The position numbers and the translations under genes were made by a program. The notes beneath the pieces are model-generated. The model made no database searches. It was not told the DNA's origin and saw nothing but the letters and a program-made list of their open reading frames with translations. A DNA stretch of 64,000 nucleotides, from positions 62,001 through 126,000 of the forward strand of contig NZ_FNHL01000006.1 of NCBI RefSeq assembly GCF_900103715.1, written 5' to 3'. The DNA comes from Halogranum gelatinilyticum (GTDB taxonomy: Archaea; Halobacteriota; Halobacteria; Halobacteriales; Haloferacaceae). Positions 1-64,000 of this stretch are shown here, piece by piece; positions within the stretch are counted from its first letter, which is position 1, and the number at the start of each line of letters is the position of its first letter.

Positions 1-266
1 TAGGCCGTGTGGACTCTGCCTTCGCGGACGTAGTCCCAGAGGTCTCCGTGGACGTCTTCGGGGAAGTAGAAGGGGTGGTCGTGGAGAGACACCACTACCT
101 CGTCGGCGACGAGTGCCTCCATCCGGTCTTGCTCGTCCTCCGAGAGCGGTATCTCGTGTGCGTCGTATCCGGAGAACATCTCAGCCAGGTCGAAGCCGGT
201 GTAGTCCTCGCCCTCTTCGAGGTAGTCGTACGACTGGTAGCCGTCATACTGCTTGTCCGAACCCAT
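1..266 (-). CDS. N-terminal part of a membrane-dipeptidase-like protein (partial)
   Basis: The reading frame starts at ATG 266 and runs off the left edge, so only about 88 residues are visible. It opens with a Tyr/Asp-rich stretch and then contains VVVSLHDHPFYFPEDVHGDL. The HDHPF-type segment recalls the start of the metal-binding barrel in haloarchaeal peptidase family M19 (membrane dipeptidase, zinc-dependent cleavage of dipeptides). The acidic composition supports a real haloarchaeal gene. The family call is from memory of the motif, and the catalytic core lies outside the window. Another amidohydrolase-fold enzyme is possible. Confidence 0.5.
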   Translation of the reverse strand, partial: MGSDKQYDGYQSYDYLEEGEDYTGFDLAEMFSGYDAHEIPLSEDEQDRMEALVADEVVVSLHDHPFYFPEDVHGDLWDYVREGRVHTA

Positions 267-1017
267 GCGCTAACAAGGAACACCCGCTGTAATATAGTTT
301 GACGTCAGCCCTGTATGCCTCCCGGATGGGTGACTGTCCCCGGAGCTCTCGGACGCAACCCGTCTCGCGGGACGAATAGTTGGTGTCGGCTCGGACGACG
401 TGACATCGAATCGCTTGGAGGCTGTTCAGAACGACCATCGCTTAGGCCGTTCAAATACTCATAATATCAGAAGTAATCAGACAAGGTTTCCAATAGTACA
501 GCCGAAGTTGGAGCCGACGGGAGAGCGCGACGCCAGTGCTGACGTTCCCATTCCTCGACGGTTTCTTCGGCCGCCCCTTCGGTCTCGACTTCTTACGTTC
601 CAGTTATCCGAGATCGACGGACGATCGGAAGTCAACCGGGTGCACCCCGTTGAACAACAACAGAATCCGGGTTGACGGCCGGGACGAGTCCCACGACGAA
701 CTCGCGAATTCACGAACTCACGATCTGCGACAGGGGAGTGACATCCCAAGATCTGTCTCGACTGAACACCCAGATTCGGGCAATCTGGCTCGCCTGTCGC
801 ATGATTTCTACATACGGTGTCGTCCACCGGTTGGACCTCTTCAGCCGACGTAACTGGACGTGCTTACTCGACTTGCGTACCGGCCCCGATGATTCCTGCG
901 GTGGCTCGACGAACGTGGCTGCCGACCACGCGAAGCGGTTCGTCCTATAGTCGTGCAATTATCCAAGAATATATAATTCTACGGCCAATTTTGAACCCCT
1001 GGTCATCCCTCGCGGGA
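267..1017. other. 750-bp stretch without an intact gene
   Basis: No open frame here has haloarchaeal-looking composition; the ORFs present are rich in Arg and Ser, as expected for shadow frames. The minus strand around 850-950 contains short protein-like runs broken by stops, so decayed genes are possible. No transposase motif, terminal inverted repeat or RNA gene was recognised. Confidence 0.4.
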
Positions 1018-1227
1018 TCACTGTGCCGACCACAGTGTCTCGATGCGTTGCTCTATCGCCGTGAAGACGGTGGCGTATACTTCGAGTGGATGGAGCGACG
1101 GGAGTTCGAGGTCGGTGATTTCGGTGGCTTCTGGGTGTGCAACCGGTGTTGTGCCCTTCGGGTTTCAGTCCCAGCGACGGAGCTCGCACGCCGCGCCGAC
1201 GTCCACTGAAGTACCGGTCACCGTGCG
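1018..1227 (-). pseudogene. Decayed gene fragment, unknown product
   Basis: One minus-strand frame, bounded upstream by a TAG at 1228-1230, reads as an acidic protein: a short leader ending LRRWD, an internal TGA, then about 45 residues beginning NPKGTTPVAHPEATEITDLE and ending ETLWSAQ before a TGA at 1018. The two halves lie in the same frame, so a single base change (for example TGG to TGA) would explain the break. I do not recognise the family. The composition argues for a former protein-coding gene, but the piece is short. Confidence 0.3.
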
Positions 1228-1351
1228 CTAGCCCCATTGAACATCGCGGACTCGTCTATCAAACAGACGACAAAGAGAAGCTCCTCAACAACGAAGGGCG
1301 TTAGAACACTCAGCCAAGAGCTGACACCTTGACCAATGAGGCACACGGCAC

Positions 1352-2338
1352 TCAGACCCATTCGAGAGTGGCGTTGTGCTGGACGACGTACTCAGGGTTC
1401 AACGCATCGTCGAGTCGCGGGAAGTATTCGCCGGCGCGGTCGATGATGGTGCGTTGCAGCACGTCGCTTCTCGTTTCGAATGACGGGTTTACGCGTAACC
1501 GGAATTCGCGGTCAATAGTGAACAGCTCCCGGTCAAACGCGGCGTGATGTGTTTTACTGAGCGGCACGACGTTCCGCACGTCCGCGCGGTGCTCTGGGAA
1601 CTCACTCCACGGCAACACGTGTGCCACATCCAACAACGCCGCGTGGTCCACACCCGACACGGGGCACATCCCGTCGTACCGCGACAACACCGTCGCGCGG
1701 AACTCCGGGTCCACAGTACGCGCAACCACCGTCGTCTCGTACGTCCCCGCATGGAACTCTTGATCACCCGCTGTAGACGTCCACTCAGCGTCTCGCCACT
1801 CACCGACGGCGTGACCGACGAACTCCCAGCCATCGTCCGTTAGCACGTACTCGTCGCCGCGTGTCTCGACGAGACCCATGCTCCGCAACCAGTTCGCACG
1901 CTGTTTCGCCATGTCTGTCTCCCCACGACTCCACCCTAATTCGGGGTGCGTATCCAACTGCTGTTCACTGATCTCCGCAATCGTCAACGACCCCGCAGAT
2001 AATGCGTACAGTAAACTCCGCAACCCCACGTTCCGCTCACACATAATTCGAAGCAGAATCTCAGTGTCGTGCTCCGCCGTGTACTCTCGGCCAGCATCAC
2101 CTAACCGCCACTCATCACCCACGCGTTGCAAGAAACCGACGTTCTCCAAGTACGACACTCGCCGCAAGATTGAATCGCGGCTCGACACGTTTGCAAACGA
2201 CCCGCGATGCCACCCGACTAACTCATCCGTCGACGGATGATGTGTCACAACGAACTTGAGAACCGCATTTAACGACTCCACGTACTGCGACGCCCCGCCA
2301 AACATCGGGACGATACTTCGCAGTCGATCCGCAGGCAT
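1352..2338 (-). CDS. HNH endonuclease with N-terminal winged-helix domains
   Basis: This 328-residue protein is counted from ATG 2338; a GTG four codons upstream is also open. Residues 1-180 look like two winged-helix units: one around RVSYLENVGFLQRVGDEWRL, the second ending in RSMGLVETRGDEYVLTDDG. The C-terminal third carries an HNH nuclease core with Cys225, the first His in DVAHVLPW (His240), Asn256 in RNVVPLSKTHH and His264/265. Such proteins are found as restriction-like enzymes in defence regions. The target is unknown. A small gene lies 55 bp upstream on the same strand and may be co-transcribed. Confidence 0.8.
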   Translation of the reverse strand: MPADRLRSIVPMFGGASQYVESLNAVLKFVVTHHPSTDELVGWHRGSFANVSSRDSILRRVSYLENVGFLQRVGDEWRLGDAGREYTAEHDTEILLRIMCERNVGLRSLLYALSAGSLTIAEISEQQLDTHPELGWSRGETDMAKQRANWLRSMGLVETRGDEYVLTDDGWEFVGHAVGEWRDAEWTSTAGDQEFHAGTYETTVVARTVDPEFRATVLSRYDGMCPVSGVDHAALLDVAHVLPWSEFPEHRADVRNVVPLSKTHHAAFDRELFTIDREFRLRVNPSFETRSDVLQRTIIDRAGEYFPRLDDALNPEYVVQHNATLEWV

Positions 2339-2393
2339 ACACCGACCCACTCACACCCGGATCAAGACGTTTCCCCTTACCGACACGACTTCG

Positions 2394-2609
2394 TCACGAC
2401 TCTGGTGGGTCATCAATCGGCGGCCGTAAATCCCGCGACCGGAAATCCACCTCTTCACCCGAGTTCAACTCGACGCGGAACAACTCAGAATCCTTGTCCT
2501 GCCCAGTGGTCACACCAGCATCGTCATCTAGCACCGCAACTACACGGCCATGGACGCCGTGATACCGCTCGTGATCCGGGTCCGCCACATCCGGAATATC
2601 GACTCGCAC
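2394..2609 (-). CDS. Small acidic SH3-like protein, unknown function
   Basis: This 71-residue protein begins at GTG 2609. The frame is open upstream only for Ser-Asp-Ser-Asp-Trp after a TAA, so GTG is the only usual start, and a lost upstream ATG is possible. The core reads HGVHGRVVAVLDDDAG, then FRVELNSGEEVDFRSRDLRP, alternating short beta-strand-like segments as in small SH3-like barrels. It lies between the HNH gene and an unknown gene on the same strand, so it may accompany the nuclease. No catalytic motif is visible. Confidence 0.55.
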   Translation of the reverse strand: MRVDIPDVADPDHERYHGVHGRVVAVLDDDAGVTTGQDKDSELFRVELNSGEEVDFRSRDLRPPIDDPPES

Positions 2610-2663
2610 CCAATCAGAGTCAGATTAGACAGCAGTTCTACTGTGCGTACAAACTGTGGTCAG

Positions 2664-3806
2664 TCACTCATTCAGCATCGGGGCGACGATTGATTCTATC
2701 TCTTGTTGTAAGTAATTCTCGAACCGCTCTTCATCAAGCATCAAAAATGCTGGTCGAGAACCCTTACTCGCATCATTTAGCTTCGAGGTGAGTCCCTCTT
2801 CATGAAGATCGGTAAGTCGGTTTCGAATTGACTCAATGCTCGTGCTGCCATTCACGTATTCCACCCGCTTCACATCACTCTCAAACTCCTGTTTCGTGTA
2901 CAATGACGCGCGGCTACCCCCGATGGATTTCAAAAACGGATATAACGCAGAAAATTCAGCGATTACTTCCTCTAATGGCGATGAGTTGATAAGGAATGTC
3001 AACTCATATGGTGCCCGCCAGTACGCAGTACATGACTTCCCACTTGTCGTGTATACTCGATCTGGAAACGCCAAGCCTACCTCTTCTAATCGCTCGAACA
3101 AGCTAAGTGTCTGCTCGTGGAAGGCCGGTATCTTGAGTAATAGCATAGAAAATATACCACCGAAATTCCTCGCCAATTCCTCATGATACTTCGTTGTTAT
3201 ATCAATCGTATCTTCCTTTTTCGAGTCAGATTCGACCAACATTTCGAGGTCTTCTCTTGAAGCGAACTCCGATATGTGGCGTGTCTCCATACTCCTAAGC
3301 TCACTTGAGAGAGCTGCCACCCAGGGTTCATCCCGAAATGATGCAAAATTCTTCACTGGAATCGTGACGCTCTCAGTATCTCCGGATTTCCATCGTCCAT
3401 ATTGTGTTCCTCCAATCAAGACGATTTGCAAGAATTCGTCCGAATAGTCTGACAGAATCTCTTTAATAACTGATTGCTGTTCATTTATCCGTCTCTGAGA
3501 TATCTGTCCACCAACCTCCTTGGCTCCGTCAGTTAACTTATACGAGTATACGCGATTCTCCCCACTCCCTGTCGCACTACTCTCTACAAGTTCGAACTGC
3601 TTGAGATAAGCGACACCCGGGTGGTCCCACAATTTGTTGCCTCCTTGAACTACATTTCCTCCGGCATCGCTGTGCTTTGTCCCAAGTTGATACGCTTTCC
3701 TCCCTCCACAGCAACAAATCTCAAACAATGCGTCGTAGACACACCTCTTATCAAGTCCCATCGAATCCAACACTTGCTCTAGTTCCTCTGCAGACCAATC
3801 ATCCAT
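2664..3806 (-). CDS. Unknown 380-residue protein, defence-region gene
   Basis: I do not recognise this family. The start is set at ATG 3806 because a TATA-like box (3823-3834 in reverse) lies about 25 nt upstream, the leaderless haloarchaeal pattern; an alternative start is two codons upstream. The first 110 residues look like a winged helix (YLKQFELVES, then YSYKLTDGAKEV), with Cys-Cys-Cys in the leading helix. The rest is mixed alpha/beta without clear catalytic motifs or membrane segments. Base composition is more AT-rich than its neighbours, which suggests recent transfer. Confidence 0.6.
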   Translation of the reverse strand: MDDWSAEELEQVLDSMGLDKRCVYDALFEICCCGGRKAYQLGTKHSDAGGNVVQGGNKLWDHPGVAYLKQFELVESSATGSGENRVYSYKLTDGAKEVGGQISQRRINEQQSVIKEILSDYSDEFLQIVLIGGTQYGRWKSGDTESVTIPVKNFASFRDEPWVAALSSELRSMETRHISEFASREDLEMLVESDSKKEDTIDITTKYHEELARNFGGIFSMLLLKIPAFHEQTLSLFERLEEVGLAFPDRVYTTSGKSCTAYWRAPYELTFLINSSPLEEVIAEFSALYPFLKSIGGSRASLYTKQEFESDVKRVEYVNGSTSIESIRNRLTDLHEEGLTSKLNDASKGSRPAFLMLDEERFENYLQQEIESIVAPMLNE

Positions 3807-3822
3807 TAGCAAAAGGATGCTT

Positions 3823-3834
3823 GCTATGTATAAA
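3823..3834 (-). promoter_or_regulatory. TATA-like promoter of the gene starting at 3806
   Basis: On the minus strand this reads CTATGTATAAAA in reverse complement, giving TTTTATACATAG. Its centre is about 25 nt before ATG 3806, matching haloarchaeal leaderless promoters. The 278 bp from 3807 to 4084 otherwise holds no gene I can support. Confidence 0.45.
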
Positions 3835-4084
3835 AGGTTGGCTCAGTTACATTAATGCCGAATTATTGACGCTCATGTCCCGAGGCTCTCGTGAACTATT
3901 GCTCATCACACCCGTTGTGATAAGCTTCGAGCAAGCGAACCACTCTAACTTGTTTCATCTACCACTACTACTCCTACAACACCTGAGGATTTCCCGAGTG
4001 CTGCTGCTAGAAATGCCGTGCGTCCCGACGTGGCGTGTCAATGTCCTACCGTGTATCTAGTGTGATTCGGCGGCTATCACGCAC

Positions 4085-4762
4085 TCACTGTCTCCACCAC
4101 ATCACCACGTCTGTGATACTGCGGGCGTCTTCACTCGTCGCCGACTCGAGATCCGCGACTGCCCGTTCTGTGAAGACGACGCGTTTCGTCCCGCGGCGTT
4201 TGACGATCTTCGTCTCATCTTTGCCGAACCGATTGAGGAACTCCATTACTCGCGAGACGGTTTCAGTGTGGGGGCTCTCGCCGTCTTTCGAGCGCAGGAC
4301 GTTGCTGATGGTACTCGAATCGATGGCGTAGCCAGCTGGGACTTTCTTTGCGTAGTCAGAGAGGCCTTTGGCGACGTAGCGTGCACGTTTCTCGTTGGGT
4401 GTGAGTTTCTCGACGGCGTCTTTCGAGAAGGCGACGACCTGCTGGAGCGGCGAGAGTGATGCGACGTCGTTGGTTGTGGCGACGTCGTCAGTGGTCAACT
4501 CGTGGAACTGCTGTTGGAGGCACTTGCGGTGTTTACTAGCTGATTCGGTGGTAGTTTCGAGCTTGCGGACGCGAGCATTGTACTCGGCGAGGTCGGCGTG
4601 CTGGGACTCGATAGTCTCGGTTTGGTCGTCGACGGTCGATTTGAGTTCGGTGTTTTCAGCTTCGAGGGTGTCGACGCGGGTTTGGAGTTGCTCGTTCTTC
4701 ATTTCGAGGGCGTCGATACGGGACTTGAGCGTCTCGAGTTCGTCGACGAGGGATGGGCTCAT
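4085..4762 (-). CDS. Coiled-coil plus C-terminal winged-helix-like protein
   Basis: This 225-residue protein starts at ATG 4762. Upstream codons to 4858 are open but have atypical composition. Residues about 3-85 form a long heptad-rich coiled coil (LETLKSRIDALEMKNEQLQT and similar). The second half contains KLTPNEKRARYVAKGLSDYA, a Thr-Ile-Ser-Asn-Val segment typical of a recognition helix, and a basic stretch (KIVKRRGTKRVVF) before an acidic tail. This suggests an oligomeric DNA-binding protein, perhaps a plasmid regulator or partition/segregation factor. I cannot assign a family. Confidence 0.6.
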   Translation of the reverse strand: MSPSLVDELETLKSRIDALEMKNEQLQTRVDTLEAENTELKSTVDDQTETIESQHADLAEYNARVRKLETTTESASKHRKCLQQQFHELTTDDVATTNDVASLSPLQQVVAFSKDAVEKLTPNEKRARYVAKGLSDYAKKVPAGYAIDSSTISNVLRSKDGESPHTETVSRVMEFLNRFGKDETKIVKRRGTKRVVFTERAVADLESATSEDARSITDVVMWWRQ

Positions 4763-4953
4763 TGGGTGCCCTCCGTAGCGACAGGCGACTGTGCGACGAG
4801 ACCTTTTTGAGTAGGTGGTGTGTTCAAAGACATGCGGTTTAGTGTCTAACGACCGCACCGGATCCGTGCGTCACCACGGGTCCTTTCTTAGAGGACAATC
4901 AAATCCGGCGACTAGTCGTTGTTCCAGCCTACTCTCCGAACCTACTTAGGATT

Positions 4954-4973
4954 AGTGCACTGTACACTGCACT
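4954..4973. promoter_or_regulatory. Near-palindromic operator candidate
   Basis: AGTGCACTGTACACTGCACT matches its own reverse complement at 18 of 20 positions. It sits in the divergent region between the coiled-coil gene and the winged-helix gene starting at 5046, about 45 bp upstream of that gene's TATA-like box. It could bind the winged-helix protein itself. Confidence 0.4.
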
Positions 4974-5015
4974 ATGAGAATCCAGACAATGCACTTTTTG
5001 AGCAGACCATCTACG

Positions 5016-5023
5016 TTTATTGG
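5016..5023 (+). promoter_or_regulatory. TATA-like box for the gene starting at 5046
   Basis: TTTATTGG is centred about 27 nt before ATG 5046, which supports that start and a leaderless transcript. Confidence 0.45.
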
Positions 5024-5045
5024 CCAAACACAGACTTTCGAAGTC

Positions 5046-5333
5046 ATGAGACGGCCGCACGTAGATTGGATGACCCGTGCGGATGATGCGATACTGGAGT
5101 TTTTACTTAATGAGGGAAATCGCCAGCTAATAGCCACACCAGGCGTCATTGAAGTCAACATCGGCTATACACTTTCGACCGTTAACCAACGACTTAGGAA
5201 GTTGAAGTCTGCGGGGTTAGTCGAATACCACGACGAAGAGCGAGGAATGTATGAGCTGACAGAGAAAGGTAGTGCGTACCTTGCAGGTGAGATTGAAGCA
5301 GAAGAACTGCCGTTAGAGGGCTCCGCAGGTTGA
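5046..5333 (+). CDS. PhiH1-repressor-like winged-helix regulator
   Basis: This 95-residue protein starts at ATG 5046, chosen because of the TATA-like box 27 nt upstream; an ATG at 4974 would add 24 atypical residues. It opens MRRPHVDWMTRADDAILEFL, the usual beginning of haloarchaeal PhiH1-repressor-type wHTH proteins. The helix-turn-helix is around VIEVNIGYTLSTVNQRLRKL, and the wing is YHDEERGMYELTEKG. A near-palindrome upstream is a plausible operator. It converges with the next gene across only 7 bp. Confidence 0.75.
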   Translation: MRRPHVDWMTRADDAILEFLLNEGNRQLIATPGVIEVNIGYTLSTVNQRLRKLKSAGLVEYHDEERGMYELTEKGSAYLAGEIEAEELPLEGSAG

Positions 5334-5340
5334 TGCACAC

Positions 5341-5574
5341 CTAGTCTTGAATCCACCAAACAACAGCTCTAGCGCCTACCTTCTTCTGACTCACTTTCTC
5401 TTCCTCTAAGAGCTGAGCCAATTTTCTGCCCACGGTATCTCGTGAGACTTCTAAGTGATCCGCAATTTCTTTTGCAGTCATCACCGGGTCGTCTGATGCT
5501 TCGAGTACTTTGATAACCGCTTCAGCTGTCGTAAGCTCTGTGAACATCCCCCTTTTGTCACGGTCACGGGTCAT
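5341..5574 (-). CDS. Small winged-helix regulator
   Basis: This 77-residue protein starts at ATG 5574; the longer open frame upstream has non-coding composition. It contains a winged-helix fold: TTAEAVIKVLEASDDPVMTA, then KEIADHLEVSRDTVGRKLAQ as the helix-turn-helix, ending in a wing with VWWI. It is probably a transcriptional regulator of a nearby gene. Ligand and target are unknown. Confidence 0.65.
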   Translation of the reverse strand: MTRDRDKRGMFTELTTAEAVIKVLEASDDPVMTAKEIADHLEVSRDTVGRKLAQLLEEEKVSQKKVGARAVVWWIQD

Positions 5575-5715
5575 ACTAGTACCTACAAATCCACACACGT
5601 AGCCCTTGCGACACCTGTCTACTGGAAAGACTACATCTGGAAAAGCGGCACCTTTTTCACCATAAGACACGTGTCTCAAGGTAAGGAAGACGGGTCCCTC
5701 TTGGGCGTGAGAATG

Positions 5716-5766
5716 CCCGCGTGCTTGGAACACGCGGGACCGGTCTTCCAAAGGTACCAGAAGACC
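5716..5766. promoter_or_regulatory. Two inverted repeats just upstream of ATG 5768
   Basis: CCCGCGTG (5716-5723) pairs with CACGCGGG (5731-5738) around a 7-bp centre. GGTCTTC (5742-5748) pairs with GAAGACC (5760-5766) around an 11-bp spacer that contains GGTACC. The second repeat ends one base before the start codon of the next gene, so it could be an operator or an RNA hairpin that masks the start. Confidence 0.45.
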
Positions 5767-5767
5767 A

Positions 5768-6073
5768 ATGTCAACTACGCACACCGCGACACAAGAGCGT
5801 ACCGTATCGCTAGCCAACCAACTCACCAACGCCATCGCCCGGTCGTTTACCCTCGGCGTCGACGCTACCGGGGCGACGCATCACTATTACCGTCCCGCCG
5901 ACGCGGTCGTCGTCTTCGACGGGCGCGCACTCGACCACTACCAGCAACTCGAGGGCCGCCCGCTTGTCGAATGGCGGCAGTTTGTTGCCCAAGAGCGTGG
6001 GTGGGCCTCAATTGGTCAGCTTGCAGAGATTGGCCTGCAACGTGACTCTCAGCGGAAGGAAGCCCACGCATGA
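5768..6073 (+). CDS. Conserved-looking haloarchaeal hypothetical protein
   Basis: This 101-residue protein starts at ATG 5768, right after an inverted repeat. The central part has alternating beta segments (YYRPADAVVVFDGRALDHYQ) followed by a helical end. No enzyme motif is visible and I do not recognise the family. Its last codons overlap the next start as ATGA, so the two genes are translationally coupled. Confidence 0.55.
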   Translation: MSTTHTATQERTVSLANQLTNAIARSFTLGVDATGATHHYYRPADAVVVFDGRALDHYQQLEGRPLVEWRQFVAQERGWASIGQLAEIGLQRDSQRKEAHA

Positions 6074-6267
6074 GTGGCCGTGAAGAGTTACAGATGCATC
6101 TCTCGCAGGCACTGTCGCGAACTGAGGATGCAGACGTGCAAGCGCATCTGTATGCGGCCTTGGAGTCGACTGAGGACTTAGCGCCGACGCCGCTTGTTGA
6201 GTGTCCCGTGTGTGGGAAAGTGGGGTTGCCGGAGCGGATTGAAGTGCACGACTGCCAACCCGAATAG
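6070..6267 (+). CDS. Small zinc-finger protein
   Basis: This 65-residue protein overlaps the upstream stop (ATGA). The first 40 residues are helical. The C-terminus has a CxxC...HxxC pattern (CPVCGKVGLPERIEVHDC), consistent with one zinc ion. Small proteins of this kind in haloarchaea are often nucleic-acid or protein-binding adaptors. The role here is not known. Confidence 0.6.
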   Translation: MSGREELQMHLSQALSRTEDADVQAHLYAALESTEDLAPTPLVECPVCGKVGLPERIEVHDCQPE

Positions 6268-6635
6268 CTCCTAACCAGTCCACTTTCCATTTAAAACCTG
6301 TCGTTACTGTTGACTCTACCGCGTCGTAATCGGAGAGGATTCGTTCATAGGCATTGGAGCTTCGGTGGCGTTCAATGGGGGAGTCGGCACGTCTTCTCTT
6401 GGCGCTTGCGGAGTTCCGGGTGCATATGTGTACTTTTGCGCGTGAGACGTGTTTACCGATAATTCCACCCCACAAGGTCTCAAATTGGTGCTCAAAACGG
6501 TAGACGATGTAGGATTACATCGGACTGCATCCATGGCCTGAAAATGGTGTCCAAATGTAGAGTAAACTGGCAGGCTGGCCAGGGAATTGGTTTATGAAGG
6601 GTAATTTATCAGCGGTCGTCGTGAAACGGCGCTCA
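6268..6635. other. Intergenic stretch, no gene seen
   Basis: The open frames here are shadow-like. TTTATG (about 6591-6596) and AATTTATC (6603-6609) are TATA-like boxes for the next gene. Nothing else was recognised. Confidence 0.35.
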
Positions 6636-7340
6636 ATGAGAGCTGGAAACGACCAACTTAGGAGAGAACTCGAAGGAAAATTCCGCCCACCGCTCGACGT
6701 CTTGCTTGATCCATCTCTACTCGTCGCGAGTAGCTCACTCGAACGCTTGACCGATTCAAAGGTATTCGAGTCGCAAACGCAAGCGACGCTTGGAGAGATG
6801 CCTACAAAGCCTCGAATCGGAACCCTGTGTGTGCCTTCGACATTTCGTGAACTGCTCGAAAACGGAGACCAGCACGATGTACGGAATACGAGTGTCTGGA
6901 ACTTCTATCGTGGACAGGCCGAAACTGCCTCCAGAGACCAGATCGTCGCCTCACTCGATCGAAACGGCGTGAGTGAGTTTTCAGTTGACTCGAAGCCTTC
7001 GGGACTACAGTGGGAGAACGCGTTGGACAAGTCTGCCCGGGACAGTCGTTTACTGGAGACACTTGGCGAAGAACACGAGTTCCTTCGTTCTGGTGGAGTC
7101 GTCTTATCGAGGACACCAACCTTCGTCAAAGCACTCCGCGATGCTGGGTCACCGACTGTCGATGTCGGGAAGGCACAGTTGGCCACCGAGGTGAAAGACA
7201 GACTGACCGATATCGGATACAAAAACCCAGCCGGAGTCTGTGTCTTCGGCGTTTCGTCGGCTGATTCGACTGTCGACGCGCTCGTTGGCGACATCCTCTC
7301 GGCAAGCTCTGATTTACTCCTCTACCGACTTGATGCCTGA
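6636..7340 (+). CDS. Unknown protein, possibly PIN-like, at the edge of the defence island
   Basis: About 234 residues from ATG 6636. An ATG at 6594 adds 14 residues of basic, non-typical sequence, and a TATA-like box near 6606 favours 6636. An early hydrophobic segment LDVLLDPSLLVASSSLERL and scattered acidic residues recall PIN-type folds, but conserved catalytic positions are not certain. It ends 7 bp from the convergent zinc-ribbon gene of the SNF2 operon. I treat the function as unknown. Confidence 0.55.
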   Translation: MRAGNDQLRRELEGKFRPPLDVLLDPSLLVASSSLERLTDSKVFESQTQATLGEMPTKPRIGTLCVPSTFRELLENGDQHDVRNTSVWNFYRGQAETASRDQIVASLDRNGVSEFSVDSKPSGLQWENALDKSARDSRLLETLGEEHEFLRSGGVVLSRTPTFVKALRDAGSPTVDVGKAQLATEVKDRLTDIGYKNPAGVCVFGVSSADSTVDALVGDILSASSDLLLYRLDA

Positions 7341-7347
7341 TGGCTAA

Positions 7348-8511
7348 TCAATCGCCACAGCACGCCGAGCCGAGTAGCTGTCCATCAGTGATTCTCAGGG
7401 CGTTCTCGGACGTCAGCTCCTGACCGCACCGTTCACATTCTGGTACTTCCATAACACCAGTTCCGACGGCGTACGGGTACGAAACCGACCTTGTGGCGTC
7501 TCCCACTCGAAGTTCCAGTTCGAGGTCACCACGTTCGTACGAGATCGACGTCGCGGTGACTGGACGAATTCGAACGGTGAGAGAATGACGGTCGCGTATC
7601 TCTCGGCGTTTCTTCGGGAAACCTCTCTCAATTTGAGTCGTGAGGTCGTCCAATTCGGAGCGCACATCGTCCAACTCGGCACGAAGCTCCTTGCGCTTCC
7701 GAAGTGCCTCCACGCGTTCGTTCTGTCCAGAAGCCGCGTCAATCGTCTCCGTCGCCTCCGCGATACGGTCTGTCAGCGAGTCGATTCCGCTATCCAGTTC
7801 GGAACGCCGCTGACGCGCGAACTGTCTGTACTCGTCCAGTTCTACGCCGGCAGCACGCGTCGCCCTCTTTCTGGTGTCACGAACAACCGGTGCTATCGCG
7901 TCCTCGGCGTGGTCTCGTGCCGTATCGAGAATATCTGCTAACGTCTGCTCGTCGACCGTCATTCCTTCCGAGAGAGACTGTAGTCCGCCAGCTTCGGTCA
8001 ATTCGAGGTACGTCTCGGCGAGACGAGGGCGTCGCTCGTTATCGTTGAGGTCGACCGCGACAGCGCGGAGGTCTTCCGTCTGATACTCGCTGACTGTCTC
8101 TATGCCGACATGAAATAGCGCACAAAGTGCCCGTCGGTCGTAGTATGGTGTGAACTTCTCATCCGTGACCTCGGCTGGCCCATCTTTGAGCCACGGTGGA
8201 TGTTGCAATTCACATTCTTGTCCTGTAAGAGCGAGCGACCCGACAGGGGTTCGATTTGCAGCTTCCTCGATTAGTCGCTCGACGAACGGACTCTCGGGAG
8301 CGAGAGCAACCGATTCGTCGCCGACCTCGTCCACATCACTGGCGATTTCCAGAGTTGCGCCGTTGAGTTCGAGGTCAGTCTCTGCATCGTCCGGGAGCGA
8401 AACCGTCCATCGCCGCCCATCTTTCACGATATCGGCACCAAGCGAGTTCAAGTACGCCTCTGTGAACTTTTCGACCGCCCTTTCCGTCACGGCTAACGCG
8501 GCGTCAGTCAT
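7348..8511 (-). CDS. SNF2-associated coiled-coil protein with C-terminal zinc ribbon
   Basis: This 387-residue protein starts at ATG 8511, which overlaps the SNF2 helicase stop by 8 bp, so translation is coupled. The N-terminal half is mixed alpha/beta. Residues about 225-300 form a coiled coil (RRSELDSGIDSLTDRIAEAT; RKELRAELDDVRSELDDL), followed by a beta-rich part and a C-terminal zinc ribbon CERC...CC. It resembles the separate C-terminal partner seen beside some SNF2/HepA-type helicases, and I infer that it is a subunit of that enzyme. No nuclease motif is visible. Confidence 0.65.
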   Translation of the reverse strand: MTDAALAVTERAVEKFTEAYLNSLGADIVKDGRRWTVSLPDDAETDLELNGATLEIASDVDEVGDESVALAPESPFVERLIEEAANRTPVGSLALTGQECELQHPPWLKDGPAEVTDEKFTPYYDRRALCALFHVGIETVSEYQTEDLRAVAVDLNDNERRPRLAETYLELTEAGGLQSLSEGMTVDEQTLADILDTARDHAEDAIAPVVRDTRKRATRAAGVELDEYRQFARQRRSELDSGIDSLTDRIAEATETIDAASGQNERVEALRKRKELRAELDDVRSELDDLTTQIERGFPKKRREIRDRHSLTVRIRPVTATSISYERGDLELELRVGDATRSVSYPYAVGTGVMEVPECERCGQELTSENALRITDGQLLGSACCGD

Positions 8512-10252
8512 CGCTGTCCCCCAAGTCGAACCCCTCGAACACACCGTTGTTGAAGTCGTTTAACTTGTCGGCGAGGTCACGCTGTTCCTGCAGGTCGATG
8601 GCCATTGCATCGAAGTCGTTCTCCAGTTCAACTTCCGAGCCGGCATTGACCAGCCGCTCGAACACGTCGTCCTCGAAATTGCGCCCCGTCTCCTCCAAAC
8701 GAGTCAGGATCTCACTCAACTCGCCGACGGACTGCTGGAACAGGTCGATCTTGTGGTAGAGCCGTTCCAACACGTACTCCTCGATGGTGTCCTCGAGTGC
8801 GATGTTGAAGACGTACACCTCTCGATCCTGTCCAATGCGGTGAATCCGACCGATGCGCTGTTCGACCTTCATGGGGTTCCACGGCAGGTCATAGTTCACC
8901 ATCACGTTGCAGAACTGGAGGTTGCGTCCCTCGTTCATCGCGTCCGTCGAGACGAGGACGCCCCCTTCCTCCTCGAATCGCTCGACGATTTCCTCTTTCT
9001 GGTCACTGGTGTGGCCGCCGTGGAAGGGATGGGTCGTGTACCCAGCCTCGTCGAGGCGATTCAGGATTGCTTGTTGGGTAGCTCGGAACTGGGTGAACAC
9101 GATTACTCGACCCTTGTCAACTCGCTCCCGCGCTTCGGCGGTGATGTTCTGGACACGATCCAGCTTGGTCGGCGTCTCGATAGCGTCGACTCGTTCGAGG
9201 ATTTGCTCGAGCTGGTCGGTGTGGGCTGGTTGCTTTCCCTCGTCGAGTTGCTTCTCGACAGTCTGTCGAAGGGCTGCTGGGCTGCTGACGACCTCTTTCT
9301 GGAGCGTCATCAGGACGAGCTTCTGGCCACCACCCTCACTGTAGGCTGTCCGCACGTAGTCGGTGACCGACTGGTAGAGGTCGCGCTCGGCTGGAGAAGG
9401 TTCGAAGGTACGCGTCGTGACCCTGCGTGGCGTGAAGTCGATATCTGTGTCCTCTCGGCGGTTACGAATCATCACCTTGCGCAGTCGCTTCTGGAGTTCA
9501 TTCCGGTTGACCAACTTCTCCTGTGACCTGTTGATGAAGTAGTGGTGGAAAGCCTCGCGTGTCCCGAACAGTCCCGGTCGGAGTAACGAGACGATGTTGT
9601 AGAGGTCTGTGACGTCGTTCTGGATCGGCGTCGCTGTGAGGAAGAACGCATAGTCGTACGAGAGCTTCTGGAGGAGGTCGTATCGATCAGTGTCCTCGTT
9701 CTTGACGTAGTGTGCCTCGTCCAGTACGAGTACGTCCCAATCGCGGGCAAGGACGGTCGAACGGTTGCTTTCACTCTTGGCCGTGTCGATGCTCGCGATG
9801 ATGTGGTCGTGAGCGTTGAAGCCCTCGAAGTCGTCGTCGTAGTTGCATTTGAACTTGAGGCCGAACTTCTCTAGCATCTCCGCTTGCCACTGCTGAGCGA
9901 GTTGCGCCGGCGTGAGGATGAGTACCGCGTCGTCGGTTCCACGGTAGTGCATTTCTTTGAGAATCATCCCGACCTCGATGGTCTTCCCGAGGCCGACCTC
10001 GTCGGCGAGGAGGGCCTTGCCATCCATCTCGAAGAGGGCACGGTGGGCGGCGTTCACCTGATGTTCGAGAAGTTTGACGTTCTCCTCGTCGAGATGTGAG
10101 AGCGAGCGAAGTTCGGTGTCAGGCTGGCCAGCCTTGAGACGGTTGGCCTGCACCGTGAGGAGATGGTCGTCAAGAGAGGACGCGTCGGCGAGGCAGTCGG
10201 TCAGATCGGTGTCCTCGTGACGGAGTTCGACGTCCACGAGGTCGTCTACCAT
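8504..10252 (-). CDS. SNF2/HepA-family DNA helicase-translocase
   Basis: This 582-residue protein has the full SNF2 motif set: motif I LLADEVGLGKTIE (Lys90 in GLGKT, residues 87-91), motif II DEAH at 178-181, motif III FFLTATPIQND, the second RecA lobe with VIVFTQFRATQQAIL, and motif VI QRIGRIHRIGQ. It would translocate on double-stranded DNA using ATP. It starts one base into the stop of the OLD-family gene (TGATG) and overlaps the downstream zinc-ribbon gene, so the three form an operon. SNF2 helicases of this size occur in DISARM, BREX and related modification-linked defence systems. The short length suggests that the C-terminal region is supplied by the partner gene. Confidence 0.9.
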   Translation of the reverse strand: MVDDLVDVELRHEDTDLTDCLADASSLDDHLLTVQANRLKAGQPDTELRSLSHLDEENVKLLEHQVNAAHRALFEMDGKALLADEVGLGKTIEVGMILKEMHYRGTDDAVLILTPAQLAQQWQAEMLEKFGLKFKCNYDDDFEGFNAHDHIIASIDTAKSESNRSTVLARDWDVLVLDEAHYVKNEDTDRYDLLQKLSYDYAFFLTATPIQNDVTDLYNIVSLLRPGLFGTREAFHHYFINRSQEKLVNRNELQKRLRKVMIRNRREDTDIDFTPRRVTTRTFEPSPAERDLYQSVTDYVRTAYSEGGGQKLVLMTLQKEVVSSPAALRQTVEKQLDEGKQPAHTDQLEQILERVDAIETPTKLDRVQNITAEARERVDKGRVIVFTQFRATQQAILNRLDEAGYTTHPFHGGHTSDQKEEIVERFEEEGGVLVSTDAMNEGRNLQFCNVMVNYDLPWNPMKVEQRIGRIHRIGQDREVYVFNIALEDTIEEYVLERLYHKIDLFQQSVGELSEILTRLEETGRNFEDDVFERLVNAGSEVELENDFDAMAIDLQEQRDLADKLNDFNNGVFEGFDLGDSDD

Positions 10253-11952
10253 CAGCTAATTCTCTCAACTACTTCATCAAGAAAGCTTTCCAAATTGTCG
10301 ATACTTTGTCCTTCTCGATACATGGCTTTTACAATCGATTTTCCTTGAGACTTCTTGTAACGATTACCTACACCATGAATACGTCCGCACTCACTGCAAG
10401 TGCGCTCTTCTTGTGGGGCGATATCTCTATCAGTATAATGTCGATCTATTTCTGCACAGAGTTTGTCGGGGATGTCTTCGTAATGAGTTACGAACCCCTC
10501 GCTGACTTCCAAGCCAAGTGCCTCATTAATTCCTTCCGGAGTGAAATAGTTCTCAATTTCACGTCGCTCAAGAACATGAATTAGCACATCCGACTCGCAG
10601 GTATCACATTGCTCTCGGAGTTCACGTATGTATGGTTTTTCAGAATCGTCGGGACTTGACCGATCACTATCAAGTAGGAAACCGAAGTTCCGGTTGATTT
10701 CGGCTAATTCAGCAGGGTCGCATTGTCGAATATTGCCACTGCCACCCAGATGCTGAATCGTAATTCTTGCTCTATCTGCCTCCGAGAGGTGATTATCTGC
10801 GACGACTCTCAACATCTGTACGTCGGTGCTACCTTCGACATATATCACGAAGTCACTCTGGAGAATGTCACTATTTCGAGCACCCAGTTCTTCAATGACC
10901 GATAGATAGTCCTCCTTAATTTGTCTGACCGATGTTCTGCCAGCATCCCGCTGTACAAGCATAACATCTCCGTGTCCACGCCGATCAATGAATTCCGGAG
11001 AATGAGTAGACAACATAACTTGTCCACCGTTCGTTGAGATCTGCTTCAGTGCTCCGAGCATCCGACGTTTTGCTTCAGGATGTAGCCAATTCCCGGGTTC
11101 TTCGAACAACAGCAGGTAACCTTCTCCAATGTGGCGCTCTCTGTATGTTTCGACTAGTGAAAGAACCAGCATACTTCCGACACCTGATCCCCTCTGATCA
11201 ATCGGAACGGACATCTCTGAATACTGATCAGTAATTCGAATCGAGGGTGTGAACGCCTTGCCCAGATTGATTTCACCGGTATCAAGCTCTAGGTGCCTTA
11301 TGGAATCCATTCGGCTTACTAGGCCCTCTTCGATCTGTTCCTGAACCGCTCCCACCTCTCTATTCAATTCTCTCTCTAGTTCTTTCCTCGCCTGTCGAAG
11401 AGCATCGCTCTCCTCAAGTAGTGGAGTGAGTAGCTGATCGATTAGTGTATTTGACTTAAAAGTAGTCTCCTCCGTTACATTTCTCTCAGCAGGAATATAC
11501 ACTGGCTCGGGAAGATATTCCCAAAGGAAATCACGCGTATCTGGTTTTCCGAGCGAATCGTATTCCCCTACTAGGGTATCAGTCCCGATCGCAACCTCAT
11601 CAGGCCCGAGATAGGTATCTGCCATGCTTCTCCGTGGATCAGGGTACTCCCACTTCCGTGTAATCTGGAGTGTATTATTGGGAATCTCGATTGAGTCATG
11701 GAGAGCGTCGGCCAATTCATCAGGAACTGGGCTAAACAACGCTGAAATGATTATCTCGTCCTCAATGCCCATATGGAACTGATTGGTTGTAGGCTTCCCT
11801 TTCTCGGTTAGGAACATTTCAATAGCCTCTAAGAGTGAGGACTTTCCTGCATCGTTCTTACCGACAAGTACCGAGAGATCCGAGACTGACTCGATTTGGG
11901 TGCGCTCAATTGATTTGAAGTTCTTAATCTGAATACCGGAGAGTCGCATCAT
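10252..11952 (-). CDS. OLD-family ATPase-nuclease (AAA plus TOPRIM)
   Basis: This 566-residue protein starts at ATG 11952 (or the next codon, also ATG). The N-terminal ABC/SMC-type ATPase has Walker A GKNDAGKSS (about residues 32-40), Walker B LLLFEEPGNWLHPE and an STHSPEF H-loop. The C-terminal TOPRIM nuclease has FVIYVEGSTD, the DxD in FLLDSDRS, and ERREIENYFTPE, the expected metal-binding set. A CxxC pair lies close to the C-terminus. OLD nucleases act as antiviral ATP-driven DNA nucleases alone or with partners. It is the first gene of the operon with the SNF2 helicase and the zinc-ribbon protein. The region is AT-richer than the SNF2 gene, so the pair may have been assembled from different sources. 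Confidence 0.9.
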   Translation of the reverse strand: MMRLSGIQIKNFKSIERTQIESVSDLSVLVGKNDAGKSSLLEAIEMFLTEKGKPTTNQFHMGIEDEIIISALFSPVPDELADALHDSIEIPNNTLQITRKWEYPDPRRSMADTYLGPDEVAIGTDTLVGEYDSLGKPDTRDFLWEYLPEPVYIPAERNVTEETTFKSNTLIDQLLTPLLEESDALRQARKELERELNREVGAVQEQIEEGLVSRMDSIRHLELDTGEINLGKAFTPSIRITDQYSEMSVPIDQRGSGVGSMLVLSLVETYRERHIGEGYLLLFEEPGNWLHPEAKRRMLGALKQISTNGGQVMLSTHSPEFIDRRGHGDVMLVQRDAGRTSVRQIKEDYLSVIEELGARNSDILQSDFVIYVEGSTDVQMLRVVADNHLSEADRARITIQHLGGSGNIRQCDPAELAEINRNFGFLLDSDRSSPDDSEKPYIRELREQCDTCESDVLIHVLERREIENYFTPEGINEALGLEVSEGFVTHYEDIPDKLCAEIDRHYTDRDIAPQEERTCSECGRIHGVGNRYKKSQGKSIVKAMYREGQSIDNLESFLDEVVERIS

Positions 11953-12125
11953 TGGATGATTCCTTTAAATCCACTCAACCAGTAACCCAGAATGTTTCGG
12001 TGAATCCAAGTGCTACAGGCATGCCTCGTGGGTAGATGCGGTAGGCTAGCTACTTTGCGCTGTATAGTTACTTGGCTTGATATTCAGTCCAAAGAGACTA
12101 TGAGCGGAGAGGGTAGGCTCTTTGT

Positions 12126-13034
12126 ATGAGTCAGTTATCCGAACTGAACGTGTATTTTCATCGGCTGGCCCCCGGAAGTCCATCCGATGAAACGTTGTTC
12201 AAATTCTACGACGAGGGATATATCATCTGCCACTACGACGACACCGCGAGTTTCTCTGCAGACGACTACGAGAACGGAGCAGCCGATCTGGAAGACATGG
12301 TCGATTTCGCCGAGTCCGGGGGTGTCTGTCTCATCCAATTAGACGCAGATAACGACTACTACGACCGGGGACGAAAGTTGGGCGTTGTAACGCCCGAGAC
12401 AGAGCCGTTTATCATCGGGGTTGGCGAGGGTGGGACACGTACCGAGGAATTCACCGATCCAGAAGAAGCGAAGAACCACCTCGAAGGAGACGAAGAGGTC
12501 ACAAAAATCTACAAAGGAGTCGAGCTGCAGACCGAGATGCGCGATCTAACCTCCCGCGAGTACCTTCTCAGTGCATACGAACCGCCGTCAACGACTTTCT
12601 GCAGGTGGCGAGTCGTGGAAGATCAAATTAAGGCACTCCTTAGTGGTGAGCAGCTACCCATCGATGAGCCGACTTCATACTCTCCTGACCAAACAGAGAG
12701 ACTTTGTGAAGAGTATCTCCGCGAAGAATACGAGTATTACCCATTGATTCAGCCCGGTGGATCTTCCGGAATCAACCAGAGCTTCGATTTAATCGGTGGG
12801 ATTGGCGATGATTCTGTCTTCGGCGAAGTGAAGAATATGAAAGGTACCTCCCAGTCCGCACTAGACGATCTTGAGGACGAGGCAAATGGTCAGACGAGGG
12901 CGTTCTATTTTTCTCGTAATCCCGTCGATGACACTCGGAAAGGAGTCGAGATTGTGTTGTTAGAGGACGTCTTGGAAACACTCTCTGGGATAGATCGCAC
13001 ACATCGTATGATGGAGCGAATGACGGCGTGGTAG
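12126..13034 (+). CDS. Restriction-endonuclease-like protein (PD-(D/E)XK fold)
   Basis: This 302-residue acidic protein has a C-terminal core INQSFDLIGGIGDDSVFGEV continuing into KNMKG. The Asp of FDLIG followed by the GEVK strand matches the D...ExK catalytic pattern, and the downstream LEDEANGQTRAFYFSRNP fits the later helix/strand. The N-terminal half (about 1-170) is unrecognised and may recognise DNA or a partner. It is transcribed divergently from the OLD/SNF2 operon (174 bp between starts) and converges with the PIN-like gene. It is likely the nuclease arm of one module. Confidence 0.65.
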   Translation: MSQLSELNVYFHRLAPGSPSDETLFKFYDEGYIICHYDDTASFSADDYENGAADLEDMVDFAESGGVCLIQLDADNDYYDRGRKLGVVTPETEPFIIGVGEGGTRTEEFTDPEEAKNHLEGDEEVTKIYKGVELQTEMRDLTSREYLLSAYEPPSTTFCRWRVVEDQIKALLSGEQLPIDEPTSYSPDQTERLCEEYLREEYEYYPLIQPGGSSGINQSFDLIGGIGDDSVFGEVKNMKGTSQSALDDLEDEANGQTRAFYFSRNPVDDTRKGVEIVLLEDVLETLSGIDRTHRMMERMTAW

Positions 13035-13170
13035 CGAGTGGAGATTAACAGTCCCTTCGAATATAGGCCGTTCTTGTGAGCGTTATCGTCGGGGGATTTA
13101 GGCAACCTCTCGGACAATTCTATTGATTGACCATGGCTGTGGCTCACGCGTCAAGGCACCCCCGCCAAAG

Positions 13171-13833
13171 CTATGACCGAACCGCAAGCGACACCACATC
13201 ATCAAGCATGGTCTGCTCCAGAATCCGCTCCCGGTATCCATCGTCGACTAAATCCGTGGGATTCGTCGTCGCCAGCTCCGTCGCGTGACCCGTCTCTTCG
13301 GCGACGTCGTGAGCATCGAGACAGATCCGTCGGTCATCCCATGGAATCACTTCCAGTGCCTCGTCAATGTCGGGATAGTCCTCGTCACGTTCCCAGATTT
13401 CGGCCTGCTCGACGAGTTGAACCCGATTCTCAATAGCGTTCTGCTCGATGTCCCGTGCGAGGTCTCGGAGACGCCCGACGAGGTCGTCCAACTGAATGAA
13501 GTTCGGAATCTCGTCCTGGTAGAACACGTTGAGCGTTCTCCCGGCTTTGTTTCCGCCGCGAATCAGGTTCTGCCGTATCTGGGATGTGTCCATCGAGTCA
13601 AGTTGTCCCTCGTAGTCTGAGCGTCGGAGGCGACTGACGTGGTCGAGTACACCATCGGCAATCTCCTCGGCGAGACTCGGCTCGCGATTCAGATATTCCG
13701 ATTCGACGTGGTTCGAAATATAGAGGGCGAACTCGTTGTCTTCCAGATACTGCCGGCACTTGTGGTGGTGTGAGTCGTCACGAAAGCAGAACCCGAGGAC
13801 AACACCAGTATCGAGGAACGATGCGTCCGACAT
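13171..13833 (-). CDS. PIN-like nuclease-domain protein
   Basis: This 220-residue protein opens MSDASFLDTGVVLGFCFRDD, with the first acidic residue placed as in PIN domains. A conserved-type Glu lies in HVESEYLN. Late acidic residues lie in DDRRICLDAHDVAEETG, ahead of a TTNPTDL strand. PIN domains usually cut RNA, and some cut DNA. Its ATG directly abuts the stop of the upstream 309-residue gene, so the two are co-translated with the methyltransferase operon. A role as toxin or effector of the modification module is an inference. Confidence 0.65.
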   Translation of the reverse strand: MSDASFLDTGVVLGFCFRDDSHHHKCRQYLEDNEFALYISNHVESEYLNREPSLAEEIADGVLDHVSRLRRSDYEGQLDSMDTSQIRQNLIRGGNKAGRTLNVFYQDEIPNFIQLDDLVGRLRDLARDIEQNAIENRVQLVEQAEIWERDEDYPDIDEALEVIPWDDRRICLDAHDVAEETGHATELATTNPTDLVDDGYRERILEQTMLDDVVSLAVRS

Positions 13834-14763
13834 CTATTCCCGGGCGAGGAGTTGTTCGATTTGCTCTTCGACTGTCTGGGAGTACGCGTCCGAGACACTA
13901 TCGAGTTCGGTGCTTCGGGAGCGGTCACGAAGGAGATCCGTCCGCACTTCTCTAAGCTGCGTAGTGAACTCAGCAATCTTTTCGGCCGCGTCCTCCTCCC
14001 AGTCCATAAGTCGTTCTTCGGAGATGCTCTGATTGTGGGCGAATCGGAGAACGGCCTTACTGAGTGTAGTGATGAATTCGTCGAGGAACTCCGCGATACG
14101 GCTGTACTCGACTGACTGCTCCACCATCAGACGGACAGTATCGTCCCACCGGAGGTAGAGCGTCTTCATCTCTCCATAGCGTTCTTCCTCCTCCGGGTAC
14201 ATCGCCATCATCTCGTCCAGTTGGCGCTTGAGGTAGTCCTCGTTTGACTCACCTCGAGTACCGTAGTTTGGGAGCCGCCTCTGTTCTCCCAAGTCGATCG
14301 TACTCAGGAGCCATCGGAGTTCACTGTATGCCTGAATGAACTCGTTCTCGGCGTGCTGCTCGTACTGGTGTTTCTTGATGACGTCGACGTTTTCCCGTCC
14401 AAATTCGCGGACAGCCCATCTGACGGCCTTCGGGATGAGTTCGAGGCCCTCCTCGGAGACTTCGAACTCCTCGACGTGCATCGGTTTGGGGATGTACTGT
14501 TGGCCGTCCCAGCCAATCGCCTGTGGGGCATTGTAGAATCGTCCGGAGAATTCGTGCTCGTTCGTGAGCTCTCCGTACATGTACCAGTAGCGTGGGAGTC
14601 CAACTTCGTACTCGTGGACTTCGAGCAGACGTCTATCGGTGATACAACAGAGCTTCAGGAACTTAGAGCGCGATATCTGGTCGTCACTCTGTTCCTTCAG
14701 TTGCCGCAAGAGGAGCCAGCCCAAGAACTCTGGCTCGCCGAACTCTGGCTCCTCTTGGCTCAT
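13834..14763 (-). CDS. Unknown protein encoded between methyltransferase and PIN-like genes
   Basis: This 309-residue protein is not recognised. The N-terminal 60 residues look like a winged helix with a Cys-Cys (LLLRQLKEQS, then SRSKFLKLCCITDRRLLEVH). The middle has aromatic-rich beta segments, and the C-terminal 110 residues are long helices with acidic heptads. There are no catalytic motifs or membrane segments. It lies 91 bp after the DUF1156 methyltransferase and abuts the PIN-like gene, so it probably works with them, perhaps as a sensor or adaptor. Confidence 0.6.
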   Translation of the reverse strand: MSQEEPEFGEPEFLGWLLLRQLKEQSDDQISRSKFLKLCCITDRRLLEVHEYEVGLPRYWYMYGELTNEHEFSGRFYNAPQAIGWDGQQYIPKPMHVEEFEVSEEGLELIPKAVRWAVREFGRENVDVIKKHQYEQHAENEFIQAYSELRWLLSTIDLGEQRRLPNYGTRGESNEDYLKRQLDEMMAMYPEEEERYGEMKTLYLRWDDTVRLMVEQSVEYSRIAEFLDEFITTLSKAVLRFAHNQSISEERLMDWEEDAAEKIAEFTTQLREVRTDLLRDRSRSTELDSVSDAYSQTVEEQIEQLLARE

Positions 14764-14854
14764 AGTCTATTCCGAAGTTTGGCGGGTAGGTGGTTAATGT
14801 TTCCCTCTGATCACGAAAGGGAACGATCAGTCGGGGAAAAGAGATTGACTGTTG

Positions 14855-17509
14855 TTAGTAGTCGCTCAGCCGTGACTCCAGAATGTTCCGATAGGTGTCG
14901 TCGCCGGTTGCATCGGCGAGGCCCTCACACAGCTCGCGGAGGTTATCGGTGATTTCCCACTTGCCAAGGTACTCAGAGACAGACTTGCCGTGCTCCCAGC
15001 GGTAGCGGAGGAACTGCGCTTTGTCGAGGTCAGTGAGTTCTTCGTCGCTGTCGACGCGTCCCTGCACGTAGGCAATTCGTTTCTCCTCATCCCACGTCCC
15101 GAGTTTGAAGCCTTCGTCCATCCGGTAGAGACGCATATCCTTCATCCGCTCGGGCGTGGCGTTCGTTCCACGACAGAGTTTGTTTAGATCGTCATACGTG
15201 GCTCTCGGCGTCTCCAGCAGGTCAAGGAAGACATCGACTTCACCGATGTCGCTGCCGTGTTGGATAACACCATAGATTTCGTCGACGACTTCCTTAGCAG
15301 TCATCGTCTCGCCGGCGCGTTCGACCTTACCGTGGTGTTTAGAGTATTCGTGGAAACATCGGCCCATCTCAACGACTCCAATGTCGCCGCGAGAGAGTTC
15401 GCGATTCTCTTCGAGACGCTTGCGAGTGGTTTGGGCAGTTCGGTAGATATTACGACGGAGGCTGTTCCACGAGATTGGCTTTCTCTCCGTCGCTGGACGT
15501 GCAACGATCACGATGTCGAATGTTACTGCTTCTCCACCGATGAATTTATTTTCGTCGGCGTTGATCGGATACGTTGCTGTTACTTCGAAGTCCTGCTGAC
15601 AGAGTGCCTGTAGGAGTTCACCCCACGATTCGACCCCTGCATGGTGATAGGTAAAAACGACCGCTCCATCCTGCTTAAGCATTCGGTGGATGTTTCCGAA
15701 CGCTTCTCCTAGCTCAGACTCGAATTCTTTTGCCCCTTTGCCTTGTGCTGGGTTTGCCACAATACTCTCCGCGCGCGGGGTTTGAGTTGGCTGGAACTGA
15801 TCGTATTTGTCGGCTAAGAGAATTCTCTGCCAAACGTAGAAGAAGTCCGAGATTTCGGAGTATATAATGTTGTCGTAGTAGGGTGGATCAGTGAGGACGA
15901 CGTCGAACTCATCCTCCATGTCCAATGTCCGAGCGTCTGAGCAATAAAGCTCAAAATCTCCACCAATTGGCTGCGCAAACTCTGGAGATTCTACCGTTTC
16001 CCCGTCCTCTACGTAACGCTCTGTCGGAGCTTTTGCGTATTCAACTCCACGCTTGACCATCTCCCACATCGACCGGAATGTTCCCCTTCCATACTCTGCA
16101 CCCCATGGGTTCCCCTCTGCTGGTTCATGAGGAACATCAAATGAGTTTGATTTGAATAAATGCTGTATCTTATTATATGAATAGTCGTAACCCGTCATCA
16201 GTGTATTTGTAGACAAAGTGTTCGTGAGAGTCAACAGAAGATATTCTTGTGCATCATGATCCTCAATCTGTTCAATTCCTTTGAGTATTTTGCCTAGTGT
16301 GAGTAGTTGCCGGTCGTTGAATAAGTCTGACCACTGATCGAAGCCGTGGTCAAGAAGATTATGGCCCCCACCGATTCCTCCCTCGAAAGCGGAGCTATCG
16401 GTCATTATGCCCAATGGAATCTCTACGTTGGGAACGTACTCATGTAGATCGGGGGAGTTTTCTAATTCTTCGGACGCTTGCTCGAATATATCCAGATCAT
16501 CTTCGGTGGGTGCCTTGTAGTCCTTTACTTCACCCTTCGAGTAGCCATTCTCGTCGCAGTGGCCGCAGTAGTACTCGATAGCGTAGGGACGGAGATCAAA
16601 TCCGTCCTGTTCCTGTACAGCGTCCGCGATTCGGTATTGTTGACCACAGTCTGGACAGGAATAATCACCACTTCCCACGTTCCCTTCTGATGGATCAAAC
16701 GTCTCGCCGGTAATTGGTGAAACCTGCTCCGACTGCCAGTCGTCTACACGAATAACCGACCAATCTGTGGGGTCAAGAACCGTATATTTATCATCATGAT
16801 CGTACCGACCTTTCCCAACGCGATAATCTCGAAAGAGAGGGACAGAGTGACCACACGAGACACAGTTGACCTCTTTCACCCAGAGGACGTACATTATGTC
16901 GGCGTCGTGATCACCGTTAGGACATTTGGTTCGATAGTACTGCATGACATCGTCAGCGACGTTCTCTCTTAGCGTCTCGTACGCATCCTCAAGACTCTCA
17001 AGATCAACGTCGCTGGCTTCCATTTGTTTCTTTGTGACAAACCAAGCTACAGGGTTGAGGTCGTTACCGACAGTTTCTGCACCAAATCGGGAGGCTTCAC
17101 CGATAGACGTCCCCCCACCCATGAAAGGATCAAGCACTTTCTTGTCTTTCACTCGGATATCTTTAGAGTACAGATTCCAGAGAGAATCTGGGTCAGTCAA
17201 ATCAACCTCGTCAATCAGATTTTGAATCCCGTCATCTCCTGTTGTATAGTCTGAGAGGGTGCCATTTTGACCGGGCTGGTGAAGTTCGACATGTTCCGAA
17301 TCATCAAGCAGAGTGTATAGAGAAATTGCACGAAAAACACACCCAAGTCGCCTAGCCCACCACTTGTGCATAGTGTAAACCGGACGATACCACTGCTTTG
17401 CCCGACCCTCTTTTGATGCTATCTCATTTATCCTCTCAATCGGGAATCCCTTCTCGATAGGCAGCGTCTTCCGTTCACCGTCTTTTGATTGACCGAGTTC
17501 CCGGGACAT
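14855..17509 (-). CDS. DUF1156-type adenine-specific DNA methyltransferase
   Basis: This 884-residue protein has the DUF1156 opening (IEKGFPIERINEIASKEG, then YTMHKWWARRLG around residue 50). SAM-binding motif I is LDPFMGGGTS at about 127-135. Zinc-ribbon cysteines lie between 190 and 340 (CVSCG, CPDCG, CGHC). Motif IV DPPYYDN lies near residue 540, typical of N6-adenine methyltransferases. A long C-terminal region may recognise DNA. It heads the minus-strand operon with the unknown 309-residue protein and the PIN-like protein, and diverges from a nuclease and the DUF499 ATPase. Families with DUF1156 and DUF499 recur together in predicted defence loci, where methylation would mark self DNA. 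The middle part (about 16000-17500) is AT-richer than the ends. Confidence 0.9.
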   Translation of the reverse strand: MSRELGQSKDGERKTLPIEKGFPIERINEIASKEGRAKQWYRPVYTMHKWWARRLGCVFRAISLYTLLDDSEHVELHQPGQNGTLSDYTTGDDGIQNLIDEVDLTDPDSLWNLYSKDIRVKDKKVLDPFMGGGTSIGEASRFGAETVGNDLNPVAWFVTKKQMEASDVDLESLEDAYETLRENVADDVMQYYRTKCPNGDHDADIMYVLWVKEVNCVSCGHSVPLFRDYRVGKGRYDHDDKYTVLDPTDWSVIRVDDWQSEQVSPITGETFDPSEGNVGSGDYSCPDCGQQYRIADAVQEQDGFDLRPYAIEYYCGHCDENGYSKGEVKDYKAPTEDDLDIFEQASEELENSPDLHEYVPNVEIPLGIMTDSSAFEGGIGGGHNLLDHGFDQWSDLFNDRQLLTLGKILKGIEQIEDHDAQEYLLLTLTNTLSTNTLMTGYDYSYNKIQHLFKSNSFDVPHEPAEGNPWGAEYGRGTFRSMWEMVKRGVEYAKAPTERYVEDGETVESPEFAQPIGGDFELYCSDARTLDMEDEFDVVLTDPPYYDNIIYSEISDFFYVWQRILLADKYDQFQPTQTPRAESIVANPAQGKGAKEFESELGEAFGNIHRMLKQDGAVVFTYHHAGVESWGELLQALCQQDFEVTATYPINADENKFIGGEAVTFDIVIVARPATERKPISWNSLRRNIYRTAQTTRKRLEENRELSRGDIGVVEMGRCFHEYSKHHGKVERAGETMTAKEVVDEIYGVIQHGSDIGEVDVFLDLLETPRATYDDLNKLCRGTNATPERMKDMRLYRMDEGFKLGTWDEEKRIAYVQGRVDSDEELTDLDKAQFLRYRWEHGKSVSEYLGKWEITDNLRELCEGLADATGDDTYRNILESRLSDY

Positions 17510-17612
17510 CTGTTGATGGCCTACCTGTTTCTGGCAGCGTTGTATAACTTTATCCTCACTAGTGAGATGACACTCTACATAGGTTGAAGTCTACCATCGC
17601 AGACGACAACAC

Positions 17613-18125
17613 ATGAGCAAGATTGAGCTTACAGACGACTGGGCACGTACACTCTCGTCGAATCGGAAGGGGGATTTCGGCGAAGCTATCGCCAAAACCC
17701 ACATCCAGTCGGTTGTCGAGGAGTGCCCTCACGAACTCTTTCCTGAGTACGGGGACATCGATTCGTCGCTGTACACGCAGGCACGCCATCGTCACCATTT
17801 CACCTTCAGAGAGGCCGATGAATCGGGGAAGATAGAACGGATTCAGTGGCAAGCCGACTTGACAATCAAACTCATCAATATCTACGAAGACAGTGCCCCA
17901 GAGATGGAACGAAACGTCGCGCTCGAAGTAAAGACTGGCCAGTACGCGAAACTGGAACGTGATCAGAAGAAAGTGATGGGTATCCTCAATGAGGACGAGG
18001 AAACGCTCGTCTTACGAGCGAACGTGCGATTGGATGGTGACTCAATAGCAGAAATACAGTATTCGACTCTAAAGCCAGACGCGTCAACGAAGGCAGGGTA
18101 TCGTCTCATACCTTTTAATCTCTAA
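17613..18125 (+). CDS. PD-(D/E)XK-like nuclease, RecB/Hjc-type motif set
   Basis: This 170-residue protein shows KGDFGEAIAKTHIQ (early Glu), WQADLTIKLI (Asp) and NVALEVKTGQYAKLERDQKK, which supplies the E-x-K pair and the following Gln. This is the order of the PD-(D/E)XK core. It lies 94 bp upstream of the DUF499 ATPase on the same strand and diverges from the methyltransferase (103 bp between starts). It may be the cutting partner for unmethylated DNA. The assignment rests on motif order; no family name is claimed. Confidence 0.7.
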   Translation: MSKIELTDDWARTLSSNRKGDFGEAIAKTHIQSVVEECPHELFPEYGDIDSSLYTQARHRHHFTFREADESGKIERIQWQADLTIKLINIYEDSAPEMERNVALEVKTGQYAKLERDQKKVMGILNEDEETLVLRANVRLDGDSIAEIQYSTLKPDASTKAGYRLIPFNL

Positions 18126-18219
18126 TCTTTTCGAGGCTTGCACCAGAGCGCAGTCGGTTATTTTGAAAACGACTCACCACAGTACTTATGCTTTTGTTAG
18201 TTAGTCATGCAGACAAGAA

Positions 18220-21200
18220 ATGGCCAGCACGGAGTCTCTTTCACGAACCATCGCGGACACGGTCACTATAAGCCGTGAACTCCGCGAAGAAGGCCAGATA
18301 GACGGCCAAGTCAAGCTCTACAACGTTGACGACGACGACGAGTTCGAGGCCGACGCGTCGACGTTCTTCGACCGCACCTTGATGACTCAAGGGCTTCGCG
18401 AGGCGTTCGTCGACCTCCGCGACACCCTTGACGGTGACGCCAACTACGGCAGTCACATTCTTTACGGGCCGTACGGATCCGGGAAGTCCCACCAGATGGT
18501 GGCGATGTACCACTGCTTCGCCTCACCAACGGACGCTGGCAAGTTCGGCGACCGCCACGTCGATGGCTTCGCCGATGCGTTGCCCGACGACGACAACTCG
18601 CAGGCGATTACCGTCTCTCTGCAGGACTACCAGCCGGACTATCTCTGGGAACCCTTCTTCGATGCACTCGACTACGACCCCGGCACCTACGAGAGCGGTG
18701 GCTACCCCGACCGACAAACCATCCTCGACGCCGTCGGTGACCGAGCCGTCGCCTACCTCGTCGACGAGCTGGAGGACTGGTTCGAGCCCCTCTCGGGCGA
18801 CCGGAAGAAGGTGAATCGTGGCTTCCTACAGGCGTTGCTCGAAGCTGCTGACGACGACGATTCCGCTCTCTTCGCGTTCGTCTCTGTCCTCCGCAAGGGC
18901 TCGGAGGTTCACAACATCCTCGAACGGGAGAACGCGTCCGAGGTCAACATGAACAGCAAGGTAAGCAAGCGTGAGGTACTTCGCCACCGACTCATCGACG
19001 AAATCGACGAAGCGGCAGTCGTCGAGATCGTCGAAGGCTACGTGGACGCGTACGCGGATAATGACCACGTGCCGGACTCCGACATCCCGAGCGACCTCGC
19101 GCGCGAGATGCGGGAGTCGTACCCCTTCCACCCCGTTCTCCTTCAGGCCCTCGAGACTCGCTACTACGCCGACGAAGGAAACCAGAACACCCGCGGGATG
19201 ATCTACCTCTTCTCCAAGATTCTCACGACTGCCGCCGATCCCGAAGCCGACCCCGACGACGAGGACGCGTCGAAGCTCATTGAGGAAACCGACCTCGTCA
19301 CTCACGGCGACATTGACGCCGTCATCTTCGAGGACGAACTCTCGCGCATCAACTTCGACCGGCCAAACGTCTGTATCGACGATATCGAGAACCGCGTCGA
19401 CCCCGACAAGATTCCCTATGGCCGACGGATCCTCAACACGATTCTCCTCTACAGCCTGAAGCCCGACGAGGGTGAGGGTGCCGGCAAGGCCGAGATCGTG
19501 ATGGGGTCGCACCAGACGGGCGACCTCGTCTCGGATATCGTCCTCAACCTCGAGCAGCTCTACGGTGTCGCGTGGTATCTGCACAAACTCAACGGCAAGT
19601 ACGCCATCCGCGACCGGCAGAACCCCAACGCCCTCATCCAGAACAAGGCCAGCGAGGTCGACGAGAAGATCGCGCTCGAACAGATTGCCGAGACGGTCAC
19701 CGAGGTCTTCGGAAGGAACGCCTTCCCGGCAGGGTTCAGCGAGGGCGACCTAAAGCAGGTACCCGACAACCGAGATATCAAGGTCGTCGTCAAGGCCAAC
19801 GAGTGGACGCAAGAGGACATCGAGACGGTCATCAAGAACGCTGATGGAACTCCCGGCCGCGAATGGCGCAATACGCTGGTGTTCGTCCAACCCAAGAGCG
19901 ACAAGGCCATCGAGTCCGGCACGGGCTTCATCGAGAAGGCTCGCTACATCGAGGGCGCAAAGCGTGTCCTCAAGGACGAATCGCTCGACGGCGAGATCCG
20001 TTCCTCGGTCGAACGCCAGCAAGAGGACGAGCTCCGCGAACTTCGTGACCGCGTCGAACTCGCCTACGGTGAGATTATCGACGGCGATGACCTCCTCACC
20101 GACTTTGAGTTTGCCGCCGAGATGGATCTTGACGTGTTCGTCTCCGACGGCGAACCGCTGAGCGCCAAGGACATCACGACTAGTGTCTACGCGGAGGGAA
20201 TCGACCTCCGTGGGTTCATTTGGGAGATTGTCGACGACCTCCTCGACCGCCGCGGGGAAGCCAGTATCGAGGACATCTATGAGCAGTTCCTTCGACAACC
20301 GACCTACCCGATTCCGGGCAGTCCGGGCGATGTGCTGGACGAGGCTGTCAAAGCTCTTGACGACAAGCCAGTCATCACTCACGGCTCGAATGGATTCTCC
20401 GAGTCTCTGAAGGGGAGCTCTCTTGACACGACCATTCTCCGCGAGAGCGACGTGGAGCGGTGGACTGTCGATGACGTCGTAGAGGAACTTCGCCGACGGT
20501 TCGGAAGCGGAACGATAGCTATCGACATCGGCAACTTCGAACTCGAACTCCTCGAGGACACTGAAGTGTGGCTCGAAGGCGATAGTCACGATTCGGTAAT
20601 GACCGCTGTCGGCAGTCTCGGACAGGAGGATAAGTACGTCCTCTACAGCGGGACGGACATCGTGACCAAAGCCCAGTCCGACGCAACGATTCACGACATC
20701 TCTGATGCTGAGCGGATTGGAACAGCTGACGTCCGTGGTCGCATTCGCGAAGCCTTGGAGTCGAGTGGTCGAGCGAACACGCGTCGCATCCTCGAAGATA
20801 TCCGCCGGGACGATACTGTCTATCTCCCCGGCGACGAGACCGACCGCGCGTTCCGTGAGGCGGTGAATGACTTCCTTGTTGACGACTACCTTGTCGACGT
20901 CGATCGTGAGTACTCCGAGACACTCGGCGACCGCGACCCGACTGACGTGACGCTCGTGCCAGTGGTTCCGAGCGATGTCGGCGACAAGATTATCGATTAC
21001 ATCGACGGACTCGACGGTGGAGAAGAGTTCACTGTCGGGAGCGTGACCGAGCGATTCGATTCGAGTGTCAGCGAGGACGCTGTCCAGACGTTCCTCCTCA
21101 AAAACCTCGGACGAGACACCGAACCCGAGTACGTCATCGCCTCGGACGGATCCGGTGACCCAACGCGTTGGTCGCCCGGCTACCAGTTCCGTGTCCCGAG

Positions 21201-21480
21201 TGGTGGCTGGCGGTTCGTGTTCAACGGCGACGATGTGGCCAATCTCCGCAGTAAGTGGCGTAGCGAAGAGGACTCTGGCGACGTCACCTACGGCGAGGTG
21301 AGATTCAAACTGAACGACCGAATGGGTATCCCCGGCCCATTACAGGGCACCGCGCGAATCAAGGAGACGATGACGAAGCTGACGCTAGAATCGGGTGAGG
21401 ACTTCACCAAAGTTCGCGACCTGTTCGAGCGAATGCCCGACGACGCGTGGAACATCTCCGTCGAAATCAACTTCGAATAA
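18220..21480 (+). CDS. DUF499-type AAA ATPase of a modification-linked defence system
   Basis: This 1086-residue ATPase has Walker A GPYGSGKSH (residues 83-91) preceded by TFFDRTLMTQGLREAFVDL, a typical DUF499 lead-in. Later come YPFHPVLLQALETRYY and NTRGMIYLFSKIL, characteristic of the family. DUF499 proteins are distant relatives of the BREX ATPases BrxC/PglY. The C-terminal third is beta-rich and ends in a probable substrate-binding domain. A TTATGC TATA-like box lies about 33 nt before ATG 18220. The next gene starts 2 bp after its stop. GC content is clearly higher than in the flanking McrBC/STAND genes. Confidence 0.88.
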   Translation: MASTESLSRTIADTVTISRELREEGQIDGQVKLYNVDDDDEFEADASTFFDRTLMTQGLREAFVDLRDTLDGDANYGSHILYGPYGSGKSHQMVAMYHCFASPTDAGKFGDRHVDGFADALPDDDNSQAITVSLQDYQPDYLWEPFFDALDYDPGTYESGGYPDRQTILDAVGDRAVAYLVDELEDWFEPLSGDRKKVNRGFLQALLEAADDDDSALFAFVSVLRKGSEVHNILERENASEVNMNSKVSKREVLRHRLIDEIDEAAVVEIVEGYVDAYADNDHVPDSDIPSDLAREMRESYPFHPVLLQALETRYYADEGNQNTRGMIYLFSKILTTAADPEADPDDEDASKLIEETDLVTHGDIDAVIFEDELSRINFDRPNVCIDDIENRVDPDKIPYGRRILNTILLYSLKPDEGEGAGKAEIVMGSHQTGDLVSDIVLNLEQLYGVAWYLHKLNGKYAIRDRQNPNALIQNKASEVDEKIALEQIAETVTEVFGRNAFPAGFSEGDLKQVPDNRDIKVVVKANEWTQEDIETVIKNADGTPGREWRNTLVFVQPKSDKAIESGTGFIEKARYIEGAKRVLKDESLDGEIRSSVERQQEDELRELRDRVELAYGEIIDGDDLLTDFEFAAEMDLDVFVSDGEPLSAKDITTSVYAEGIDLRGFIWEIVDDLLDRRGEASIEDIYEQFLRQPTYPIPGSPGDVLDEAVKALDDKPVITHGSNGFSESLKGSSLDTTILRESDVERWTVDDVVEELRRRFGSGTIAIDIGNFELELLEDTEVWLEGDSHDSVMTAVGSLGQEDKYVLYSGTDIVTKAQSDATIHDISDAERIGTADVRGRIREALESSGRANTRRILEDIRRDDTVYLPGDETDRAFREAVNDFLVDDYLVDVDREYSETLGDRDPTDVTLVPVVPSDVGDKIIDYIDGLDGGEEFTVGSVTERFDSSVSEDAVQTFLLKNLGRDTEPEYVIASDGSGDPTRWSPGYQFRVPSGGWRFVFNGDDVANLRSKWRSEEDSGDVTYGEVRFKLNDRMGIPGPLQGTARIKETMTKLTLESGEDFTKVRDLFERMPDDAWNISVEINFE

Positions 21481-21482
21481 CA

Positions 21483-21869
21483 ATGCCAGAACCCGGCCAA
21501 CTTCCCGGCGAGTACAACATCGTCGTCAAGGACGAGTACGACCTCTTCGACCACCGAGTTCCGGTCGAGGAGTTCAAAGGGATGCTTCAAGAGAACGACG
21601 TACCCGACGAAGTGTGCGTCGTTGGACTCGGGAGCGTCTTCGAGGACGACGAAGAGGTAACCGAACTCTCGAGACTCATGAACCGGAGCGCGAACAACCT
21701 CGAAACACGGCACCCGCTGCCGACAATTCAATTCGCCACGGAAGGATCGTTCCAACGTCGACAGAGAGATTACGAGTTGCAGACGGAGACCGACCTCTAC
21801 CGGTTGAGTCGAGTCTTCGGGCAGCAGATTAGTCGCCGAAGTAGTGGCTGGCTTACGGCACCGTTCTGA
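21483..21869 (+). CDS. Small acidic partner protein of the DUF499 ATPase
   Basis: This 128-residue protein starts at ATG 21483, 2 bp after the ATPase stop. It has a beta-rich N-terminus (GEYNIVVKDEYDLFDHRVPV) and a helical second half with several Arg residues near the end. I do not recognise the family. Tight coupling suggests a subunit of the ATPase complex or an adaptor to the methyltransferase. Confidence 0.6.
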   Translation: MPEPGQLPGEYNIVVKDEYDLFDHRVPVEEFKGMLQENDVPDEVCVVGLGSVFEDDEEVTELSRLMNRSANNLETRHPLPTIQFATEGSFQRRQRDYELQTETDLYRLSRVFGQQISRRSSGWLTAPF

Positions 21870-22006
21870 AGAGAACGGGGATGTTATTACCAGAAACCTT
21901 GTTCACAAGTGGGTGAAGTTAGCAAACTCTATCTGAAAGTCAGATTTAACACCAACAAAACATCATTTTGAGATGGCCATCGCCGTCGGCCAAGAGGTGA
22001 CAATGT

Positions 22007-22144
22007 ATGTCCGACCGACAATGTGACATTTGTGGTGAGGGAATGACACGGGAGTTAGGAGAACCGATGTACGTGGACGACTCTCAATACGAGTATGCCC
22101 ACGTCGATTGCGCTAATGACGTGGGTGTCGATACGTCGTTGTGA
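22007..22144 (+). CDS. 45-residue zinc-finger protein
   Basis: ATG 22007 opens MSDRQCDICGEGMTRELGEP and ends with HVDCANDVGVDTSL before TGA 22142. CxxC and HxxC pairs can bind one zinc ion, as in many haloarchaeal mini-proteins. It lies between the DUF499 unit and the convergent mcrC gene. Its size leaves some doubt, but the Cys/His spacing is convincing. Confidence 0.55.
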   Translation: MSDRQCDICGEGMTRELGEPMYVDDSQYEYAHVDCANDVGVDTSL

Positions 22145-22188
22145 GAGATTCCAAAGACACAACGACGTAGGATTTTTTCGTCATCAGT

Positions 22189-23964
22189 CTACAGAAGCCG
22201 GAAGTCTCCTACCATCGAGACCTGTGTTGGGGTTCCATCTTCGTCACGTGTGATGAAGTAGAGGTCGATGCGCTCCTTTCGACCATTCCGGCGGAAGACC
22301 GGCACGCACGTCATCTCATCCGATGACCGTTCCTTACAGTGGGTCTCGATTTGCCGACGGGTCCACTTCCCTTGCTGTTCTAAATCAGAACGGGAACGAT
22401 GATCGTAGGACAGCGTATCTGCGGCTGCATTCACCACTCGTAGAGAGAATTCGGGAACGTTGCTGAAATCAAACGCCCCGTTTGGATCAGTCAATTGCTT
22501 CAAGTCGTAGATGTCGTGCTGGTCGAGACAGAGTGCGTTGTCTTGGACGGCCCTGTAGACATCGAGAGCGGGATAGGGCTGTGCCAACACGTCGTGCAGA
22601 TACTGTTGGATACTCTTGTGATACTCGTCAAGCGAGAAATGCTCACTGTCGGGTGAGATGACTTGTAGCTCGGCACCGGTCTGTGGGATTTTTCGAATGC
22701 GTGGCTGGTTCAGTGGAGTCAGGAAACCCATTCGGTCAGTGGTGAGTAAGTACGCGTAGCTGAAAAGTCGCGATCGTGAGCCGCCGCTTTTGACCGGGTC
22801 TTTGTTCTCCGCGTAGTACTTCGAGTCCAGGACGGCCAAAGTCACGTCGCCCTCTTCCACCGCATGGTCTGGCTGATGATACACTTGTGACTCGTCCTCG
22901 AACGGTTTTACTGTGGGTGAGCGGACAGCAGAGACGTTCTCGGTCTGATCGAGCCAGTCGTACTCCTTGATCGACCTCAGTTCGGACTCTATTGCGACCT
23001 GCGAATACTGCTCAAATAGCGATTCCATATTCAATACGTAGTCTACAACGAGTTCTCGGTCTCCCTGCATCGCCGGTGTGCCGAGCGAAGATGCGACGAC
23101 AGCTTTCGAGACTTCGACAGCCTGTCGATAGTAGTGGCGTTGCTTCGGGAGGTCACGCAGGGAGAACCGCTGGTACTCGGGGATTCGCCGACGGCCACTG
23201 TCCACGTCCAGCTTCTCCAAGTGACGAACCTCCTGATGCACTTGCGAGAAGATGTGGTAGTAGGCTTGGTGGTCGTACTCGTCTTCGTACTGACTGAATA
23301 GCCTGAGTAGGTGCGTGCCGGCGTAGTGGAGTAGCGAGTTGGCGGGATTATCGTACTCTACTTCCTTCAGGATACAGTGCTGGTGTGCCCGCCCCTCTGC
23401 TTGATTGATTAGCGACTGCTCGACATCAATCACACCGCGAGGTTGTTCGAGATCGGCCCGGCGAGTTTCCAGACGTCGCACAAACCCGTTTCGGTGGATA
23501 ACTTCGAGTCCGTTGAGGTAGTTGATCGCCAGAATCAGGAATACGTCTTCGAGGTTGACATCCTCCGTCCGGAACTCCGAGAGGGGGATGCCGTGGTACT
23601 CCACCGACCGCTTCCGGCCATGGACGGCGAGCAACATATCGAAGATGTAGTCCCAGTCAATCTTTGGCTCGATACGCAACTTCGAACGTGGCGTGAGACT
23701 GATTATCCCGACATTATCTCGTGCTGTGACGTGCATCACGCGTCCATCGAGTCGTACTCGGACAACTCGATATTCTTTGTCTTGGTCGTCAATCGACTTC
23801 TGCGTCTTGACAAAGATGTTGTCTGCTTCTTGTTCGAACGATGCTCGACGAAGTTTTTCGCCAATCGAAGCTGGGCAATCCTCGATACGAATCTCACCAC
23901 GCTCGGGGATACTGAACGTGCCAGGTTCGTACTCGTACGCTTCGACGGACTCTGCAGTACTCAT
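22189..23964 (-). CDS. mcrC: McrC-like nuclease subunit of a McrBC restriction system
   Basis: This 591-residue protein has an N-terminal beta-rich region of McrC type (RVVRVRLDGRVMHVTARDNV, then LTPRSKLRIEPKIDWDYIFD). Its C-terminal nuclease core has the Asp of YHQPDHAV and the DxK of LAVLDSKYY, the McrC version of PD-(D/E)XK. McrC is activated by the McrB GTPase to cut modified DNA. Its ATG overlaps the mcrB stop as TAATG. Because the island also encodes an adenine methyltransferase, this McrBC must tolerate that mark; it more likely targets modified cytosine or phage DNA. At 591 residues it is longer than E. coli McrC (348), as is common for McrC relatives. Confidence 0.85.
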   Translation of the reverse strand: MSTAESVEAYEYEPGTFSIPERGEIRIEDCPASIGEKLRRASFEQEADNIFVKTQKSIDDQDKEYRVVRVRLDGRVMHVTARDNVGIISLTPRSKLRIEPKIDWDYIFDMLLAVHGRKRSVEYHGIPLSEFRTEDVNLEDVFLILAINYLNGLEVIHRNGFVRRLETRRADLEQPRGVIDVEQSLINQAEGRAHQHCILKEVEYDNPANSLLHYAGTHLLRLFSQYEDEYDHQAYYHIFSQVHQEVRHLEKLDVDSGRRRIPEYQRFSLRDLPKQRHYYRQAVEVSKAVVASSLGTPAMQGDRELVVDYVLNMESLFEQYSQVAIESELRSIKEYDWLDQTENVSAVRSPTVKPFEDESQVYHQPDHAVEEGDVTLAVLDSKYYAENKDPVKSGGSRSRLFSYAYLLTTDRMGFLTPLNQPRIRKIPQTGAELQVISPDSEHFSLDEYHKSIQQYLHDVLAQPYPALDVYRAVQDNALCLDQHDIYDLKQLTDPNGAFDFSNVPEFSLRVVNAAADTLSYDHRSRSDLEQQGKWTRRQIETHCKERSSDEMTCVPVFRRNGRKERIDLYFITRDEDGTPTQVSMVGDFRLL

Positions 23965-25205
23965 TACTGATACGAACCCATCTGGCGCTGTTCAGCCTCC
24001 AGTTCTCGGTTGGCGAGGTCTGCTGCGGCGCCGAGCTCGAACGTCTCGAACGACTTGTTCAACGCCCGGTAGTGTTCCTCGATTTGCTCAATTTGTGGGA
24101 AAGCAGCCGAGTTCAAAAGCCGAGGGACAATGAACGTGCGGAACGCTTGTCCGACCGCTTCTTCGGGTTCGTCCATGTACAGGCTCTCATCTTGGAGTGC
24201 CTCGTGGAGGAAGATGGCGACGTCACGGTAGTGCATCGGGCCGAACCTCATGATTGGCCCGCGCGACGCCTGCTCGGAGCCGTGATTAATTCCCTCGAAA
24301 TCAGCCTCGAAGAGTTCGAGCAGTTCCGCGTTATCGAGTAAGGGGATGTCGCCGAGGTAGTCGTCGATCCATCCCTCGAATAGCGTGCGCCGGTCGTCGT
24401 CCTCGTACTCATCGAGTTCAACCATCGCGAAGCGACGCGTGATGGCGTTGTCCAACTCGTTGACCGTCCGGTCGGACATGTTCATCGTACAGATGATGCT
24501 CACTCGCTCGTCAAGCTCGATAGTCTCTCCGTCGTCGGTTTCGATGAGTGTTTGATTTCGATTCTCGATGGCCGTGTAGAGCGGCCCAAAAATCTGTGAG
24601 ATATCTGCCCGCGTAATCTCGTCGAGTATTACAGCATATGGAATCTCGAAGTCACGTGCGCGCTTGACGCCTTCCGAGACAGCACCGAGCTCCGTCTGAT
24701 ACCCGAGCGACCGAATACCGGTCGACCCTGTGAGCTTCGGGCCGATACCGCCGATGATGTCTTTGGCCGTCCAAGAGGGCGTCGCAGTATGAAGCGAGTA
24801 GCCGACACAATGCTCAAGAGCGAGTTGTTTCGCAAACGTCGTTTTTCCCGTACCTGTCGGGCCGTAGAGAACAACCGGCTTCCCCGTCCGGAGTGCGGTT
24901 CGAGCGTTTCGTTCCACCTCGTCAGGGACTAGTATGCTCTCGGGGGTGTCGTCACCGCGAGTAATCACCGTCCGCTTCAGAGTTTGAGAAGCGTGTGGAG
25001 ATTTCAAAACAGCTTGTCTAATCAGACCTACGCCTTGATCTCCTTCGTGGTGCCGGTCAAGACCCTGTTCACGGATAAGGAATTCGAGGACATCGCTACC
25101 GTTTGAATCTTCGACAGCTTCCACGACCTTCTCGGGGACTGCTCGGAGGACATCGAGATTCTCTCTAGCGTCTTCCACTGTGTAGTTACCCGTAGAGCCA
25201 CTCAT
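23964..25205 (-). CDS. mcrB: McrB-like AAA GTPase of a McrBC system
   Basis: This 413-residue protein is counted from ATG 25205; upstream codons to 25283 are unlikely. Walker A is GPTGTGKTT at about 115-123 and Walker B is AVILDEITRAD. The following IICTMNMSDRTVNELD matches the McrB signature (MNxxD) that reads the guanine base. The N-terminal 90 residues are helical and should hold the DNA- or target-recognition part; they differ from the E. coli methylcytosine domain. It is coupled to mcrC by TAATG. Confidence 0.85.
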   Translation of the reverse strand: MSGSTGNYTVEDARENLDVLRAVPEKVVEAVEDSNGSDVLEFLIREQGLDRHHEGDQGVGLIRQAVLKSPHASQTLKRTVITRGDDTPESILVPDEVERNARTALRTGKPVVLYGPTGTGKTTFAKQLALEHCVGYSLHTATPSWTAKDIIGGIGPKLTGSTGIRSLGYQTELGAVSEGVKRARDFEIPYAVILDEITRADISQIFGPLYTAIENRNQTLIETDDGETIELDERVSIICTMNMSDRTVNELDNAITRRFAMVELDEYEDDDRRTLFEGWIDDYLGDIPLLDNAELLELFEADFEGINHGSEQASRGPIMRFGPMHYRDVAIFLHEALQDESLYMDEPEEAVGQAFRTFIVPRLLNSAAFPQIEQIEEHYRALNKSFETFELGAAADLANRELEAEQRQMGSYQ

Positions 25206-25371
25206 TTTTTGTAAGAATTCAGCCCACCGTGATAAAAGAATGCCTGCGCTGATGCTCACAAACCGGCAGCCCACGGCGCACACGTATTTGGCTCACCCTC
25301 GGCACCAGGGGTGGTGGAACATAAGTTTGTCACCAAAACTGTTTCACCATTGCCAGAATTACACGTATCCA

Positions 25372-27447
25372 GTGAAAAGAAGATCTGAGATTCAGGACTG
25401 TGAAAACCTACTGGCTACGGAACTTCCAGACCATCTGCACGTCCGGCGGAAAGTTATCGTCACAGGATTTGTTGAAGATTTCAAATCCGATTTGGAAGAT
25501 TACAACATAGTTTCCGTAGACATCTCTGAGTGGGAACATGCCGAACTGATGGAGACTCTGAGATACGAGCTTCAGAAAGAACTCTCGACAATCAGGTACT
25601 ACTACAGCCGGATTAAAAGTATCGGGGCCTCAATTCCCGGAATTGGCGGGGGAAGTGCAGGTGTTGAAGCCAAACCCGATTACTCACGAACAACAGACTA
25701 TTTACAAGATGTTGCCGACAAAAGCGACGACAACGTCGTTGTAGTGATAAACTATCACGGGAAGAGGCCCGTTAGTGGTTTCAGTTGGATACCTAAACTC
25801 GATATCCCCGAGAATGCAACTATTGTAACAGACGGGTACACAAGTTGCGAACTAGATATTACAGAAGAATACGAGATTGGACGACTCACGGTTAACCAAA
25901 CGGTTGACTATCTTACTGAACTCAGAAGCGGGATTGATCAACGCGAAGCCGCCCAGATACACCACGTACACGATGGTAACCCGGTTGCTATCGAAATTGC
26001 TAATCAAGAGGGCTCTCTTGAACAACCCCTAGAGGGTGATGCTCTGCGAACTCTCTGGTCAGAAGTTTACGACGACAAAATATCTGGTGACGAATTAGAC
26101 CTTCTAACCGATAGCTCACACCTGATAGATCTTGATCAGAGAGATGTCGCATCGGTCACGGACAAGACTCGCGGAGAGGCGAAAGACATCCTCAGGCGGC
26201 TAGAACGGAAAGGTGTTGTCTCACAGAAACAGTCTGGTCTATTCACTACTGACAAATATGTAAAAAGATATACTGCGAGCCAATTGACTGGACGAGAGCT
26301 TTCGCAACAGCACAAGATGTCATTCCATGACTACGCTGAAAAGTGGGTGGATTCTCATGAGTCTCGAATGGCAGAAATGGAGGAAAAGTCAAAACTAAAT
26401 CGAGACGATCCGATATCCCCTCCAGACTTCGATACAGGGCTTACAGACCCGAACTTGTTCTTGGCGATTCACCACCTATCTGAAATACATGATGAATTAA
26501 ATAAAAAATTGTTTGTTGAAGAATTAGAGAAGATAGATGGTGAAAAATCGAGTGTTTTCGCGTTTGGCATGATTGCCCAGCGATTCTTTTTTGAAAATCC
26601 AACAGAAGTTCTGCAAGAACTCTCCGAGTCAATACTCAATATTGAGGGAGATCTCGAGAACGAGCTATTCTCCGGGACTCTGGGAATATTTTTCGACTTT
26701 GACGTTCAAGAATATTTCTCAGAGTTAGCTGGTGGGTGGTCAGGTAGTGTCAGTACAGATAGAATCAACACGGAAAACGTATCTCAACCCGATGATGTGG
26801 TGATGAAGATTCAGCAGGACTTTCTCCCCAATATTTTTGAAAACCTTCCAAGTGACGTGAAAACAGCCGTCTCTCACCTCATAGCACTAGCCGTTACTGA
26901 TACCAGAACTGCCAGAGAGTACTACAATCGGTTTGGGAAAACAGCTGAAAAGTATGGTCTAGAAGAAGAGGCGTTCTGTCAGTGGTTGGACGAGCTTGGA
27001 AACCTCGCAGATGAACTCAACCCAGATATAGACGATTCTGACCAGAGCGATGCAGATCCGTATCAAGAGAGCTTCGAATCTCTAAACAGTGAAATTAGGC
27101 ACCGAATCGACCTACAAGACCATCTTGAACAGAACGAATCTCAAGCGCAAGAACAGTTCCAACAACGCATAGAAAAGATTCGGAGCCGGCCTGACGAGAT
27201 TGCAGACCAATATATCCGTTGTGGAGAGTACCTAGAGGAGATGGATAACAGCATATTTGCGTTCTTGTGGTATGTTGTTGGTCACGAAGGATTCGCCAAG
27301 ATTGTACTGGGTGGAAAGAACTGGAAAATATTCGGGAAGTACAATCGGTTATCAGGGACTCGGGAAGAGCAAGAGAAGCGTATTGACGATGAAAAAATAG
27401 TATTGACAAGCGATGAAATAGAGGCGAAGTTTGGTGGTGTGAGTTAG
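25372..27447 (+). CDS. Large STAND/AAA-like NTPase with an eroded P-loop
   Basis: About 691 residues from GTG 25372, where the sequence becomes protein-like (VKRRSEIQDCENLLATELPD). The open frame extends to ATG 25240 but runs over the divergent mcrB promoter region. The segment RKVIVTGFVEDFKSDLEDYN sits where a P-loop is expected but lacks GxGKT. A Walker B-like strand follows (NVVVVINYHGK). HVHDGNPVAIEIA matches the small-domain signature of STAND ATPases, then comes a winged helix (LRRLERKGVVSQKQSGLFTT) and a long helical C-terminal half that could be a sensor. It is AT-rich. It may detect phage proteins, or be a nucleotide-independent relative. Confidence 0.6.
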   Translation: MKRRSEIQDCENLLATELPDHLHVRRKVIVTGFVEDFKSDLEDYNIVSVDISEWEHAELMETLRYELQKELSTIRYYYSRIKSIGASIPGIGGGSAGVEAKPDYSRTTDYLQDVADKSDDNVVVVINYHGKRPVSGFSWIPKLDIPENATIVTDGYTSCELDITEEYEIGRLTVNQTVDYLTELRSGIDQREAAQIHHVHDGNPVAIEIANQEGSLEQPLEGDALRTLWSEVYDDKISGDELDLLTDSSHLIDLDQRDVASVTDKTRGEAKDILRRLERKGVVSQKQSGLFTTDKYVKRYTASQLTGRELSQQHKMSFHDYAEKWVDSHESRMAEMEEKSKLNRDDPISPPDFDTGLTDPNLFLAIHHLSEIHDELNKKLFVEELEKIDGEKSSVFAFGMIAQRFFFENPTEVLQELSESILNIEGDLENELFSGTLGIFFDFDVQEYFSELAGGWSGSVSTDRINTENVSQPDDVVMKIQQDFLPNIFENLPSDVKTAVSHLIALAVTDTRTAREYYNRFGKTAEKYGLEEEAFCQWLDELGNLADELNPDIDDSDQSDADPYQESFESLNSEIRHRIDLQDHLEQNESQAQEQFQQRIEKIRSRPDEIADQYIRCGEYLEEMDNSIFAFLWYVVGHEGFAKIVLGGKNWKIFGKYNRLSGTREEQEKRIDDEKIVLTSDEIEAKFGGVS

Positions 27448-27679
27448 TACCTCGTCCAGTCTTGCATGGCATTCATCCTCCTCTCTGCTTTCTCTTTCCA
27501 CGTCATTTACTCAGGTCACTCACATCCCACACAGAATAGGGTCGATAATACGAGAGGAGAATAAATTCAGCTCTAGTGAACCGCTATTCCTCGGTGGCTT
27601 CGCCGTGTCGCGGTATGCCTGTGTTGTAAACAATACACTTCACGACGAGTTCGCGAAATCTTCGGTAGCCTCCCAAGAC

Positions 27680-29779
27680 TCAGAACGCTTGCAGCGAGAC
27701 ATCCTTGTGCTCACCGAGGTATTGTTCGATCTCGCCCTCTCGCCATCCAAGGGGAGAGAGGACGCTCTCTGCGGCTCGGAGTAGTTGCGTACGATAGAAG
27801 TCGGCGTCGTACTCGTCCAATCCCTCGGAGGCAAGCGCAACACGGTCAGATGACTGCTTGCTATCGTCGACAACAACGTACTCCACATCCTGTCCGGGAG
27901 AGCGACTCAACCCCCGGTTCTCTGCTCGCTCCAGCGCAGCAACGTTCCGCGTCGACTGGGTATACTCGTCGAGCGGCTTCGATACACGGTTCTTCACCAC
28001 GAGATCCTCGACATCCACGTCCCCGGTCTGTAGCTTCTGAAGCCACCGCTTCAGTCGCTCACAGACCGCCTTCACATCCCGGTGCTCGTCGAGTGCCGCA
28101 ATCAGGTCCTTCTGCGCCTCTTCGATGAACTGCGGAGTGCTCCGTTGGCGGCACTCGATCCCTCTGAATTTGTAGTCGTCGTCACCGTCGACCTTGCCGA
28201 AGTACTTGGTGAGCGCGCCGGCCTCGGAGTTCCGCATGGGGACGAACGCGACCCAGTCGTAGTGTGCCTCGTGCTCTAATCGGATGCCTACGTCCCCAGA
28301 AATCGCCTCAGCCAACTCGTCGAACGGCGTCTGCTCCTCGCCGTCGACGGGCGTCACCCAGACGGAGTCGACGATCCCGTGGACGACGCGCCAGCCGTGG
28401 GCCTCAAGCATCTCCTTGGTGTCGAGGAGTATCTCACGAGCGAAGGCGTTGATTGCCTCGTGGCACTCGATGCGACCGAACTTCGCGTTCGAGAAGCCCT
28501 GATACCCGAAGCATGAGACCAAGATCCACTTGATTGCGCTTGAGCGCCCTTCCAACTCGGCGACTCGCTCGGGGTCATCTGTCGACCGAAGCTCCTGCTT
28601 GATCGCGTCGCGGTCGGAGATGAGCGGCTCAAGCACGTCCGGCAGGTAGCCCCGCTCGTCACAGATGCAGTAGTCGAGACCAGGGACGTCGTCGCGACCA
28701 GCGTGACACGCACACCGAATCTTCTCGGGACTCACGTTGCGCGTGACGATGATGTTCGGATAGAGCGACGAGAAGTCCAACTCGTGGACGTCCTCGTGGA
28801 CGCCGACGTCGGGTGCGAAGGTGAACCCACCCCGGTCGGCTTCGTGGAGCTGGCGCATCGTCTTGAACTGCTCATGACGCCACGAGTGCCACGGGACCAA
28901 CACCCCACGTTGGCGGGCCTCACGAATCTGAATCGCGGTGAGGATGTTGCCGATTGACGCCCACGCAAGTTCCTGCAGGGGCTTTCCCGACTGCTCGATG
29001 AGGTACAAACACCCATCAAGGTTTGACTGCGACCAGAAGAACGTGTTCGAGCGGTCGATGATGGCCCGTCCGGGCACGTTGTACCGCGCTGGTGAGTGTC
29101 CTACCTGTCCGTAACTCGCGTAGGTCGAATCGGCGGCGAGTTGCTGCCACTCAGGAAGCCGCCCAAGTTGGAACTCCTCAAGACCGAGTCGGTCGGCTGC
29201 CCGGTACAATACTGGAACAATCTCGCTCGTGTTCAGCATCAACACGTCCGGATCTTCTGCGTCGACGGTTCGGGCGAGTTCGGGGAGTACGACCCCCGGT
29301 TCTCCTGTAAGTAGTTCGCCGTCGACGATGATCTCTCTTGGCTCTCCCGAGGCCAACACTTCCTCGTCGATAGCGAGTTCCAGCACAGTCGGCTTCCGTG
29401 ATGGCGTCGCCGACAATCCCTGCTCCAGACAGTAGCGGAACTCTCGCGAGAAGTCCACGTTGTAGAGTCGGTAGTCACCCGGCTGCCCCCACCCAGAGAT
29501 CTCGTGGGCGAGGCTCGTGACGGCGTCAAGACTGTCGACGTCGACTCGCAAGACCGGCTCTGGGTCGTGTCGGAAGCCGATGCGCTCCTCGGCCTCCGTG
29601 GCGTAGACGACGTGTGGATGCTCTCGGAGTGTCGCATAGAGGTCAGTCAAATCCCTACCGCCGTGTGTGGAGACGAACACAGTCGGCGTATACGACGAGT
29701 TACGCTCGCGTTCGACGCCATCTTCGGTGAGTGTCCACTCGACGACGTCGCCGTCGAGATAGTCGATTTTGAACGGCAT
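27680..29779 (-). CDS. polB: Family B DNA polymerase, plasmid/virus type, altered exonuclease and motif C
   Basis: This 699-residue protein has motif A DFSSLYPNII (Asp about 335), motif B KWILVSCFGYQGFSNAKFGR, and motif C VHGIVDSVWV (catalytic-type Asp about 471). The usual motif C is YGDTDS, so the first Asp is replaced by Ile while the second is kept. In the exonuclease half, the expected Asp-rich motif II is VLMLNTSEIVPVLYRAADRL, without the usual Asp, so proofreading is probably lost. It has cysteines after motif A (CACHAGR...CICDERG). It lies just downstream of a DUF8156-like gene and a RecA-like gene, all on the minus strand, and could copy the replicon or act in repair. Confidence 0.85.
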   Translation of the reverse strand: MPFKIDYLDGDVVEWTLTEDGVERERNSSYTPTVFVSTHGGRDLTDLYATLREHPHVVYATEAEERIGFRHDPEPVLRVDVDSLDAVTSLAHEISGWGQPGDYRLYNVDFSREFRYCLEQGLSATPSRKPTVLELAIDEEVLASGEPREIIVDGELLTGEPGVVLPELARTVDAEDPDVLMLNTSEIVPVLYRAADRLGLEEFQLGRLPEWQQLAADSTYASYGQVGHSPARYNVPGRAIIDRSNTFFWSQSNLDGCLYLIEQSGKPLQELAWASIGNILTAIQIREARQRGVLVPWHSWRHEQFKTMRQLHEADRGGFTFAPDVGVHEDVHELDFSSLYPNIIVTRNVSPEKIRCACHAGRDDVPGLDYCICDERGYLPDVLEPLISDRDAIKQELRSTDDPERVAELEGRSSAIKWILVSCFGYQGFSNAKFGRIECHEAINAFAREILLDTKEMLEAHGWRVVHGIVDSVWVTPVDGEEQTPFDELAEAISGDVGIRLEHEAHYDWVAFVPMRNSEAGALTKYFGKVDGDDDYKFRGIECRQRSTPQFIEEAQKDLIAALDEHRDVKAVCERLKRWLQKLQTGDVDVEDLVVKNRVSKPLDEYTQSTRNVAALERAENRGLSRSPGQDVEYVVVDDSKQSSDRVALASEGLDEYDADFYRTQLLRAAESVLSPLGWREGEIEQYLGEHKDVSLQAF

Positions 29780-29785
29780 GGAGAC

Positions 29786-30055
29786 TCACCGCATCGTCTG
29801 GGAGACGGCGAGCTCTTCGACTGTCCGTTCCAGGTCAGCGATGCGCCGCTCGTGTTCGACGAGGACCGACATCAGGAGCGGTATCTCGACCGACTGGTGG
29901 TTGAGGTACCCGGCGGCGTCGGCGTGTGAACGCCCGTGTTCGAACAGCCGGTCGAAGTGTTCGCGGTCATGCTTCCGCAGTGCCCGGCGATACGGAGACC
30001 ACCGCTCTTCGGTCCCTCGGAGCATATCGCGGTACGTCGGATTAGTGCGACCCAA
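29786..30055 (-). CDS. Small haloarchaeal protein encoded beside polB
   Basis: This 89-residue protein starts MGRTNPTYRDMLRGTEERWS and is helical throughout, with many Arg/His in the first half and an acidic coiled end (LVEHERRIADLERTVEEL). It recalls a small family found next to plasmid polymerases in haloarchaea (DUF8156-like, from memory). It overlaps the upstream RecA-like gene by 14 bp and ends 7 bp before polB, so it is in the same operon. A polymerase accessory role is inferred. Confidence 0.6.
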   Translation of the reverse strand: MGRTNPTYRDMLRGTEERWSPYRRALRKHDREHFDRLFEHGRSHADAAGYLNHQSVEIPLLMSVLVEHERRIADLERTVEELAVSQTMR

Positions 30056-30719
30056 CGGGACTCACCTCCGGTGTCGTCGCCGTCGCGAGTGCCGGGTGGC
30101 GCTGTGAAAGCACGCGCTGCCAGAAGGCGAGTGTCGTCTGGACGAGCCCACCCTCGACTGGATAGACGAGCGTCTCGAACTCTTCGCCGGCGAAGCGGGG
30201 CCCGAACTTCGTCATCTCACACTGGACTGTGTGGTCGGCAGCCGAGCGCAGTGGGGCAGTCAACGAGTCAGCCCGAGACTGGGTCACGACGACTGGGACG
30301 TCGTACTCGTCGACGACGTCACCGATGAGGTCGAGGCCTGCCGTCACCAGTCGCTTCCCTTCGCTGCGCCGGACGTCGTCGCCGCGGTAGAACGCGTCGA
30401 ACGACGGAAGGACGATGAGCGACGTCTCGTCATCGACCTCGTCGGCGAGGTCGCGAAGGAGGCTCTGGTGTTGCCACGGCGTGAACGCTCGGGCGACATG
30501 GATGCGTTCGAGGGTTCGCATACTTGGAGCGACCTGTGCGAGTGTTCTGGTCGTACTGTTGCCCTTTGCATCGACCCAGACAGCCGAGCCGTCGTCGACG
30601 AGGATGTGGTCAAGGACGAGCGACTGGAGTGCGCCCGTAATGCGGTCGTCCGAATTGAGCAGCGTCACACCCGAGTCGAGTGTCGGGAGTGCTGGCGTGT
30701 CAGGTGGTCTGTGGTTCAT
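30042..30719 (-). CDS. RecA/RadA-like paralogue lacking Walker A
   Basis: About 225 residues from ATG 30719, the start that fits a leaderless transcript from the TATA-like box near 30748. A TTG at 30737 is also open. RecA-fold signatures are MRTLERIHVARAFTPWQHQS, a hydrophobic Walker B strand SLIVLPSFDAFY, and VPVVVTQSRADSLT, all as in RadA/RadB. The region where GxxGxGKT is expected reads SGVTLLNSDDRITGALQSLV, so ATP binding is doubtful. It may be a mediator or regulatory paralogue. It shares a 55-bp promoter block with the orc1 gene at 30792-31793. Confidence 0.65.
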   Translation of the reverse strand: MNHRPPDTPALPTLDSGVTLLNSDDRITGALQSLVLDHILVDDGSAVWVDAKGNSTTRTLAQVAPSMRTLERIHVARAFTPWQHQSLLRDLADEVDDETSLIVLPSFDAFYRGDDVRRSEGKRLVTAGLDLIGDVVDEYDVPVVVTQSRADSLTAPLRSAADHTVQCEMTKFGPRFAGEEFETLVYPVEGGLVQTTLAFWQRVLSQRHPALATATTPEVSPVGSH

Positions 30720-30729
30720 CACAGTCACA

Positions 30730-30784
30730 CCGTTCAACGGAGATACACATAGGCAAGGGCGAGCGGCTTCCGATTCTTCCGATA
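30730..30784 (-). promoter_or_regulatory. Promoter/operator block A upstream of the RecA-like gene
   Basis: On the plus strand it begins ACCGTTCAACGG and ends TTCCGATTCTTCCGAT. A nearly ungapped copy lies at 31800-31855 before orc1. Read on the minus strand it has two tandem 9-bp units (ATCGGAAGA, then ATCGGAAGC), then about 18 bp, then a TATG-type TATA box 27 nt before ATG 30719. Confidence 0.6.
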
Positions 30785-30791
30785 GCGGGAT

Positions 30792-31793
30792 TCAGCGAAC
30801 TCGGTACGTTCGCGCACGGTTCTTTCCCTCCGAGACGACGAGGCGGTACTGGTTCATCTTCGAGAGGTAGTTTCGGACGGTGCGCTTCGTCTTCGGCTCG
30901 TCGACGCGCTCGGTGTAGTGCTCGTAGAGTTCGCCCGGCGACAGTTCTCCCTCGTCCTGTAAAATCTCGTAGAGGGCGTGCTGGTGCGGCGTTAATTGGC
31001 TCACCGCTTTCTGCCGGACTTCCTGCTTCCCACCGGGGATCGCGTCGTGGAGAATCTCGTTCGTAATCGTGTCTGCACCCTCCTGGTCGGCCCGTCGTGC
31101 AGCGTTCCGCAGAATGCCGATTGCGACCCGTGCGTCGCCGGCGGCGCCGTCGGCAATCAGCGCTAACTGTTGCTTTCCGATAACGTCTTCCGAAAGTCCC
31201 CACCGAACGCGAGCTTCGAGGATGGAGACGAGTTCGTCGAGGTGATACTTCTCGAAGCGAATTCGCGTACAACTCTGCAGGCGGCTCGTGAGTCGGCCAT
31301 CGAGCTGTGAGAATAAGTCCTTCTCACGGTTGGCCATCATCACCATCGAAATATTCCGCGCTCGATAGAGGTCGTAAAGGACGCTCTTGTCCTCCAACTG
31401 GTCGACCTCGTCAAGAACGACGACGTATTGGGGACCATCGTACTGCTGGAGTCGTTCGAGCAGTTCGTCCTTCGGCGTCGACCGGCGATGGATGTCGACC
31501 GTCTTTCCGATTCCCTCGAGGACACGGTAGAGTACGCGAAAGCGCGTGTAGTCCTGCCAGCAGTTAATGTACTGTGAGTTGATGTCGAGGACGTTCTCCC
31601 GGAGTTTCTCGACGGTGAACTGCGCGATACAGGTCTTTCCTGCGCCTGATGGACCTGTGAGGAGTGTTGTCTGGGCGGCTTCACCGTCCATGATGGGCCG
31701 CAGAGCGTTCGAGAGATGGTTGACCTCTTGGTTGCGATGCTCGACCTCTCGGGGGATGAACTCCGGTTGCAGTACACGAGCATCGGTGATCAT
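30792..31793 (-). CDS. orc1: Orc1/Cdc6 replication initiator (first copy)
   Basis: This 333-residue protein starts at ATG 31793, supported by a TATA-like box about 27 nt upstream; a TTG at 31808 is open. It has Walker A GPSGAGKT, Walker B VVVLDEVDQL, sensor 1 MVMMANREKDLF, the arginine-rich SRLQSCTRIRFEKY segment, and a C-terminal winged helix (TPHQHALYEILQDEGELSPG). It lies 54-73 bp upstream of the RecA-like gene with its own promoter. The nearest origin-like repeats in the window belong to the second initiator, so this copy may act elsewhere or mainly as a regulator. Confidence 0.9.
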   Translation of the reverse strand: MITDARVLQPEFIPREVEHRNQEVNHLSNALRPIMDGEAAQTTLLTGPSGAGKTCIAQFTVEKLRENVLDINSQYINCWQDYTRFRVLYRVLEGIGKTVDIHRRSTPKDELLERLQQYDGPQYVVVLDEVDQLEDKSVLYDLYRARNISMVMMANREKDLFSQLDGRLTSRLQSCTRIRFEKYHLDELVSILEARVRWGLSEDVIGKQQLALIADGAAGDARVAIGILRNAARRADQEGADTITNEILHDAIPGGKQEVRQKAVSQLTPHQHALYEILQDEGELSPGELYEHYTERVDEPKTKRTVRNYLSKMNQYRLVVSEGKNRARTYRVR

Positions 31794-31799
31794 ACGCAG

Positions 31800-31855
31800 A
31801 CCGTTCAACAGGGAACGACATAAGCGGAAGTGGGTTGTTTCCGATTCTTCTGATT
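31800..31855 (-). promoter_or_regulatory. Promoter/operator block B upstream of orc1 (first copy)
   Basis: This is a second copy of the block at 30730-30784, with the same spacing. It begins ACCGTTCAACAGG and ends TTCCGATTCTTCTGATT on the plus strand. ACATAAG (31818-31824), read as CTTATGT on the minus strand, is the TATA-like box. Confidence 0.6.
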
Positions 31856-31917
31856 CCGTGAGACAGTGAACAGACCCGTCCGAGGTTTCATGTACTCTAT
31901 CGCCGATTCTCTATCTA

Positions 31918-32151
31918 ATGCGTCATTCCCAAACGCCGCTCACACCACGTGAGGAAGATGCGTTCAAGCGTATCCGGGAAGTCTTTGACGAGAGTGATGC
32001 AGCCAGTCATCGCGACGCTCTCACAGAGGCACTAGCAGCGCGAATGTTTGAGGAAGACGAGTCGGAGTACTTGGTGGAGCAACTCCTCTCGAAGGGATAT
32101 CTGTACGCTGTCCACGAGGAAGTCCGCATTACGGGTGGGCTAGAGCTGTAG
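31918..32151 (+). CDS. Small winged-helix-like protein, paralogue of the gene at 51499-51735
   Basis: This 77-residue acidic protein has LTPREEDAFKRIREVFDESD, a helical middle, and the end EYLVEQLLSKGYLYAVHEEV then RITGGLEL. The second paralogue ends HDLLEQLLLKGYLYEATGGL then RITG, so the C-terminal half is clearly shared. It is likely a DNA-binding mini winged helix. It diverges from orc1 across 124 bp that contain promoter block B. Confidence 0.6.
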   Translation: MRHSQTPLTPREEDAFKRIREVFDESDAASHRDALTEALAARMFEEDESEYLVEQLLSKGYLYAVHEEVRITGGLEL

Positions 32152-32364
32152 ATCAAGAGCGAATGCTGTGGTTATCTACACTTGCAGGCAGAGGACTGGT
32201 TCCGAAGTATACCCACACATATACGGAGTATATGGACACGGCGGGTACTGAGTAACAAGTCTACTTCTCTCACTGATTGTTACGTACTCAGCTCCTCGCC
32301 ACGCGTACGTATACTACCTATAAAAACAACTATACCAACAGCACCTGATGAGGACAGTAGTGAA

Positions 32365-33510
32365 ATGACACGGAGAGAACTTCCGGACGATGCACCAGGG
32401 AAGTACGTTCCGTACCATCCGAACCCGTACTATTCGCCGGAGCCGCTCCCGATAGAGCCGAAGCCCCAGATATCTGACCAGACACGCGACCTCGTCACCG
32501 ATGCTGCGTACCAGATTGGTCGTGTCGATGGTATTAGTTCGACAGTGGATTTCGCTGCAGTTCTCTACACATCTCTCATCCGCATTGAGGCAGTCGAGTC
32601 AGTGCGTATCGAGGGTGCGGAAGTTGAATACCAAGACGTCGAAGCGTATCACACACAGAATCCCTCAGGTGAGTCCGATACGACGGTCGAGAAGGATCTG
32701 AAGGAGGCACTCAACTACGAGAACGCACTGACCTATGGCCTCGAAAGACTCAACGAAGGAGATCCGATTACTCTCAAACTCATCAAGGAACTTCACTCGA
32801 TGATTCTCGAGGACGTCCGCAACGACGGCGACGTCGTCGGCAACTTCCGTGACCACTTGGTTCATCTGACGAGTCCGAGGCTAGGACAACGTCCGTTCGT
32901 ACCACCGACTCCAGCGGGTCTGAGTGGACTCATGCAGTCGCTCGAATCCTACATCCACATGGGTGGACAGCATCATCCGCTCGTCGACGCCGCAATAATC
33001 CACTACTTCTTCGAGACAGTGCATCCGTTTTCAGACGGAAACGGCAGATTGGGTCGGCTCCTCATTATTCTCTATCTGGTGAGCGAGGGCTATCTCGAGA
33101 GCCCGTATATCTATCCAAGCGCGTACTTCAACCGCCACAAGGTAGAGTACGTCGAACGGATGCGTGCAGTGAGCGAGCAGGGAGAGTGGGACGAGTGGAT
33201 CGCGTTCTTTGTTGAAGGCCTGCGGAGTCAAGCAGAGACTTCGTACGAGCGCACGCATCAGCTCCGTGAGCTACAGAAACGGTACGAGAGGGAGTACCCG
33301 GGCAGCACAAACACAGCGAAATTCGCTCGGCAGCTACTCCAGTATCCGTACTTCACAGCACCAGACCTCGTCGAGTATCTCGATGTCTCGCGTCGCACCG
33401 CCTACAAAGTCGTCGACGATCTCGAGGCCGATGGCCTCATCGAGGAAGTGACCGGGAAACAACGTGGGAAGGAGTACAAGGCAGTCGATGTGTTCGATAT
33501 CCTCGAGTAG
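32365..33510 (+). CDS. Fic-family AMP transferase-like protein with N-terminal inhibitory motif
   Basis: This 381-residue protein starts at ATG 32365; the frame is open from 32182, but that part has non-coding composition. The Fic active-site loop is HPFSDGNGRLGR (His220 is the catalytic position). SVRIEG at 79-84 matches the (S/T)xxxE(G/N) inhibitory helix, so self-inhibition is expected. A C-terminal winged helix (PDLVEYLDVSRRTAYKVVDD) may bind DNA and autoregulate. Fic proteins usually attach AMP to proteins. In plasmid regions they can act as toxins or stabilisers. The target is unknown. Confidence 0.88.
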   Translation: MTRRELPDDAPGKYVPYHPNPYYSPEPLPIEPKPQISDQTRDLVTDAAYQIGRVDGISSTVDFAAVLYTSLIRIEAVESVRIEGAEVEYQDVEAYHTQNPSGESDTTVEKDLKEALNYENALTYGLERLNEGDPITLKLIKELHSMILEDVRNDGDVVGNFRDHLVHLTSPRLGQRPFVPPTPAGLSGLMQSLESYIHMGGQHHPLVDAAIIHYFFETVHPFSDGNGRLGRLLIILYLVSEGYLESPYIYPSAYFNRHKVEYVERMRAVSEQGEWDEWIAFFVEGLRSQAETSYERTHQLRELQKRYEREYPGSTNTAKFARQLLQYPYFTAPDLVEYLDVSRRTAYKVVDDLEADGLIEEVTGKQRGKEYKAVDVFDILE

Positions 33511-33682
33511 TCGGTCTTCCCCGTATCCGAACCCAATCCCGATTTCGATCATCCAAGATCCTCTCGTGGGGCCGTCAGTGCAACCGCTCCGCCACAGAAC
33601 TCAGGATTCAGAAACAGCTAGCCGAGAATGTTTTGTAAGGTACTGAGAATACTCTATCAAGTCTATTACATTCTGTTACAAT

Positions 33683-34071
33683 GTGTTATATGTGCCAGTC
33701 GACTTTGAGAACTACCAGCCATCGGACCTTCCCGGTGCGAACACGAATGGACGGAAGATTCTTCGATTCCTTGCAGCGTCCCCAGAGACTGGCTATCGAG
33801 CAGGCGAGATTGCCGAAGCGCTTGAACTCCCGCGAGGAAGCGTTGGCACGACGCTAGGTCGGCTCCACGACCAGGGGTTTGTGCGTCTAAGGGCAAGTAT
33901 TGGGCAATCAATCCTGATGCGTACGACGCACACACAGCGAGTTTGATTGGCCTCGCGGCCGTGAACGAGCAGTTCGAGGGCGATTACTACGATGAGAATC
34001 CAGATTGGGACGCGAATCTCCCAGACCTTGAGGAGTATGAAGAGACAGATGCTGATTCGGAGCAGGCCTGA
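33683..34071 (+). pseudogene. Frameshifted winged-helix antitoxin
   Basis: The first part reads FENYQPSDLPGANTNGRKIL, then GEIAEALELPRGSVGTTLGR and HDQGFVR, a winged helix. Near 33888-33892 the sense continues in another frame as KGKYWAINPDAYDAHTASLI and then an acidic end to TGA at 34069-34071. This fits one small insertion or deletion. It matches the antitoxin type that precedes PemK/MazF-like toxins in haloarchaea. The start may be ATG 33683 or a GTG a few codons later. Confidence 0.6.
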
Positions 34072-34127
34072 TGCCTGAGCGCGGCGTAATCGTCGTCGCA
34101 GCGGATCCATTCGGGCACATTCCTTGA
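34071..34127 (+). pseudogene. Remnant of a PemK/MazF-like toxin start
   Basis: ATG 34071 overlaps the antitoxin stop (TGATG) and reads MPERGVIVVAADPFGHIP, then TGA. The start resembles PemK/MazF-type toxins (RGDVVLAADPF and similar), whose body is missing here. With the frameshifted antitoxin, this indicates a decayed toxin-antitoxin pair. Confidence 0.5.
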
Positions 34128-34208
34128 CGTCCATATTTCATTAACTACGCAGTTGCCACCAGAATACTGGAAACAGTGGTGTGTGATGGAGTCGATGATG
34201 GTGCCGTA

Positions 34209-34256
34209 TTAACCAACGCAAGACAGTGAATACAATTTTGTTGGTTAATTGTATTC
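34209..34256. repeat. Palindromic element 1 (TTAACCAAC / GTTGGTTAA)
   Basis: TTAACCAAC (34209-34217) pairs with GTTGGTTAA (34240-34248), and GAATACAA (34228-34235) with TTGTATTC (34249-34256). It lies between the decayed toxin and the 3' end of the second orc1. Its reverse complement resembles the element at 51407-51449. The remaining sequence from 34128 to 34330 holds no gene. Confidence 0.6.
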
Positions 34257-34330
34257 GGACGTCAAAGCGTCCATAACGTCAGTTTAGTCGTGAGAGGATG
34301 TCACCACAGCTGTGGCTGACTGATCAGGCT

Positions 34331-35617
34331 CTACGCCATGTCGCGGATGACGTCAGCGCCGCCGGCGAGCCGGTCGTCAGAGTTGGGGAGATTCTCGATG
34401 GCGGTTTCGATACCGACAGCGAGTGAGTAGCGGTTCGTAACGCCCTTGCCCTGTCCTCGTCCAGTTGTCTTCTTCTTGAGGATATTCGAGTGCGAGAGAT
34501 TATTTAGCTTCTCTCGGTAGCGACGGTCAGAGAGGCTCTCGACGCCGTACCGAGAGCAGATTTGTTTGTGATAGTCGTAGAGCTTGTTCGTCTCTATCCA
34601 CTTTGCGTCGTCACGAACTGTGTAGTACGTGACGGCCATGAGCGCAATCTTCGCGTGTGTCGGCAGGGAATCGATTCCTCGTTCGACAGCCCGCCGTTCG
34701 ATATAGTCACGTGCATCACGAACGTGTTGTTCCGTTACGAATTGCTCTCCAGCGTCGTCGGCGAGCCGGCAGGCCCGGAAGAGTAACTTGATTGCCTGAC
34801 GTGCGTCCCCCGAGTCGGCTGCTGCATAAGCTGCTGCCAGCGGGATAACGTCCGATTCGAGTACACCGCTAACCAGGACTGTACCATCAATCCCATTAGT
34901 CGCGACGGTGGGGCGAGAGTCCTCAGCAGCTTCGTCGACGAAGTCTGTATCTGTGAGTCCCTTCGCTGCGCGGCGGGCGAGAATTGCGCGGAGTTGATTA
35001 GCGTCGTAAGGAGAGAACTCGATTTCGTCTTCTCCGAGTGAAGAACGAACGTCTGCATTCAGATTCTCCCGGAACTGCAGATCGTTCGTGATACCGATGA
35101 TGGAGAGTCGGACGTCTTCAAGCTCAAGTCGGGGGAGTTCGTACAGTACGTAATCGTCATCACCGATGGCGTCGATCTCGTCAAGAACCAATATGATAGT
35201 GCCACCAATTCTGCGGATTTCCGTGGTGACCATCTCGAAGAGCGCCTTTTTTTGGTGGCCCTTCGGGAGCTCGGCACCAGGACCTCGGAGCTCCTTCACG
35301 AGGTGGGTGAGCAGGTGATAGGACTTGTCCAAGCCTTTGCATTTGACGTTCACCACAGTGACGTCGATCCCCTTGTCATCGGCGAAGCTCTGTAGTTGGT
35401 GGGTTTTGAGGTTGATTGCCGCCGTTTTTCCCTGCCCGGTGGGGCCATATACGAATACGTTGAGCGGCGTTGACCCCAAAGTGGCGGGACGGAGGGCACT
35501 GTGGAGTTCGTCGAGTTCCATCTCGCGCTCTGGAAGCTCACGGGGACGGTAACCCTTGTTTGGGTTCAGCACGTCCATGTCGTCGAAAATTGTCTGCTCC
35601 TCGCCGAACTCTCGCAT
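34331..35617 (-). CDS. orc1: Orc1/Cdc6 replication initiator (second copy)
   Basis: This 428-residue protein starts at ATG 35617. It has Walker A GPTGQGKTAA, Walker B TIILVLDEIDAIGDD, sensor 1 LSIIGITNDLQFREN, and a C-terminal winged helix (AKIALMAVTYYTVRDDAKWI; YRYREKLNNLSHSNIL-type segment). The N-terminus has the typical FDDMDVLNPNKGYRPRELPE. It lies directly beside an array of origin-box-like repeats (35653-36034), so it very likely starts replication there. A TATA-like AATAACTAACAATC region precedes it. Confidence 0.92.
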   Translation of the reverse strand: MREFGEEQTIFDDMDVLNPNKGYRPRELPEREMELDELHSALRPATLGSTPLNVFVYGPTGQGKTAAINLKTHQLQSFADDKGIDVTVVNVKCKGLDKSYHLLTHLVKELRGPGAELPKGHQKKALFEMVTTEIRRIGGTIILVLDEIDAIGDDDYVLYELPRLELEDVRLSIIGITNDLQFRENLNADVRSSLGEDEIEFSPYDANQLRAILARRAAKGLTDTDFVDEAAEDSRPTVATNGIDGTVLVSGVLESDVIPLAAAYAAADSGDARQAIKLLFRACRLADDAGEQFVTEQHVRDARDYIERRAVERGIDSLPTHAKIALMAVTYYTVRDDAKWIETNKLYDYHKQICSRYGVESLSDRRYREKLNNLSHSNILKKKTTGRGQGKGVTNRYSLAVGIETAIENLPNSDDRLAGGADVIRDMA

Positions 35618-35652
35618 GGATGGTGTATAGATTGTTAGTTATTTAAATCCCC

Positions 35653-36034
35653 CATGTCCAGTGACGTCAATGAGGGGGTATCATGTCCAATGATGATTCC
35701 GATCAAGACTGTGTAGGAGGGAGAGGGGGGTACGTCCAGTGTAATCCCCTCGAAGATTGGAGGTGATTCGCTCGCTAACTATTGTATCGGAAAATGCTAA
35801 GTAACACCCAATTCAACCGTACCCTTACTGGTTAGAGAACCGATTGAATGAACTGTTCTGACGCGTGAATACTCTGTATAGTACACTGGACGCACCCCCT
35901 CTCCCCGTTGTTTCTTCGATTGCTACCATAGGCTTCTATTTGGCACCGGCTCATTGGACGCACCCCCCTCTCCGAGTACTTCGTTCTGGATAGATTCTGC
36001 TCATCTCGTACACTGGACGCACCCCTCCCTCCCT
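35653..36034. other. Replication origin with origin-recognition-box-like repeats
   Basis: Three plus-strand boxes share the core ACTGGACGC followed by a C-rich tract: 35885-35906, 35953-35973 (ATTGGACGC) and 36012-36034. On the left the boxes are inverted: a full one with GAGGGGGGTACGTCCAGTGT at 35723-35742, and a weaker one with GTCCAGTGACGTCAATGAGG near 35656-35675. The two orientations face an AT-rich stretch of about 35762-35880. This is the arrangement of archaeal Orc1 origins (ORBs around an unwinding element), and orc1 starts 36 bp away. Confidence 0.8.
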
Positions 36035-36170
36035 AAGCACTGGTTACAACGATGAGCTAGTATTAACAGAATGTGTAACGGTGATGAGTTAGCAGAAACT
36101 GAAGCTCGAACGCCGCGAATCGCGCTAGTCCTGTTTCGTGGAAGTGCTCAGTATCGAGTTGGAAAGAGAC

Positions 36171-36551
36171 TTACTGCCCATCGTGGACGATGCTCCGGCA
36201 TTTCTCGATGAACTGTAAGAGGTCTCGGCCGGCGTCGCGAGAGAGGCTGATGAGGATGCTCTCAGTCTCCGAGAACGGAAATTGGATAATGAACGCACGC
36301 TCGTGATAGTGAATTATCGCACGGCGTTCTCCTACGGGGTTTGAGTTAACATCCGGGGCTAAAAATGGACTGTCAAGACGGAATATGTCGACGACTTCCG
36401 AAAAGGTCTCGTCGCTGTACTGGGCTTCGAGGTCCGATCGGAGGTAGTGTACGTCGTAGTTCTCGTCTCGGACGATAACGACAGTTCGGAGTCCGCGGCC
36501 GGCACGGTCGCGGAGGAACTCCGTTATTTGTTGGGCGGCTTGTTGAACCAT
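36171..36551 (-). CDS. Small haloarchaeal protein (DUF7522-like)
   Basis: This 126-residue protein starts at ATG 36551. It has alternating beta/alpha elements (TVVIVRDENYDVHYLRSDLE; RRAIIHYHERAFIIQFPFSE; SILISLSRDAGRDLL). I recall a haloarchaeal family of this type, often encoded near signalling or plasmid genes, without known function. It lies next to the origin and reads towards it. Confidence 0.6.
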   Translation of the reverse strand: MVQQAAQQITEFLRDRAGRGLRTVVIVRDENYDVHYLRSDLEAQYSDETFSEVVDIFRLDSPFLAPDVNSNPVGERRAIIHYHERAFIIQFPFSETESILISLSRDAGRDLLQFIEKCRSIVHDGQ

Positions 36552-37052
36552 ATCTGTGCACTGTATCGTAGGGAGATAAGTTAGATTTTACCTACAGGTA
36601 TTGGGACTTGACAGTTATATGGACGTTTACACAACAGAGAAAATAATAACCTATTGAAATGCCAGAGAGGGGAAATCTGGAGCGTGCGGCGCAACGCGAC
36701 ACTCCGGGCAGAGTGGTTGAACCGCATCAACCTCTCAGTCTCACAAGTACATAATTTGGTTGGTATGTTTGTTCTCTTGATACAGATGTTGGATCAGCAC
36801 CGCCGTCGAGAGAACCCGAACGGTGGCGTTCGATTCCCGATGGGTGACGCCGGCGACGGTCTACAAGTGTGTCGAACGGAGTAATTGTGGATTCGGGGCC
36901 ACGACCCGAAAACAGGGCTGTCAGAAGTGAACACTGGAAGGACAGCTATTACGACGAATGCCGGTAACGCTCGTGTATGACCACTGCACACTCATTATTC
37001 CCCCGAAACAGTGATGAATACTACACCACAAAAGTGTAAGCACAGGACAATT
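36552..37052. other. 500-bp stretch without a clear gene
   Basis: An open frame at 36654-36884 has atypical composition. In another plus frame, 36804-36930 reads VERTRTVAFDSRWVTPATVY, a segment resembling a helix-turn-helix, so a decayed regulator is possible. A/T-rich sequence at 36586-36660 includes possible promoter sites. No repeat or RNA gene was recognised. Confidence 0.35.
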
Positions 37053-37370
37053 ATGCCCGCACTTTCCCTCTCCAGGCGACTCGAAGCCCTTCGCGAGCGT
37101 TCGCCACAGAATTATGGGGCACTCCGAGACCACTACCCACTTCTCAAGCAAGCGCTCGACACCAACACGCGGTCATATCCGACTGGACGGCAGCTGTATG
37201 TCTCGCTTGAGGATCCACCGATCACGTCACAAACCTTTGGCCGCCTACTCGCGTTGCTGGCTGATCTCGAGGTGGTTTCACTCTACACTGAGCGCAGTAA
37301 CGCCAACCGCTACGACGTCCGTCACTACGACTCGACGGACTTCGATTTGTTAGAGAAGAAATTAGAGTAG
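37053..37370 (+). CDS. Small winged-helix protein
   Basis: This 105-residue protein starts at ATG 37053; the ATG at 37011 adds 14 atypical residues. It has a helical first half (LEALRERSPQNYGALRDHYP), then PITSQTFGRLLALLADLEVV as recognition helix, and a short wing (YDVRHYD). It is likely a DNA-binding regulator. It lies upstream of the secretion operon on the same strand and could control it. Confidence 0.6.
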   Translation: MPALSLSRRLEALRERSPQNYGALRDHYPLLKQALDTNTRSYPTGRQLYVSLEDPPITSQTFGRLLALLADLEVVSLYTERSNANRYDVRHYDSTDFDLLEKKLE

Positions 37371-37674
37371 TAATCCCCAGACCCCTTTCGGCCGTTCTTG
37401 CCTAACTCCTCAAGATTGTACGGTTCAGCAGCTACTGCCCAACCGATTTCTCGGCACGCATATGTGTCTATTTGATTACTAGACTTTCTGCATATATCGA
37501 ACAGCATATGTTTATTCAATCTTCGCATCTTTTCTAGATTTTCAGCAGACGCACACTTATTCGTCCAAATGTTCAGATTAATATACTGGTGACTAAGTGC
37601 TAGAATTGAACGCCCATCCCATCCCTCTCTGGAAGAGTATCTATCGAGGATGTTGGGGGGCACGACAAGCACTC
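37371..37674. other. Leader region of the secretion operon
   Basis: An AT-rich stretch with TTAATATACTGG (about 37577-37588) as a TATA-like box, roughly 95 nt before the first operon gene. A minus-strand open frame (37325-37672, 115 codons) has Lys/Asn-rich composition and overlaps the upstream gene; I could not decide whether it is a gene remnant. Confidence 0.35.
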
Positions 37675-38094
37675 ATGACACCCGACGAAAGCCAATCTCC
37701 ACAACCCCAATCAAATACGCCAATGTGGCGAACCGTTGCAGGACAGTTCGCGCTCGCAACTGTATTTCTTGCATCGTTCGCCGTTGAACCGGCTCTCGCA
37801 CAGCAGACATCACAGAATGCGGTGTGTAGTGCAGACAAACTCCCTGAGATGATTGAGGGGTTCTTCCAATTAACCACAGGCCTCGGGATCGTTGGTCTGG
37901 CGGTAGTCTGGCAGACGGACTCGCTTATCGACCTGTTCACACTCAACCCCGAGCAAAAGAAGGGGCTCAAGCGTCACAAGCGGTCTGCGATGAAATCCGC
38001 GGTCATCCTCGTGGTTCTCGGCCCACTATACACCGTCGCCGGTTCCATGATGGGCCTTCCGCTGGCGCAGTGCGTCGACCTCGTCCCCTGGTAA
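37675..38094 (+). CDS. Small two-helix membrane protein, VirB2/TrbC-pilin-like position
   Basis: This 139-residue protein starts at ATG 37675. It has a hydrophobic signal-like segment (GQFALATVFLASFAVEPALA, with an AxA-type end), a second hydrophobic segment (MIEGFFQLTTGLGIVGLAVV) and a third near the C-terminus (SAVILVVLGPLYTVAGSMMG). A short Cys-containing region follows the signal, and another Cys sits near the end. Size, layout and position at the head of a VirB6/VirB4/VirD4-like operon resemble a VirB2/TrbC-type pilin subunit. The pilin assignment is inferred from context, not from sequence identity. Confidence 0.6.
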   Translation: MTPDESQSPQPQSNTPMWRTVAGQFALATVFLASFAVEPALAQQTSQNAVCSADKLPEMIEGFFQLTTGLGIVGLAVVWQTDSLIDLFTLNPEQKKGLKRHKRSAMKSAVILVVLGPLYTVAGSMMGLPLAQCVDLVPW

Positions 38095-38121
38095 ACCTAC
38101 AGACCAGCATCAAAATCACCC

Positions 38122-39852
38122 ATGGAAAAACGAGAGCTCTCCGTACTCATGATTCTCCTGCTCGTGACGAGCGGAGTCGCGGGCCTCGTCACGGCAAGCC
38201 CGCCACAACCGGGTACGGAAGGTAATGGGCTCTCTGAGAACGAATCTGCGACTCTCTGGTCTCGCGACGCCGACACCTACATCAGCCAAGACGAATACCG
38301 CCAACGCTACGGTAGCGAGCGGACAGCCGTTCACCAGCTCGCGAACGGGACGGACATCACGTTCAAGCGGCCACCTTCGACTGCCGCAACGTGGACCCAG
38401 AACGATTTCGAGGACCTCGACGCCGGCGACTCGGAGACGTCCGTACACCCGCCGCACGCGTCGCTCGAAGATGGGGTGTTCATTGAGGACGCCCATGCAA
38501 CCGTATTCGCGGTTCAACCGTCGACGCGAGGCCACCTTGAGGCCGGTGAAACCCCACTCTACATCGCACCGAATGGGACGATGCGTGGGCTCGTCGATTA
38601 TCGTGTCCGTATCCCAAACGGGAGTTCTTCAGGCAACAGAACCGTCGAGTGGTCGCTTTCGAACCACGAGATCGAGGAAGTTCGGCTGCAGAAAGACGGT
38701 GAAACTCTCGCGAGGACCGATGGGTCACACACGCCAGCTCTCGACTATCAGATCGACGACGACTGGAGTGCAACCCTCACGCTTGAAGCAGAGATTCGCG
38801 TTCGGTTGAAGAAGACCATCGAGCCAAACAGAGGCAGTGGAACCGACGTCGTCTACCGCGAGGAGACGCGGAACGTCTCCGACTCTATTGACGTCGAAAT
38901 CTACGACCTCTCTGCGTACCCGTACTATGCTGAGTACCCCAACGGCGATTCTGGGGTGGCTATCTTCCAGTCTCAGCCGTGGCAAGGCTACACGCTCACC
39001 GACAAGGGGAGCGCAAGTGTGCGCGGTGTCTGGCGGTTCTACACCGCCCGTGACACCAATTGGGACACACTGGTTCGGTCGAGCCGAACCGACAGCTCAG
39101 AAGTCGAGTCAGATGCAATTCCCGTGTACGTCCACGCGTACCCCTCCCGAATCGGACCCCGTGCTGGACCCGTCCGGGATGGCCCGAAGATCATCGACAC
39201 GTGGGGAACGGAACGTCCTTCTCCGCTGGGGACTATCGGCGAGAACGTCAACATTGAGGTCGTCAACCAGTCCTACGAGACGACGTACGGTGTCGCCGTC
39301 CGTGCTGAGAACGTCGACAGAGAGGCACTCCACGTCGCGGGCATCGTTCGCGGCGTGAACGCGTCTATCGTCGAACCCGACTCTGGTTCCGAGCGGCAGT
39401 TGCGTCGTAGTAACCTCACGGTGGAGGTTCTTCAACAAAACCAGTCACAGGCGACACTCCGAATCGAACTGCGTGACAACCAGACTGGTGCGCCGATTAT
39501 CCTCGACGATAGTACCCGCCAATATCCCATCGGAGGCAGCTCACGTAATGGCTACATCACCCTCGCCGATCGGGAGGTCGAGACCAACGTCTCTGGCATA
39601 GCCGTCGTGACGATTACTGAACCCGGTATCTACACCACCCGGTATCATCCGGGCTCGTGGCTCGGACACAACCCAGCCTACATGAGTGATACGGCGACCG
39701 CCCGGTGGCATCCGCTCGGAACCATCGACGGCTGGTTCGCGTTCATAATCGAGGTCGGCTGGCAGTTCATCCCCTTTTTCGTGGTGTTCTATGCAGGACA
39801 CCGGCTCCTCCGAATGCTCGGTCCAGAAGACATCTTCCAACAAGACCAATGA
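38122..39852 (+). CDS. Secreted/surface protein anchored by a C-terminal membrane segment
   Basis: This 576-residue protein has a Sec signal (SVLMILLLVTSGVAGLVTAS), a large beta-rich extracellular part with many N-glycosylation sequons (for example NGT, NRT, NVS, NQS), and one C-terminal membrane segment (GWFAFIIEVGWQFIPFFVVF) followed by a short basic/acidic tail. It probably forms the exposed part of the apparatus, such as an adhesin or channel cover. It overlaps the next gene as ATGA. The family is not recognised. Confidence 0.65.
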   Translation: MEKRELSVLMILLLVTSGVAGLVTASPPQPGTEGNGLSENESATLWSRDADTYISQDEYRQRYGSERTAVHQLANGTDITFKRPPSTAATWTQNDFEDLDAGDSETSVHPPHASLEDGVFIEDAHATVFAVQPSTRGHLEAGETPLYIAPNGTMRGLVDYRVRIPNGSSSGNRTVEWSLSNHEIEEVRLQKDGETLARTDGSHTPALDYQIDDDWSATLTLEAEIRVRLKKTIEPNRGSGTDVVYREETRNVSDSIDVEIYDLSAYPYYAEYPNGDSGVAIFQSQPWQGYTLTDKGSASVRGVWRFYTARDTNWDTLVRSSRTDSSEVESDAIPVYVHAYPSRIGPRAGPVRDGPKIIDTWGTERPSPLGTIGENVNIEVVNQSYETTYGVAVRAENVDREALHVAGIVRGVNASIVEPDSGSERQLRRSNLTVEVLQQNQSQATLRIELRDNQTGAPIILDDSTRQYPIGGSSRNGYITLADREVETNVSGIAVVTITEPGIYTTRYHPGSWLGHNPAYMSDTATARWHPLGTIDGWFAFIIEVGWQFIPFFVVFYAGHRLLRMLGPEDIFQQDQ

Positions 39853-40706
39853 CTAGAGACTACCCACAGATTAGTCGAAGAAACGCCCTCAGAACAGTCG
39901 CAGGCGCGGCGCTTACAAGCGTGGCTGGCTGTCTAAACGACGGTGGAAGCTCCGGAACTCCTGGTGACGGGACAACTGACCCAGACAGTGGACCGCTCAC
40001 GCGAGTCGCAGTTGAGGGCACGACGCTCGTCGTCGAACTCTCGGCAGAAGCCAACGTCGACCAGATCAACCTCATCCAGCCGAATGGAGCGCTGTTCGGA
40101 AAACGGGACGTAGCCGTAGGGGCCCAACAGGTTTCCTTCGAGATCGGAACTGCGTACGACCCCGGAGAATACCGCGTGGTCGCACTGAAAGGCGAGGAGA
40201 GTGTAGTAGAGACATCTCTTCCCATACAACCAAGCCTCACCATTGTAGAAATGGGTATCGGCAGGAACCAACCCGAGAAGATGTGGGACGGTTCGAGCGA
40301 CGAAATTACTGAAGAGGCTTTCGTGACTGTTGAGAATCAGGGTAGCGGCCCAGATGCGATTACGAAACTTCTCTTCATCGGTGACGTACCGTATCCCTCT
40401 GACGAGGAAGGTACGAATTATGCGAACAACGAAGACGTTAGCGGAATCTACGATCCTCAGTCTGATTCTGAGGTGAGCGAGGTCATCGTTGCAGCAGGGG
40501 ACCAAGTTACGATGTACAGTTCTCGATCTCCCTTCGCGTTCGTTCCCGGCTCAGGGACTTCGTGTAAAGACGAACAGCAGAGTGGTGAGTTCGAACTCAT
40601 TCTCGAAACACCAGTAGAGGAGGCTCAGCTAACCAAGAGCTACAACATACAGTATTCGGCCTCAACAGAGGCAGACAACTGTGAAATTACGATTAGTGAA
40701 TCGTAA
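39849..40706 (+). CDS. Tat-exported lipoprotein of the secretion operon
   Basis: This 285-residue protein starts at ATG 39849, overlapping the previous stop. The N-terminus has the twin-arginine motif SRRNALRTVAGAALTSVAGC, whose final Cys is the lipobox residue. The mature part is acidic and beta-rich (two Ig-like halves). It would sit on the outer face of the cell membrane. A structural or substrate-binding role in the apparatus is inferred from its position. Confidence 0.75.
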   Translation: MTRDYPQISRRNALRTVAGAALTSVAGCLNDGGSSGTPGDGTTDPDSGPLTRVAVEGTTLVVELSAEANVDQINLIQPNGALFGKRDVAVGAQQVSFEIGTAYDPGEYRVVALKGEESVVETSLPIQPSLTIVEMGIGRNQPEKMWDGSSDEITEEAFVTVENQGSGPDAITKLLFIGDVPYPSDEEGTNYANNEDVSGIYDPQSDSEVSEVIVAAGDQVTMYSSRSPFAFVPGSGTSCKDEQQSGEFELILETPVEEAQLTKSYNIQYSASTEADNCEITISES

Positions 40707-40708
40707 CT

Positions 40709-41767
40709 ATGGTTGATCTAATCGACGTCGTCCTCGAGGGGTTCAAAGAGGTCGTCGACTGGTTGATAGGCCTCTTCATGGAGGGTCTGCAGACCGGATA
40801 TAACACCCTCACGGAGGAAATGTTTGGAACCCCGACACCACAAACGGATGGGACGTTTGTATTTGGGACGCCCTCCAATGGTCCGTGGCCTGCGATACAA
40901 GACGCCCTAGTTGGTGGCGAGATTATGCTAATCTCGTTACTCCTGTTGCTGATGTGTGTTCAAGGACGGCACACAATCGGAATTTTCAACATTGGAAGCG
41001 CATACGAAGCGAGGCGGACGAAGAAAACCGCCTGGGTCGGAGCCTTCCTCATCATTACGTGGTACTGGGTCAGTATTCTGTGCCTCTACATCGTTGATGG
41101 GTTCACAATTGCTCTGATGCCGAGCCTCAGCTCGTTAGGAGATGCGATGCTCAATTTCTTAGAAGTCTCTTTGAGCAATCCAGCACTCGCCTTCGTCTTT
41201 GCTATGGTTGGTGGACTCTCGATGTGGGCACTTGAGGCCCTCTACTACATTCGGGAAATCCTCCTCTACGTGTACGTGTATGGAATGCCGATAGCGTTCG
41301 CCTTGGGTTATGGGAATATCCCCGTTCTCTCCGACATTTCGATGGGGTTCATCAAGCGGTTCGTTCCGCTCGCAGTTCTACCCCTCCCCGCAGCGGTAGT
41401 GTTCAAAGGATACGACCTACTCTACTCCGAAGGCGCGCTTGCCCCGGGTAGTGCATTTCTGAAGTACCTCGTAGCCGCTTCTCTACCACTGGTTGCCCTC
41501 TACATTACCTGGAAGACGTTCAAATACGCGACTCCGCTGACTGCAAGAGTCGTCGGAGGCGCAACGAGGGGAGCAGCACTTGTTGGCAGTGTCGCAGCAG
41601 GCGCGTACGTCGGTGGTGCCGGCGTCGCAACAACTGCTGCACGATGGGGTCCAAAGGCTGCCGCTGGTCAGATGATTGCAGAGAAGGCAACAGCACGGAC
41701 GCAGAGCAGTGATGAACAGAACAGTACGCCGTCGTACCGGCGAACCGAGAACGACCCCGGAACCTAG
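40709..41767 (+). CDS. Polytopic membrane protein, VirB6/TrbL-like
   Basis: This 352-residue protein starts at ATG 40709, 2 bp after the lipoprotein stop. An amphipathic N-terminus is followed by at least six hydrophobic segments (for example IMLISLLLLLMCVQ, WVGAFLIITWYWVSILCLYI, ALAFVFAMVGGLSMWALEAL, FVPLAVLPLPAAVVFKGYDL, LVAASLPLVALYITWK). A Gly/Ala-rich segment (AALVGSVAAGAYVGGAGVAT) precedes a polar tail. This architecture matches VirB6/TrbL channel proteins. Confidence 0.7.
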   Translation: MVDLIDVVLEGFKEVVDWLIGLFMEGLQTGYNTLTEEMFGTPTPQTDGTFVFGTPSNGPWPAIQDALVGGEIMLISLLLLLMCVQGRHTIGIFNIGSAYEARRTKKTAWVGAFLIITWYWVSILCLYIVDGFTIALMPSLSSLGDAMLNFLEVSLSNPALAFVFAMVGGLSMWALEALYYIREILLYVYVYGMPIAFALGYGNIPVLSDISMGFIKRFVPLAVLPLPAAVVFKGYDLLYSEGALAPGSAFLKYLVAASLPLVALYITWKTFKYATPLTARVVGGATRGAALVGSVAAGAYVGGAGVATTAARWGPKAAAGQMIAEKATARTQSSDEQNSTPSYRRTENDPGT

Positions 41768-41776
41768 TAAGAACTC

Positions 41777-42898
41777 ATGTCGATGGATCAAGACACAGCA
41801 GCACGGCGCATTATGAATCAGTTCGGCGAAGAGAGTCGCATCCCCTACCTGAACATCGAAGAGGGGGACGTCGGCGTACTCATCGCTTTTCCAATTATTG
41901 GCCTATTCATTGCCGGCCTCAGCGGAATCGAATCACTTGCTCTCCCGTTCGTAGCAGGGGGACTCGGGTTTGGCGTTGCCGTCATCTACGTCTCTCCCGA
42001 CCACCTGAACGCGTGGACGTGGACAAAGGACGTCTATCGTTACGCCAAGCGTCCGCGAGTTACGTTCAATGCCCCAGAAGAGCCCAAGAGTACCACGAAC
42101 GAGACCGTACGAAATGAAGGCGGTCTCGCGAACTACACGCCGTTCAAACCTGACGAGCGAACACAGGATCTCACGAACGTCAAGCGGGCGTGGCCCGGTG
42201 CTGGAGCGATTCAACGAGTGGACGGAACGATGGAAGCGTTCATCGAAATCAATCCGGGCAACATGGACTTCGCGATGTCCGACGACTGGGCCAAACTCCA
42301 AGAAGCGAGTAAGGAATTCGCCAATAAGGAACTCGATTCGAAACTCAAATTCCACGCGACAACTCGGTCATTCCCGGTAGAACAAATCACCGAGACGATC
42401 GAGGAGCGACTCAATGACGAGGACGTCAAACAGAACCCAATTCTCCAAGAACTCCTCGAAGAGTACCGTGAGACGCGCCCCAAGGAGATGCGTGACCGAG
42501 GCATCCAACAAGTTCGTTACTACATCGGCGTCGAAGTTGCCCCGATCGAAGTCTACGACAAGTACCGAGACGAGGGCACACCTGCGGAGAAACTGACGCA
42601 GTTCCCCGTCATCGGGTTCCTGTTTAACCCGTTCGTGACCCGTCGTGAGGATCTGACGGCTGTAGAGAAGCGGGCACAGATGTTCAAGAAGCTCGATAGC
42701 CGCGTCAATGACGTTCGCACCGAATTCATCCAGCAGGCGTCTGGCTGGTCCGCTCGTCGCCTCAGTACGGTCGAGCTGTTCGTCCTGAACATGGACTTCT
42801 GGAACGGACAAGAGCACACCCACGACGATGCAACGCGTGTTGTGCGCGAGCAGCCAATCATCGGCCGCTCCCGTCGGGAGGACGAGACTGATGTATAG
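41777..42898 (+). CDS. VirB3/PrgI-like membrane domain fused to a VirB4 N-terminal-like domain
   Basis: This 373-residue protein has a short hydrophobic pair near the N-terminus (VGVLIAFPIIGLFIAGLSGI; ALPFVAGGLGFGVAVIYVSP), as in VirB3/PrgI. Then come 280 soluble residues resembling the N-terminal part of VirB4 (AGAIQRVDGTMEAFIEINPG; RGIQQVRYYIGVEVAPIEVY). It overlaps the VirB4 ATPase start by 8 bp. In many bacteria these two parts are one polypeptide with the ATPase; here the break lies before it. Confidence 0.7.
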   Translation: MSMDQDTAARRIMNQFGEESRIPYLNIEEGDVGVLIAFPIIGLFIAGLSGIESLALPFVAGGLGFGVAVIYVSPDHLNAWTWTKDVYRYAKRPRVTFNAPEEPKSTTNETVRNEGGLANYTPFKPDERTQDLTNVKRAWPGAGAIQRVDGTMEAFIEINPGNMDFAMSDDWAKLQEASKEFANKELDSKLKFHATTRSFPVEQITETIEERLNDEDVKQNPILQELLEEYRETRPKEMRDRGIQQVRYYIGVEVAPIEVYDKYRDEGTPAEKLTQFPVIGFLFNPFVTRREDLTAVEKRAQMFKKLDSRVNDVRTEFIQQASGWSARRLSTVELFVLNMDFWNGQEHTHDDATRVVREQPIIGRSRREDETDV

Positions 42899-45080
42899 CG
42901 TTGTCCTGCAGGTGAGTGGTGAGACCGTGACCCAGCTTACAGAGTGGCTACTGAACCCAACGTCACCCGAGGGGGCTGCGATTTATCTCCTGTCGGTTGT
43001 GGCTCTCGGCGTCGTCGGGAACCGTCTCAAGAACCGCCACACCGCCGACGACGAACCCGAAGTGGACTTTTCGGACGTCCTCGACGAGGAGACGCTCGAA
43101 GAGGGTCACGCAGAAGGCCAACTCCTCGACGACATCTCCGAGTCCCACAAGACGGTGACCGCGCCGGCAGCCATCGAGTGGGAAACACGAGCTGCACGCG
43201 TCGGCGAGCAATGGACGACGACACTGTACATCGCTGACTACGCCGACTACCCGAACGACGGCTATCTGAGCGACCTCTTCGAGTTGACCGACGTCGAGTT
43301 CGACCTCACAGCGCACATCACCCCGAAGAACCAGCAGCGGGCACGGAACGAACTGCAGGACATCGCTGACGACCTCCAGGTCGACGCCGATTTGGAACAG
43401 AGTGTCCGCAGTGCGTACCTCCAAGAGCGAGCGAACGAAGCCGCTGCGACGTACAAGGCCGTCGAGAGTGGTGCGAACGTCTTCGACCAGGGGATGTTCG
43501 TCACAGTTCGCGCCGACGACAAGGACGACCTCAGGAACTCGGTGCAGAAGGTCAAAAGCGCTCTCCGTGACGAGCCAGCAAACCTGACGCCGAAGACTGC
43601 AATCTGCCGGCAGGACCTCGCGCTGCAGTCGGTTGCTCCCATCGGAGGGAATGCATTTGGCCGCGAATCAATCGCCCTCGGTGGGGCCGTTGGCGCACTC
43701 CTCTCGTCGCCGCATAACGCGACCATCCTTGAAGAGGGCGGGGTTGAGTTCGGGATCCACAAGGACAACCAGAGTCCCGTCGTCATCGACCCGTTCGCCC
43801 GTGACAACGGGTACGCGATGTTCACCGTCGGCGATACTGGGTCTGGGAAGTCGTTCGGCTCGAAGCAGAACTTCATCCGCTCTATCGAGCAGAGCAAGGA
43901 CCGCATCGGCATCATCCTCGAACCGCTCAACAACTGGGCAGGCGTCTCCGAAGCACTCGGAGCGAAACGCATCACGGTCGGTGGGACCCTCGGGCTGAAT
44001 CCCCTGGAGATTCGCCAAACGCCCGACCACGTCCAGCGGGCGATGGGTGAGGACGCGAGCCCGTTCAACGAGAAGCTCGACGACGCGATGAGCTTCCTGA
44101 CGAATTTCTTCGCACTGCGCGGTATCTCACTCGGTGACCGCCGGACAACACTCGAACTCGGCCTCAAGCGCGCCTACAAGCGCAACGACATCATCGACGA
44201 CATTTCGACGCACAGCAACCCCAGCCCGACCATCCGAGACATGATGGACGTCTTCGAGGACATGGTCGACGACCCAGAGTCGTTCGTGGTTCGGTCCGAC
44301 GAAGAGGCCGGGAAGATCCGCGAAGACGCGACGTGGCTTCTCGACCAGCTTCGTCCGTTCGAGGAGGAGGGTCGCCACGCTAATCTCGGGAAGTCCTCGG
44401 AGTTCGACATCCGTGACGAGAAGGTCATCTACCTCGACCTTGCACAGCAGGAGGGCAGCGTCGACAGCAGCACGGCGCTGACGATGCAGTTGCTCATCTC
44501 GCTCGTGTACGAGCGGGCGAAGGAGACTGACAAGGAGGTCGTATTCGTCATCGACGAGGCACGGTACATCATGCAGGACGCCGCGAGTCTAGCGTTCCTC
44601 GAGACGGTGTTCCGACATCACCGCCACCACGACCTCTCGATTCGACTCGTCACGCAGACCGTCGACGAGTTCTTCGAGCACGCCGAATCCGAGGCCATCC
44701 TCGATCAGTGTGCCGTCAAGCAGTTCCATCGTCTTGATGGGATGGACGAGCAGTGGGCCGACGAGTTCGGCCTGAACTACGCCCAGATGCGCTACGTGCA
44801 GGATGCAGTCCCCGGGAACGAGGACGCTGGCTTCTCCGAGGCGCTTGTCGGCGTCGACGGCGAGTGGCGCGGTATCAAGGTCGAAGCGATGCCCAAAGAG
44901 AAGCAAGTCATCGACTTCGACCCGACGACTCAGACACGGGAGTCACTCCCTGGTGCAGAGATTGATTCACGTAACAGCGACGACCAAGCCAGCCGTGCCA
45001 ATTTACGAGACCAGGGCAGTAGTGCTGTCGCCGCCGAAACAGACGGTGGTAATGAGGTGAGAAACAGCCATGAACCGTGA
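42891..45080 (+). CDS. virB4: VirB4/TraC-family secretion ATPase
   Basis: This 729-residue protein starts at ATG 42891, overlapping the previous stop. One hydrophobic segment near residue 30 (AAIYLLSVVALGVVGNRL) is followed by the ATPase: Walker A VGDTGSGKS (Lys320), Walker B VVFVIDEARYI (Asp555-Glu556), and QFHRLDGMDEQWADEFGLNY in the C-terminal part. VirB4 energises pilus/channel assembly. Its stop overlaps the start of the coupling-type ATPase by 11 bp. It and its neighbours have higher GC than the AT-rich leader. Confidence 0.88.
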   Translation: MYSVVLQVSGETVTQLTEWLLNPTSPEGAAIYLLSVVALGVVGNRLKNRHTADDEPEVDFSDVLDEETLEEGHAEGQLLDDISESHKTVTAPAAIEWETRAARVGEQWTTTLYIADYADYPNDGYLSDLFELTDVEFDLTAHITPKNQQRARNELQDIADDLQVDADLEQSVRSAYLQERANEAAATYKAVESGANVFDQGMFVTVRADDKDDLRNSVQKVKSALRDEPANLTPKTAICRQDLALQSVAPIGGNAFGRESIALGGAVGALLSSPHNATILEEGGVEFGIHKDNQSPVVIDPFARDNGYAMFTVGDTGSGKSFGSKQNFIRSIEQSKDRIGIILEPLNNWAGVSEALGAKRITVGGTLGLNPLEIRQTPDHVQRAMGEDASPFNEKLDDAMSFLTNFFALRGISLGDRRTTLELGLKRAYKRNDIIDDISTHSNPSPTIRDMMDVFEDMVDDPESFVVRSDEEAGKIREDATWLLDQLRPFEEEGRHANLGKSSEFDIRDEKVIYLDLAQQEGSVDSSTALTMQLLISLVYERAKETDKEVVFVIDEARYIMQDAASLAFLETVFRHHRHHDLSIRLVTQTVDEFFEHAESEAILDQCAVKQFHRLDGMDEQWADEFGLNYAQMRYVQDAVPGNEDAGFSEALVGVDGEWRGIKVEAMPKEKQVIDFDPTTQTRESLPGAEIDSRNSDDQASRANLRDQGSSAVAAETDGGNEVRNSHEP

Positions 45081-48000
45081 GTACCTTCGTGTCACACCGA
45101 CCGCAGAGGCTCTCCCGTCGAACGATGTCGCAACGACACTCGCTAGTCTCCACAAACTGACTACTACTGACTCTCCAGGACTCTTCGAGAAACTCAACCC
45201 GTTTCACTCTACACTCCCTCCACGGTTCGAATTTCTCGTCATTAGTGAGGGACATAACCAACCAGTTGAGTTCTACTATGGTGCCGATGAACGATTAGAG
45301 ACGCTAGAAGCGCGGCTTCGCTCAATCTATCCCTCGTCGTTCGATATCGAACGAGCAAACCTCAATACTGCAACGAAACTCATCCAGCCGGTCGATTATT
45401 CCCGAGAGAGATTCAGTGAGGCCCTAAGGGGAGGTCAATTGCTCTATGAGTTTAGTGGCGACGAGAGACAGGCTGTAAGCGAAGAGGGCCCAGAGAACAA
45501 ACCCTCCGACACCGAGACTTGGGTCAAAGCGGGCGACAAACTCGTTAGCCTTGCAAATTCAGACACCAGCCCTGAAGGTGCAAAGCAGACTTCGGTTGGG
45601 AAACCCGTGGTAACCGAAGACGGTACTATTCTTGCGCGGCCTGCCATTGATTCGATTCGGCCAGTCGGTGTTCGATGGTGTGGCAGCACGACTCGGAAGG
45701 AAGACTGGATGACGACACTTGTCCCGTTCACAGAGTCCTCGACAGTCAACGGAGCGAGTGAATCCACAGGGGTCCCACTGGCTACTCTCATCGATTACCT
45801 GAACGAGTTTGAGCAGCCAATCGCGTTCCAGGTCGTGTTCCAACGACGAGACAATTGGACGGCAGATGCAGAGCTTCGAAAAGAGAATCTCGTTGATGGT
45901 CGAGACACGCTTTTTCAAGAGCTCGTCGGACCGCTTCTCGAAGTCGACGAACAAGCACACGAGGCGAACCACAGGGAACTGAGCGAAAGTGTCGAGAAGC
46001 GGATCGAGAACATCACCGAGAAAGACCCGGCACGAACCTTTACAGTGAATATTCGGGCCGTCTCGGTTCCACCGAAAGATGCCGATATAGAGCATCTCGA
46101 GCAGAAGATGGAGTCGTTACGACCCGTATTTGACTCGCTTGAGGGTCAGTTCTACGGCGTTGATGGGAGGCGACTCCGGGAGACAGGGTGGCGACAGACT
46201 ACGAAGGAGAAGAACGCCCGGAAAGAGCTCAAGCGACTGCTGAACCGCGAAATCACAACAAGTAGCGGGAAAGTGCGACCAAACCTCGTGTTGAACGCCG
46301 ATGAGTTGGCGAACTTCACTCTCGTTCCGTCTGCTGAGCAGCTCAGTGTAGAAGGAACCAGAGGGACACGTGCGGAGCAACAGAGCAGAAACCCGCTACC
46401 ACGCCCACACCAAGACCTCATGGATGAATTCCGTGACGGCATGGCTATCGGCTACGCTCTTGACGAGAACGGAGACCCAGAGGACGAACCAACACACATT
46501 CCACCAGGGTTACTCCCAACCCACTACGGACGCTTCGGTACAACGGGATCAGGGAAGTCGAAGGCACTCATCAACGAAATCCTCTCGCTGTACAACAACA
46601 CCGATGGGCCTGTCATCCTCGTCGACCCGAAGGGCGATGGGATGGCCGAGAACTATATGCGAGCCCATGCTCGGCGCTTCGGAATGAGCGACTTAGAGGA
46701 GAACGTTATCCACTTCCCAATTCCGGATGTTCTCCCGGGCTTCTCGTTCTTTAATCTGAAGCCCTCGATGCGGAATGGGCGGCACCGAAGGGATGCCATT
46801 CAGCGGAAGGCAGACCACTACGAAGAGATTCTGAAGCTCGTTATGGGGACAGACCGCTACGAGCGGGCAACCGTCTCTCCAACCGTTATCAAGACACTGA
46901 TCAAGGCGTTGTTCGACGAAGAACACGGTCGTGAAAACGGACTGTACCGTGAGTCTGCAGACTATTTCGCCCATCGACAGCTGGAACACGCGGTTGACCA
47001 ATTGTGGGATGCCGGACCACCACAGGAGTCCCTTGCAGATGCACCACAATCGAGCGACGAGGAAGTCGTCCGAACGCTACGTCGGCAACTCCAACTGGAT
47101 TCGAGCACATTCTCGAACATTATGGGCGGTGTAGCGAACCGCCTCGCATACATCTCACAGGACACTCACCTCCGTCGGATTTTCAACAACACAGAAAACC
47201 AGTTCGACTTCCGTGATGTGCTTGACGAGAACACCGTCATCCTGTTCGACCTTGGTGACCTTCGTGGCGAGGCCGCCCGCATCATGACGGGTGTGATTCT
47301 GACCAATCTCGACGACGCACTCAGAGAACGCAAACGTGATCTTAACCAGTACTCCGACCAGTACGTGGTAAACTTGCTCGTCGACGAGGCGGCATCAGTC
47401 GTTGTTTCGGACATTATGAACGACCTCCTCGAAAAAGGGCGAAGCTTCCGCCTCTCTGTGGGACTGTCAATGCAGTTCCCCGAACAGTTAGAAGCCGAGG
47501 GTGGTCGCAAAGTGTATCTAAACGCGTTGAACAACATCGGAAGCTCTCTCGTCGGGAAAGTCAACGTCGACCAAGAGTTGGCGCAAGCGATGGCACACGA
47601 GGAAATGGACCCAGTCGAATTTGCTAATCGAGTCCGGTCGCTCCCACGTGGTGAGTGGATCGCCAGCCTTCCAAGCCCAATATTTGGCGAAACAGGCCCG
47701 TACCCGTTCAGCTTGAAGCCTCTCCCGATACCAGCAGGCCACCCAGAGAGTGACTATCCACTTACAGAGCGTGAAGAAGAACGCTTCTCGGAGAGGCTCT
47801 CGTCTATTCATACTCGGGCGTCCGAGGAATTTGGTGTCCCAGAATCCTCAGCACCCAATACACGGACACCCGAAGAAATCAACCAAGCTCTCAGTATCGA
47901 CGTGGACGATTTGGACGTCGCCATCGCGAAGACCGTCCGAAGCGTGCAACTCCGCAACGGCGTCCATGAGGACAACGAGTGGGTGAGCGTCGAGACAGTC

Positions 48001-49287
48001 GACGAGACGTTGCGAGAGCTGTACGAGCGTGTCGACGCCGAACCACCGGCCTATGAGGAACTCACGGAGATTCGAAAGCGATCACGACTGCTCGATACCA
48101 CGGTCGATATCGACGCCGACGAACTCATCGTCCGACTCACGGAGGCAGGTGAAACCGAAGCTGAACCCGACACAGGCGACGTACGATCTGCCGGTGGAAG
48201 CGACCACGACGATGCGCTCTTGGAAATCGAGCAGGCGCTGTCGCCGTTGGGGTTCACCGTCTCGATTCTCACGCAAGACGGGAGTGAGAAACCGGACGCC
48301 AGAGCGACGCATCCGGACCTCGAAACGCCGTTCGCAATCGAGGTCGAGACGACGACGCCAGAGTACCCAACGAAGGTTCTCACGAATCTCAAGAAGGCAC
48401 AAGCGGAGAGCGCAGTTCCGCTGTTTGTTGTCCGAACAGGTGAGACAGAGACCTACTGGGCTGAACGAATCGAGACCATCCTCTCACCGCCAGTTCGTGA
48501 GCTCGCGAACGGCAAGACACGGTTCTATACGCACGATTCGCCGTTGACATTCAATGGCGGAGCAACCGAGCACGGTGGCGTAACGGCCATCCGGCCAGTG
48601 AACGGGGGCGACGACTCGAAGCGCTCTGTGTGGGTGAAGGATGGAAACGAGATTGCCCTTCAGGATGGGGATGGCACAGAGTATCTCCGTGCCTCTGGCT
48701 GGGACAACGTGACGAAAGACCGTGTGCCCGCAACCTACAGCTACGACCACCCCGTGGAGGAGTATCTCGTCTATGAACGTGGGGAGATTCACGTCTATGA
48801 GTCGAAAGCGGCACTCGAAGCTGACTGGGCGACAATCAAACAGCCGTTCATCCCTACAGAAGAATTGGTCGACCCAACGAACAGTACGGACAGCTATGCA
48901 ATCGTTATTCTCCGTGAGGATAACGAGGCGGTCGTCTACAGGGACGGTTCTACGAAGCCTCTTGAGACAATCCTTGAGAGTACCGAGCAATCCGAGGAAG
49001 CTCCAACCAAAGACTGGAAAGATGATTCTGATGCTGTTGTCGAGCAGTTTGTATCCGAGTGGATTGTCGAAGAGGGGGGCAATTCAGTCCCCGCTGCAGA
49101 CGTCTATTCGACGTATGAATCGTGGGCCAAACAACACGAGATCACTCCCGATTCACCGAGCTGGTTCAGTCGACGCCTCAGTAACCAGATAGAATTTGAG
49201 CGGACAACTGAGCGCCACGATGGGGAGGCGATTCGGTGCTACAAGGGGATTTCGCTCGCAAATCGGGGTGGCAACGATGAATTCTGA
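45070..49287 (+). CDS. VirD4/TraD-type coupling ATPase fused to nuclease-like and D5-primase-type DNA-binding domains
   Basis: This 1405-residue protein starts at ATG 45070. Residues about 1-440 resemble the N-terminal part of archaeal conjugation ATPases. The ATPase has Walker A FGTTGSGKSK (490-497 core), VILVDPKGDGMAENY, and Walker B VVNLLVDEAASVV; the SVGLSMQFPEQ segment matches the VirD4/HerA family. Around 1055-1130 a PD-(D/E)XK-like core is visible (Asp1076 in KPDA; Glu1091-Val-Glu1093 where ExK is usual). The last 85 residues (about 1320-1405) read as the winged helix that closes D5-type primase-helicases (FVSEWIVEEGGNSVPAADVY; RRLSNQIEFERT; RCYKGISL). This combination could let the pump bind specific DNA without a relaxase, as an inference. 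Confidence 0.8.
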   Translation: MNREYLRVTPTAEALPSNDVATTLASLHKLTTTDSPGLFEKLNPFHSTLPPRFEFLVISEGHNQPVEFYYGADERLETLEARLRSIYPSSFDIERANLNTATKLIQPVDYSRERFSEALRGGQLLYEFSGDERQAVSEEGPENKPSDTETWVKAGDKLVSLANSDTSPEGAKQTSVGKPVVTEDGTILARPAIDSIRPVGVRWCGSTTRKEDWMTTLVPFTESSTVNGASESTGVPLATLIDYLNEFEQPIAFQVVFQRRDNWTADAELRKENLVDGRDTLFQELVGPLLEVDEQAHEANHRELSESVEKRIENITEKDPARTFTVNIRAVSVPPKDADIEHLEQKMESLRPVFDSLEGQFYGVDGRRLRETGWRQTTKEKNARKELKRLLNREITTSSGKVRPNLVLNADELANFTLVPSAEQLSVEGTRGTRAEQQSRNPLPRPHQDLMDEFRDGMAIGYALDENGDPEDEPTHIPPGLLPTHYGRFGTTGSGKSKALINEILSLYNNTDGPVILVDPKGDGMAENYMRAHARRFGMSDLEENVIHFPIPDVLPGFSFFNLKPSMRNGRHRRDAIQRKADHYEEILKLVMGTDRYERATVSPTVIKTLIKALFDEEHGRENGLYRESADYFAHRQLEHAVDQLWDAGPPQESLADAPQSSDEEVVRTLRRQLQLDSSTFSNIMGGVANRLAYISQDTHLRRIFNNTENQFDFRDVLDENTVILFDLGDLRGEAARIMTGVILTNLDDALRERKRDLNQYSDQYVVNLLVDEAASVVVSDIMNDLLEKGRSFRLSVGLSMQFPEQLEAEGGRKVYLNALNNIGSSLVGKVNVDQELAQAMAHEEMDPVEFANRVRSLPRGEWIASLPSPIFGETGPYPFSLKPLPIPAGHPESDYPLTEREEERFSERLSSIHTRASEEFGVPESSAPNTRTPEEINQALSIDVDDLDVAIAKTVRSVQLRNGVHEDNEWVSVETVDETLRELYERVDAEPPAYEELTEIRKRSRLLDTTVDIDADELIVRLTEAGETEAEPDTGDVRSAGGSDHDDALLEIEQALSPLGFTVSILTQDGSEKPDARATHPDLETPFAIEVETTTPEYPTKVLTNLKKAQAESAVPLFVVRTGETETYWAERIETILSPPVRELANGKTRFYTHDSPLTFNGGATEHGGVTAIRPVNGGDDSKRSVWVKDGNEIALQDGDGTEYLRASGWDNVTKDRVPATYSYDHPVEEYLVYERGEIHVYESKAALEADWATIKQPFIPTEELVDPTNSTDSYAIVILREDNEAVVYRDGSTKPLETILESTEQSEEAPTKDWKDDSDAVVEQFVSEWIVEEGGNSVPAADVYSTYESWAKQHEITPDSPSWFSRRLSNQIEFERTTERHDGEAIRCYKGISLANRGGNDEF

Positions 49288-49335
49288 GATTAGGCAGTGT
49301 ACGCCTTCAAACGCCACTCTATCGCATTTCACGAT

Positions 49336-49518
49336 GGCGTTACGCCAACGGGCTGCTGCGATTCGCGAGAATCCGCAAAAACGCAAGACAGCGTGGTGTT
49401 ACGGCAAAACCGAGAATGCCGTAACACTGACCCTTGCTCAGAAAAATGCCGTACATGGCGTACGCCTGTACCTCAGCGTCTCTATCTTCCAATTGGGGAT
49501 TCTGTTACGGCAAAAACC
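49336..49518. repeat. Inverted-repeat cluster upstream of the PrimPol gene
   Basis: GTGTTACGGCA (49396-49406) and TGCCGTAACAC (49417-49427) form a perfect 11-bp inverted repeat with a 10-bp spacer. TGTTACGGCAAAA recurs at 49503-49515. Palindromes GGCGTTACGCC (49336-49346) and GGCGTACGCC (49457-49466) lie alongside. The 333 bp between 49288 and 49620 otherwise hold no convincing gene; the open frame there has basic, non-typical composition. Confidence 0.6.
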
Positions 49519-49620
49519 AACTAGTATAGAGGGGGGTGAGGCCGTTGGAAGTGAACGAAGTGAACAGCGAGGGATTTTTTCTGGCGCCAAAAGGGGCGCG
49601 GCTCCCAAAAGAGACAACCA

Positions 49621-50880
49621 ATGACTGGCGAACCTACCGAGATGCTGACACAGGAATCGATACCCGAAGAATTAGTCGAACAACCCCAGTGGGTGTGCTG
49701 GCGACGGGCGGAACGCGACGGGAAAGCGACGAAGATTCCGGTGGTCCCAGGGGTGGGGTCATTCGCGTCGTCGACGGACCCCGAAACATGGTCGGACTTC
49801 GAGACTGCCCTCGGATATCTGGAGCGCGGCCGGGCCGACGGCGTCGGGTTCGTGTTCACTGAGGAGGACACCATCGTCGGCGTCGACCTCGACGACTGTC
49901 GCAATCCAGAGAGCGGAGACGTCGACGACGACGCACAGGACATCATCGAACGCCTGGACTCCTACACGGAAGTGTCGCCATCAGGAACGGGGTATCATGT
50001 GCTCATCCAAGGGAGCTTACCCGACGGCCGCAACCGACGAGGGAAGATCGAGTGTTACGACACAGCGCGCTTTTTCACCGTGACCGGCGACCGGGTGGCG
50101 GCGACGCCACGAGACGTTGCACACCGACAAGATGCCCTGGAAGCGATTCACCGGGACTACGTCGCAGACGAAGAGTCGACGCAATCGACAGACAGTCCTA
50201 AGCGTGTAACGCAACGTGACGAGGCACCGTCTAGCACGTCACTCGACGACGACTCCCTACTCAAGAAAGCGAAACGCGCCTCGAACGGCGAGAAGTTCGA
50301 GCGACTCTGGAACGGGAACATCACGGGCTACGACAGCCAGTCGGAAGCGGACATGGCGTTGTGCTGTCTCCTCGCGTTCTGGACTGGCGGCGACACACAA
50401 CAACTGGAGCGACTGTTTCGACAGTCCGGACTCATTCGCGAGAAGTGGGACGAAGTCCACTACGCCGACGGGTCGACGTACGGAGAAAAGACAGTTGAAC
50501 GAGCGATTTCGAACACTTCGGAGTATTACGACCCAGGCACCGAGAGTAACTCGAGTGACTCTCACACACCTTCAGAGACCTCACCAGACGTCGGCGACGA
50601 CGTCGACCGCAACCGAGCGTATCTGGTCGAAAAGAACCGACTGCTGGCAGACCGTGTCGACACACTCGAAGCAACGCTTGAGCAGAAAAACGAGCGTATC
50701 GAGACGCTCGAAAGAGAAGTTCAACAGCTCGAAGACGAACTTGCAAACCGAGAGCGAGCAGCAACGAGTACCTCACAAGGAGAGGCCGGTGAGCAGGGTG
50801 GCGGAGCCGAAGCCGAAACAGAAGCGTCGGCGTCTGTGTGGAACCGGACGAAACAGTGGCTCGGGACCGACTCAGAGTAA
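49621..50880 (+). CDS. PrimPol-type primase-polymerase
   Basis: This 419-residue protein starts at ATG 49621, with a second ATG seven codons later. It has the archaeo-eukaryotic primase core: VGFVFTEEDTIVGVDLDDCR (metal-binding Asp89 and Asp91), SPSGTGYHVLIQG (the SxH-type motif) and RFFTVTGDRV. A helical domain follows (YDSQSEADMALCCLLAFWTG), then an acidic linker and a long coiled coil (LLADRVDTLEATLEQKNERI). It could prime DNA on the plasmid or complement transferred DNA. It lies after the secretion operon with its own repeat-rich upstream region. Confidence 0.85.
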   Translation: MTGEPTEMLTQESIPEELVEQPQWVCWRRAERDGKATKIPVVPGVGSFASSTDPETWSDFETALGYLERGRADGVGFVFTEEDTIVGVDLDDCRNPESGDVDDDAQDIIERLDSYTEVSPSGTGYHVLIQGSLPDGRNRRGKIECYDTARFFTVTGDRVAATPRDVAHRQDALEAIHRDYVADEESTQSTDSPKRVTQRDEAPSSTSLDDDSLLKKAKRASNGEKFERLWNGNITGYDSQSEADMALCCLLAFWTGGDTQQLERLFRQSGLIREKWDEVHYADGSTYGEKTVERAISNTSEYYDPGTESNSSDSHTPSETSPDVGDDVDRNRAYLVEKNRLLADRVDTLEATLEQKNERIETLEREVQQLEDELANRERAATSTSQGEAGEQGGGAEAETEASASVWNRTKQWLGTDSE

Positions 50881-50905
50881 GACAGCGCCCGCAGGGTTCG
50901 TTTTT

Positions 50906-50922
50906 CACCCCCAATAGGGGTG
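50906..50922. terminator. Hairpin after the PrimPol gene
   Basis: CACCCC and GGGGTG flank CAATA, next to TTTTT at 50901-50905. This could end the PrimPol transcript or be part of the next promoter. Confidence 0.3.
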
Positions 50923-50953
50923 AGGGGGTGAGTGACTGCCCCCTAAATAACCC

Positions 50954-51400
50954 ATGAACACGGAGCAACAGCACAAGCGAAATCGACGTACCAACCACGA
51001 ACCAGCCTGTCCAGACATCCCTCACCCTGTGTGGACGACCCTCTCGATGCAGGTGCCGAACAGTCGTAGTCGAGTCTCAATCGTCTCCTTCGTCGAATGC
51101 GTCCTCGTCGAACTAACCCATGAGTCGCTGGGTGCAGAGTACCTCTCCTCGAACGTGTGGGGAGTGAAGCGGACGCAGTTCATTGCCGACGACGACGTCG
51201 GCGAGACGTTCCTGAAACGGCACTACGACGAGCGGCTTGGGTGGCACAAGACGATGATGAGCAGAGAGGAGGTCCGAAGTGAACTCGTGGATCGGCTTAC
51301 TCGTACGACTTCGTTGAGTGGAGAGCGAAACCGCGGTGAGGCCGACGACGAGTTCGACCGATTTAGCGTCAAACTCGTCGGACAACTTTGGAGCGCGTGA
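50954..51400 (+). CDS. Unknown 148-residue protein
   Basis: The protein starts at ATG 50954 and opens with a basic, disordered-like segment. A central beta/alpha part follows (RVSIVSFVECVLVELTHESL; YLSSNVWGVKRTQFIADDDV), then a helical C-terminus with many Arg/Glu. I do not recognise the family. It lies 73 bp after the PrimPol gene on the same strand and probably belongs to the same plasmid unit. Confidence 0.5.
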   Translation: MNTEQQHKRNRRTNHEPACPDIPHPVWTTLSMQVPNSRSRVSIVSFVECVLVELTHESLGAEYLSSNVWGVKRTQFIADDDVGETFLKRHYDERLGWHKTMMSREEVRSELVDRLTRTTSLSGERNRGEADDEFDRFSVKLVGQLWSA

Positions 51401-51406
51401 TGAGCA

Positions 51407-51449
51407 GTTAACCAACACAAGCGGTTGTATTCTCAGACTGTTGGTTAAC
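51407..51449. repeat. Palindromic element 2 (GTTAACCAAC / GTTGGTTAAC)
   Basis: GTTAACCAAC (51407-51416) pairs perfectly with GTTGGTTAAC (51440-51449), with TTGTATTC (51425-51432) inside. The element at 34209-34256 is its relative in the opposite orientation. It lies between the 3' ends of two convergent genes, as does element 1. Confidence 0.6.
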
Positions 51450-51498
51450 GGGTGACGAGAGCGTAGCGTCTCAGTTTCGGTAGTTCGTATGAGTGAGT

Positions 51499-51735
51499 TC
51501 AACCGGTAATTCGGAGCCCACCCGTCGCTTCGTAGAGATACCCCTTCAGCAACAACTGCTCAAGGAGGTCGTGTGCTTCTGGCCGCTCGAAACCACCTAT
51601 AGTGAGGAGGTCGACAGCTTCGTTGTGTGTAATCGTTTCATCGTCATCGACACCCTGCATGATGAGTCCAAGTGCAGATTCTTGTGACGGCGTCAGTGGA
51701 GTCGACGAATTCTCCATTATTTCAGATATTGTCAT
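51499..51735 (-). CDS. Small winged-helix-like protein, paralogue of 31918-32151
   Basis: This 78-residue acidic protein has STPLTPSQESALGLIMQGVD, a helical middle, then the shared C-terminal half LLEQLLLKGYLYEATGGLRI. Its relative beside the first orc1 suggests a duplicated plasmid regulator. It lies 60 bp downstream of the HepT gene on the same strand. Confidence 0.6.
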   Translation of the reverse strand: MTISEIMENSSTPLTPSQESALGLIMQGVDDDETITHNEAVDLLTIGGFERPEAHDLLEQLLLKGYLYEATGGLRITG

Positions 51736-51795
51736 CGACCGCCGAGACTGTTGGGGTTGTCTCTAGGGCCCTCCAGAATCGCGGTCGTAAGTGAA

Positions 51796-52221
51796 TCAGT
51801 ACCGTTGCTGGAACCACTGTGCAATTTCTTGTTGGAACTGCTCGAACCAGTGGAGGTCGTTGTGTAGCACAGCATAGACGACATCGTGATTGACATCTCC
51901 ATACCGATGGGCGAGGATGTTCCGAAACCCGACTGCTTCTTCCATCTGCTCTTGCACCGCTGATGAGATGATGTTCGCAGACCCGAGCGACTCGATTTCC
52001 TTCTTCGAGGTTCCACTCGGTGAAAGTCCCTCAGAAGCACGGATATGCTGGGCAAGGTCGATGCAGGACTGAATGAGGTTCATGAACGTCCGTTCGACAG
52101 CTCGTTGAACGATGACGTCCTCGACATATTCTGTCTTCGACATCCCACGCATCTGCTTCAGGTCGTTCGTGTACTCGTTGATGTGACGAAGTTTGTCGAC
52201 GACGATGTCCGGATCAACCAT
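51796..52221 (-). CDS. hepT: HepT-like toxin of a MntA/HepT system
   Basis: This 141-residue helical protein has the HEPN RNase motif RNILAHRY (Arg100, His105, Tyr107; Rx4HxY). An upstream acidic/polar helix (VERTFMNLIQSCIDLAQHIR) is typical of HepT. HepT toxins are RNases blocked by the partner nucleotidyltransferase through AMPylation of the Tyr in the motif. Its ATG directly follows the stop of mntA. Confidence 0.85.
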   Translation of the reverse strand: MVDPDIVVDKLRHINEYTNDLKQMRGMSKTEYVEDVIVQRAVERTFMNLIQSCIDLAQHIRASEGLSPSGTSKKEIESLGSANIISSAVQEQMEEAVGFRNILAHRYGDVNHDVVYAVLHNDLHWFEQFQQEIAQWFQQRY

Positions 52222-52656
52222 CTAGACGTCACCACGAGCAAGTCGATCGATGAATTCACGACGAGCTTGCTCTCGTTCATTCTGGCCCGCCTCGTACGCC
52301 GCGGTGACTTGTTCTCGATACGCGTCAACGACTTCCTCCTCACCAACGAGACAAGTCCCATCTCGAATCGCGGCATATGCAACGTGCGTTGGGAGCGACT
52401 CGATATCACTCACGTCGACGAATCCCACCGCAAATTCCTGTAACTCAGCGTCGATACGGTTCCGTCGGCGGAATCGCTCGTTTTCAGGCATCTCCGCTGG
52501 GAACCGGAGTGCGATATCGACATCCGATGACTCGTCGGCCGTCCCTCTGGCATGTGACCCAAAGAGAATCGCGAAGCTGACCTTCGTTTGAGCGAGGTAC
52601 GCCCTGATGGCATCAATGTCGAGTGTATCGACAGCGGAGTCATCTGAGTCGGCCAT
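52222..52656 (-). CDS. mntA: MntA-like nucleotidyltransferase antitoxin
   Basis: This 144-residue minimal nucleotidyltransferase has GSHARGTADESSDVDIAL, that is GSx10DxD (Gly33-Ser34, Asp45, Asp47), the MntA active site. It would AMPylate the HepT Tyr to neutralise it. It is the first gene of the pair. Confidence 0.85.
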   Translation of the reverse strand: MADSDDSAVDTLDIDAIRAYLAQTKVSFAILFGSHARGTADESSDVDIALRFPAEMPENERFRRRNRIDAELQEFAVGFVDVSDIESLPTHVAYAAIRDGTCLVGEEEVVDAYREQVTAAYEAGQNEREQARREFIDRLARGDV

Positions 52657-52722
52657 AGTGGTGCTTTACGCTCCAAGGTAATATATCTCCAGATACAACA
52701 GCGTCTACATCTTGACGATGTT

Positions 52723-52774
52723 CTGTTGCGAGGGTACGAAGTGACTCATGAATCACTTCGCTATTTTGCAACAG
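52723..52774. repeat. 52-bp nested inverted repeat
   Basis: Outer arms CTGTTGC (52723-52729) and GCAACAG (52768-52774). Inner arms CGAAGTGA (52737-52744) and TCACTTCG (52753-52760). Both gaps are 7 bp, and the centre holds TCATGA. The symmetry is exact in spacing. It lies 67 bp upstream of mntA's start. Candidate recombination, operator or replication site. Confidence 0.6.
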
Positions 52775-53265
52775 TGGATGAGTTGTTCAATCGAAGCGAT
52801 CAGTGTGCAACATCCGACGCCTCACCCGGTGTAGAGTGGTAACGTCGCTTCCTTACTGTCTGCCAGGTGTGACGACTCGGTACGCCCGCTCGCCGTCCAG
52901 TCGGCCGGCCGCCTGCACTCGGCTCACGCTGTTCGCCTCGGCACGCCACGGGACTCCCGGTGGTCGTCCCGCGCGTCGTTCGCTTCTCCCGAAGCGCCAG
53001 CAGGTTAGTCAATCGACGCCTGCGCGCCAGTGGTGCTCGTCGTCGACGAGACTAACTCCGCTGGCCACTCGGTCCGGCCTGTCCGGCGCGCGTGCTTGTC
53101 TGTGGAGCCTTCCGTGAGCGCTCTCGCTCGCGCCCCAAGGGGCGCTCACGAAGGCGCGAGCGAGAGCGCGTAGACGAGTCTGTCGGGTGACGTTGTGAGA
53201 AGTCCGCGATGTTGGTGCATCGCGGTGTCGGGCGCGTGAGCGCCTTCAGGAACGTGTGAGTTCCA
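52775..53265. repeat. GC-rich noncoding region with overlapping hairpins
   Basis: No gene is supported here. CGCTCTCGCTCGCGCC (53119-53134) pairs with GGCGCGAGCGAGAGCG (53153-53168). CGTGAGCG (53113-53120) pairs with CGCTCACG (53143-53150), and GCGCCCC (53130-53136) with GGGGCGC (53139-53145). These pairings exclude one another in part, so alternative structures are possible. The region ends at the start of the OB-fold gene. Confidence 0.5.
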
Positions 53266-54162
53266 ATGTCAAGTAACAACGCAACCAGTAATGTAGTTTC
53301 GGTCGATGAACAGGCGTTCGAAAACGCGGACGAAGCAGCGGTCGACGAGGACGGCTTCGAGGTCGTCGACGAGACCCCGGAGTTCAGAGCGACGGTACAG
53401 ATGGAGGTGCAAGCGAAGGTGGACGCAAACCACCCGGACAGAATCGTCGACACCGACGACGAACGAATCTACGGGGCAACCCTCGAACAGGAAGAGCGCA
53501 TTCGAGGCCGTGAGGAAGAGCTGGAGCGCATCAGTGCACGAGCGGAGTTCGGAACGCAGGACGGTCGGGAGAAGCGGTCGCGAGTTGTGGCGGCGACACA
53601 GAGTGTGGAGCAGCGGCAAGAGTTCCAGAAGCGGGCGGCGAGCGTGGATGTGTGGGCCGACCCAGATAGAGACGATCCGCGTGAAGAACTGACGAAGGAG
53701 CAGTTGGCGGCGGTGAACACACAGGCGGTGCGATTGAGTGAGAAGTTGGATGGCTGGTCGCGAGCGGCGATTGGGCGGCGACTTGGTGAGGCTGTGGTCG
53801 GTGGCAAGGACATGATGAGCGCGGTCGTCAGTGTGTTCGAGGAGTTGCAGACGGCGCCGGGACAGGTAGTTCCCATCGGGAAGCTCGAGGACGTGAATCG
53901 CAAAGAGGTGCGTATTGCGGGGCGTGTCGAGACGCTGTGGGTTCCCTCGCATCCGAGTATCGCTCAAGTGGGCCTCATCGCCGACGATAGTGGAAAAACC
54001 AGAGTGACGGTCTGGAAAGCGTCGAATGCACCCCTGATGGACGAGGGCGAGCAGGTGCGCATCGATGGCGCGGCGCGAAACTGGTACGAAGGGCGCGTTT
54101 CACTGGCCGTCACTGGATGGTCGAGCCTCACCTTCCCTGAGCGCGGTCGGTGGTGGGAATAG
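53266..54162 (+). CDS. OB-fold DNA-binding protein (RPA-like)
   Basis: This 298-residue protein has a flexible acidic N-terminus, a helical middle (EELERISARAEF; LSEKLDGWSRAAIGRRLGEA) and a C-terminal OB-fold: GKLEDVNRKEVRIAGRVETL, QVGLIADDSGKTRVTVWKAS, EQVRIDGAARNWYEGRVSLA. This matches haloarchaeal plasmid-type RPA-like single-strand DNA-binding proteins, which lack the zinc finger of chromosomal RPA. It could protect transferred or replicating plasmid DNA. A long GC-rich noncoding region precedes it. Confidence 0.8.
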   Translation: MSSNNATSNVVSVDEQAFENADEAAVDEDGFEVVDETPEFRATVQMEVQAKVDANHPDRIVDTDDERIYGATLEQEERIRGREEELERISARAEFGTQDGREKRSRVVAATQSVEQRQEFQKRAASVDVWADPDRDDPREELTKEQLAAVNTQAVRLSEKLDGWSRAAIGRRLGEAVVGGKDMMSAVVSVFEELQTAPGQVVPIGKLEDVNRKEVRIAGRVETLWVPSHPSIAQVGLIADDSGKTRVTVWKASNAPLMDEGEQVRIDGAARNWYEGRVSLAVTGWSSLTFPERGRWWE

Positions 54163-54340
54163 CCAGACAACGTGGCACTCTTTTTTGCTATGTGCTCGTT
54201 CACCCACTTCCCGCCGCCCCACCCAACCTCCACGTTCCGGGCGGCTCGCGAGCCGCCGGGCTTTCGCTATCGTCTGGTAGTTAGCTCGCTCCGTATCTAC
54301 GGTCTTAGATTGTTCTCGGTTGGTGATAGGTTTCTGTGAC

Positions 54341-54360
54341 CGTGCTGAATACAGAGCGCG
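54341..54360 (+). repeat. 20-bp direct repeat, left copy
   Basis: CGTGCTGAATACAGAGCGCG. A second copy with one mismatch lies at 55014-55033 in the same orientation. The similarity extends about 20 bp upstream (TGGTGA...GGTT). The pair flanks the small membrane protein gene. The intergenic stretch 54163-54449 holds no gene. Confidence 0.5.
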
Positions 54361-54449
54361 AGTGGGTCATCGCTTCGGCACTCTATGTGACCAAAGTGAA
54401 TCGCTCAGTACAGGGAAAGCATTTAATCGAACAGCGTTTCGTCTGACAT

Positions 54450-54890
54450 ATGTCCTCCAAGCAGAAATTTGCATATATTACTGCGACGATTGTGGCTGCA
54501 CTATTGGCGGTCGTCGGTGTGTGGCTTCCATGGGTGCGGAAACAGCCAGTCGGCATCACGGATGAATACATAGCGGGTTTGGACGCCGGTTTTTCAGACA
54601 TCGACTTCCTTGTTATCGTTCTCGTTATGGCCGTCGTTGTGGCTGTCGTGTTGGGACACTACCCGAACTGGCGGACGGATGCCGTTCTCATCGGTGCTGG
54701 CGGACTAATACTCGTTGTGTTCGGTAGTGTGTTCCAGAGCTATTTAGCAGTAGAGCGGTATGTAGTCGAGCCGGGGCTGTATCTCTTGATTGCCAGTGGT
54801 TGCCTCTTCATTCTTATTGGAGTTGTTGCAGCACTGAATCGTCGTCTTACTCCCATTGTTTCAAACCGCGATAACCCACGTGTTGGGTGA
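54450..54890 (+). CDS. Small membrane protein with four hydrophobic segments
   Basis: This 146-residue protein starts at ATG 54450. Its hydrophobic segments are FAYITATIVAALLAVVGVWL, FLVIVLVMAVVVAVVLGHY, AVLIGAGGLILVVFGSVF and GLYLLIASGCLFILIGVVAA. It has a short extracellular loop after the first helix. The function is unknown. It is flanked by direct repeats, which may mean that it was acquired as a unit. Confidence 0.6.
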   Translation: MSSKQKFAYITATIVAALLAVVGVWLPWVRKQPVGITDEYIAGLDAGFSDIDFLVIVLVMAVVVAVVLGHYPNWRTDAVLIGAGGLILVVFGSVFQSYLAVERYVVEPGLYLLIASGCLFILIGVVAALNRRLTPIVSNRDNPRVG

Positions 54891-55013
54891 TTCGCAGGCC
54901 TACTGCTCGATAGGTTCAGAGAATGTGTGTCGAACTAAACTGGTTGCTGTGATACATACACCCTCTATATCTTGCACGGCACTTCTGACAGGGACTGGTG
55001 AGGTTCCTACAAT

Positions 55014-55033
55014 CGTGCTGAATAGAGAGCGCG
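55014..55033 (+). repeat. 20-bp direct repeat, right copy
   Basis: CGTGCTGAATAGAGAGCGCG, 19 of 20 identical with the copy at 54341-54360, 673 bp apart. Confidence 0.5.
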
Positions 55034-55144
55034 TCTGTGTCTGTGGAGGGAGATTTTTATAGCAACTATCCCCCCCACTACTGGGATTCGTGAGGTGAAC
55101 CAGAACAGGCTTTTACTGACTCTGGGTACCTACATCCGTCCCTA

Positions 55145-55426
55145 ATGAAATACGAATCGGTCCTCCTTGATATCGAGATCGAGGAAGCAACCGCTCTAGT
55201 CAAAAAGAGGAAACGAAGTTTCTCGAGTCGGACTGTTCAGGGGAATGTTGAATACGTGAGTCAGACTGGCCATCACTTGGCGGAGCTAACCGAGACAGTG
55301 CTCCCAAATGGAAAACCCGGTACACTACTAAGATATCGAACTACTCTCATCTCGCCAACAGAGGCGTTCGCAAAACAACAAGCTCGTGAGATATACGACG
55401 CTCTCTCTTCGTACAGATACCGGTAG
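55145..55426 (+). CDS. Unknown 93-residue protein
   Basis: The protein starts at ATG 55145. It has a beta-strand-rich core (YESVLLDIEIEEATALVKKR; GTLLRYRTTLISPTEAFAKQ) and a helical end. The composition is less acidic than usual. No motif was recognised. It lies upstream of the SMR transporter on the same strand, but 78 bp apart. Confidence 0.5.
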   Translation: MKYESVLLDIEIEEATALVKKRKRSFSSRTVQGNVEYVSQTGHHLAELTETVLPNGKPGTLLRYRTTLISPTEAFAKQQAREIYDALSSYRYR

Positions 55427-55504
55427 GGTCGGCTCTGTTGAAATCCTATGGTCTCCTCTTGATATCGAAAACCATAGCCACAGGAGTGAGAAAGAGCTAG
55501 CGTA

Positions 55505-55828
55505 ATGTCATGGCTTCTCCTCTTCATCGCTGGACTGTTCGAAGTCGCTTGGGCGATTGGGCTCGAGTATTCTGACGGCCTCTCGGAACCACTGCCGACG
55601 CTGGGCACAGTCGTGGCGCTCATTATCAGTATGGTATTGCTCGCAAAGGCAGTTCAGAACCTGCCAATCGGGACCGCGTATGCTGTCTGGACGGGAATCG
55701 GCGCCGTGGGAACCGCCTTCCTCGGGATTGCCTTATTCGACGAACCCGCAACGAGTGCCCGCCTCCTCTTCATCTCTGTGATTGTCTTTGGGATCGTCGG
55801 CCTCCACTTCGTTTCGGGCGGCCACTAA
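55505..55828 (+). CDS. SMR-family transporter, SugE/Gdx-like
   Basis: This 107-residue protein has four membrane helices: LLLFIAGLFEVAWAIGLEYS (with the conserved Glu13), VVALIISMVLLAKAVQNLPI, AYAVWTGIGAVGTAFLGIAL, LLFISVIVFGIVGLHFVSGG. The WAIGLEYSDG lead is closer to SugE/Gdx (guanidinium exporters) than to EmrE. It works as a dual-topology dimer in the membrane and exchanges protons for its substrate. No guanidine riboswitch was recognised upstream. Confidence 0.85.
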   Translation: MSWLLLFIAGLFEVAWAIGLEYSDGLSEPLPTLGTVVALIISMVLLAKAVQNLPIGTAYAVWTGIGAVGTAFLGIALFDEPATSARLLFISVIVFGIVGLHFVSGGH

Positions 55829-55858
55829 CGACACCTCACCGAACGGTTTCTGGCGTGG

Positions 55859-56323
55859 TCACCAATCGTACCCTTTGTGGATCTGACGCCCCTCATCATT
55901 CATAACAGGCCCGACAACATCACTGACCCCATCCAGGATCTCCGAGGAACGGACCGTTGGCTCGGTTCCAGTGAATGCCGCAATCTCTTCACTTCCGACA
56001 CTGTAGACGACACGCCCGAACCCAGCTGTCGCCATTCCACTCGCACACATAGGACAGGGTTCAGTACTCGTATAAACCCCCATCCTAGCGCGCTCATCGG
56101 GGTCGTACTCTCGGCATGCCAGGTACGCGAGGTGGAGTTCGGGATGATACCGAATATCGTTCTGAGTTCGTACCCGATTTGACTCGGCCAGGATGACGGT
56201 ATCTTCGTGGACGAGAACGGATCCGAGCGGTTCGTCGCCACGGGTAGCAGCCTCACGCGCGAGCTGGAAGGCCTCGTGCATATGCGATTCATGCGCGTGA
56301 TCGTCGAATTGTGGAGTGGCCAC
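55859..56323 (-). CDS. Nucleoside/guanine deaminase-like zinc enzyme
   Basis: This 154-residue protein has the CDA fold: the substrate loop AREAATRGDEPLGSVLVHED, the zinc site HPELHLA (His-Pro-Glu in place of the usual HAE) and PCPMCASGM. It resembles guanine deaminases and tRNA-adenosine-deaminase-like enzymes. Either base deamination in purine salvage or a related function is possible; the HPE variant is common in haloarchaeal members as I recall. Confidence 0.8.
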   Translation of the reverse strand: MATPQFDDHAHESHMHEAFQLAREAATRGDEPLGSVLVHEDTVILAESNRVRTQNDIRYHPELHLAYLACREYDPDERARMGVYTSTEPCPMCASGMATAGFGRVVYSVGSEEIAAFTGTEPTVRSSEILDGVSDVVGPVMNDEGRQIHKGYDW

Positions 56324-56354
56324 GGTTGAATAGTGAGCTATGAGGGTATGGGAG

Positions 56355-57089
56355 TTAATTGCGGGTGTCGATTTCCTCCACAGTGCGATCTGCGAGCTGA
56401 GAAAACCCGACTGTGTCTGGTATCACGTCCACCGTGATGCCGTGGCCCCAAATCGCACGAGCCGTCGGTAGGCCGATTGCGCCGATGATTGTCTTTGTCA
56501 TTCCCCGTTGGAGTGCGGGTAGACCGGTTTGTTCGGCGGCGATTTCGCAGAAATGGTTCACTGTCCTGGGTGACGAGAAAAGGATACCATCCAGTTGCCC
56601 GTCCGTGGCGAGAGTGACTGACCGGCCAGCATCAGTTGGGCGATCCAATCGGTACAACTGCGTTTCATAGACATCTGCACCGGCAGTCTCTAAGCCTTGA
56701 ATTAGTACATCACTGCCGTGTGCACTGCGGGCGATTTCGACGGTTGACCCGTCGACCTCAGCAGCGAGTTCTTCAACGAGACCTGTGGACGTGAAAGTGG
56801 ACGGCACGATATCGACTGGAATACCATCGTCCCGCAATGCCGAAGCGGTCTGCTGTCCAACGGCACACACCGTTGATTTACTAGAATACCAGTTTTGTTC
56901 GACAGCTATCTCCACTCCGGTACGGCTTGTGAAGACGCAATAGTCTGCCGCCCCTAGCGTCTTACCAGTCAGACGAATCGTCAGCATTGGATCTGCTACT
57001 GCTGTAACTCCTAGTGAGCGGAGATACTTGACTGCCTCCGTAATCCGATCGTCATCGGGTCGAAGAACAGCTACTGTTGGCTTGCTCAT
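56355..57089 (-). CDS. hemD: Uroporphyrinogen-III synthase-like protein
   Basis: This 244-residue protein has the HemD two-domain layout: VAVLRPDDDRITEAVKYLRS, ADYCVFTSRTGVEIAVEQNW, VCAVGQQTASALRDDGIPVD, then DGILFSSPRTVNHFCEIA and IIGAIGLPTARAIWGHGITV. It closes the linear hydroxymethylbilane to uroporphyrinogen III for haem, sirohaem and cobalamin. It is not next to hemC or other haem genes here, so it may be a second copy. Confidence 0.8.
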   Translation of the reverse strand: MSKPTVAVLRPDDDRITEAVKYLRSLGVTAVADPMLTIRLTGKTLGAADYCVFTSRTGVEIAVEQNWYSSKSTVCAVGQQTASALRDDGIPVDIVPSTFTSTGLVEELAAEVDGSTVEIARSAHGSDVLIQGLETAGADVYETQLYRLDRPTDAGRSVTLATDGQLDGILFSSPRTVNHFCEIAAEQTGLPALQRGMTKTIIGAIGLPTARAIWGHGITVDVIPDTVGFSQLADRTVEEIDTRN

Positions 57090-57170
57090 ATTTCGATGGG
57101 AAACGTTGATGGAGATGTTCGGACTGGGAATTGTACGTACTGGGCTATGTAGTCTGACATGCTCTCCGAT

Positions 57171-57578
57171 CTACCCCCATCCGAGTGCAGCAAGCCAGGC
57201 CAAAAGTGGAGCAGCCGTGACTCGAATTGTGGCTGCACCGAACCCGAAGGCGATAAGACTCATCAAGAGGACAAATTCGGCGTTGGCATCCTTTACACTC
57301 GCAAGAAGTGTGAGTAACGTGAGCGATCCAGAGAGGAGGCAGATGAGCGCCCCAATGAGAAAACTCAGAATCATAAACACAGGATCTGAGAAACTTAGCT
57401 GTGAGAACGGAGGCGTATAGATGCCAGTTACATGGAAGGCTATCCCGAGGCAGAGATACCCGACGAACCCGACCACTGTTACTGCGCTCCCAATCGATGA
57501 CAGCCGAAAAATTCGGTAAAGCTCTCGCTCAAGCGGCGTCGATGGGTGCCACGTCCGCAGAGGGGAAGGATGGGGCAT
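57171..57578 (-). CDS. Small membrane protein, unknown
   Basis: This 135-residue protein has an N-terminal Pro-rich cytoplasmic part, then about four hydrophobic segments (IGSAVTVVGFVGYLCLGIAF; FMILSFLIGALICLLSGSLT; FVLLMSLIAFGFGAATIRVT; LLAWLAALGW). It lies 4 bp after the glutamate dehydrogenase stop on the same strand, so it is probably co-transcribed. The function is unknown. Confidence 0.55.
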   Translation of the reverse strand: MPHPSPLRTWHPSTPLERELYRIFRLSSIGSAVTVVGFVGYLCLGIAFHVTGIYTPPFSQLSFSDPVFMILSFLIGALICLLSGSLTLLTLLASVKDANAEFVLLMSLIAFGFGAATIRVTAAPLLAWLAALGWG

Positions 57579-57582
57579 CTAG

Positions 57583-58869
57583 CTACGGCCAGAGCCCTCG
57601 TGCTTCGTGTGCTTCCGCAATGCGGGACAGTGCCACGATGTAGGCCGCATCACGCCAGGTGACGTCCCGCTGCTCGAACTCCGTTCGAACAGCATCCCAG
57701 GCGGCTTGCATCTCGGTTTCAAGTTCTTCATTTACCCGTTCGAGCGACCACGCTCTCCGATTGATGTCCTGAAGCCACTCGAAGTAGCTGACCGTGACCC
57801 CGCCAGCGTTGGCGAGAATGTCTGGAACCACTGCGACATCTCGTTCGGCAAGAATCGAATCAGCCGACGATGTTGTCGGACCATTCGCGCCTTCAACAAC
57901 GAGGTCTGCAGCAACCGCTTCCGCGTTCCCTTCGGTGATTACATTACCAAGTGCTGCGGGAATGAGGACGTCGACGTCGAGTGTGAGCAGATCGTCGTTC
58001 GAAATAACGTTGTCAGCGTACTTCGTGACCGCCTCGGGCTCCTCATCGTGTGACGGAACGGACGCCGTATCGATCCCGTCTGGCTCGTACATTGCGCCGT
58101 TCACGTCACTAATCGCGACGACGGTCGCACCCCAATCGTCGAGGAGGCGGGCCGCGTTCGCTCCGACGCTCCCGTAGCCTTGGACTGCAACAGTCGTCTC
58201 TTCGAGCGGGCAGTCGTAGTACTCACAAGCGAGTTGCGTGATAATCGCGACACTCCGTCCTGGCGCTTCTTCACGACCCTCGCTACCACCGACAACTGGC
58301 GGTTTGCCAGTGACGACTCCTGGCGTCGTCTCGCCCTCCTGCATGCTGTATGCATCCATAATCCAGGCCATCGTCTGTGCGTCTGTCCCCATGTCTGGAG
58401 CCGGGATGTCCCGGGTGGGGCCGATGACGTCACGGATCTCCTGAGTGAACCGGCGAGTGAGTCGTTCCTTCTCATCTGGTCTCAATTCCTTCGGATTGAC
58501 GACGACACCACCTTTCGCACCCCCGAACGGAATATCCATCACTGCGCACTTCCAGGTCATCCACATTGCGAGCCCGACGCATTCGTCACGCGTAACATCG
58601 GGGTGGTATCTGAGTCCACCCTTGTAGGGACCACGCACGCTATCGTGTTGTGCCCGGTAGCCGGTGAAAACTTCGACAGTGCCGTCGTCACGCTCGACCG
58701 GTACCTTGACCTCGTGGACTTTCGCAGGATATTTGAGCCGTTCGACGACATTCGGGTTGAGGTCTAAATGGGTGGCTGCATGCGCGAGCTGCCGACGGGC
58801 CGTTTCGAGGGCTGATTCGAATTCGGTCGGTTCGGCCCGCTCCTGCTCTTGAGGTGAATGTGCTACCAT
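57583..58869 (-). CDS. gdh: Glutamate dehydrogenase
   Basis: This 428-residue protein has the typical Glu/Leu/Phe/Val dehydrogenase order: [20 protein letters not shown] (with the substrate-binding Lys in GPYKGG), [20 protein letters not shown] (catalytic Lys region), and the Rossmann motif [20 protein letters not shown]. It interconverts glutamate and 2-oxoglutarate plus ammonium with NAD(P). Length is normal for the family. Haloarchaea often carry several paralogues, and the cofactor cannot be read securely here. Confidence 0.92.
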
Positions 58870-58872
58870 GGG

Positions 58873-59016
58873 TTATTCGATTGGCGTCTGCCGGTTTCGC
58901 ATGTCACTTCCACAGTCGTCACAGCTACCAGGATTCGTTTCAGCGATAACAATCGTTCCACAGCTGAAGCACTCGTATGCCGACTCGTCCTTGGTGTCGT
59001 AATCTACGTCTCTCAT
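58873..59016 (-). CDS. 47-residue zinc-ribbon protein (rubrerythrin-like domain)
   Basis: ATG 59016 opens MRDVDYDTKDESAYECFSCG and ends CDDCGSDMRNRQTPIE before TAA 58873. Two CxxC pairs form a zinc ribbon of the type annotated as rubrerythrin-like in haloarchaea. It ends 3 bp before the gdh start, on the same strand. Confidence 0.7.
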   Translation of the reverse strand: MRDVDYDTKDESAYECFSCGTIVIAETNPGSCDDCGSDMRNRQTPIE

Positions 59017-59118
59017 CCCTCACGTTCGACTACAAAAGACAACAGAATCAAGATCTCTATTGAATAACGAAGTGAATCCAAAATTGGGGGTTTGTTATTG
59101 AACTAGTTGAGGTCGCCC

Positions 59119-61992
59119 TTATACCGTGGCTGGTGCAGTGGGTACTCCGATATCGTCGAACAGCGTCGAGAACAGCTTTCGCTGGACCGTTCGGGCGTGC
59201 TGATAGAACGCCGGTGGTGAAATCCCCAACGTGGCCGCGACCTCTTCGCCAGTACTCTCGCGTGGCGACTCGAAGAATCCACTATAGTATGCCGTCTGAA
59301 GGACTTCGAGTTGGCGATCAGTTAATCGCTCGAGAAATCTCGAATAGAGGTCCTCCGTCGACGAACGGTCGAGTGTTTGCTTCGACCGTAGGTCGACGGT
59401 CGAGAACGACTCAGTCACGAGATCCGTAATGGGGCGGACGTCGACACTCTCTGGGACATCGATGACGAGCACTGTCCCTGTCTCGTCGACCGTTGCGCTC
59501 CGGAGAACGGCACCGTGGTCGGCCAATTCGAGTGCGAGAAATGGCTGAGATAGCCGGAGCCGGAGCACGCCGTCGGTCCCATCCGCACTGACTCGCTGTA
59601 CCTCCTCGATGGCGACAAGGTCCATTGCGACCTGCTCGACGATATCCATCTCGGCCCCTTCGACGGTCACGAAGACATAGCTCCCCACGTCGGTCTGTTG
59701 GACGCCCCCTTGATAAGAGAGCGTACACTCCGCCTCCTGCGCAAGCCGCGAAAGCACGAACGTCGGGTCGTCGATTTCGAACTCGAATCGCGTCACCGAC
59801 GTGGTGAGCAAGGCGTTTTTCCGCTCGATTGCACTCGTCGCGGAGGCGATCGTTTCACCGAGTTCCGCGAGCACCTCTTGGGACATCTCGTCGAACGCAT
59901 TCTGCGTTTTCGCATAGACAGTGAGCACACCGTACGACAGTTCGTCGTAGGCGAGGGGCACGCTCAACACCGACAGGTAGTCCCGAGCCACGGCTTCCTT
60001 TCGCCACGCTTCCTGTCGGAGTTGGGCAGCGACGTTCGTCACCATCGTCACCTCTCGCGTCGCCGCCGTCCGGCCCGCCGGTTCTGTCTCTGATTCGTCG
60101 ACGGCGACCGACACACTGTCCAGATAGCCCTGCTCGTTGCCAGCCCACGCTCGTGGTTCGATGGTGTCGGTGATGGCGTCGACGACGCCAATCCAGGCGA
60201 AGCTGAATCTATCGTCTGCCGTCAGGAGTTCACAGACCGCGTGGTCGATCTCCGCCCGCGTCTCCGCCTGGACGAGTGCCTGATCGATTTCCCGAATGAT
60301 CTCGTTGGTACGGTTCAGGGCGGTAAGATGGGCGTTCTGTTGCTGGAGTTCCCGGTCCTGTTCGCGCAGTTGACTCTCCCGGCTGACGCGATCGAGCGCT
60401 GCTTCGGCCGTTGCAGCGAGGAGGTCGGCGAGTTCCCGTGTCACAGCGTCGAATCGGCTGACATCGGGAGAGCCCGCAATGAAGACGCCGTGGTCGCCGA
60501 GCGGGATGTACGCGGCACTCCGAATGTCGGTCGCCCGGTTGTCGAGCCGGTCGCAATCGTGTACGTCGTCGAAAAAGAGCGATTCGTCCTCGAGGAAGCT
60601 GTACCCGGTGAGTTCGGTACCGTCGGCATGCACTGTCGGAAGGGGACCGTTCAACTGCTCCATCGCAGCCGACTGGGCGGCTGGAGTGAGGTTGTTCTCG
60701 TCTGTATCGAAGAGATAGACAGCACTCGCGTCGATATCGAGGACGCCTGGCGTGTCATCGACGATGTGCTGGGCGATCTCTTGTTTCGTCTCGGCGTAGA
60801 GGAAATCCCGTGCCGTCTCCTGGAGCGTCGCCAGCGCCACCTCACGTTGCTTGCGCTTCGTGATATCACGACAGCTGTACAGGAGGGTGCCGTCCTGTAT
60901 CGACACCTCCCGGACGTTGACCAGCAGCGTGTGTTCACGACCGGCCTTGTCCGTGGCCGTACACTCGATGTTTTTCAACACGCCCTCTTCGGCGAGTTCC
61001 TCGCGGTCGAAGAGGTCCTCGCCAAGGAGTTCGTCGACCGTTCCCAGCTCACGGATTTCGTCGGCGGTGTAGCCGAAAATAAAGTGGACGTTGGGACAGA
61101 CGTAGGTGTAGTCACCCTCCTCGTTCGTGATGAGGACCGTATCGGTCATGTTGTTGAGGGTGACGCGATGGAGTTCTTCGGACTGGCGAAGGTCTCGTTC
61201 GAGGCTGACCCGCTCAGTGATGTCGACTCCCTCAACGACGATGGAGACAACCTCACCACGTTCAGCCCGCACGGGGCGGGCAGAGAGATCGATGACGTGT
61301 GGTTTCTCGACAGCGGGCGATTGCGTAACGACCGCGTTTCCGAACGTGCCTCCAAGGGCCTGTTCGGTGATCCGGTGGACATCTCCTTGCAGGCCGTCCG
61401 TCTCACTCCACCACGGAAGCGTCCAGAACGGCTCTCCAACGAGCGTGTCGACGTCTGCGTCGATCATGTCACGGGCGGTCTGATTCACGCGAGCGAGCGC
61501 TCCATCTGGCTCGAGCACCCATGTTGCCGTCCGCGTATCGTGAAAGATTGCATCGAACTGCCGCGCTCGATCGCGCTGTGTGATGGCCCGCTGTGCGGAC
61601 CGGACGCTCTGCTCGGTTCGTTCGAGTAGTTCGTCGAGCATCTCGTCGGATGGCTCGCGGAACGCGACGTAATCCGTGACGCCGGCCGCGACGGCTTCGC
61701 TCGCGACAGCCTCACTTCCAGCGGCCGTACACAGGATCACGGGGAGCGTTGCGGTTTCGGCACGAACCGATTCGATGAGCTGGATGCCCGTCGAGTCGTC
61801 GAACTCGTAATCAGTGACGATACAATCGACTGGCTCATTGTGGAGGACGTCCAGCGCCTCGTCGATGGTTGGAATCGTCTGGACGGACACCTCAATACGT
61901 GTCTCCAGGGTGTCAGCGAAGTCCTGTACCCACCCAGTCGTCCCAACGAGAAGTACACGGGTCGACTGTAACATGCTGGACGGAGGCGACAT
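59119..61992 (-). CDS. Bat-type multidomain sensor-regulator (REC, PAS, GAF, HTH_10)
   Basis: About 957 residues from ATG 61992, chosen because a TATA box (62018-62029) lies about 27-30 nt upstream; the longer frame begins with a GTG inside the promoter. Domains in order: receiver-like (VLLVGTTGWVQDFADTLE; IVTDYEFDDSTGIQL), PAS (RARQFDAIFHDTRTATWVLE), PAS (TDTVLITNEEGDYTYVCPNV), GAF (IVDDTPGVLDIDASAVYLFD), GAF (AWIGVVDAITDTIEPRAWAG), a Bat-type domain, and a C-terminal HTH_10 (LTDRQLEVLQTAYYSGFFES; EEVAATLGISPPAFYQHART). It is a likely transcriptional regulator responding to redox, light or small ligands; no kinase domain is present. Confidence 0.88.
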   Translation of the reverse strand: MSPPSSMLQSTRVLLVGTTGWVQDFADTLETRIEVSVQTIPTIDEALDVLHNEPVDCIVTDYEFDDSTGIQLIESVRAETATLPVILCTAAGSEAVASEAVAAGVTDYVAFREPSDEMLDELLERTEQSVRSAQRAITQRDRARQFDAIFHDTRTATWVLEPDGALARVNQTARDMIDADVDTLVGEPFWTLPWWSETDGLQGDVHRITEQALGGTFGNAVVTQSPAVEKPHVIDLSARPVRAERGEVVSIVVEGVDITERVSLERDLRQSEELHRVTLNNMTDTVLITNEEGDYTYVCPNVHFIFGYTADEIRELGTVDELLGEDLFDREELAEEGVLKNIECTATDKAGREHTLLVNVREVSIQDGTLLYSCRDITKRKQREVALATLQETARDFLYAETKQEIAQHIVDDTPGVLDIDASAVYLFDTDENNLTPAAQSAAMEQLNGPLPTVHADGTELTGYSFLEDESLFFDDVHDCDRLDNRATDIRSAAYIPLGDHGVFIAGSPDVSRFDAVTRELADLLAATAEAALDRVSRESQLREQDRELQQQNAHLTALNRTNEIIREIDQALVQAETRAEIDHAVCELLTADDRFSFAWIGVVDAITDTIEPRAWAGNEQGYLDSVSVAVDESETEPAGRTAATREVTMVTNVAAQLRQEAWRKEAVARDYLSVLSVPLAYDELSYGVLTVYAKTQNAFDEMSQEVLAELGETIASATSAIERKNALLTTSVTRFEFEIDDPTFVLSRLAQEAECTLSYQGGVQQTDVGSYVFVTVEGAEMDIVEQVAMDLVAIEEVQRVSADGTDGVLRLRLSQPFLALELADHGAVLRSATVDETGTVLVIDVPESVDVRPITDLVTESFSTVDLRSKQTLDRSSTEDLYSRFLERLTDRQLEVLQTAYYSGFFESPRESTGEEVAATLGISPPAFYQHARTVQRKLFSTLFDDIGVPTAPATV

Positions 61993-62017
61993 ACCTGAAA
62001 ATGTGGTGTCCGGGGGG

Positions 62018-62029
62018 TTCAATATATCG
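62018..62029 (-). promoter_or_regulatory. TATA box of the Bat-type regulator
   Basis: It reads CGATATATTGAA on the minus strand, 27-30 nt before ATG 61992. The 389 bp from 62030 to 62418 contain the divergent promoter region of the next gene and no supported gene. Confidence 0.5.
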
Positions 62030-62418
62030 CCCACTGAGTAGCACGGCGTTTAGCTCTGCGTACATTCGAGTGGGACGGAAAAGACTCCAAAGCAAAAGCT
62101 GAAACGGTTGTAATCTATGTCTTTGAACGGTCTTAGTGGAGCTTGGGATGCTGTGAAGTACACTCTGTGGATAGACTAGCGTTTCTCAGACAGCTCATAG
62201 ACAAACAACGTGTGTCAGGAAGTATTTGTTATTCAACCCTCAGCGGTATGGGTGTCACCACTCTTCTAGTAAACAATGCGTACTCGAGGATTGGCAAATC
62301 CTGAGATAGGAACCACTGGTAGTATCTCTCTCCAGAATAACGTCGTGGAGGATGCATCTCTGATAGGTGAGATGGGTTTCGGCTCGCTGTTGTCGACGTG
62401 GACACTGACATCGGCACG

Positions 62419-63666
62419 ATGACCGGGCGGCCCGAGAGCGGAACATCGACCGTCAGTGAGGAGTTGGCTACCGTGGAGAGCAACTGGAAGACGTGGGGAC
62501 TCGTTGGCGGGGTAAGCCTCATTTCGACCGGACTAGCGGCCTACGAGATCGTCCCTGCGAGCGTGACACCGATCATTCGTGACTCACTGCAGATCGGCCC
62601 GACGGCCTCTGGATTCCTCGTGGGAATCATGTTCGGGACGGCCGTCGTTGCAAGCCTTCCCGCCGGTGCAGTCCTCGACCGGACGAACACCAGGACGGCG
62701 ATGGCCCTCGCAGTTCTCACACTGCTCGTCGCTGGCGTCTGGGGATGGACGGCCGGCCGGAGCGGTGATTACCGAGCCGTCATCGCGTCGCGAGCTGTCG
62801 GTGGCGTTGCGTACGTCGTGGTCTGGAACGCGGGCATAGATATCGTGAGTCGATCCGTAGAGGAGTCCCGGCGAGCGACTGCCGTCGGCGTGTTTACTGC
62901 CAGCGGGCCGATCGGATTCGCACTTGGACAGGGAACGGGCCCGCTCATCGCGGCGTGGTTCGGCTGGCCAGCGATCTTCCTTGCGTTCAACGGGGTTGCC
63001 CTCGTTGGATTAGCGCTGTTCTGGCCGACGAGCAGTGGGCTCGGATGCAGCAGCAGCTCCGCACCGTCGCTTACCGAGTTTGGCGATGTCCTCCGAAACA
63101 GGAACGTCTGGCTGGTCGGTGGCCTCGGCTTTCTCGGGTATTCGCTGTATCTATTCATCAACAGCTGGGGGTCTTCGTATCTCACTGAAGTGGTGGGACT
63201 CTCATTAGGCGTCAGCGGATTGGTCGTCGCCCTGTTTCCGGCGGTTGGTATCCTTGCACGGATGAGCAGTGGGGCACTTTCGGATCAACTATTCGCCGGT
63301 CGGAGGCAACCGGTTGTACTCGGATCGTTCTTCGTCGCGACACCACTCGTCATCGGGTTCACCTACTTCCGGTCGATCGCCGTACTCGTGGCGATGTTGC
63401 TCGTCGCCGGTTTTGCGATTCAGCTCATGCTCGGCCTTTCGTTCACCTACGTTCGGGAACTCGTCGATCCTCGGGTTGCCGCGACTGCCGTGGCATTCCA
63501 GACGAGCGTCGGGCTCGCAGGAGCGTTTCTCGCCCCGATAGCTGGCGGTGCCGTCGTGGATGCGGCGGGGTTCGATACCGCATTCCTCGTGGCCGGGGGT
63601 CTTGCAGCCCTTGGTATCGTGCTGGCGTGGTGGGCTCCAGAACCAGCAAACCAACAATTCGGCTAA
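62419..63666 (+). CDS. Major facilitator superfamily transporter
   Basis: About 415 residues from ATG 62419; a GTG seven codons upstream is open. Twelve hydrophobic segments are visible (for example LVGGVSLISTGLAAYEIVPA; FLVGIMFGTAVVASLPAGAV followed by LDRTNTRTAM as the loop 2-3 signature; GIVLAWWAPEP at the end). RAVGGVAYVVVWNAGIDIVS, then TASGPIGFALGQGTGP, lie in the first half. It is a secondary transporter of unknown substrate. It diverges from the Bat-type regulator, which may control it. Confidence 0.85.
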   Translation: MTGRPESGTSTVSEELATVESNWKTWGLVGGVSLISTGLAAYEIVPASVTPIIRDSLQIGPTASGFLVGIMFGTAVVASLPAGAVLDRTNTRTAMALAVLTLLVAGVWGWTAGRSGDYRAVIASRAVGGVAYVVVWNAGIDIVSRSVEESRRATAVGVFTASGPIGFALGQGTGPLIAAWFGWPAIFLAFNGVALVGLALFWPTSSGLGCSSSSAPSLTEFGDVLRNRNVWLVGGLGFLGYSLYLFINSWGSSYLTEVVGLSLGVSGLVVALFPAVGILARMSSGALSDQLFAGRRQPVVLGSFFVATPLVIGFTYFRSIAVLVAMLLVAGFAIQLMLGLSFTYVRELVDPRVAATAVAFQTSVGLAGAFLAPIAGGAVVDAAGFDTAFLVAGGLAALGIVLAWWAPEPANQQFG

Positions 63667-64000
63667 CCGCTTTCGGGTACGGTACTGAATGGACGCAACC
63701 CGGTAATCGTGACAGGAGAACAGGAGTGGCCCGTGTGATTTTAAAATGAGCAAAACCTCGTATTCTCGAAGGTACCTTTTTGGGGATTCTTGTCGGAAAT
63801 TAGTGGAAGATGCCTACCAAATTATCTAGATTTCTCTGAGAGAAGTGCGCAACCCTGTCTAAAATCCCGTCATTCACTTTTCAGAGCCTGTATCGTATGA
63901 TTTCGAGAGTGACGGGGATATCATCTGCAGAAGCATCAAACGAGCCAAAAATTTCCTTGGTTAGATGCTACCCAAGCCTGCTCACACTAGAGTACCAATA
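63667..64000. other. End of window, no gene seen
   Basis: An AT-rich stretch after the MFS gene. Open frames are short and shadow-like, and no RNA gene or repeat was recognised. Confidence 0.4.

Follow-up and report, generated by a model that had tools for sequence, protein, structure and literature searches.

In Streptomyces, the C-terminal winged helix of the DNA motor TraB reads 8-bp repeats located beside the motor gene (PMC3583192; PMC12857230). For archaeal conjugative plasmids, reviews report that no relaxase has been recognised (PMC12857230, PMC9905601), and therefore no DNA-processing step has been recognised either. On the features compared here, the Streptomyces TraB/clt system is the closest working analogue of a locus that we analysed in the haloarchaeon Halogranum gelatinilyticum. 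Both combine a coupling-type DNA motor that ends in a winged helix (here a Pox_D5 match and an RFX/P4-like model) with short repeats of 7-9 bp next to the motor gene, whose word is specific to each plasmid, and both appear to do without the need for a relaxase (PMC3583192, PMC12857230). As in clt/TraB, the repeats beside the motor gene appear to match the winged helix of the motor, judging from covariation and leave-one-out classification. In contrast, TraB is FtsK/SpoIIIE-like and works without VirB4/TrbL, whereas the motor studied here is TrwB/TraG-like (TrwB_AAD_bind/TraG-D_C) and is encoded beside VirB4 and TrbL genes; furthermore, a nuclease-like domain forms part of this motor, the site includes an invariant dyad core, and a PrimPol gene adjoins it. 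Given the different motor family and the presence of VirB4/TrbL genes, the module is not a member of the clt/TraB system.

Three other systems show partial resemblance. The origin of phage P4 consists of short direct and inverted repeats, as does this locus, and P4 alpha likewise is a multidomain ATPase that ends in an origin-binding winged helix with the same fold (1ka8, Z 8.6); however, P4 alpha is a primase-helicase for replication, whereas in this locus a conjugation motor carries the domain and a different protein is the primase. With the relaxase-type bacterial oriT the locus shares an inverted repeat and accessory-protein repeats beside transfer genes. It differs in that the core holds no recognisable or known nick (nic) motif, and in that no relaxase family was detected by Pfam among the larger ORFs of the window, a scan confined to such ORFs and to known families. 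The neighbouring PrimPol belongs to the same family as that of phage NrS-1, and the bottom strand of the core has TTGGTT in common with the NrS-1 template site 5'-TTTGGTTA-3' (PMC8718748), although these six bases are all that is common and about one quarter of the cores read TCGGTT. A literature search returned no described haloarchaeal oriT or matching element, which does not amount to proof of absence.

The window, i.e., the whole 64,000-nt stretch of DNA that was analysed, contains a conjugation-type run of genes, all on the plus strand: a TrbL/VirB6-like protein (40709-41767; Pfam TrbL_3, 2e-139), a VirB4/TrbE-like ATPase of the mating apparatus (42828-45080; Pfam CagE_TrbE_VirB, 1.3e-4) and, as the last gene, a TraG/TrwB-like coupling ATPase of 1405 aa (45070-49287; Pfam TrwB_AAD_bind 3.6e-6, DUF87 1.5e-5), which is the proposed reader of the repeats. 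The gap under study (49288-49620) separates it from an NrS-1-like PrimPol gene (49621-50880, plus strand; Pfam NrS1-1_pol-like_HBD, 8e-31). Just downstream of PrimPol, the region 51796-52656 on the minus strand looks by eye like a HEPN/MNT toxin-antitoxin pair. A probable defence island with a DUF1156 methylase, a DUF499 protein and McrBC-like genes lies near the transfer genes (14855-25283), and a family B DNA polymerase gene (27680-29779; Pfam 1e-28) is found on the same contig.

Two domains of the coupling ATPase follow its motor. At the C-terminus, Pfam reported Pox_D5 (1.2e-4) at residues 1320-1377, and the model of residues 1318-1400 (49021-49269, plus strand; pLDDT 71) is an RFX/P4-type winged helix, with RFX5 (Z 11.1), RFX1 (Z 10.6), the ASFV PrimPol C-terminus (9.4) and the P4 origin-binding domain (8.6) as the closest structural neighbours; its recognition helix is likely DSPSWFSRRLSNQI. 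Between the motor and the winged helix, residues 1040-1125 (48187-48444, plus strand) form a candidate PD-(D/E)XK-like nuclease domain, proposed from conservation, the model and its structural neighbours. The model follows, at moderate confidence, the alpha-beta-beta-beta-alpha-beta order of PD-(D/E)XK enzymes, with the near-invariant D1076 at strand 2 and E1091xE1093 with the lysine on strand 3, and resembles VRR_NUC (8.3), PaqCI (8.2), Hjc (8.1), BsmI and N.BspD6I. Almost every one of 47 relatives keeps H1046 D1047, P1075 D1076, E1091xE1093, K1102 and N1106. With residues 985-1290 as the query, sequence searches of Pfam and PDB yielded no informative hit and no family profile match. Since the Z is moderate (8; pLDDT 69), no sequence profile matches and the structural model alone pointed to a nuclease, we treat this region only as a candidate nuclease.

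The initial annotation had placed a TTACGGC repeat cluster at 49336-49518. All of its repeats were found: a perfect 11-bp inverted repeat formed by iteron 1 (GTGTTACGGCA, 49396-49406, plus strand) and iteron 2 (TGCCGTAACAC, 49417-49427, minus strand) with a 10-nt spacer, a third copy (TGTTACGGCAAAA, 49503-49515), which includes iteron 3 (TGTTACGGCA, 49503-49512, plus strand) abutting the core, and two GGCGT..ACGCC palindromes, TGGCGTTACGCCA (49335-49347) and GGCGTACGCC (49457-49466), the latter retained in Halogranum rubrum. The interval itself was too short, as the functional unit is larger and its core starts at the interval's end. The elements now added are a half-degenerate iteron TGCCGTACA (49447-49455, minus strand), in a slot (-67) that holds intact iterons in L102 and L124, a constant CGCAAGAC box (AAACGCAAGAC, 49379-49389, plus strand), found at fixed offsets in most relatives, and an almost invariant core (49513-49548). 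Decay of an iteron probably explains the palindrome at 49335, as the related locus L099 has an exact TTACGGC there, -175 from the core. Chance origin of the repeats was ruled out: GTGTTACGGCA occurs in the 3.77-Mb genome at these two places only, and any 10-mer is repeated three times within 130 bp at just four places of the 129.6-kb contig, one being the gap cluster and another the Orc1-linked repeats at 35.9 kb.

Comparison among relatives indicates that the repeats belong to a larger conserved non-coding module (window 49335-49548), composed of 3-5 iterons and a CGCAWGAC box upstream and the core downstream. The core AAAACCAACTAGTATAGAGGGGGGTGAGGCCGTTGG (49513-49548, plus strand; consensus AAAACCRACTAGTATAGAnnGGGG..CCCCGTYGG) aligns without gaps in 56 distinct relatives, in which the CnnACTA columns, among others, are invariant or nearly so. 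Its left arm CCAAC (CCRAC; 49517-49521) covaries with the right arm GTTGG (GTYGG; 49544-49548), both on the plus strand, with 14 double changes in 42 sequences (11 at one pair and 3 at another); for the whole dyad structure we counted 18 double changes versus 5.8 expected, with slid-register controls reaching at most 7. RNAalifold gave no consensus structure for the core; we therefore dropped an RNA-element reading and regard the dyad as a feature of the DNA. The CGCAWGAC box lies at -43 from the core in either orientation, or at -128/-136, in most relatives.

DNA of the gap matched 39 of the 293 genomes of the order, with the matches concentrated in two blocks, one of which is the core and reaches just past the interval first annotated. 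The exact 14-mer CCRACTAGTATAGA gave 59 matches in 45 of 391 genomes of the class, versus 7 for the reversed control; two of these matches (L066 and L115), without iterons and without the neighbour genes, were taken as chance. When a longer core pattern was scanned against ~85,000 bacterial and archaeal species, 16 of the 17 matches were haloarchaeal. A phage origin of the segment was rejected, as it had no match in a phage collection. The order coupling ATPase–core–PrimPol is constant in dozens of elements: among loci fetched by the ATPase C-terminus, independently of the core, all 30 have a core with at most two mismatches 147-327 bp behind the ATPase stop codon, and PrimPol then follows. 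Locus L131 has the ATPase, iterons and core with no recognisable PrimPol, and in L095, L120 and L121 PrimPol and the core are kept with only a tail of TraG.

While the core stays constant, the iteron sequence switches among at least eight types across the relatives: TTACGGC (the window), TTCCACCC, TTCAGGGYA, TCCAGGGTA/TCCAGGCA, TTACGACA, GCGATA/GCGGTA types, TGTGACACC, GGACAGGCGA and GGTCAGGGGAAA. The positions of the iterons relative to the core are fixed across types, though their sequence changes. Iterons of the TTACGGC type are found at -116+, -97- and -10+, those of the TTCCACCC type at -108+, -88-, -59- and -11+, and those of the TTCAGGG and TCCAGG types at about -95+, -53+ and -22+.

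From alignments of full ATPases and PrimPols, we examined in a sliding window whether sharing an iteron type goes with a higher similarity between two proteins than the remainder of their sequence predicts. ATPase residues 1341-1400 stood out, with a partial r of 0.72 (25 elements) against a protein-wide median of -0.03, and the maximum for PrimPol was 0.38. After dereplication, none of 2000 label permutations reached the value of residues 1341-1400, and the motor and N-terminal regions of the ATPase had no association with iteron type in the permutation test. In a leave-one-out prediction of iteron type by nearest neighbour, the winged helix was correct for 37 of 38 loci, the rest of the ATPase for 26 and PrimPol for 18. 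Natural swaps agree with this pattern: L104 (TTCCACCC) and L099 (TTACGGC) are 88% identical in TraG 1-1300 and 87% in PrimPol, versus 42% in the winged helix; L098 and L118 represent a second swap (80% / 37%), and further loci pair B-type winged helices with TTCCACCC iterons. The proposal in the initial annotation that the D5-type winged helix of the ATPase binds these repeats gains strong comparative support, as iteron type tracks TraG 1341-1400 alone among the segments tested, and binding of the iterons by this domain is a strongly supported prediction from computation. In a separate observation, the VirB4 gene beside the ATPase shares either ~85% or only ~37% identity with that of the window in L099, L104 and further relatives, and the ATPase stays at ~60% or more while VirB4 varies, suggesting that the mating apparatus is also exchanged as a module.

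In the interpretation that we favour, at a probability of about two in three, a haloarchaeal conjugative element uses the segment as a cis-acting origin of DNA processing, most likely as its transfer origin (clt/oriT-like); a function in transfer is the most likely consequence of the winged-helix reading. Based on the covariation and the fold, the C-terminal winged helix of the ATPase would bind the iterons, with winged helix and iteron word matched to each other within each element. The constant spacing between iterons and core may in turn hold the bound ATPases in a set geometry over the core. The core would then be the site of action common to all elements, where the strands are opened or cut, plausibly by the nuclease-like domain of the same ATPase. 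From what is known of these families, the ATPase would pass the DNA on to the VirB4/TrbL apparatus, whose genes lie in the same run, and PrimPol, encoded just downstream, could start synthesis on the retained or the received strand. A bolder version, in which the origin is relaxase-free and the ATPase alone does the donor work, with its winged helix recognising the element-specific iterons, its PD-(D/E)XK domain cutting or nicking the core and its motor pumping the DNA, while a dedicated PrimPol primes the complementary strand, is tentative, and we regard it as somewhat doubtful.

The same protein fold could instead serve vegetative replication, with a P4-alpha-like winged helix and PrimPol starting plasmid replication at the core and no role in transfer. 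PrimPol being the next gene, the presence of P4 alpha and ASFV PrimPol winged helices among the closest structures, the fact that iterons are typical of plasmid origins, and the retention of PrimPol and core in the three loci with only a TraG tail are all in keeping with it. An orc1/cdc6 gene with ORB repeats is, however, the usual haloarchaeal origin, and the window has such a gene (34331-35617) with four ORB-like repeats (CACTGGACGCACCCCC and its complement) beside it at 35718-36034, the probable vegetative origin of the element, which weakens the case for a second one in the gap. No ORB repeats with a G-string were found in the gap 49288-49620. Moreover, the protein that matches the iterons is a conjugation motor encoded with transfer genes, motor, iterons and core are all present in L131 although no PrimPol is recognisable there, and the GC-skew minimum of the contig lies elsewhere, although GC skew is uninformative for this contig. 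We therefore consider a replication origin unlikely.

The initial annotation had also offered an operator for the PrimPol gene, and the segment could be an operator or promoter of that gene bound by the coupling ATPase or another regulator, given that it lies directly upstream and has a TATA-like stretch inside the core. This is less likely, and in our estimate improbable: iteron type does not follow PrimPol similarity, a TATA box would need less than a covarying CCRAC/GTYGG dyad that encloses an almost invariant 16-mer, and cores are retained in loci whose PrimPol is broken or missing (L067, L084, L096, L112, L117, L119 and L131, several of them orphans). A further explanation is that another protein reads the iterons and the match with the winged helix reflects physical linkage of neighbouring DNA only. 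The winged helix is encoded ~250 bp from the iterons, and physical linkage alone would give some correlation between them. In distant pairs of the same class, the winged-helix segment also shows slightly higher similarity at third codon positions than the motor does (0.46 vs 0.39). This likeness at silent sites implies that iterons and winged helix have partly moved as one recombining block. The correlation itself does not prove binding. The winged helix is nevertheless a DNA-binding fold that is replaced when the iterons are, and PrimPol on the other side is not. In addition, 3-5 iteron copies in both orientations change together at fixed positions, so that the specificity of their reader must change too; linkage without recognition appears very improbable to us.

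The module is the best candidate of which we are aware for the place where archaeal conjugation grips its DNA, a step to which no archaeal protein or site is known to have been assigned. It supplies a defined cis site, a probable reader and a candidate cutting domain. As no relaxase is recognised on archaeal conjugative plasmids, a cis site of this kind, together with its probable reader, would open the question of DNA processing to experiment, and the unit to be tested is small (~330 bp of DNA and a protein domain of ~115 residues). As a sequence tag, the module can also help to locate conjugative and mobilisable elements of haloarchaea, and it may give a basis for gene-transfer tools in these organisms.

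Orphan modules without the ATPase or PrimPol occur in L067, L069, L077, L084, L112, L117 and L119, a frequency biased by the core-based search from which the orphans came. If the ATPase alone does the donor work, such iteron-core modules on elements without transfer genes would be hitchhiking transfer origins. L084 (G428:C66) carries three complete cores within 1.4 kb, each with an iteron type of its own, and has neither ATPase nor PrimPol; the trio lies near an apparent tyrosine-integrase gene and is possibly a multi-origin hitchhiker. The 7.3-kb contig G281:C53, with Cdc6 and an orphan core, was considered as a circular mobilisable plasmid but could not be assigned as one, as its ends do not overlap. 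All 62 plasmids with matching DNA in PLSDB are annotated as non-mobilizable.

The genome of the window harbors a second, broken element (L080, G000:C7), in which a 59-residue TraG tail, intact TTCCACCC iterons, a near-identical core and scraps of PrimPol remain. It also encodes a second coupling-ATPase lineage (L163, G000:C5:80500-90000), 53% identical over residues 3-932. That ATPase ends without a winged helix, the core is absent from the locus, and PriS/PriL-like primase genes follow instead of PrimPol.
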